This document shows positions 1-17,695 of a DNA stretch of 17,695 nt, in pieces. The position numbers and the translations under genes were made by a program. Positions within the stretch are counted from its first letter, which is position 1. Each line of letters starts with the position of its first letter. The notes under the pieces are model-generated. The model had not been told where the DNA came from, searched no databases, and saw nothing but the letters and a program-made list of their open reading frames with translations. Origin of the DNA: Thermoleophilia bacterium (GTDB taxonomy: Bacteria > Actinomycetota > Thermoleophilia > Gaiellales > Gaiellaceae); contig JADLFG010000046.1 in the NCBI GenBank assembly GCA_020845695.1, forward strand, positions 1 through 17,695, written 5' to 3'.

Positions 1-203
1 GCTAAAGGCGCGCAGCGTGCCCGGGTAATCACGGCCGGCAAGCGGGACATCCACGCCAACCAGGATCGCAGCCGGACAAGACGGAATCGGCACAAAGGGG
101 CGTCACGCGGATACCCCACTGCAGGCAAATTGGCGCGACCGAGGACGCCGCCTGGCGCCGCTTTGCAGCCGCCAGAGCTGTGCGGTATTCCCCGGACGGT
201 GCA
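1..203. other. Intergenic, no gene seen
   Basis: No convincing coding frame is visible. Composition is less GC-biased than the genes and stops occur in several frames. The only structure noticed is a weak inverted repeat, a 6-bp stem (152-157 with 170-175) around a 12-nt loop, just past the stop of the minus-strand permease. It could act as a weak terminator for that gene, but there is no U-tract, so this is a guess. Confidence 0.5.
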
Positions 204-1031
204 CTAGGTGCCGGCGGCGGCGATGCCGCTGACCGCGACGATCACGAGCCCGACGCCGAGTTGCTGGCGGCGCAGCAGCCGCTCCCCCGACAGCAGCCCG
301 AGCAGGACGGCGACGGTCGCGAACTGGGCGGCGAGCACGCCGGCGACGGCTACCGGCCCACGCTCGGCCGCGGCGAAGTAGAGGAGGTAGGCAGCCGAGT
401 CGCCGACGCCCCAGGCGGCGACGCGCCAGGGGTCGCGTGTCCACGAGCGCCAGGCCCCGGTCGCTGCGGCGAGCGGCAGCGTGAGGGCGACGCCGGCGGC
501 GCGGACGAGCAGGAAGCCCCAGTAGACGCCGAGGTCGTCGGCGACCGGCGCACTTAGAACGAGGATCGCGCCCCAGATCGCCGCCGCCGCCGCCGCGGGC
601 AGGACGGTCGCGCGGCCGCCGCCGCGCCCCATCGCGGCGAGCACGACCCCGGCGACCGCAACCGGGACGAACGCGCCGACGAGACCGCCGGGGCGCTCCC
701 CGGCGGCGATCGCGAGCAGGGCTGCGATCCCGCCCTCGCAGGCGATGATCGGGGCGACGATCGAGACTGCGCCGTCCCGGAAAGCCCGGAAGCCGAGGTA
801 GTAGGCGAGCGCGGAGCCGCCGCCGAGCAGCACTCCGAGCAGGAGCCCGCGCGAGGTCCACTCCGGCCCCCCGACGAAGAGAGCGGCCGGCGCCGTGAGC
901 ACGAGCCCGATCGCCATCGAGCCGAAGACGGTCGGCAGCGGCCCGGCACTTCGGGTCGCCTGGGCGAGCGACACGTCGGGGGCGCCCCAGCAGACCGCGC
1001 AGAGGACGCCGAGGAGGACGGTCAGCTCCAC
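204..1031 (-). CDS. EamA/DMT-family permease
   Basis: A 275-aa integral membrane protein of the drug/metabolite transporter superfamily. It is almost wholly hydrophobic, with about ten predicted membrane helices arranged as two EamA repeats (roughly residues 3-135 and 145-272). Each repeat ends in the short basic loop and hydrophobic hairpin usual for the family, such as the YLGFRAF segment near residue 78 and the LLSGERLLRR segment near the C-terminus. The substrate cannot be told from sequence; members export amino acids, metabolites or drugs. The start is GTG at 1031. There is no Shine-Dalgarno, but a TACTGT -10 box lies 8 nt upstream, so the transcript is probably leaderless. It is a separate unit from the upstream 77-aa gene, because a GC-rich hairpin lies between them. 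A second, divergent EamA protein is encoded at 1389-2258. Confidence 0.9.
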   Translation of the reverse strand: MELTVLLGVLCAVCWGAPDVSLAQATRSAGPLPTVFGSMAIGLVLTAPAALFVGGPEWTSRGLLLGVLLGGGSALAYYLGFRAFRDGAVSIVAPIIACEGGIAALLAIAAGERPGGLVGAFVPVAVAGVVLAAMGRGGGRATVLPAAAAAAIWGAILVLSAPVADDLGVYWGFLLVRAAGVALTLPLAAATGAWRSWTRDPWRVAAWGVGDSAAYLLYFAAAERGPVAVAGVLAAQFATVAVLLGLLSGERLLRRQQLGVGLVIVAVSGIAAAGT

Positions 1032-1039
1032 GCGAGCGG

Positions 1040-1045
1040 ACAGTA
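1040..1045 (-). promoter_or_regulatory. Leaderless -10 box for EamA permease
   Basis: The minus strand reads GCTACTGT, then 8 nt, then the GTG start at 1031. TACTGT fits the TAnnnT -10 consensus, and the spacing places the transcription start at or next to the GTG. The same GCTAnnnT arrangement precedes other genes in this window (9305-9310, 9294-9299 and 13968-13973), which strengthens the call. No -35 was identified. Confidence 0.45.
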
Positions 1046-1064
1046 GCGGCGCCCGGCCAGGTCT

Positions 1065-1094
1065 GCCCGGCCGGGGGGAGAGTCCCGGCCGGGC
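1065..1094 (-). terminator. GC-rich hairpin terminator
   Basis: A perfect 11-bp inverted repeat (1065-1075 with 1084-1094, arms GCCCGGCCGGG and CCCGGCCGGGC) encloses an 8-nt loop. It lies 15 nt beyond the stop of the minus-strand 77-aa gene and before the promoter of the EamA permease. It has no U-tract, as is common for actinobacterial hairpin terminators. It probably ends the transcript of the DUF2249 cluster. Being symmetric, it could also act on the other strand, but no plus-strand gene is present here. Confidence 0.55.
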
Positions 1095-1109
1095 TTCCCT
1101 CGCCGCCGC

Positions 1110-1343
1110 CTAGCCCTGGGGCCGTCCGCCGCGCAGCTCGGCGACGCGGATGATCTCGTCCCAGCGGCCCTTGCCGAAGCGACCGGCCCGCTCGCGACCC
1201 TGCTCGGCCAGATCGCGGATCTGCCGCTCCGCATCCGGGTCGTGCGTGCGGTAGGCCGCGTCGGTGAGGAGGCGGGCGGCCTCCTTGTCATGGCCGGCGG
1301 CGAGCTCACGGCGGGCCTCCGCGATGCTCTGGGCGACGTCCAT
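1110..1343 (-). CDS. Small helical protein, unknown function
   Basis: A 77-aa soluble, charged, probably all-helical protein of unknown function. Residues 1-55 resemble a single TPR-like helical pair (alanine- and leucine-spaced, AEARRELAAG then EAARLLTDAAYR), but one repeat is too little to assign a family. The C-terminal half contains a GRFGKGRWDEIIRVAEL segment. The start is ATG at 1343, because a near-perfect Shine-Dalgarno AAGGAGGTGA (1349-1358) sits 5 nt upstream. The in-frame GTG at 1352 lies inside that ribosome-binding site and is rejected. It lies 45 nt after the EamA permease with no terminator between them, so it may be the last gene of the DUF2249 cluster. A TAGAAT box (1379-1384) could also drive it alone. 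Confidence 0.75.
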   Translation of the reverse strand: MDVAQSIAEARRELAAGHDKEAARLLTDAAYRTHDPDAERQIRDLAEQGRERAGRFGKGRWDEIIRVAELRGGRPQG

Positions 1344-1378
1344 CGTCGTCACCTCCTTCGATCGTCGCCTCGTGCCGT

Positions 1379-1384
1379 ATTCTA
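1379..1384 (-). promoter_or_regulatory. Possible -10 box before 77-aa gene
   Basis: The minus strand reads TAGAAT in an AT-richer patch, about 20 nt before the Shine-Dalgarno of the 77-aa gene. It is a good match to a -10 hexamer. No -35 is recognisable, since the position where it would lie is inside the end of the preceding permease gene. Confidence 0.35.
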
Positions 1385-1388
1385 CAAT

Positions 1389-2258
1389 CTACGCCCCCGG
1401 GTCGCCACCCCCGGGCTCCCGCGCGAACACGACGACGGCGGCGACGATGAGCGCCCCTCCCATGAGCTGGATCACGGTGAGCGCCTCGCCGAGCACGGCC
1501 CAGCCCAGGACCACTGCCGTGAGCGGCTCGCCGTTGGCGAGGATCGCAGCCGAGCTGGCGCCGACGCGCCGCATGCCGCTGTAGAAGAGCATCACCGCGA
1601 GGGAGGCGCTGATGACGGCCGCCGCGACCGCCCACCCCCAGGCGGCCGCCGCCGGGGGCGCCTCCGGGGGGACGACGGCGACCGCGCCGGCGAGTGCCAG
1701 CGCCGGCCCCGTGAAGGTGAGAGCACTCAGCCATAGAGGCGCGAGCCCGTGCCCGACCATGAGCTGGCGGCTCGCCAGGACCACCACCGCGACCGACACG
1801 CCGCCGACGAGGCCGAGCACCACGCCGGTCAAGGACACGTCCTGAGGCAGGCCCACGATCAGGGCGATCCCGCCCAGGCCGGCCCCGACGGCCACCGCCC
1901 GGACCCGCCCGAGAGCCTCGCCGAAGAGAAGCGCCGCGGCGACCGTCACGAGCAGCGGGTAGACGTAGAACGCCAGCGTCACAAGGCCGATCGGCGCGCG
2001 GGCGAAGCCCTCGAAGAGCGCGACCCCGGCGCCGAGCTGGAAGGCGCCGACGGCGAGCGCGGCGAGCGCGAGCCGCCGGCCCGGCCGCCGTGCCCGCACG
2101 ACCAGAGCGACCGCGCAGAGTAGCGGCCCGGCGATGCAGAAGCGCAGCACGAGCAGCGTGTACGGGTCGCCGCCCTCTTCGTAGAAGAACCTGGAGAACA
2201 GGCCAAGCGTGCCGAAGCACGCCGCGGCCGCGAGGACGGTCAGATGCCCGCGACTCAG
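1389..2258 (-). CDS. EamA/DMT-family permease, probable CTG start
   Basis: An integral membrane permease with ten predicted helices in two EamA repeats, 289 aa if read from CTG at 2258. The second repeat ends with the family-typical EPLTAVVLGWAVLGEAL stretch. Substrate unknown. The first ordinary start in frame is GTG at 2150, but that would delete helix 1. The 36 codons upstream encode a textbook EamA N-terminus (HLTVLAAAACFGTLGLFSRF). No ATG, GTG or TTG occurs in frame in that stretch, whereas CTG at 2258 has GAGGA (2268-2272) 9 nt upstream. CTG initiation is therefore inferred; a sequencing error hiding a normal start is the alternative. The gene follows the cupin stop by 31 nt on the same strand and is probably co-transcribed with it, so it may export a product of this cluster. 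Confidence 0.85.
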   Translation of the reverse strand: MSRGHLTVLAAAACFGTLGLFSRFFYEEGGDPYTLLVLRFCIAGPLLCAVALVVRARRPGRRLALAALAVGAFQLGAGVALFEGFARAPIGLVTLAFYVYPLLVTVAAALLFGEALGRVRAVAVGAGLGGIALIVGLPQDVSLTGVVLGLVGGVSVAVVVLASRQLMVGHGLAPLWLSALTFTGPALALAGAVAVVPPEAPPAAAAWGWAVAAAVISASLAVMLFYSGMRRVGASSAAILANGEPLTAVVLGWAVLGEALTVIQLMGGALIVAAVVVFAREPGGGDPGA

Positions 2259-2289
2259 CGGCGGAGATCCTCGAGGCGGAGGCGCCCTC

Positions 2290-2667
2290 TCAAGCCCGGG
2301 CGGGCGTGCTCGGAAGCGCGATCGTGAGCAGGAACGCGGCGCCGTCGGTTGAGGCGACCGAGTGCCTGACTCCGGCCCCGAGCGTGAGCAGCTCGTCCGG
2401 GCCGAGCTCGTGCTCTCGACCGACCGCCGCGACCCGGATCCGGCCGTCGAGTGGCTGGAGCGTGGCCGGGCCGTCCGCGCCGTGCTCGGCGATGGAGCCG
2501 CCGGGACCGACGACGACCAGCGTCACCCGCAGCGGCCCGTCCTTGAGCAGGGTACGCGCGTTGCGCCCACCTTCTCCGACCAGCGCGGGATCGTCCGTTC
2601 GCTCCCGCTCCGCCCGCAGGTCGAATACGCGCGCTGCGGGGGCGAGCTCGCGGTCGACCGGGCTCAC
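2290..2667 (-). CDS. Cupin-domain protein
   Basis: A 125-aa protein with a single small beta-barrel cupin domain at about residues 40-120. Visible cupin features are the first-motif region GPGGSIAEHG (His62), the DGRIRVAAVG turn and the second-motif region LGAGVRHSV (His102). The usual second motif-1 histidine and glutamate are not obvious, so metal binding is likely weak or altered. Cupins of this size act as sensors, dioxygenase-like enzymes or binding proteins, and the role here is unknown. The GTG start at 2667 overlaps the TGA of the upstream DUF2249 gene as GTGA, which implies translational coupling. A longer open frame upstream is only the shadow of that gene. Its place in the cluster suggests a function in the same stress or metabolite response. 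Confidence 0.85.
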   Translation of the reverse strand: MSPVDRELAPAARVFDLRAERERTDDPALVGEGGRNARTLLKDGPLRVTLVVVGPGGSIAEHGADGPATLQPLDGRIRVAAVGREHELGPDELLTLGAGVRHSVASTDGAAFLLTIALPSTPARA

Positions 2668-2918
2668 GGCGCCGCCCCCGCCGCCGCGCGCTTCTTCACC
2701 TGCACGCGCCAGGTGACTGGGCCGGCCTCGAGGTAGTCGAACGTGAAGGCGGCATCGCCGCGGGTCGCCTTGAGCGTGTAGTACATGCAACGCGGGTCGT
2801 GGTCGACCGTGAGCTCGAGCGTCTCGCCCGCGGCGAGGCTCTCGTAGGCGCCCATGATCCGCTCGAAGCGGTCCTTCGGCTCCACCGGCCGGATGTCGAG
2901 CTCGATCGTCTGACTCAC
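2664..2918 (-). CDS. Small DUF2249 protein (copy 2)
   Basis: An 84-aa protein consisting of one DUF2249 domain. It contains LDIRP at residues 7-11, a DHDP motif at 39-42 and the EAGPVTWRVQV strand near the end, all typical of the family. DUF2249 is a small alpha/beta fold of unknown biochemical role, often found near hemerythrin-like, nitric-oxide and Fe-S genes. The GTG start at 2918 overlaps the preceding stop as GTGA and has a good Shine-Dalgarno, GGGAGG, 6 nt upstream inside the end of the TIM-barrel gene. It shares the DHDP position with the 77-aa DUF2249 protein at 3619-3852 but lacks the KPLRYQ that follows it there (it has RCMYYT), so the two are divergent paralogues and not a recent duplication. 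Confidence 0.93.
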   Translation of the reverse strand: MSQTIELDIRPVEPKDRFERIMGAYESLAAGETLELTVDHDPRCMYYTLKATRGDAAFTFDYLEAGPVTWRVQVKKRAAAGAAP

Positions 2919-3619
2919 GTGTCACCTCCCGGTGTGACCGTCAGAAGGGGCAATGAGGTCGCCTTGCTGCCGCAGCCCCAGCCGCCGCCACGCCGAAGCC
3001 ACGTCTGCCAGGCGACACGGTAGCGGCTCGAGGTGGGCGTGAGCACGACCGCGCCCCCGTACCCGGCGAGCGCGAGCTGCCCCATCAGCTCGCCGATCCC
3101 CTGCCCGGCCTGTCCGAGCGCCTCCGGGCCGCCGCCGGCGAGCCGGACGATGGCGAGGCGCGGGCGGAGGCGACCGAGCAGGGCCGCCGCCCGCTCGCCC
3201 AGGCCGCCGGCCGCCGGGTCGGCGTCCCAGGCCGCCTCGACGCCATCGGGGAGCTCCTGGCCCTCACCGCCGGCCGGATCGCCGAGGACGACGGCGGCGC
3301 GGGCGCCCAGCCCGGCGATCCGGGCTGCGCGGGCGGCAGCGGCGGGGCCAGCGAGGAGGACGGGCGCACCGAGGCTGCGAGACAGCGCGGCCAGCTCGGC
3401 GTCGCCGGCGGCCCCGTCGGTTCGGTAGCCGGCGATCCCGACTCCCGCCGCGACTGCACGCTCCGACGCTGCCCGCAGGAGCGCGACGTCGCCCGGGACG
3501 ACCCCGTGCGCGTCGCCCTCTCGCAGCTCGAGCGCGGCGAGGCCGCGCCGCCGGCAGGCGTCGAGCAGCTCCTCGAGCGAAGCGTCCGGGGCCGCGGCGG
3601 AGCTGAGCCCGAGCCGCAT
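2915..3619 (-). CDS. Xylose-isomerase-like TIM-barrel protein
   Basis: A 234-aa protein resembling the sugar phosphate isomerase/epimerase (AP_endonuc_2) TIM-barrel superfamily. It starts MRLGLSSAA (strand 1), followed by SLEELLDACRRRGLAALELREG, the usual first helix and second strand. Alternating Ala/Leu-rich helices and short strands run through residues 45-200. The protein is shorter than most enzymes of the family (about 260-290 aa) and has essentially one histidine, so the usual metal ligands are not apparent. The C-terminus carries an unusual RGGGWGCGSKA stretch. Catalytic activity is therefore doubtful, and it could be a binding or scaffold protein. The ATG at 3619 overlaps the preceding stop as TGATG. 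The last codons run over the ribosome-binding site of the following DUF2249 gene, which ties their translation together. Confidence 0.82.
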   Translation of the reverse strand: MRLGLSSAAAPDASLEELLDACRRRGLAALELREGDAHGVVPGDVALLRAASERAVAAGVGIAGYRTDGAAGDAELAALSRSLGAPVLLAGPAAAARAARIAGLGARAAVVLGDPAGGEGQELPDGVEAAWDADPAAGGLGERAAALLGRLRPRLAIVRLAGGGPEALGQAGQGIGELMGQLALAGYGGAVVLTPTSSRYRVAWQTWLRRGGGWGCGSKATSLPLLTVTPGGDT

Positions 3620-3852
3620 CAGCGCGTCTTCGAGATCTGGACGCGCCAGACCTCGGGGCCCTGCTCGAGGTACTCCCAGCCGAACTCGCCCTCGTGCTCG
3701 AACTCGAACTGGTAGCGAAGCGGCTTGGGATCGTGGTCGTTGACGAGCACGAACGCCTCGCCGGGCGCGAGCGCCGCGAAGGTCTGGAAGATGGTGGGGT
3801 GCTTCTCGGGGGGCGGGATCACCCGCACGTCGAGGGTGCGCTCTGCGCTCAT
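3619..3852 (-). CDS. Small DUF2249 protein (copy 1)
   Basis: A 77-aa single-domain DUF2249 protein and the most canonical copy in the window. It has LDVRVIPPPEKHP at residues 7-19, NDHDPKPLRYQ at 38-48 and a closing WEYLEQGPEVWRVQI. The conserved DHDP-KPLRYQ block suggests a ligand- or metal-binding loop, although no function has been proven for the family. The start is ATG at 3852, overlapping the upstream stop as ATGA. A strong GAGGAGAGGA ribosome-binding site lies 8 nt before it inside the preceding gene. Genes on both sides on this strand belong to the same cluster. Related small DUF2249 proteins are known beside hemerythrin-like and nitrogen-oxide genes, which supports a redox or nitrosative-stress role by association only. 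Confidence 0.95.
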   Translation of the reverse strand: MSAERTLDVRVIPPPEKHPTIFQTFAALAPGEAFVLVNDHDPKPLRYQFEFEHEGEFGWEYLEQGPEVWRVQISKTR

Positions 3853-4691
3853 CGGTCGGTCCTCTCCTCTCGGTCGGTTGCGTTGTCGCCGGCTGCGCGG
3901 CGGATGACCGCGCGCACGAGCCCGGGCTCCTGCTCGCGGATCTGGTAGACGAAGCCCCGCTCGTCGAGCAGGGGCAGCAGGAACTCGGGCACGCGCACGT
4001 TGATCTGGACGAGCGTGCCGCCCTCGGGCAGCTCCTCGAGCGCGGCCAGTGTCCGCAGCATCGGCTCGGGCGGCTCGAGGCCGCGCACGTCGAGGACGGT
4101 CGCGCCGTCCTCCTGCTCGATGCTGACCGGAGCAGGGGCGGCCTGCGGCGCGGGGGTGCGGCCGGGCGCGGCGAAGAACCAGACCCGCCAGTCGTCGTCG
4201 GCCAGCCGCTCGGTGTGATGGTCGAGACCCTGGGCGCCGAGGACGTCGGAGAGCGGGACGGGCTCGAAGATCGCCAGGACGACGAGCGCGCCGCCCTCGG
4301 GGACGTCGCGGCGGCTCGCCATGATCCGGCTGAACGGCTCGCGGCCGGCGCGCAGGTCCTCGCGCACGTCGACCTCGACGATCTTCTCCGCCGGGAGCTC
4401 GCGCAGGGCGGCGGGTAGCTCGGCCGCTGGCGGCGCGGCCGGCCGTGACCGGGCGAGCGGCTCCGCGGCTGCGTCGGCGCCCGCGCCGGCGTTCAGCCGC
4501 CGGACGAGCTCGTCCGGGTCGACACCGGCGATCCGCGCGGCCTGCTCGACCGTGACGAGCCGCGACATCACTTTGCGCAGGCGCGGGTTGCGCAGCTTCT
4601 CGAACGCGGGCGAGACGCTCGTGAACACGTCGATCAGCGCCTCGTCGTGACGCAGCACCGCGGACACCCGATCGTCCTTTCGGATCACCAT
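3849..4691 (-). CDS. DUF1858-DUF2249-DUF2249 protein
   Basis: A 280-aa soluble three-domain protein. Residues 9-67 match DUF1858 (related to the N-terminal ScdA/Ric-type domain), with [20 protein letters not shown] and a [12 protein letters not shown] helix. An Ala/Pro-rich linker follows (about 68-100). A first DUF2249 domain (about 105-176) has [11 protein letters not shown] in place of the DHDP motif, and a second DUF2249 (about 197-267) opens [12 protein letters not shown]. Domain order and size fit DUF1858/DUF2249 proteins found near Fe-S repair genes. ATG at 4691 and GTG at 4688 are in frame as ATGGTGA; the GTG would give the 4-nt overlap seen elsewhere in the cluster. A GAGGAGGGG ribosome-binding site precedes both. 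The frame stays open about 1.2 kb further upstream, but that part is antisense-like shadow of the membrane-protein gene. Confidence 0.92.
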
Positions 4692-4990
4692 GCCCCCTCC
4701 TCGATCATGCTCGGGTTCCAGGCCGGCTCCCAGACGAGGTCGGGCTCCACGGAGGTGACGCCGGGGAGCGGCTCGACCGCCCGGACGATCGCGTCCGTGA
4801 TCAGGCCCTCGAGCGGGCAGCCGGGAGTGGTGAGGCTGTAGGTGACCCTGACCGCGCCCCCGTCGAGCTCGACCGCGTAGACGAGTCCGAGCGTGACGAT
4901 GTCGAGCCCGATCTCGGGATCGATCACCGTCCGCAGAGCCTCGCGGACGAGCGCGTCGAGCGCGGCGTCGTCGAGCGGCTCGTCGTTCAC
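4685..4990 (-). CDS. MIP18/SufT-like DUF59 protein
   Basis: A 101-aa protein of the MIP18 (DUF59, PaaD/SufT-like) family, which acts in Fe-S cluster assembly or delivery in the cytoplasm. Visible hallmarks are [15 protein letters not shown] (residues 24-38), the reactive-cysteine loop TTPGCPLEG with Cys58, and the [11 protein letters not shown] block near residues 86-95. Length is normal for a single-domain member. The GTG start at 4990 overlaps the TGA of the membrane-protein gene as GTGA, and AAGGAGG lies about 5 nt upstream. Finding it directly after the membrane protein and before the DUF1858/DUF2249 protein suggests it matures an Fe-S or related metal centre for this cluster or its regulator. 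Whether it is a true SufT cannot be decided here, and no other suf gene is in the window. Confidence 0.93.
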
Positions 4991-6282
4991 GGCTTCCTCC
5001 TTGCCAGTTGCAGCATTTGCGTCCCCTGGATCGCGACGCCCGCGGCGAAAAGCGCCGCCGCGCCCCGGGCCGCGTCACCCTGCCCGGCCGCAACGGTAGC
5101 GACCAGAGCGACGGCCCCGCCCGCGAGCAGCGCCGCCGCCGCCCAGGCGGCCCGGGTCGAGTAGAGCTCGACGACGCGCGGCACGGGCCGGCGCCCGGCC
5201 AGGCGGCCGAAGCGGTGGTACCAGACGAGGAACGGGACGATCTTGTAGGCGTGGGCCGCCACGAACAGGGAGAGACCGAGCAGGAGCGCGGCGACGTAGC
5301 TCGTGTAGCCGCGGGGCGTGGCCCAGGTCGAGAGGGCGACGAGGCCGAGCACGAGCCCGGCGGCGAGCAGGGCGAGCGCGACGGCGGCGAGGCGCAGGCC
5401 CGGGTCGAGCGCGGGCCGGTGGCGGTGGCGGTAGAACTGCCGCGCCTGCGCGAGGAAGCTGGCGAGCCCCGCTGCGAGCAGCGCGACCGGGAGCCAGCGC
5501 GCCGTGGCGGCCGGGCCGCCCCCGTGGGAGGCGAGCAGCACCACCGACCCGGCGGTGAGCAGCGCGACCGCGGCTTTCGCGAAGCGGCTGCCGGCACCGT
5601 GGCTGAGCAGGAACATCGGCAGGAGACGGTGGGCGACGCCGACGACGACGAGCAGCACCCAGCCGGCGAGGGCGACGTGGAGGTGGGTCCCGAGCGCGTC
5701 GAGGCGGCCGCCGGCAAGGTAGCCGGCGTCGAGGTTGCCGGCGAGCAGGATTCCGAGCGCGAGCGTGGCGAGGAGGAAGCAGTCGGCGCCCGCGAGCGCC
5801 CACCAGGTGAGGTCGCGCCGCGCGGAGCGCCGCAGGGTGAGGGCGAGGTTGCCGGCGAAGGCGAGGATCCCGGCACCGAACGTGGCGGCTCCGGCAAGCA
5901 TTACCCCGGAGGCGTCGAAGACGAGGCCGCAGACGAAGAGCGCAAGCCCGGGCACGTGGAGCGCGAAGGCGACGTGACCGAGGCGCACGGAGCGGATCGG
6001 CTCACCGAGCGCGACGGGCACGAACTGGTAGAGAGCGCCCATGATCGTCGTCGTGATCCAGCCGAGGCCGAACAGGTGCGCGACCGCGACCACCCGGGGG
6101 AGCGGGTACCCGCCGAGGGCCAGGTCGGGGGCAACGGCCACGGCGCCCGCCGCGGCGGCCGCGAGGAAGACGAAGGCGGCGGCGAAGTGCTCGCCGGGCA
6201 GGCGAAACGGGGGCGACTTCGCGCTCGCGAGCCCGCTCGCTCCCGGTCTCGGCGGCGCGGGTGCCTGCGCGGCGGCGGTCAC
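4987..6282 (-). CDS. Heme-copper oxidase-like/NnrS-like membrane protein
   Basis: A 431-aa polytopic membrane protein with about twelve predicted helices. The segment [23 protein letters not shown] (His69, TM2) resembles the heme-ligating region of cytochrome oxidase subunit I and of NnrS. Further histidines lie at helix ends: His200/His202 in [11 protein letters not shown], His218/His228 around [10 protein letters not shown], and His344/His356 in [14 protein letters not shown]. The adjacent His-His pair of a true CuB site is not seen, so this is probably not a respiratory oxidase. A heme- and/or copper-binding membrane protein dealing with nitric oxide or a metal is more likely (inference). 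The GTG at 6282 overlaps the regulator stop as GTGA. An N-terminal Pro/Ala-rich tail of about 30 residues precedes the first helix. The identity could equally be an uncharacterised membrane family. Confidence 0.88.
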
Positions 6283-6923
6283 GCCGCCGCCCCGCTGTAG
6301 GAGCAGGACGGATCGCCCGCGGGGATGTGGCTGACGCGCACGAGGCGGTCGCCGAGCAGCTCCGAGACGAAGCCGATCTCGACTTTGCAGGGGATCGCCG
6401 TCTCGTCGACGAGCTCGCGTAGCGGGCAGTGGCAGAGGCGCAGCCGCGGCTCGTCCGGGGGGCCCTCGAGCTCGGCCATGAAGCCGAGCTCGGTCAGGAT
6501 CCGGGCGGCCTCCTCGAGTCGTTCCCGCCCCTCGAGCCGCGTGACCCGGGCCAGCGCCCCCTCCCGGCGCGCGGCGATGACGCGCTCGAAGAACCGCTCG
6601 AGCAGCCGCTCGTTGCCGGTCTCGCGCAGGTAGGCGGCGAGCTGGCGCAGCACCTCCCCCTCCCGCTGCGGGAAGAACGCCTCCGCCGCGGGCGCGAGCG
6701 CGTGCACGAGCTCCGGCCGCCCCCGCCCGCCGCGGACGGCGCCCGCGCGCCGGACGAGACCGTGCGCCGCGAGCGCGCGCAGGTGGTCACGGACGGTCTC
6801 GACGTTCAGCCCGAGCTCCGCCGCCAGCCCCGCCGTCGTCAGCTCCCCGCGCCGCTTGAGCGCGGCGAGGATCGCAGCCTGGCTCTCCCCCAGCCCGGGC
6901 GCATTTTTCAAGCTTATCGCCAT
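6279..6923 (-). CDS. SufR-like winged-helix Fe-S regulator
   Basis: A 214-aa transcription regulator. Residues 13-75 form a winged helix of ArsR/MarR type (LTTAGLAAELGLNVETVRDHLRAL, wing GGRGRPELVHAL). Residues 80-160 are helical, and the C-terminal part carries Cys164, Cys166 (CHCPLREL), Cys179 and Cys207. This is the layout of SufR-type repressors, whose cysteines hold an Fe-S cluster that tunes DNA binding. Cluster ligation here is inference. The start is placed at ATG 6923: a TAGTAT -10 box lies 10 nt upstream and there is no ribosome-binding site, so the transcript is probably leaderless. An in-frame GTG at 6968 would put the promoter inside the gene. It is the first gene of the DUF2249 cluster, and a palindrome on its promoter suggests autoregulation. 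Confidence 0.9.
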   Translation of the reverse strand: MAISLKNAPGLGESQAAILAALKRRGELTTAGLAAELGLNVETVRDHLRALAAHGLVRRAGAVRGGRGRPELVHALAPAAEAFFPQREGEVLRQLAAYLRETGNERLLERFFERVIAARREGALARVTRLEGRERLEEAARILTELGFMAELEGPPDEPRLRLCHCPLRELVDETAIPCKVEIGFVSELLGDRLVRVSHIPAGDPSCSYSGAAA

Positions 6924-6939
6924 GACTATCCGGATACTA
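6924..6939 (-). promoter_or_regulatory. Regulator promoter with palindromic operator
   Basis: The minus strand reads TAGTAT (6934-6939) followed 10 nt later by the ATG of the SufR-like regulator. A perfect 10-bp palindrome, TATCCGGATA (6927-6936), overlaps the end of the -10 box and the expected transcription start. A protein bound there would block initiation, so it is a good candidate operator for autorepression of the whole cluster. No second copy of the palindrome was noticed elsewhere in the window. Confidence 0.45.
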
Positions 6940-7013
6940 CCGGGCAGCCGGCACGGGCGCGTCGCCACCCGGAGGCGAGCGCGGGGTGCGCTGCTTCCGG
7001 GCGATCCGCTCAG

Positions 7014-7087
7014 AGCGGGCGACGGGACTCGAACCCGCGACCCTCAGCTTGGAAGGCTGACGCTCTAGCCAACTGAGCTACGCCCGC
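7014..7087 (-). tRNA. tRNA-Gly (anticodon TCC)
   Basis: The minus strand folds as a complete 74-nt cloverleaf: acceptor GCGGGCG with CGCCCGC, D-arm GCTC/GAGC, anticodon stem TCAGC/GCTGA with loop CTTCCAA, variable GGGTC, and T-arm GCGGG-TTCGAGT-CCCGT. The loop gives anticodon TCC, so it reads glycine GGA/GGG codons. The discriminator is T and the CCA end is not encoded. No duplicated 3' end suggesting an integration site was noticed nearby. Confidence 0.97.
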
Positions 7088-7105
7088 GTGCCGACTCAGC
7101 CTAGC

Positions 7106-7306
7106 TCACGCGGAGGCGGCGGGACGAACGTGCGTGGCGCCGCGGCCGGGAGAGCGGCCGAGGGCGCCGACGAGGAGGCTGACCCGCTCGGCGCCGAGTT
7201 GCGCTTCGAGGCGAGCGCGGGCGCTGCCGCCGTCCCGGGAGGTGAGGCGCCCCAGGGCGGCGAGGTCTCGCAGCAGCCTCGCATCGCCTCGTTCGCCCCC
7301 CGCCAT
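7106..7306 (-). CDS. Possible small leaderless gene
   Basis: A 66-aa open frame beginning MAGGERGDARLLRDLAALG. It has a helical, Leu/Arg-rich N-terminal half, an LEAQLGAERVSLLVGALG helix in the middle and a basic Ala/Pro tail. No family is recognised. Support comes from codon third positions as GC-rich as in the neighbours, a sensible amphipathic composition, and a TAGCCT -10 box 11 nt upstream of the ATG, matching other leaderless genes in the window. It ends 18 nt before the tRNA-Gly on the same strand and could be co-transcribed with it. It may be a chance frame in GC-rich DNA, and only comparison with relatives would settle it. Confidence 0.42.
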   Translation of the reverse strand: MAGGERGDARLLRDLAALGRLTSRDGGSARARLEAQLGAERVSLLVGALGRSPGRGATHVRPAASA

Positions 7307-7317
7307 CTTGCCGTGTC

Positions 7318-7350
7318 AGGCTACAGCCGCGACCGGACGGCGGCTACCCC
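7318..7350. promoter_or_regulatory. Divergent -10 boxes between small gene and ligD-like gene
   Basis: On the minus strand TAGCCT (7318-7323) sits 11 nt before the ATG of the 66-aa frame. On the plus strand GGCTACCCC puts a TACCCC box at 7345-7350, about 35 nt before the GTG of the polymerase gene. This would give a short leader carrying that gene's GGAGGGG ribosome-binding site (7374-7380). The rest of 7088-7385 shows no other structured element. Confidence 0.35.
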
Positions 7351-7385
7351 TCCGGATGGTGATCTGCAACCCTGGAGGGGTGCTT

Positions 7386-8279
7386 GTGTCCGGGCGGGAC
7401 GTCGCGCTGACGAACCTCGACAAGGTCTTCTTCCCCCGGCTCGGCCTGACGAAGGGCGAGCTCGTGCGCTACTACGTCGACCTCGCTCCCCACGTGCTCG
7501 GGCACGTCGCCGGCCGGCCGATGCTGCTCAAGCGCTTCCCGGACGGCGTCGAGGGCGCGTGCTTCTACCAGAAGCGGGCGCCGCGCCAGCGCCCGGAATG
7601 GCTGCGCACCGTCCACGTCGAGTTCCCGAGCGGGCGCAGCGCCGACTTCCCCGTCGTCGACGACGCGGCCGGGCTCGCGTGGGTCGCGAACCTCGGCTGC
7701 ATCGACCTCAACACCTGGCCCTCCCGGGTCGAGCACGTCGAGCGGCCCGACTACCTCCTGATCGACCTCGACCCGCGCGAGGTCGACCCCTGGGAAGCGG
7801 TGCGCGAGATCGCGCTCGCCGCCCGGGAAGTGCTCGACGGGCTCGACCTCGCCAGCTACCCGAAGACCTCCGGCGCCACCGGCCTCCACATCCTCTGCCC
7901 GATCCTGCCCGAGCTCGAGTTCCCCGAGGTGCGCCGCGCCGCCAAAGCGATCTCGCGGCGGATCGCGGCGCTCGTCCCCGACCTGGCGACGACGACCTGG
8001 AAGGTCGCTGACCGCCCGGGCGTCTTCGTCGACTACGGCCAGAACGCCCGCGACCGCACCATCGCCGCCGCCTACTCGATCCGGCCCACGCCGGACGCGC
8101 GGGCCTCCGCCCCGCTCGCCTGGGACGAGGTGGCGACGGTCGACCCGGGCGCGTTCACGCTTGCGACGATGCGCGATCGGGTCGCCGACGCCGGCGATCT
8201 CACCGCCGGGATGCACGAGCGCGCGGTCAGCCTCCTGCCGCTCCTCGACCGGCTCGGACTCAGGCCACCCCGCCAGTAG
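7386..8279 (+). CDS. LigD-type polymerase/primase domain protein
   Basis: A 297-aa stand-alone polymerase domain of the LigD/archaeo-eukaryotic primase family, which fills or extends DNA ends with nucleotides during non-homologous end joining or related repair. Seen motifs: TNLDKVFFP near the start, catalytic motif I LIDLDP (Asp127, Asp129), motif II SGATGLHI (Ser162 to His168) and motif III VFVDYGQN (Asp216). Length matches the polymerase domain alone; the ligase and phosphoesterase parts of full LigD are absent. The GTG at 7386 is chosen because GGAGGGG lies 5 nt upstream and the protein then begins VSGRDVALTNLDKVF as in relatives. An in-frame ATG at 7356 would add ten residues. The 3' end overlaps the convergent ligase gene by 20 bp. 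No Ku gene is in the window. Confidence 0.94.
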   Translation: MSGRDVALTNLDKVFFPRLGLTKGELVRYYVDLAPHVLGHVAGRPMLLKRFPDGVEGACFYQKRAPRQRPEWLRTVHVEFPSGRSADFPVVDDAAGLAWVANLGCIDLNTWPSRVEHVERPDYLLIDLDPREVDPWEAVREIALAAREVLDGLDLASYPKTSGATGLHILCPILPELEFPEVRRAAKAISRRIAALVPDLATTTWKVADRPGVFVDYGQNARDRTIAAAYSIRPTPDARASAPLAWDEVATVDPGAFTLATMRDRVADAGDLTAGMHERAVSLLPLLDRLGLRPPRQ

Positions 8280-9285
8280 GCCCGCCGAGCAGCGAGGCGA
8301 CGGTCGGGTCGCCGGGCCGCGGCAGCGGGCGCACCCGCTCGATCGTGCACGCCCGGGAATCGGTGTCCGGGCGGAAGCGCAGCAGCCGCGTGCCGTGGCG
8401 GAAGCGGCCCCCCTGCCACTTGTCGTAGCGAACCTCGACGACCAGCTCCGGGCGGGCTCGTACCTCCGCGAGGCCGCTCGACCCCCAGCGACTCGGCTCC
8501 GACACCCGCCCGGGCCCGCCGTCCAGTAGCGGCCCGACGAGCGCCACGACCTCGTCGTGGCGGCGCGCCCCGACCGCCGCGGAGCCGACGTAGCGCAGCC
8601 CGCCCCGCTCGTCGAAGAGACCGAGCAGCAGGGTCGCGATCCGACCGCTCGCCCCGTCGAAGCGCGCGCCGGCGACAACGCAGTCGGCGGTCAGGTGCCG
8701 CTTCACCTTGACGACCGCGTCGCGGGCGCCCGGGCGGTACGGTCGGTCAAGCCGCTTCGCGACGACCCCGTCGAGACCGGCGACCTCGAGCCGCTCGAGC
8801 CAGCCCGCCGCGACCTCCCGCTCGAGCGTCGCGGGCGAGAGCGCCAGCGGCACGCCCAGGGCCTCGAGCCGGGCCCGCCGCTCGGCGAGCGGCAGCCGCC
8901 AGACCTCGTCTCCGGCCCAGAGCAGGACGTCGAAGCAGACGAGCCGCGCGGGCGTCTGGGCGGCCAGCTGGCGCACCCTGCTCTCGGCCGGGTGCAGGCG
9001 CTGCTGGAGCGCGTCGAAGTCGAGCACGCCGCCGCGGTCGATCACGATCTCCCCGTCGAGTGCCGAGCCGGCCGGCAGCGCATCACCCGCGGGCGCGAGC
9101 TCCGGGAAGTAGCGCAGGAGCGGCCGCCCGTTGCGGCTCCAGAGACGCAGCTCGCCCTCGACGGTCTCGAGCACGCCTCGGAAGCCGTCCCACTTCGGCT
9201 CGTACTGCCAGCCCGGGCCGTCCGGGAGCTCCCGGACGAGCTCCGCCTCCATCGGCGGGAACGGCAGCCCGGCTGGCGGCGGCAC
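8260..9285 (-). CDS. ATP-dependent DNA ligase (LigC/LigD type)
   Basis: A 341-aa ATP-dependent DNA ligase of the small LigC/LigD-ligase class, sealing nicks or joined ends by lysine adenylation. Motif I is EPKWDGFR with catalytic Lys31. Motif III is FDVLL (118-122), motif IV DGVVAK (172-177) and motif V VVKVKR (191-196). An OB-fold domain follows from about residue 205 (LLLGLFDERGGLRYVG). Length is usual for the class. The GTG at 9285 is preferred, giving the Pro-rich lead-in PPPAGLPFPPM seen in relatives. ATG at 9252 is possible. No Shine-Dalgarno is present, but a TACCCT -10 box lies 8 nt upstream, so the message is probably leaderless. Its partner polymerase is convergent on the opposite strand, so the two are not one operon. 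Full-length LigD is ruled out by the lack of other domains. Confidence 0.95.
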   Translation of the reverse strand: MPPPAGLPFPPMEAELVRELPDGPGWQYEPKWDGFRGVLETVEGELRLWSRNGRPLLRYFPELAPAGDALPAGSALDGEIVIDRGGVLDFDALQQRLHPAESRVRQLAAQTPARLVCFDVLLWAGDEVWRLPLAERRARLEALGVPLALSPATLEREVAAGWLERLEVAGLDGVVAKRLDRPYRPGARDAVVKVKRHLTADCVVAGARFDGASGRIATLLLGLFDERGGLRYVGSAAVGARRHDEVVALVGPLLDGGPGRVSEPSRWGSSGLAEVRARPELVVEVRYDKWQGGRFRHGTRLLRFRPDTDSRACTIERVRPLPRPGDPTVASLLGGPTGGVA

Positions 9286-9293
9286 TCGTGCCC

Positions 9294-9310
9294 AGGGTAG
9301 CGGCTACCCT
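9294..9310. promoter_or_regulatory. 17-bp palindromic divergent promoter
   Basis: AGGGTAGC-G-GCTACCCT is a perfect inverted repeat with one central base. Each arm contains TACCCT, a TAnnnT -10 box. On the plus strand it lies 6 nt before the ctaG-like GTG at 9317, on the minus strand 8 nt before the ligase GTG at 9285. One symmetric element thus appears to fire two leaderless transcripts in opposite directions. It could also be a regulator-binding site. Confidence 0.5.
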
Positions 9311-9316
9311 CCGCGC

Positions 9317-10081
9317 GTGGAGCCCTCGCCGTGGGCCTGGGAGCCTGCCTGGGTCGAGGCGGGCGTCGTCGCCGCGCTCGGCGCCGGCGCGCTGGTCGCT
9401 CAGCACCGGGGCCGCGCGCCCGCACGCAGGCGCCTCGCCGCCGGAGGCGCGACGCTGCTCGCGCTCGCGACCGTCACCACCCCGCTCGAGACGCTCGCAA
9501 CCACGTACCTGCTCTCCGCCCACGTGCTCCAGAACGCGGTGCTCTCCGAGTGGGCGCCGGCGCTCGCGGTCGCCGCGATCGGGCCGGCGGTCGCGGCGCG
9601 GCTCGCCCGCCGCGGGCCCCTGCGCACGCTCGTTCATCCGCTCGTCGCGCTGCCCGTGTGGCTCGCGACGCTCGGCGTCTGGCACGTGCCCGCGCTCTAC
9701 GAGGCGGCGCTCGCACGGCCGGGCTCCCTGCTCATGCTCGAGCACGCGAGCTACGCGGCCGCCGGCACGCTGCTCTTCTGGCCCGCCTTCCAGCGGGAGC
9801 CGCGGGCGCTCTCGCCGGGCGCGAAGGCCGGCTATCTCACGGCTGCGTTCCTGCTCGCGAGCCCGCTCGGACTCCTCCTGACGTTCCTGCCCAGCCCGCT
9901 CTACCGGTTCTACGAGGAAGCGCCCCGCGCCTTCGAGCTCTCCCCGCTCGGCGACCAGCAGCTCGCCGGCGTCGTGATGGCCGCCTCCGAGGCGGTGCTC
10001 TTCTTCGGTCTCTTCGCCCTCTTCTTCCTGCGCTTCCTGGCCGAGGAGGACCGGGTGCGGGCCCAGGATCCTACGCGATGA
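9317..10081 (+). CDS. CtaG-like (caa3-type) cytochrome oxidase assembly protein
   Basis: A 254-aa integral membrane protein of the caa3_CtaG family, needed for assembly of the copper-containing cytochrome c oxidase in Bacillus and common in Actinomycetota. About seven membrane helices are predicted. The family's histidine-bearing helix blocks are visible: LLSAHVLQNAVLSEWAP (His69), GVWHVPALYEAAL (His123) and LEHASYAAAGTLLFWP (His143), which are candidate copper ligands. The GTG at 9317 is chosen because a TACCCT -10 box lies 6 nt upstream (leaderless) and the protein then begins just before helix 1. The open frame extends further upstream only as shadow of the ligase gene. No oxidase subunit genes lie nearby. 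The 3' end overlaps the convergent DUF1501 gene by 11 bp. Confidence 0.92.
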   Translation: MEPSPWAWEPAWVEAGVVAALGAGALVAQHRGRAPARRRLAAGGATLLALATVTTPLETLATTYLLSAHVLQNAVLSEWAPALAVAAIGPAVAARLARRGPLRTLVHPLVALPVWLATLGVWHVPALYEAALARPGSLLMLEHASYAAAGTLLFWPAFQREPRALSPGAKAGYLTAAFLLASPLGLLLTFLPSPLYRFYEEAPRAFELSPLGDQQLAGVVMAASEAVLFFGLFALFFLRFLAEEDRVRAQDPTR

Positions 10082-11489
10082 CCGGCAGCGGCTCGCCCGC
10101 GTAGCCCGGCAGGATGCGGGCCGCCTCGATCCCGAGGTGCTGCTCGAGCACGCCAGCGTAGACGTCGCGGAAGTCGATCGCGACCGGGACGTTGCCGTCC
10201 GTCGCGCCGAGGTGCCCGAGTTCCCAGGCGGGGACGGCCAGGCCGCCGGCCACGCGCGGGCCGACGGCGAGCAGGAGGCCGCCGGCGCCGTGATCGGTCC
10301 CGAACGAGTCGTTGTCCTCGACCCGCCGCCCGAACTCGGACCAGACGAGCGTCACCACCCGCTGGGCGAGTCCGCGCCGCTCGAGGTCGGCCTGGAAGGC
10401 AACCAGCGCCGCGCCGAGGTCGGTGAGGTTCCAGCGCAGCTGCTCGGGCTGCCCCTCGTGCGTGTCGAACATGCCCGCGCTCTGGACGGTCGCGACGCGT
10501 ACGCCGAGCCCGGCCCCGAGCAGGCGGGCGAGGTTGCGCAGCGCCGCGCCCGTGTCCGAGTCCGGGTAGGGCCGCGGAGGCGCCGGTGCCCCGCCGGCCT
10601 CGTCCTCGGCCCGGAGCGGGCCGAGCGCGTCGCGCACCTGCACGGACTGGCGCGCGATCTCGACGGCTCGCCGGCGCGCGGACACCGACGGGTCGCCGCC
10701 GAGCTCGCGCAGCGCCTCCAGCATCCGGCTCGAGTCCCAGACGCCCGGCGACCAGAAGTCGAAGTCGCCAGGCGAGAAGAGCGCGCAGGTCGGCGCGCGG
10801 CGGCTCGCGAGCACGTCATCGGTCGACCACTCGACGGCGACGCCCTGGAGCGGGTTGTCGAGCGAGCCCGCCTCGTCGAGGTAGCGTCCGAGCCAGCCGG
10901 TGTCGGCGGCCATGTCGAGCGTGCCGCTGCGCCAGTACTTCGTCGAGTGGAAGTGCGAGAAGTCCGGGTTCGGGTAGTCGGCCGCCAGGTAGACGCCGAG
11001 CAGGCCCGCGTCGTAGAGGTCGCGCAGGCCCGGGGCGGCCGGGTGCCAGCCGAGGTCGGGATGACCGGGGATCGGCAGCGCCGCCTCCGCGGCCACCGCG
11101 ATCCGCGGGCGCCCGCGCTCGTAGGCCTCCCGGTCGGGACCCGCGAGAGGCACGACCGTGCCGAGCCCGTCGTTGCCGCCCGGGAGAAAAAGCGTCACGA
11201 GGATCGGCTCGCCGGTCTCGGCCGCGCGCGCGCGCTCCACGAGCTCCCACGGGGTCAGCCGGCTCGCCGCCGCCAGAGCGACGAACGCGCCGACACCGCC
11301 GGCGAGCAGCTCGCGCCGCGTGCGCCTCTCCGCCGCGAAACCGGCCGACCCCGCTTCGAGCAGCGCCTCGGGGAGCGGCAGCACGCGCGCCGCGCCCCGG
11401 CTGAGCAGCGCTCGTCTCGACGTGCGCCGGAAGTCCGAGCAGGCGCGATGGAGCTCGGCCGGGGCAAGCGGAGGGCGGCGGCCGGCCAC
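10071..11489 (-). CDS. DUF1501 family protein, probable Tat substrate
   Basis: A 472-aa DUF1501 protein, a sulfatase/alkaline-phosphatase-like fold whose members are often exported by the Tat system. Core features are TLFLPGGNDGLGTVVPL (about 99-115), the SHFHSTKYWRSG block, MFDTHEGQ, VTLVWSEFGRRVEDN and TDHGAGGLLLAVG. The Asp, His and Ser residues in these blocks are the likely metal or active-site positions, unproven for the family. A twin-arginine TRRELL (57-62) precedes a hydrophobic Ala-rich stretch, an unusually long 56 residues from the chosen start. The GTG at 11489 begins one base after the DUF1800 stop and has AGGTG 7 nt upstream; a later start nearer the Tat motif is possible. The upstream continuation of the frame is shadow. 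It forms an operon with the DUF1800 gene. Confidence 0.92.
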   Translation of the reverse strand: MAGRRPPLAPAELHRACSDFRRTSRRALLSRGAARVLPLPEALLEAGSAGFAAERRTRRELLAGGVGAFVALAAASRLTPWELVERARAAETGEPILVTLFLPGGNDGLGTVVPLAGPDREAYERGRPRIAVAAEAALPIPGHPDLGWHPAAPGLRDLYDAGLLGVYLAADYPNPDFSHFHSTKYWRSGTLDMAADTGWLGRYLDEAGSLDNPLQGVAVEWSTDDVLASRRAPTCALFSPGDFDFWSPGVWDSSRMLEALRELGGDPSVSARRRAVEIARQSVQVRDALGPLRAEDEAGGAPAPPRPYPDSDTGAALRNLARLLGAGLGVRVATVQSAGMFDTHEGQPEQLRWNLTDLGAALVAFQADLERRGLAQRVVTLVWSEFGRRVEDNDSFGTDHGAGGLLLAVGPRVAGGLAVPAWELGHLGATDGNVPVAIDFRDVYAGVLEQHLGIEAARILPGYAGEPLPVIA

Positions 11490-11490
11490 G

Positions 11491-12852
11491 TCAGTGCACC
11501 TGCGCGTCGGGGCCGGCGAGCACCAGGTGGCGCAGGACGCGCCGCCGCTCTGCGAGCCAGTGGTCATCGCCGTCCCACTGCGGCCCGAGCTCGGCCGCGA
11601 GGCGCGCGAGGCGCGAGTCCGAGGCCCCGGAGAGCCAGGGGGCGCCGGCAAACCGCTTCGCGTCCGCGAGCGCCTCGGTCGCGGTCTCCCCGGCCGGGAC
11701 CGAGTCGTCGGGGAACTCGTGGTGGTCGAGCACGTGGGCGACCGCGTGCGAGCGCGACAGGTAGGCGGCGGCGGAGAGGAACGCCTCGTTCTGATTCCAG
11801 CCGCCGACGTTCGGGGGGTAGAACGGCACCTGCCCCATCCCGCCGAGGAGCCAGACCCAGTCCGCAGAGCGGACGTACGTCCCCGTCGCTCGCATCGCCC
11901 CCGCGAGGAAAACGACCGGCGGCTTGACCAGGTCCGGCTCGCCCAGGTTCTCGTAGAACGCACGCGAGCGGAGAATCACGCGCAGCACGGGCACGAGCTT
12001 CCGGCCCGACGCCGTGTAGGCGGCCGTCATCTGCGCGAGCGTGCCCGCCGGCGGCTCGGCCGGAGAGAAGTAGCCCCAGAGCTTGCGGCAGAGGAACGGG
12101 GGGTGGGCCGGGTGGCGCAGGCAGAGGTCGATCACGTCGTCGGGCTGGAAGCGCCCGCTGCGCCCGAAGATGCGCTTTGGGCCGGGATCCCAGGCGTCCC
12201 GGTTCCACGTGTAGCGCGTCGCGTCCGAGTACTCCCCGTCCCAGTCGAACTCGAACCCGGTCAGGGCCCGCGCCGCCTCGCGGATATCAGCCTCCGTGTA
12301 GCCGGAGCCGAGCGTGAACAGCTCCATTAGCTCCCGAGCGACGTTCTCGTTCGGCGCGTCCCGGTGCGAGCCGATCAGGTTGAGCCAGAACTGCATGGCG
12401 AAGTCGTGCAGGATCCCGTGCGCGAGCTGCCCGAAGTCGCCGAGCGCGTGGCGGCGCAGGAGCGCGTTCTGGCGCAGGAGCAACGACTGCTCGGCGACGC
12501 CCTCGTTCGAGGTCGCGAAGTGGTCGTGCAGGTTGAGCGTCATCCGCTCGACGAGCGGCGCCCTGGTGCGCACCATCCGATCGAGCCACCAGAGGACGTC
12601 GTCGCCGTACTCGTCGCGGGGGCGCAGCGGTCGCAGCGCGCCGTCCCCGTCCCCGACGCCCGGCTGCGGGCCGCGCAGGACCCGGCGCGCGGGCGGCTTC
12701 AGTAGATGCTCGATCGCCGCGCCGAGGCCCTCGCGGCGAAAGCGGCGGCGGTCGGCGTCCGAGGGGCCGAAGCCGGCGCGCCAGAACAGCCGCTCGAGCG
12801 CCGGCTCGAGCGGGACGTCCGGAACCGGTGGGTATTCGATCGTCTCTGCCAT
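11491..12852 (-). CDS. DUF1800 family protein
   Basis: A 453-aa member of DUF1800, a large family of unknown function nearly always paired with DUF1501. Hallmarks seen are RLFWRAGFGPSDAD near the N-terminus, MTLNLHDHFATS, the signature block NENVARELMELFTLG followed by GYTEADIREAARALTG, FLCRKLWGYF, and a C-terminal PPNVGGWNQNEAFLSAAAYL. No clear signal peptide is visible, so it may ride with the Tat-exported partner or stay inside. ATG at 12852 is preferred, with GAGG about 11 nt upstream. An in-frame GTG at 12882 would add ten residues and overlap the probable promoter. The DUF1501 gene follows after one base, so the two are translated together. Function is unknown; roles in surface or polymer metabolism have been proposed for such pairs. 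Confidence 0.93.
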   Translation of the reverse strand: MAETIEYPPVPDVPLEPALERLFWRAGFGPSDADRRRFRREGLGAAIEHLLKPPARRVLRGPQPGVGDGDGALRPLRPRDEYGDDVLWWLDRMVRTRAPLVERMTLNLHDHFATSNEGVAEQSLLLRQNALLRRHALGDFGQLAHGILHDFAMQFWLNLIGSHRDAPNENVARELMELFTLGSGYTEADIREAARALTGFEFDWDGEYSDATRYTWNRDAWDPGPKRIFGRSGRFQPDDVIDLCLRHPAHPPFLCRKLWGYFSPAEPPAGTLAQMTAAYTASGRKLVPVLRVILRSRAFYENLGEPDLVKPPVVFLAGAMRATGTYVRSADWVWLLGGMGQVPFYPPNVGGWNQNEAFLSAAAYLSRSHAVAHVLDHHEFPDDSVPAGETATEALADAKRFAGAPWLSGASDSRLARLAAELGPQWDGDDHWLAERRRVLRHLVLAGPDAQVH

Positions 12853-12880
12853 GCTGCGCGGTGCCTCGACCCCTACCGGC

Positions 12881-12886
12881 ACATTA
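12881..12886 (-). promoter_or_regulatory. Possible -10 box for DUF1800-DUF1501
   Basis: The minus strand reads TAATGT in a locally AT-richer stretch just after the hairpin at 12892-12926. It would place transcription start near 12874, giving a leader of about 20 nt with the GAGG site before ATG 12852. No -35 is recognised. Confidence 0.33.
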
Positions 12887-12891
12887 CGTAG

Positions 12892-12926
12892 GCCCCGACG
12901 GGGGATCCGGCATCCCCCGTCGGGGC
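12892..12926 (-). terminator. Perfect 15-bp hairpin after ROK kinase
   Basis: The arms GCCCCGACGGGGGAT (12892-12906) and ATCCCCCGTCGGGGC (12912-12926) pair perfectly around a 5-nt loop. The hairpin lies 35 nt past the ROK kinase stop and 40 nt before the DUF1800 start, all on the minus strand. There is no U-tract, so it is either an actinobacterial-style terminator or an RNA-processing or attenuation structure. Termination of the ROK transcript is the simplest reading. Confidence 0.65.
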
Positions 12927-12960
12927 ACTCCGCTGGGAGGGGGAGAGTACGCTCATCCTG

Positions 12961-13944
12961 CTAGAGCGTCCCGCCGCGAAAAACTTGCGCGAGCAGCGAC
13001 GCACCGATCGCGGCGCCCCGATCGCCGAGCTCGGAGACGTGGACGGCCGGTGGGCGGTCGGGCACGACGAGGTGCGGGAGCATGGCGCCGGCGATCCGCT
13101 CGGCGTAGGGTTGCCCGAGGCGCGAGCCGAGGCCGCCGCCGATCACGACCGCCTCGAGATCGAGCAGGTTGACGACCGAGGCGATCCCCGTCCCGAGCGC
13201 CGCGACGGCGCGCTCGACGATCTTCACGGCCAGCGAATCGCCCGCCTCGAGCGCCTCAGCCCAGACCCCGCTCGCGAGCCTCGCCTTCCCCTGCCGCTCC
13301 ATGAGCCGCATGAGCCGGGTCTTGTCCCCGCGCGCGGCCGCCCGCCTGGCGCGCTGCTCCATCGGGCCACGCCCCGCGTACGCCTCGAGGCAGCCGCGCC
13401 GCCCGCACGGGCAGCGGGCGCCGCCGGCGCGGACGACGACGTGGCCGAGCTCGCCCGCTGCCCCGCGACCGACCCAGGGCCGGCCGTCGAGGACGAGCCC
13501 GCCGCCGACGCCCGTCCCCCACCAGACCGCGAGCCACGAGCGGAAGGGCCTGCCCGCGCCGAGCCGGTTCTCGGCCTCGACCGCCGCCTGGACGTCGTTG
13601 CCGAGCCGGACTGGAACGCCGACGCGCTCGGCGAGCGCCGCGGCGAGCGGGAACGGCCCGTCCCAGGCGGGCAGATTGCCCGCGCTGAGCAGCCGGCCCG
13701 AGTCCGCATCGACGGGGCCGGGAGCGCCGACGCCGACCCCGGCGAGCTCGCCGGGGACGCAACCGGCGGCAGCGGACGCACGCTCGAGCGCAGCCGCCAT
13801 CGCCGCGACGACCTCGGGCAGGCCCTCGGCCGGAGTCGGGGCTCGGGCCTCGCCCGTCACGGAGCCGTCCGCACCTGCGACGAGCGCGTGGATCTTCGTC
13901 GCGCCGAGATCGATGCCGCCGAAGCGGGCCGCCTGCCTCGCCAT
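12961..13944 (-). CDS. ROK-family sugar kinase (glucokinase-like)
   Basis: A 327-aa ROK-family kinase that transfers phosphate from ATP to a sugar, most likely glucose or a related hexose. The phosphate-binding loop GGIDLGATK sits at residues 9-17. The catalytic base is Asp117 in GNDVQAAV. The adenosine loop is GTGVGGGLVL (143-152), and the sugar/zinc region has ELGH (165-168) followed by CPCGRRGCLEAYAG, giving a His168/Cys178/Cys180/Cys185 zinc site. The absence of an N-terminal helix-turn-helix argues for enzyme, not repressor. ATG at 13944 has a strong GGGGAGG 4 nt upstream. It follows the MMPL gene after 55 nt but has its own likely -10 box, TATCGT (13968-13973). Precise sugar specificity cannot be read from sequence. 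Confidence 0.95.
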   Translation of the reverse strand: MARQAARFGGIDLGATKIHALVAGADGSVTGEARAPTPAEGLPEVVAAMAAALERASAAAGCVPGELAGVGVGAPGPVDADSGRLLSAGNLPAWDGPFPLAAALAERVGVPVRLGNDVQAAVEAENRLGAGRPFRSWLAVWWGTGVGGGLVLDGRPWVGRGAAGELGHVVVRAGGARCPCGRRGCLEAYAGRGPMEQRARRAAARGDKTRLMRLMERQGKARLASGVWAEALEAGDSLAVKIVERAVAALGTGIASVVNLLDLEAVVIGGGLGSRLGQPYAERIAGAMLPHLVVPDRPPAVHVSELGDRGAAIGASLLAQVFRGGTL

Positions 13945-13967
13945 CGCGCCTCCCCTGGGTCGGGCGC

Positions 13968-13973
13968 ACGATA
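13968..13973 (-). promoter_or_regulatory. Possible -10 box for ROK kinase
   Basis: The minus strand reads GCTATCGT, whose TATCGT fits TAnnnT. Transcription would begin near 13961, giving a short leader that carries GGGGAGG before ATG 13944. It resembles the GCTAnnnT boxes before other genes in the window. Confidence 0.35.
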
Positions 13974-13999
13974 GCGAGCGCGGCGGGCGACCTCGCGGG

Positions 14000-16198
14000 C
14001 TACTTGCCGGTCGGCCGGATGGCGGGCCGGGGCCGATGCAGCGGCGAGGGTGCGACGCGCACGACCCGCGCGAGACCGGCGGGCATCCACCAGTTCCAGC
14101 GGCCAGCGAGCTTCATCACGCTCGGCAAGAGCAGCGCCCGCACGATCGTGACGTCGATCAGGATCGCGGCAGCCAGGCCCAGTCCGAACTGCTGGAGGCC
14201 GAGGAACGACCCGGCGACGAAACCGGCGAACGCCGCCACCATGATCGCGCCCGCGGCCGTGACGAGCCGGCCAGTCCGGGCGAGGCCGACGGCGACGGCG
14301 CGCTCGTTGTCGTGGCTCGCGTCCCACTCCTCGCGCATGCGGCTGACGAGGAAGACCTCGTAGTCCATCGAGAGGCCGAATAGCATCGCGAACAGGAAGA
14401 CGGGGATCCAGCCCTCGACCTGGTCGGACTGGAGCAGCCCGAGCGGCTCGCCCACGCCCCACTTGAACGCGACCACGAGCAGCCCGTAGGCGGCGCCGAT
14501 CGAGAGCAGGTTGAGCAGGATCGCCTTCAGCGGCAGCAGCACCGAGCGGAAGGCCCGCATCAGCACGAGGAAGGTGAGGACGAGCACGGCCGCGACCAGC
14601 CACGGAAACGCACCGTAGGTGCGGTCGAGGAAGTCGACCCCGCCGGCCGGTCCGCCGCCGACGTACACCCGCGCGCTTGCCGGGAAGCCCGCGCCCGGGA
14701 CGAGCTCGCCCCGCACGCGGTCGACGAAGTCCTGGCTCGCGGCCGAGCCGTACTCGGTCCGGCCCGCGACCTCGAAGTTGACGTAGCGCCCGGTCGGGTC
14801 GGTCCTCGCGGCGCCGACCTCCGCGACCTCCGGGTCGGTCTCGAGCGCGGCGACCAGCCGCGCGAGCGCCGCCCCGACCGGCTCGCTCCCGGCTGCTCCG
14901 GCCCGCCCGGCGTCGACGACAAGGTCGGACGGGGCGAGCCGGCCCTCGCCGAGCGCGTCGGCGAGCACGTTCAGGCCGCGCGCGCTCTCGAGCTCCTGCG
15001 GGAGGCCCGCGTTCGAGCCCGGCGTGAGCTGGAGGCCCAGCGCGGGCATGGCGAGCGCGACGAGCAGCGCCGCGGAGCCGGCGGCGACGAGACGCGGGTG
15101 GCGCATGACCGAGCGGGCGAGCCGCATCCAGAACGTCGCCTCGATGTCCTCGCCCCGGCCGGAGAACCGCCGCGGCAGCAGCCGAACCCGGTCGAGACGG
15201 GAGGCGACCGAGTAGAGCAGCGCCGGCAGCAGCGTCAGCGCGGCCACCATCGAGACAAGCGGGATCACGAGCCCGGCAAGCCCGTAGCCGCGCATCACCG
15301 GCACGGGCAGGGCGAGCAGGAGCGCGAGCCCGATCGCGACGGCGGCGCCGCTGAAGACGACCGCACGTCCCGCGGTCTCCATCGTGCGCACCACCGCGTC
15401 GGCTCTCGTCCCGCCCGCGCGCAGCTCCTCGCGGAAGCGGTGGATCACGAGCAGGGAGTAGTCGACGGCGATGCCGAGCCCGATCAGCGTGACCAGGTTC
15501 TGGACCGTGCTCTCCATCTCCAGCACGTGCGCGAACACCCAGACGACGCCCATCGTGGCCGGGATCGCCGCGAACGCGAACAGGAACGGGACGAGGAACG
15601 AGAGCGTGCCGAACACGAGCACGAGGATCGCCAGCGCGAGCGGGACCGCGATGTACAGCTCGCCGACCTTCAGGTCCTCGGCGAGGACCGGATCGACGTC
15701 GTGGGCGATCGCGGCCTCGCCGGTCACGTACAGCTCGGCGCTGGCGAGCTCGCCGGCGGCGGCGCGGACGCGGCCGGTGTAGTCGGCAGCGGCGGCGGGC
15801 TCGAGTCCGGTCTCGACCGCGACGCTCGCGACGTCGCCGCTGACGGAGACGGCGCCCGCCCGGCCGCCCGGCAAGACGGCGGCGGCCCGCCCGGCCGCGG
15901 CGGCGAGCGTCGCGCCAAGCTCGCCTTTCGCGTCCGCGACGCTCCGCGCCACCAGCAGGAACGTGCCGGCCGGCTCCTCGCCGAAGCCCTCCTCGAGGAT
16001 CCGCTGCGCGGCCGCGCTGTCCGTCCCCGGGATCGTCGAGCGATCGCTCCAGAGCCCCGAAAGCCCCTGCATCGCCGCCAGCGACCCGACCAGGACGACC
16101 GTCCAGGCTGCGAAAACGGCGAAGCGCAGGCGGATCATCCGCCGCGTCCACCGGCCCAGGCGGCTCGTGCCGCCGTCAGCTGCTCGCCCGTACGCCAT
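14000..16198 (-). CDS. MMPL-family RND exporter
   Basis: A 732-aa inner-membrane exporter of the MMPL/RND superfamily, driven by proton flow and typically moving lipids, fatty acids or hydrophobic drugs. It has two halves, each with one helix, an extracytoplasmic domain (about 45-180 and 390-530) and five helices. Proton-relay Asp-Tyr pairs are seen in both core helices: GIAVDYSLLVIHRFREE (Asp246-Tyr247) and GLSMDYEVFLVSRMREE (Asp612-Tyr613). Length is typical for actinobacterial short MMPLs. ATG at 16198 has AAGGAG 6 nt upstream. It lies 22 nt after a 39-aa single-helix peptide gene and downstream of a two-component pair on the same strand, so it may be regulated by that pair. The cargo is unknown. 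Confidence 0.96.
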   Translation of the reverse strand: MAYGRAADGGTSRLGRWTRRMIRLRFAVFAAWTVVLVGSLAAMQGLSGLWSDRSTIPGTDSAAAQRILEEGFGEEPAGTFLLVARSVADAKGELGATLAAAAGRAAAVLPGGRAGAVSVSGDVASVAVETGLEPAAAADYTGRVRAAAGELASAELYVTGEAAIAHDVDPVLAEDLKVGELYIAVPLALAILVLVFGTLSFLVPFLFAFAAIPATMGVVWVFAHVLEMESTVQNLVTLIGLGIAVDYSLLVIHRFREELRAGGTRADAVVRTMETAGRAVVFSGAAVAIGLALLLALPVPVMRGYGLAGLVIPLVSMVAALTLLPALLYSVASRLDRVRLLPRRFSGRGEDIEATFWMRLARSVMRHPRLVAAGSAALLVALAMPALGLQLTPGSNAGLPQELESARGLNVLADALGEGRLAPSDLVVDAGRAGAAGSEPVGAALARLVAALETDPEVAEVGAARTDPTGRYVNFEVAGRTEYGSAASQDFVDRVRGELVPGAGFPASARVYVGGGPAGGVDFLDRTYGAFPWLVAAVLVLTFLVLMRAFRSVLLPLKAILLNLLSIGAAYGLLVVAFKWGVGEPLGLLQSDQVEGWIPVFLFAMLFGLSMDYEVFLVSRMREEWDASHDNERAVAVGLARTGRLVTAAGAIMVAAFAGFVAGSFLGLQQFGLGLAAAILIDVTIVRALLLPSVMKLAGRWNWWMPAGLARVVRVAPSPLHRPRPAIRPTGK

Positions 16199-16220
16199 TC
16201 TCGACTCCTTCCCGGCGTGC

Positions 16221-16340
16221 TCAGACCACGGCCGCGAGCAGGACCGCGACGGTGGCGATGGAGAGCGTCAGGAGCGCCGAGCCGGCGGCGATCAGCGTCG
16301 CGACCCTCCTGCGCTCCATGGACTGCGCTGCCTGCGTCAT
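16221..16340 (-). CDS. 39-aa single-TM peptide upstream of MMPL
   Basis: A tiny membrane peptide of 39 aa. It has a short polar N-terminus with three arginines (MTQAAQSMERRR), then one hydrophobic helix of about 26 residues (VATLIAAGSALLTLSIATV onward) that ends at the stop. By the positive-inside rule the N-terminus faces the cytoplasm. The start is ATG at 16340, with GGGGAGGG (16347-16354) 6 nt upstream. An in-frame ATG at 16346 abuts that site and is less likely. The gene ends 22 nt before the MMPL exporter, which has its own good ribosome-binding site, so they are very probably one transcript. Small helices of this type can be subunits or modulators of RND pumps (as AcrZ is for AcrB), but that role is inference. 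No family is recognised. Confidence 0.72.
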   Translation of the reverse strand: MTQAAQSMERRRVATLIAAGSALLTLSIATVAVLLAAVV

Positions 16341-16472
16341 CTCCATCCCTCCCCGCTTCCCTGTTTTCGGTGCTGGGGACAGGGTCTCACCGCGAAGCCC
16401 GCGGTTGAACCGTGCTGGCAGGCGTCCCCGGGTGCGGTTACCCCCACCGTCGCGGTATGGCTGCCGGACGGA
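16341..16472 (-). promoter_or_regulatory. Intergenic region with palindrome, peptide-MMPL control region
   Basis: These 132 nt between the response regulator and the small peptide hold a perfect 11-bp palindrome CGGTTGAACCG (16402-16412). It partly overlaps a 6-bp stem (16389-16394 with 16400-16405). No clear -10 box was found. The palindrome is a candidate binding site for the adjacent response regulator or another repressor controlling the peptide-MMPL genes. Confidence 0.3.
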
Positions 16473-17117
16473 TCAGGAGCGCAGGAAGGCGAGCACCGCG
16501 AGCACCCGGCGGTGGTCTTCCGGCGCGGCGGGAAGGCGCAGCTTCCCGAAGATGCTCGTCACGTGCTTCTCGACCGCCCGCTCGGTCACGACCAGGCGCT
16601 CCGCGATCCCCCGGTTCGAGCGCCCCTCGGCCATCAGGGACAGCACCTCCCGCTCCCGCGGGGTCAGGCCGGCGAGCGGGTCGTCGCGGCGGCGGCGCCC
16701 GACGAGCTGGGAGACGACGGCGGGATCGAGCGCGGAGCCGCCGCCGGCGACGCGGCGGACGGCGGCGACGAAGTCGGCGACGTCCGCGACGCGATCCTTG
16801 AGCAGGTAGCCGACCCCTTCGGCGCTGTCGCGGAGCAGCTCGAGCGCGTACTCCGGCTCGACGTACTGGGAGAGCACGAGCACGCCGATCTCCGGGTAGC
16901 GCTCGCGGATCTCCCGCGCCGCGCGCAGGCCCTCGTCCGTGTGGGTCGGCGGCATGCGAACGTCCACGATCGCGACGTCCGGGCGGTAGGAGCGCACCTT
17001 CAGCAGCAACTCGTCCGCGCTGCCGGCCTGCCCGACGACCTCGACCCCGGCCTCGGCGAGCAGGCGGGCGATCCCCTCGCGCAGGAGCACCGAGTCGTCG
17101 GCGAGCACGGCGCGCAC
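16473..17117 (-). CDS. NarL/LuxR-family response regulator
   Basis: A 214-aa two-component response regulator. The receiver domain (1-120) has the acidic pair Asp7-Asp8, phosphoacceptor Asp52 in VDVRMPP, Ser83 in VLVLSQY and Lys107 in YLLKDR. A LuxR-type helix-turn-helix follows (about 150-212, LTPREREVLSLMAEGRSNRGIAERL then EKHVTSIFGKL). This is the LiaR/NarL pattern. The receiver contains a PTHTDEGL insert after the phosphosite that is common in actinobacterial members. GTG at 17117 follows the kinase stop by 9 nt with a GGTAGG-like site 8-9 nt upstream, so kinase and regulator form one operon. Likely targets include the adjacent peptide-MMPL genes (inference from position). Confidence 0.96.
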   Translation of the reverse strand: MRAVLADDSVLLREGIARLLAEAGVEVVGQAGSADELLLKVRSYRPDVAIVDVRMPPTHTDEGLRAAREIRERYPEIGVLVLSQYVEPEYALELLRDSAEGVGYLLKDRVADVADFVAAVRRVAGGGSALDPAVVSQLVGRRRRDDPLAGLTPREREVLSLMAEGRSNRGIAERLVVTERAVEKHVTSIFGKLRLPAAPEDHRRVLAVLAFLRS

Positions 17118-17126
17118 GGCCGCAGC

Positions 17127-17695
17127 CTACCTCCGCGCCGGCAGCGGCAGCTCGGCGCGGACGCGCGTGCCGGCCCCGGGCGGGCTCTCCACAGCGAGGC
17201 GGCCGTCGAGCGCCTCGACGCGGTCGGCGAGACCGCGCAGCCCGGAGCCCCGGGCCGGATCGGCCCCGCCGGCGCCGTCGTCGGCGACCTCGACGAGCAG
17301 AAGGCCGCCGTCACGGGCGACCCGGACGGAGGCGGCGCTCGCGCCCGCGTACTTGGCGACGTTCGCGAGCGACTCCGAGACGACGAAGTAGGCTGCCGCC
17401 TCGATCGGCCCGGGCAGCCGCTCCCCGGTGGGCAGGGCGACCTCGACCGGAACCGGCGAGCGCGCGGCGAGCGCCTCGAGCGCCGGCCCGAGACCCCGGT
17501 CGGTGAGGATGGCTGGGTGGATGCCTCGGGCGAGCTCCCTCAGCTCCCCGAGCGCCAGCGCGAGCTCGTCGCCGGCGGTGGCCAGCAGCTCCTCGGTCCC
17601 GGCGGGGTCGCTGCGGACGCGGGCTCCGGCGAGGCGGAGCGAGAGCGCGAGCGAGACGAGCCGCTGCTGGGCGCCGTCGTGGAGGTTGCGCTCGA
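17127..17695 (-). CDS. NarL-family sensor histidine kinase, 3' part
   Basis: The C-terminal 189 residues of a HisKA_3-type sensor kinase; the N-terminus lies beyond the window edge. The first residues read ERNLHDGAQQRLVSLALSL, the phosphoacceptor block with the active histidine at 17679-17681. It continues with a dimerisation helix, ELARGIHPAILTDRGLGPAL, then the HATPase domain with N-box SESLANVAKYAG, the G1-like DDGAGGAD and a closing SGLRGLADRVEALDG block. All are typical of kinases that pair with NarL/LiaR regulators. It ends in TAG at 17127, 9 nt before the response regulator gene. The sensor region is not in the window, so the stimulus is unknown. Confidence 0.95.
   Translation of the reverse strand, partial: ERNLHDGAQQRLVSLALSLRLAGARVRSDPAGTEELLATAGDELALALGELRELARGIHPAILTDRGLGPALEALAARSPVPVEVALPTGERLPGPIEAAAYFVVSESLANVAKYAGASAASVRVARDGGLLLVEVADDGAGGADPARGSGLRGLADRVEALDGRLAVESPPGAGTRVRAELPLPARR

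Follow-up and report, generated by a model that had tools for sequence, protein, structure and literature searches.

A conserved DrpA/DrpB-type operon with a heme-copper-oxidase relative is a candidate accessory module for nitrogen-oxide and low-oxygen respiration

The window, a stretch of 17,695 nucleotides from a Thermoleophilia bacterium (assembly GCA_020845695.1, contig JADLFG010000046.1), carries ten genes on its minus strand between positions 1110 and 6923. The open reading frames and a Pfam scan give the following features, reading from 6923 down to 1110.

6908..6925, no strand assigned: weak candidate operator overlapping the sufR start codon, differing from TCAAGG-N6-CCTTGA at two positions (tentative)
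6279..6923, minus strand: SufR-like winged-HTH regulator, 214 aa (PF12840/PF01022 over cut-off; cysteine spacing)
4987..6282, minus strand: 12-TM protein with a predicted heme-copper-oxidase fold, 431 aa (fold model; H69 in TM2 and H200 in TM6 invariant)
4685..4990, minus strand: MIP18/DUF59 Fe-S maturation-type protein, 101 aa (PF01883)
3849..4691, minus strand: DrpB-type protein, DUF1858-DUF2249-DUF2249, 280 aa (Pfam; identity to Thermus)
3619..3852, minus strand: DrpA-type protein with a single DUF2249, 77 aa (identity to Thermus)
2915..3619, minus strand: xylose-isomerase-like TIM-barrel protein (model and fold search; no Pfam match)
2664..2918, minus strand: second DUF2249 protein, 84 aa (PF10006, 76.5 bits; cysteine in DHDPxCMY)
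2290..2667, minus strand: cupin, 125 aa, optional member (Cupin_2 just under cut-off)
1389..2258, minus strand: EamA exporter, a neighbour outside the module (EamA Pfam match; only in L001)
1110..1343, minus strand: 77-aa protein, a neighbour outside the module (no Pfam match; only in L001)

The original prediction described ten same-strand genes almost without spacing, and the layout bears this out. From the regulator through the cupin (genes 1–8), neighbours overlap by 1–7 bases with the starts used here, a start-dependent figure: for the regulator, the DUF1858 protein and the cupin, the longest ORF begins elsewhere. Gaps of about 30–45 bases precede the EamA gene and the 77-aa gene, and the EamA start is uncertain: the first ATG/GTG/TTG lies at 2150 and the homology starts further upstream. 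No sigma-70-type promoter was found in the operon region and a terminator search there gave one weak match. Since the gene order recurs in other genomes, the clustering is more than chance.

The related set consisted of 15 genomes, 14 from Gemmatimonadota and one from Thermoleophilia. The order 12-TM protein, MIP18, DUF1858-DUF2249-DUF2249 protein, DUF2249 protein, TIM barrel, DUF2249 protein recurs, each member being present in 13–15 of the 15: the 12-TM, MIP18 and DrpB-type proteins in all, the DrpA-type protein in 14, and the TIM barrel (only a short piece in locus L005) and second DUF2249 protein (reduced in L004 to 21 residues where the contig ends) in 13 each. A same-strand SufR-like gene is found at nine loci, and two of the six that lack it end just upstream of the cluster. 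Nine loci have an Mrp-type gene, five a same-strand cupin and one, the closest (L001), the exporter and the 77-aa gene, three short contigs being uninformative. The expected co-occurrence of membrane protein, MIP18 and DUF2249 genes is thus seen in 15/15 genomes, with the regulator in 9/15, and the outcome that would have spoken against it, a neighbourhood confined to one strain, did not materialise. The exporter, as claimed, lies on the same strand and matches EamA, but neither its membership of the cluster nor that of the last small gene survived the comparison. Among 199 Thermoleophilia genomes searched there were one strong match and two weak ones. In the tree, the window protein, that of L001 and four others form a fully supported clade; horizontal transfer into Thermoleophilia is only suggested, because the tree does not fix the place of this clade among the Gemmatimonadota.

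The 431-aa membrane protein has no Pfam match. Its AlphaFold model contains twelve long helices, in agreement with the predicted 12-TM architecture, and fold comparison of the model identifies a heme-copper-oxidase fold. Catalytic subunits of heme-copper oxidases and NO reductases possess six histidine ligands, among them a TM7 pair and a TM10 HxH. The window protein lacks this set: in 35 sequences of its family neither the TM7 pair nor the TM10 HxH is present, and the only invariant histidines (35/35) are H69 in TM2 and H200 in TM6. The description 'histidine-rich' is fair for composition (13 of 431 residues), but no other histidine is invariant in the 35 relatives. Likewise, of the 'membrane heme/copper device' the oxidase fold stands while the copper is unsupported, given the missing TM7 pair and TM10 HxH; a copper centre was set aside for want of ligand support. 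The protein likely binds a single heme.

Searching PDB sequences with a profile of the 12-TM alignment gave no match, a single-sequence search gave only two (E 0.2), and profile alignment against CcoN (L064 and L066 used; L065, L067 and L068 excluded) and NorB gave no convincing match, so the placement of the histidines rests on the model helices, not on residue alignment. The family profile scores 87–124 bits on homologues from Rhizobium, Thermus, Azospirillum, Mesorhizobium and Natronococcus and <4 bits on NnrS and NorB. The heme-copper oxidase homologues (HCOH) of Pei et al. 2014 reportedly have 12 TM helices and two conserved histidines. The window protein has both, and shares with HCOH proteins the oxidase fold and the company of DUF2249 and denitrification genes; PMC11218638, citing Pei et al., links HCOH proteins to DUF2249. 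Unlike HCOH proteins at large, the window subfamily has a SufR-type regulator alongside, and in one member (P0029) the 12-TM protein and MIP18 are fused.

Two of the window's DUF2249 proteins are counterparts of the known DrpA/DrpB pair, which had been missed earlier. Pfam confirms the predicted DUF1858-DUF2249-DUF2249 protein and two small DUF2249 proteins. The former has no cysteine in 280 aa; it shows 40% identity across 273 aligned positions with the protein that occupies the DrpB position in Thermus, and the DrpA-type protein shows 70% identity across 69 aa with the one in the DrpA position. The window pair has the domains that PMC6282519 gives for Thermus thermophilus: DUF1858-DUF2249-DUF2249 in DrpB, a single DUF2249 in DrpA. 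The second DUF2249 protein carries DHDPxCMY in 12/12 relatives whose motif was read. A Thermus plasmid has a 12-TM homologue and MIP18 in third and fourth place behind DrpB, and the window shares both families. Thermus drp is driven by DnrT (PMC6282519) and the window operon is headed by a SufR-like gene; the window operon adds the TIM barrel, the second DUF2249 protein and the cupin; and Thermus drp lies directly behind the nar operon, whereas the window has no nar genes among its scanned ORFs. With no nar gene among those ORFs, the proteins are best labelled 'DrpA/DrpB-type' rather than assigned to a nar-linked drp operon. Thermus drp mutants mis-express nitrate reductase, their enzyme made in air is inactive, and loss of both DrpA and DrpB makes nar expression independent of nitrate (PMC6282519), while Haloferax DUF2249 genes are induced during denitrification (PMC11218638).

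The predicted MIP18-type Fe-S factor was readily recognised (PF01883, 75.1 bits against a gathering score of 23.5). It shares this domain with SufT/MIP18 (DUF59) proteins; unlike SufT, it is the operon's own copy and falls below the cut-offs of SUF_assoc (80.1 of 143.4 bits) and SufT (73.5 of 202.6). A carrier gene of the Mrp/ApbC kind neighbours the operon in 9/15 relatives. The TIM barrel, also foreseen, is borne out by a model with pLDDT 89 and by Foldseek, in which the matches listed are mostly xylose-isomerase-like and 3-epimerase chains. The window protein has no Pfam match, PF01261 included, and the best PF01261 score across ten homologues was 13.1 of 31.1 bits. The family has an invariant C216, in GCGS close to the C-terminus, and nearly invariant E31 and H38. 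All seven clear family matches among 200 genomes searched lie inside this operon. This is an undescribed, xylose-isomerase-like family. The cupin scores 23.5 bits on Cupin_2, slightly below the 27.2 cut-off.

The claim of a SufR-like regulator bearing cysteines is supported by its cysteine spacing (C164-x-C166-x12-C179-x27-C207). C-x12-C-x27-C is kept in 9/10 aligned cluster copies (x28 in L044) and matches the spacing of C203/C216/C244 in Rv1460 SufR; the winged HTH and this spacing are common to SufR (PMC6034842). The regulator scores 50.9 bits on the SufR_cyano model, below its 178.8 cut-off. Where SufR represses suf operons (PMC6034842), the window regulator heads a non-suf operon, with no sufBCDSU-type genes by Pfam and curated models. 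ArnR of Corynebacterium (PMC12343034) is of similar type (winged HTH, [4Fe-4S], three conserved cysteines), controls nitrate respiration and reacts to NO; its cysteines (179, 193, 223) differ in spacing, and its targets differ, from those of the window regulator. We infer from the sequence that the regulator is an Fe-S-binding repressor.

A palindrome, TCAAGG-N6-CCTTGA, precedes sufR or a cbb3-like oxidase in relatives. There are at least seven perfect sites in the 15 genomes among the matches listed (G002 and part of G015 absent), and three of these seven stand before a cbb3-like oxidase, a position more in keeping with oxygen than with NO. One-mismatch matches are at background, the reversed pattern being at least as frequent in 14/15 genomes when perfect and one-mismatch matches are pooled. 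The window has only the two-mismatch version, and this operator is tentative because 10.45 such matches are expected by chance per 533 kb, a second lies at 4987, and L001 has none at the place corresponding to 6908..6925. A perfect palindrome of 10 bases ahead of the window's sufR was dropped, being absent from the nine other loci compared.

Distant homologues sit in denitrification islands with nar, nirK, nor and nos. The Rhizobium homologue adjoins NnrS and nirK, that of Azospirillum lies close behind a NorB-type gene and that of Mesorhizobium upstream of nosR and nosZ; in Thermus the order is narGH-TorD-narI, then DrpA, DrpB, two genes, the 12-TM homologue and MIP18. NosZ is found in 18/22 genomes with the family vs 58/178 without, and NirK in 5/9 close-tier genomes vs 21/191 others. 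RIC, the iron-centre repair protein, was set aside as a constant partner since it is not clearly enriched (2/9 vs 8/191, p 0.067; 2/22, p 0.30). Relatives share ancestry, which makes the Fisher values of all these comparisons too optimistic. NosZ or NirK over cut-off, or NarG, is present in 14/15 cluster genomes. NarG is over cut-off in G007 and appears as four strong fragments in G001, on contigs other than the cluster's. Together, the islands, the co-occurrence and these 14 genomes support the suggested nitrogen-oxide connection. Counting against it are the absence of nar, nir, nor and nos genes among the main ORFs scanned in the window, of any denitrification gene in the Natronococcus homologue region, and of NosZ, NirK and NarG from G015. 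The closest genome, G001, has neither NirK nor NosZ over cut-off, NarG being the only nitrogen-oxide gene found; in the COX1 family it has two strong oxidases and the 12-TM protein, with no NOR-like match.

We propose, with a probability of roughly 0.55, that DrpA/DrpB and the 12-TM heme protein are the core of an accessory module which serves nitrogen-oxide and low-oxygen respiration and is controlled by a SufR-type Fe-S repressor. This explanation draws on gene order, families, predicted fold, conserved residues and co-occurrence, and its best reading is an NO- or oxygen-responsive module that would either sense nitrogen oxides or protect cofactors of nitrogen-oxide and low-oxygen respiration. 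The Fe-S-loaded regulator would, given its cysteine spacing, keep the operon repressed until its cluster is lost to NO, oxygen or a shortage of iron. The membrane protein would hold one heme between TM2 and TM6, as its fold and two invariant histidines suggest, and would serve as receptor, electron relay or partner in heme handling rather than as a catalytic oxidase or NO reductase. Judging by their domains, MIP18, aided in many relatives by an Mrp/ApbC-type carrier, would deliver or repair Fe-S clusters, and DrpA/DrpB and the second DUF2249 protein would be soluble partners. The outcome would be that Fe-S and heme enzymes (nitrate reductase, cbb3-like oxidase) are controlled or maintained under nitrogen-oxide respiration or low oxygen. 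The biology is more specific than the stress system first envisaged: co-occurrence, cysteine spacing, oxidase fold and the nitrogen-oxide link stand from that interpretation; copper, the exporter and the last gene do not. A bolder version, which we hold only tentatively, has a SufR-type repressor from the suf operon become the dedicated switch of an NO/oxygen regulon (operator TCAAGG-N6-CCTTGA), a membrane complex of single-heme oxidase relative, Fe-S delivery protein and DrpA/DrpB sense nitrogen oxides and repair respiratory metalloenzymes, and the TIM barrel work with the cysteine-bearing second DUF2249 protein as a new pair for handling cofactors or sulfur.

The regulon might instead serve the divergent cbb3-like oxygen reductase, the operon maturing or protecting that oxidase and the nitrogen-oxide link reflecting shared habitat. 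Perfect sites lie at the 5' end of the cbb3-like subunit I gene in G048 and 80–90 bases ahead of it in G005 and G098; in G048 the genes for this oxidase continue into sufR, Mrp and the 12-TM gene, all on a single strand; the oxidase retains the tyrosine and histidines of cbb3 oxidases; and CtaA and CopD genes adjoin two clusters, one of which also has UbiA-type and SCO1 genes. We nonetheless find this alternative somewhat doubtful, as distant versions sit in nar, nirK and nos islands and as, in G001, nothing exceeds the ccoN cut-off and perfect operator sites are missing. Following Chahlafi et al., DrpA could detect nitrate and DrpB signal to transcription, the membrane protein supplying the trans-membrane link missing from their model. 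The DrpA/DrpB homologues, the nitrate-independent nar expression once both are lost (PMC6282519) and the NarG fragments in G001 speak for this; it is unlikely given that NarG is over cut-off in 1/15 cluster genomes, with fragments in one more, that the sensor role is itself their proposal, and that MIP18 and Mrp are better suited to cofactor work than to sensing.

A general operon for Fe-S or oxidative stress, with no link to nitrogen oxides, would account for the SufR-like regulator, MIP18 and Mrp, all general Fe-S proteins, but we judge it improbable, since the operon has no further Fe-S assembly or oxidative-stress gene and enrichment and adjacency tie it to nitrogen-oxide genes. Least credible by far is a catalytic role for the 12-TM protein, as NO reductase or as oxidase, which is rejected on the histidine count set out above.

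None of the titles listed in searches of the open-access literature describes this operon, in agreement with the original doubt that the complete combination, TIM barrel and cupin included, is a described system. DUF2249, DUF1858 and non-catalytic heme-copper-oxidase relatives accompany denitrification genes in several lineages, and their roles are little understood. The operon joins DUF2249, DUF1858, the oxidase relative, MIP18 and an Fe-S-type switch in a single conserved unit, which, together with the MIP18 fusion, makes a vague association testable as heme binding, Fe-S transfer, protein contact and operator recognition. Gemmatimonadota, the phylum in which the operon is most frequent, has many N2O reducers (NosZ in 76/200 genomes), and the module could bear on how these organisms keep their respiratory enzymes working.

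We read the operon as a DrpAB/heme-protein accessory module for nitrogen-oxide and low-oxygen respiration. The ten minus-strand genes of the original prediction were all found where it placed them. The main features of the window are:

6279-6923, minus strand: SufR-like regulator, first gene of the run
2290-2667, minus strand: cupin, eighth gene of the run
7344-9285: LigD-type primase-polymerase gene (plus) adjoining an ATP-dependent DNA ligase gene (minus), compare bacterial end joining
10071-17117, minus strand: adjacent DUF1501 and DUF1800 genes, then ROK, MMPL and a LuxR-type response regulator

With the chosen starts, neighbouring genes among the first eight, regulator to cupin, share 1 to 7 bases. 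Behind the cupin come an EamA exporter and a further 77-aa gene, each after a gap of about 30-45 bases, and a tRNA-Gly sits immediately upstream of the run on the same strand.

The identity of the Drp proteins comes from a Thermus thermophilus plasmid. The 77-aa DUF2249 protein (DrpA-type) is 70% identical over 69 residues to the first of two proteins behind the nar genes, and the 280-aa DUF1858-DUF2249-DUF2249 protein (DrpB-type) is 40% identical over 273 positions to the second. These two Thermus proteins fit DrpA and DrpB of Chahlafi et al. (PMC6282519). Further along, the same island encodes homologues of the 12-TM heme-copper-oxidase-fold protein (31% over 333 positions) and of MIP18 (44% over 82); the passages of PMC6282519 consulted mention neither. 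Two genes, a short one for a 144-aa protein and one of protoglobin type, separate DrpB from the 12-TM homologue (L077:12798-14074). Similar company is seen elsewhere: (i) Rhizobium has, in this gene order, a DUF2249 gene, the 12-TM homologue, another DUF2249 protein, MIP18, NnrS (opposite strand) and nirK; (ii) in Mesorhizobium, three opposite-strand genes separate nosR and nosZ from an upstream group made up of NnrS, the 12-TM homologue and DUF2249 and DUF1858 genes; (iii) Azospirillum has a gene annotated cbb3, which carries HxxxE as in NorB, and behind it a DUF2249 gene, then the 12-TM homologue. Natronococcus is a case without the link, as its 12-TM homologue lies amid three DUF2249 genes with no denitrification gene within the stretch shown. 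These five distant regions were chosen for diversity from 157 records plus 9 records and are therefore an illustration, not a count.

Among 200 sampled Gemmatimonadota genomes, 12-TM family matches occur in 27 (22 at E <1e-60, 9 at E <1e-140). NosZ is found in 18/22 genomes with the family against 58/178 without (Fisher p 1.2e-5). In the top nine, NosZ stands at 7/9 against 69/191 (p 0.016), NirK at 5/9 against 21/191 (p 0.002) and RIC, the ScdA_N-hemerythrin iron-centre repair protein, at 2/9 against 8/191 (p 0.067); all these p-values are optimistic because the genomes share ancestry. RIC genes lie directly upstream of one cluster (G006, L045:12583-13305) and some 16-19 kb from another on the same contig (G007, L051:3125-3781). 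In three genomes (G027, G076, G186), nosZ lies no more than about 2 kb from a weak match to the 12-TM family (E 1e-21 to 1e-26). Of the 15 cluster genomes, 11 carry NosZ, six have NirK over cut-off and one has NarG over cut-off. The closest genome, G001, has neither NirK nor NosZ over cut-off and no NOR-like protein among its COX1-family matches; it holds four NarG fragments (585-926 bits), one running off a contig end. Since G015 lacks NosZ, NirK and NarG and G001 has these fragments, 14/15 carry at least one of the three. For the window's own lineage, the nitrogen-oxide link rests on this relative's NarG fragments.

Gene order is conserved well beyond one strain. Scanning genome contigs for the 12-TM family gave nine loci, one in a Thermoleophilia MAG (L001, 85% identical to the window's protein) and eight in Gemmatimonadota MAGs. 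These and six further top-tier genomes form the comparison set of 15, selected by 12-TM likeness and scored by tblastn at a single threshold. The 12-TM, MIP18 and DrpB-type genes are present in order in 15/15, the DrpA-type gene in 14/15, the TIM barrel in 13/15 (L005 shows just a 52-residue piece) and the second DUF2249 gene in 13/15 (L004 shows 21 residues at the contig edge). A same-strand SufR-like gene accompanies nine (eight upstream, one downstream), and could not show in L005 and L063 because both contigs stop just upstream of the cluster. The Mrp-type carrier is found in 9/15 and a same-strand cupin in 5/15. The exporter had been proposed as a member and is instead a neighbour: among the 15 genomes it and the 77-aa gene behind it occur in L001 only, L004, L005 and L063 being too short to show either. 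One MAG has its 12-TM gene broken across two frames (L009:5641-6883), by sequencing error or decay. The lower tier comprises 13 genomes (E 1e-60 to 1e-140). In the ten of these read, the core is Mrp (6/10), 12-TM (10/10), DrpB (9/10) and DrpA (7/10), with MIP18 nearby in four (two on the opposite strand); the TIM barrel and second DUF2249 gene were found in none of the ten.

The TIM-barrel family specialises in this operon. Pfam gives no match to the window protein and none over cut-off to ten homologues, and the model (pLDDT 89) has a xylose-isomerase-like fold by fold search. The same 200 genomes gave 14 matches at E up to 0.001; the seven clear ones (E <1e-60) all lie inside the operon and the other seven are weak (21-26 bits). 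C216 sits in a GCGS motif and is kept in 29/29 alignment rows. The neighbouring second DUF2249 protein has DHDPxCMY in 12/12 relatives with the motif read, and DrpA-type copies have proline at the position of its cysteine.

The regulator's C-x12-C-x27-C is kept in 9/10 aligned cluster copies, the tenth having one extra residue. The SufR protein Rv1460 needs three cysteines, and they have this same spacing (PMC6034842). ArnR follows a related logic: it controls nitrate respiration, responds to NO and is a winged-HTH protein with a [4Fe-4S] cluster (PMC12343034). G006 has a second SufR-like gene about 18 kb from its cluster (L046:10246-10860), missing the first of four cysteines.

The main rival is that the operon supports a cbb3-like oxidase, and the candidate operator speaks for it. 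TCAAGG-N6-CCTTGA was derived from three relatives' sufR promoters (L007, with one mismatch, L008 and L048) and scanned across the cluster loci and the 15 genomes (57.4 Mb). Among the matches listed, seven sites are perfect, two of which had defined the motif; base composition predicts 1.36 (p 0.0005 for all seven, 0.013 for the five that emerged after motif definition). Of these listed sites, three precede sufR or DUF488-sufR (G003, G008, G188), three stand ahead of a cbb3-like oxidase gene or at its start (G048, G005, G098) and one falls where a cupin ORF close to the G188 cluster begins. In G048, a single strand carries the oxidase genes, then sufR, Mrp and the module in succession; this oxidase resembles an oxygen reductase because it retains the cbb3-type tyrosine and histidines. 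The window has just a two-mismatch version over the sufR start codon, and at that place L001 shows none with two mismatches or fewer, so the palindrome is a candidate operator in relatives and at most a weak candidate in the window. Divergent cbb3-like oxidase genes stand beside perfect sites at L047:4484-7056, L100:5207-6658 and L101:2449-3906; the first two score about 253 bits for ccoN (cut-off 583) and the last was scanned by Pfam only. At L044:6205-9513 and L084:5735-9747, genes divergent from sufR encode a 4-TM-sized COX1-like protein, CtaA and CopD; L044 adds a NirK-like multicopper protein that falls short of the NirK cut-off, and L084 a cupin and a TIGR04053 radical SAM protein.

Neither DrpA/DrpB nor the oxidase relatives are new, nor is their company with denitrification genes. 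Among the papers listed by searches of open-access literature, we met no description of the operon as a whole, of its regulator and its operator, or of the TIM-barrel family. The earlier idea of a stress system was partly right, its copper component being unsupported. For the module itself, we infer the signal, heme, Fe-S transfer and output steps. We propose that a DrpAB/heme-protein module for nitrogen-oxide and low-oxygen respiration moved under a SufR-type switch, and that a new TIM-barrel/DUF2249 pair joined it.
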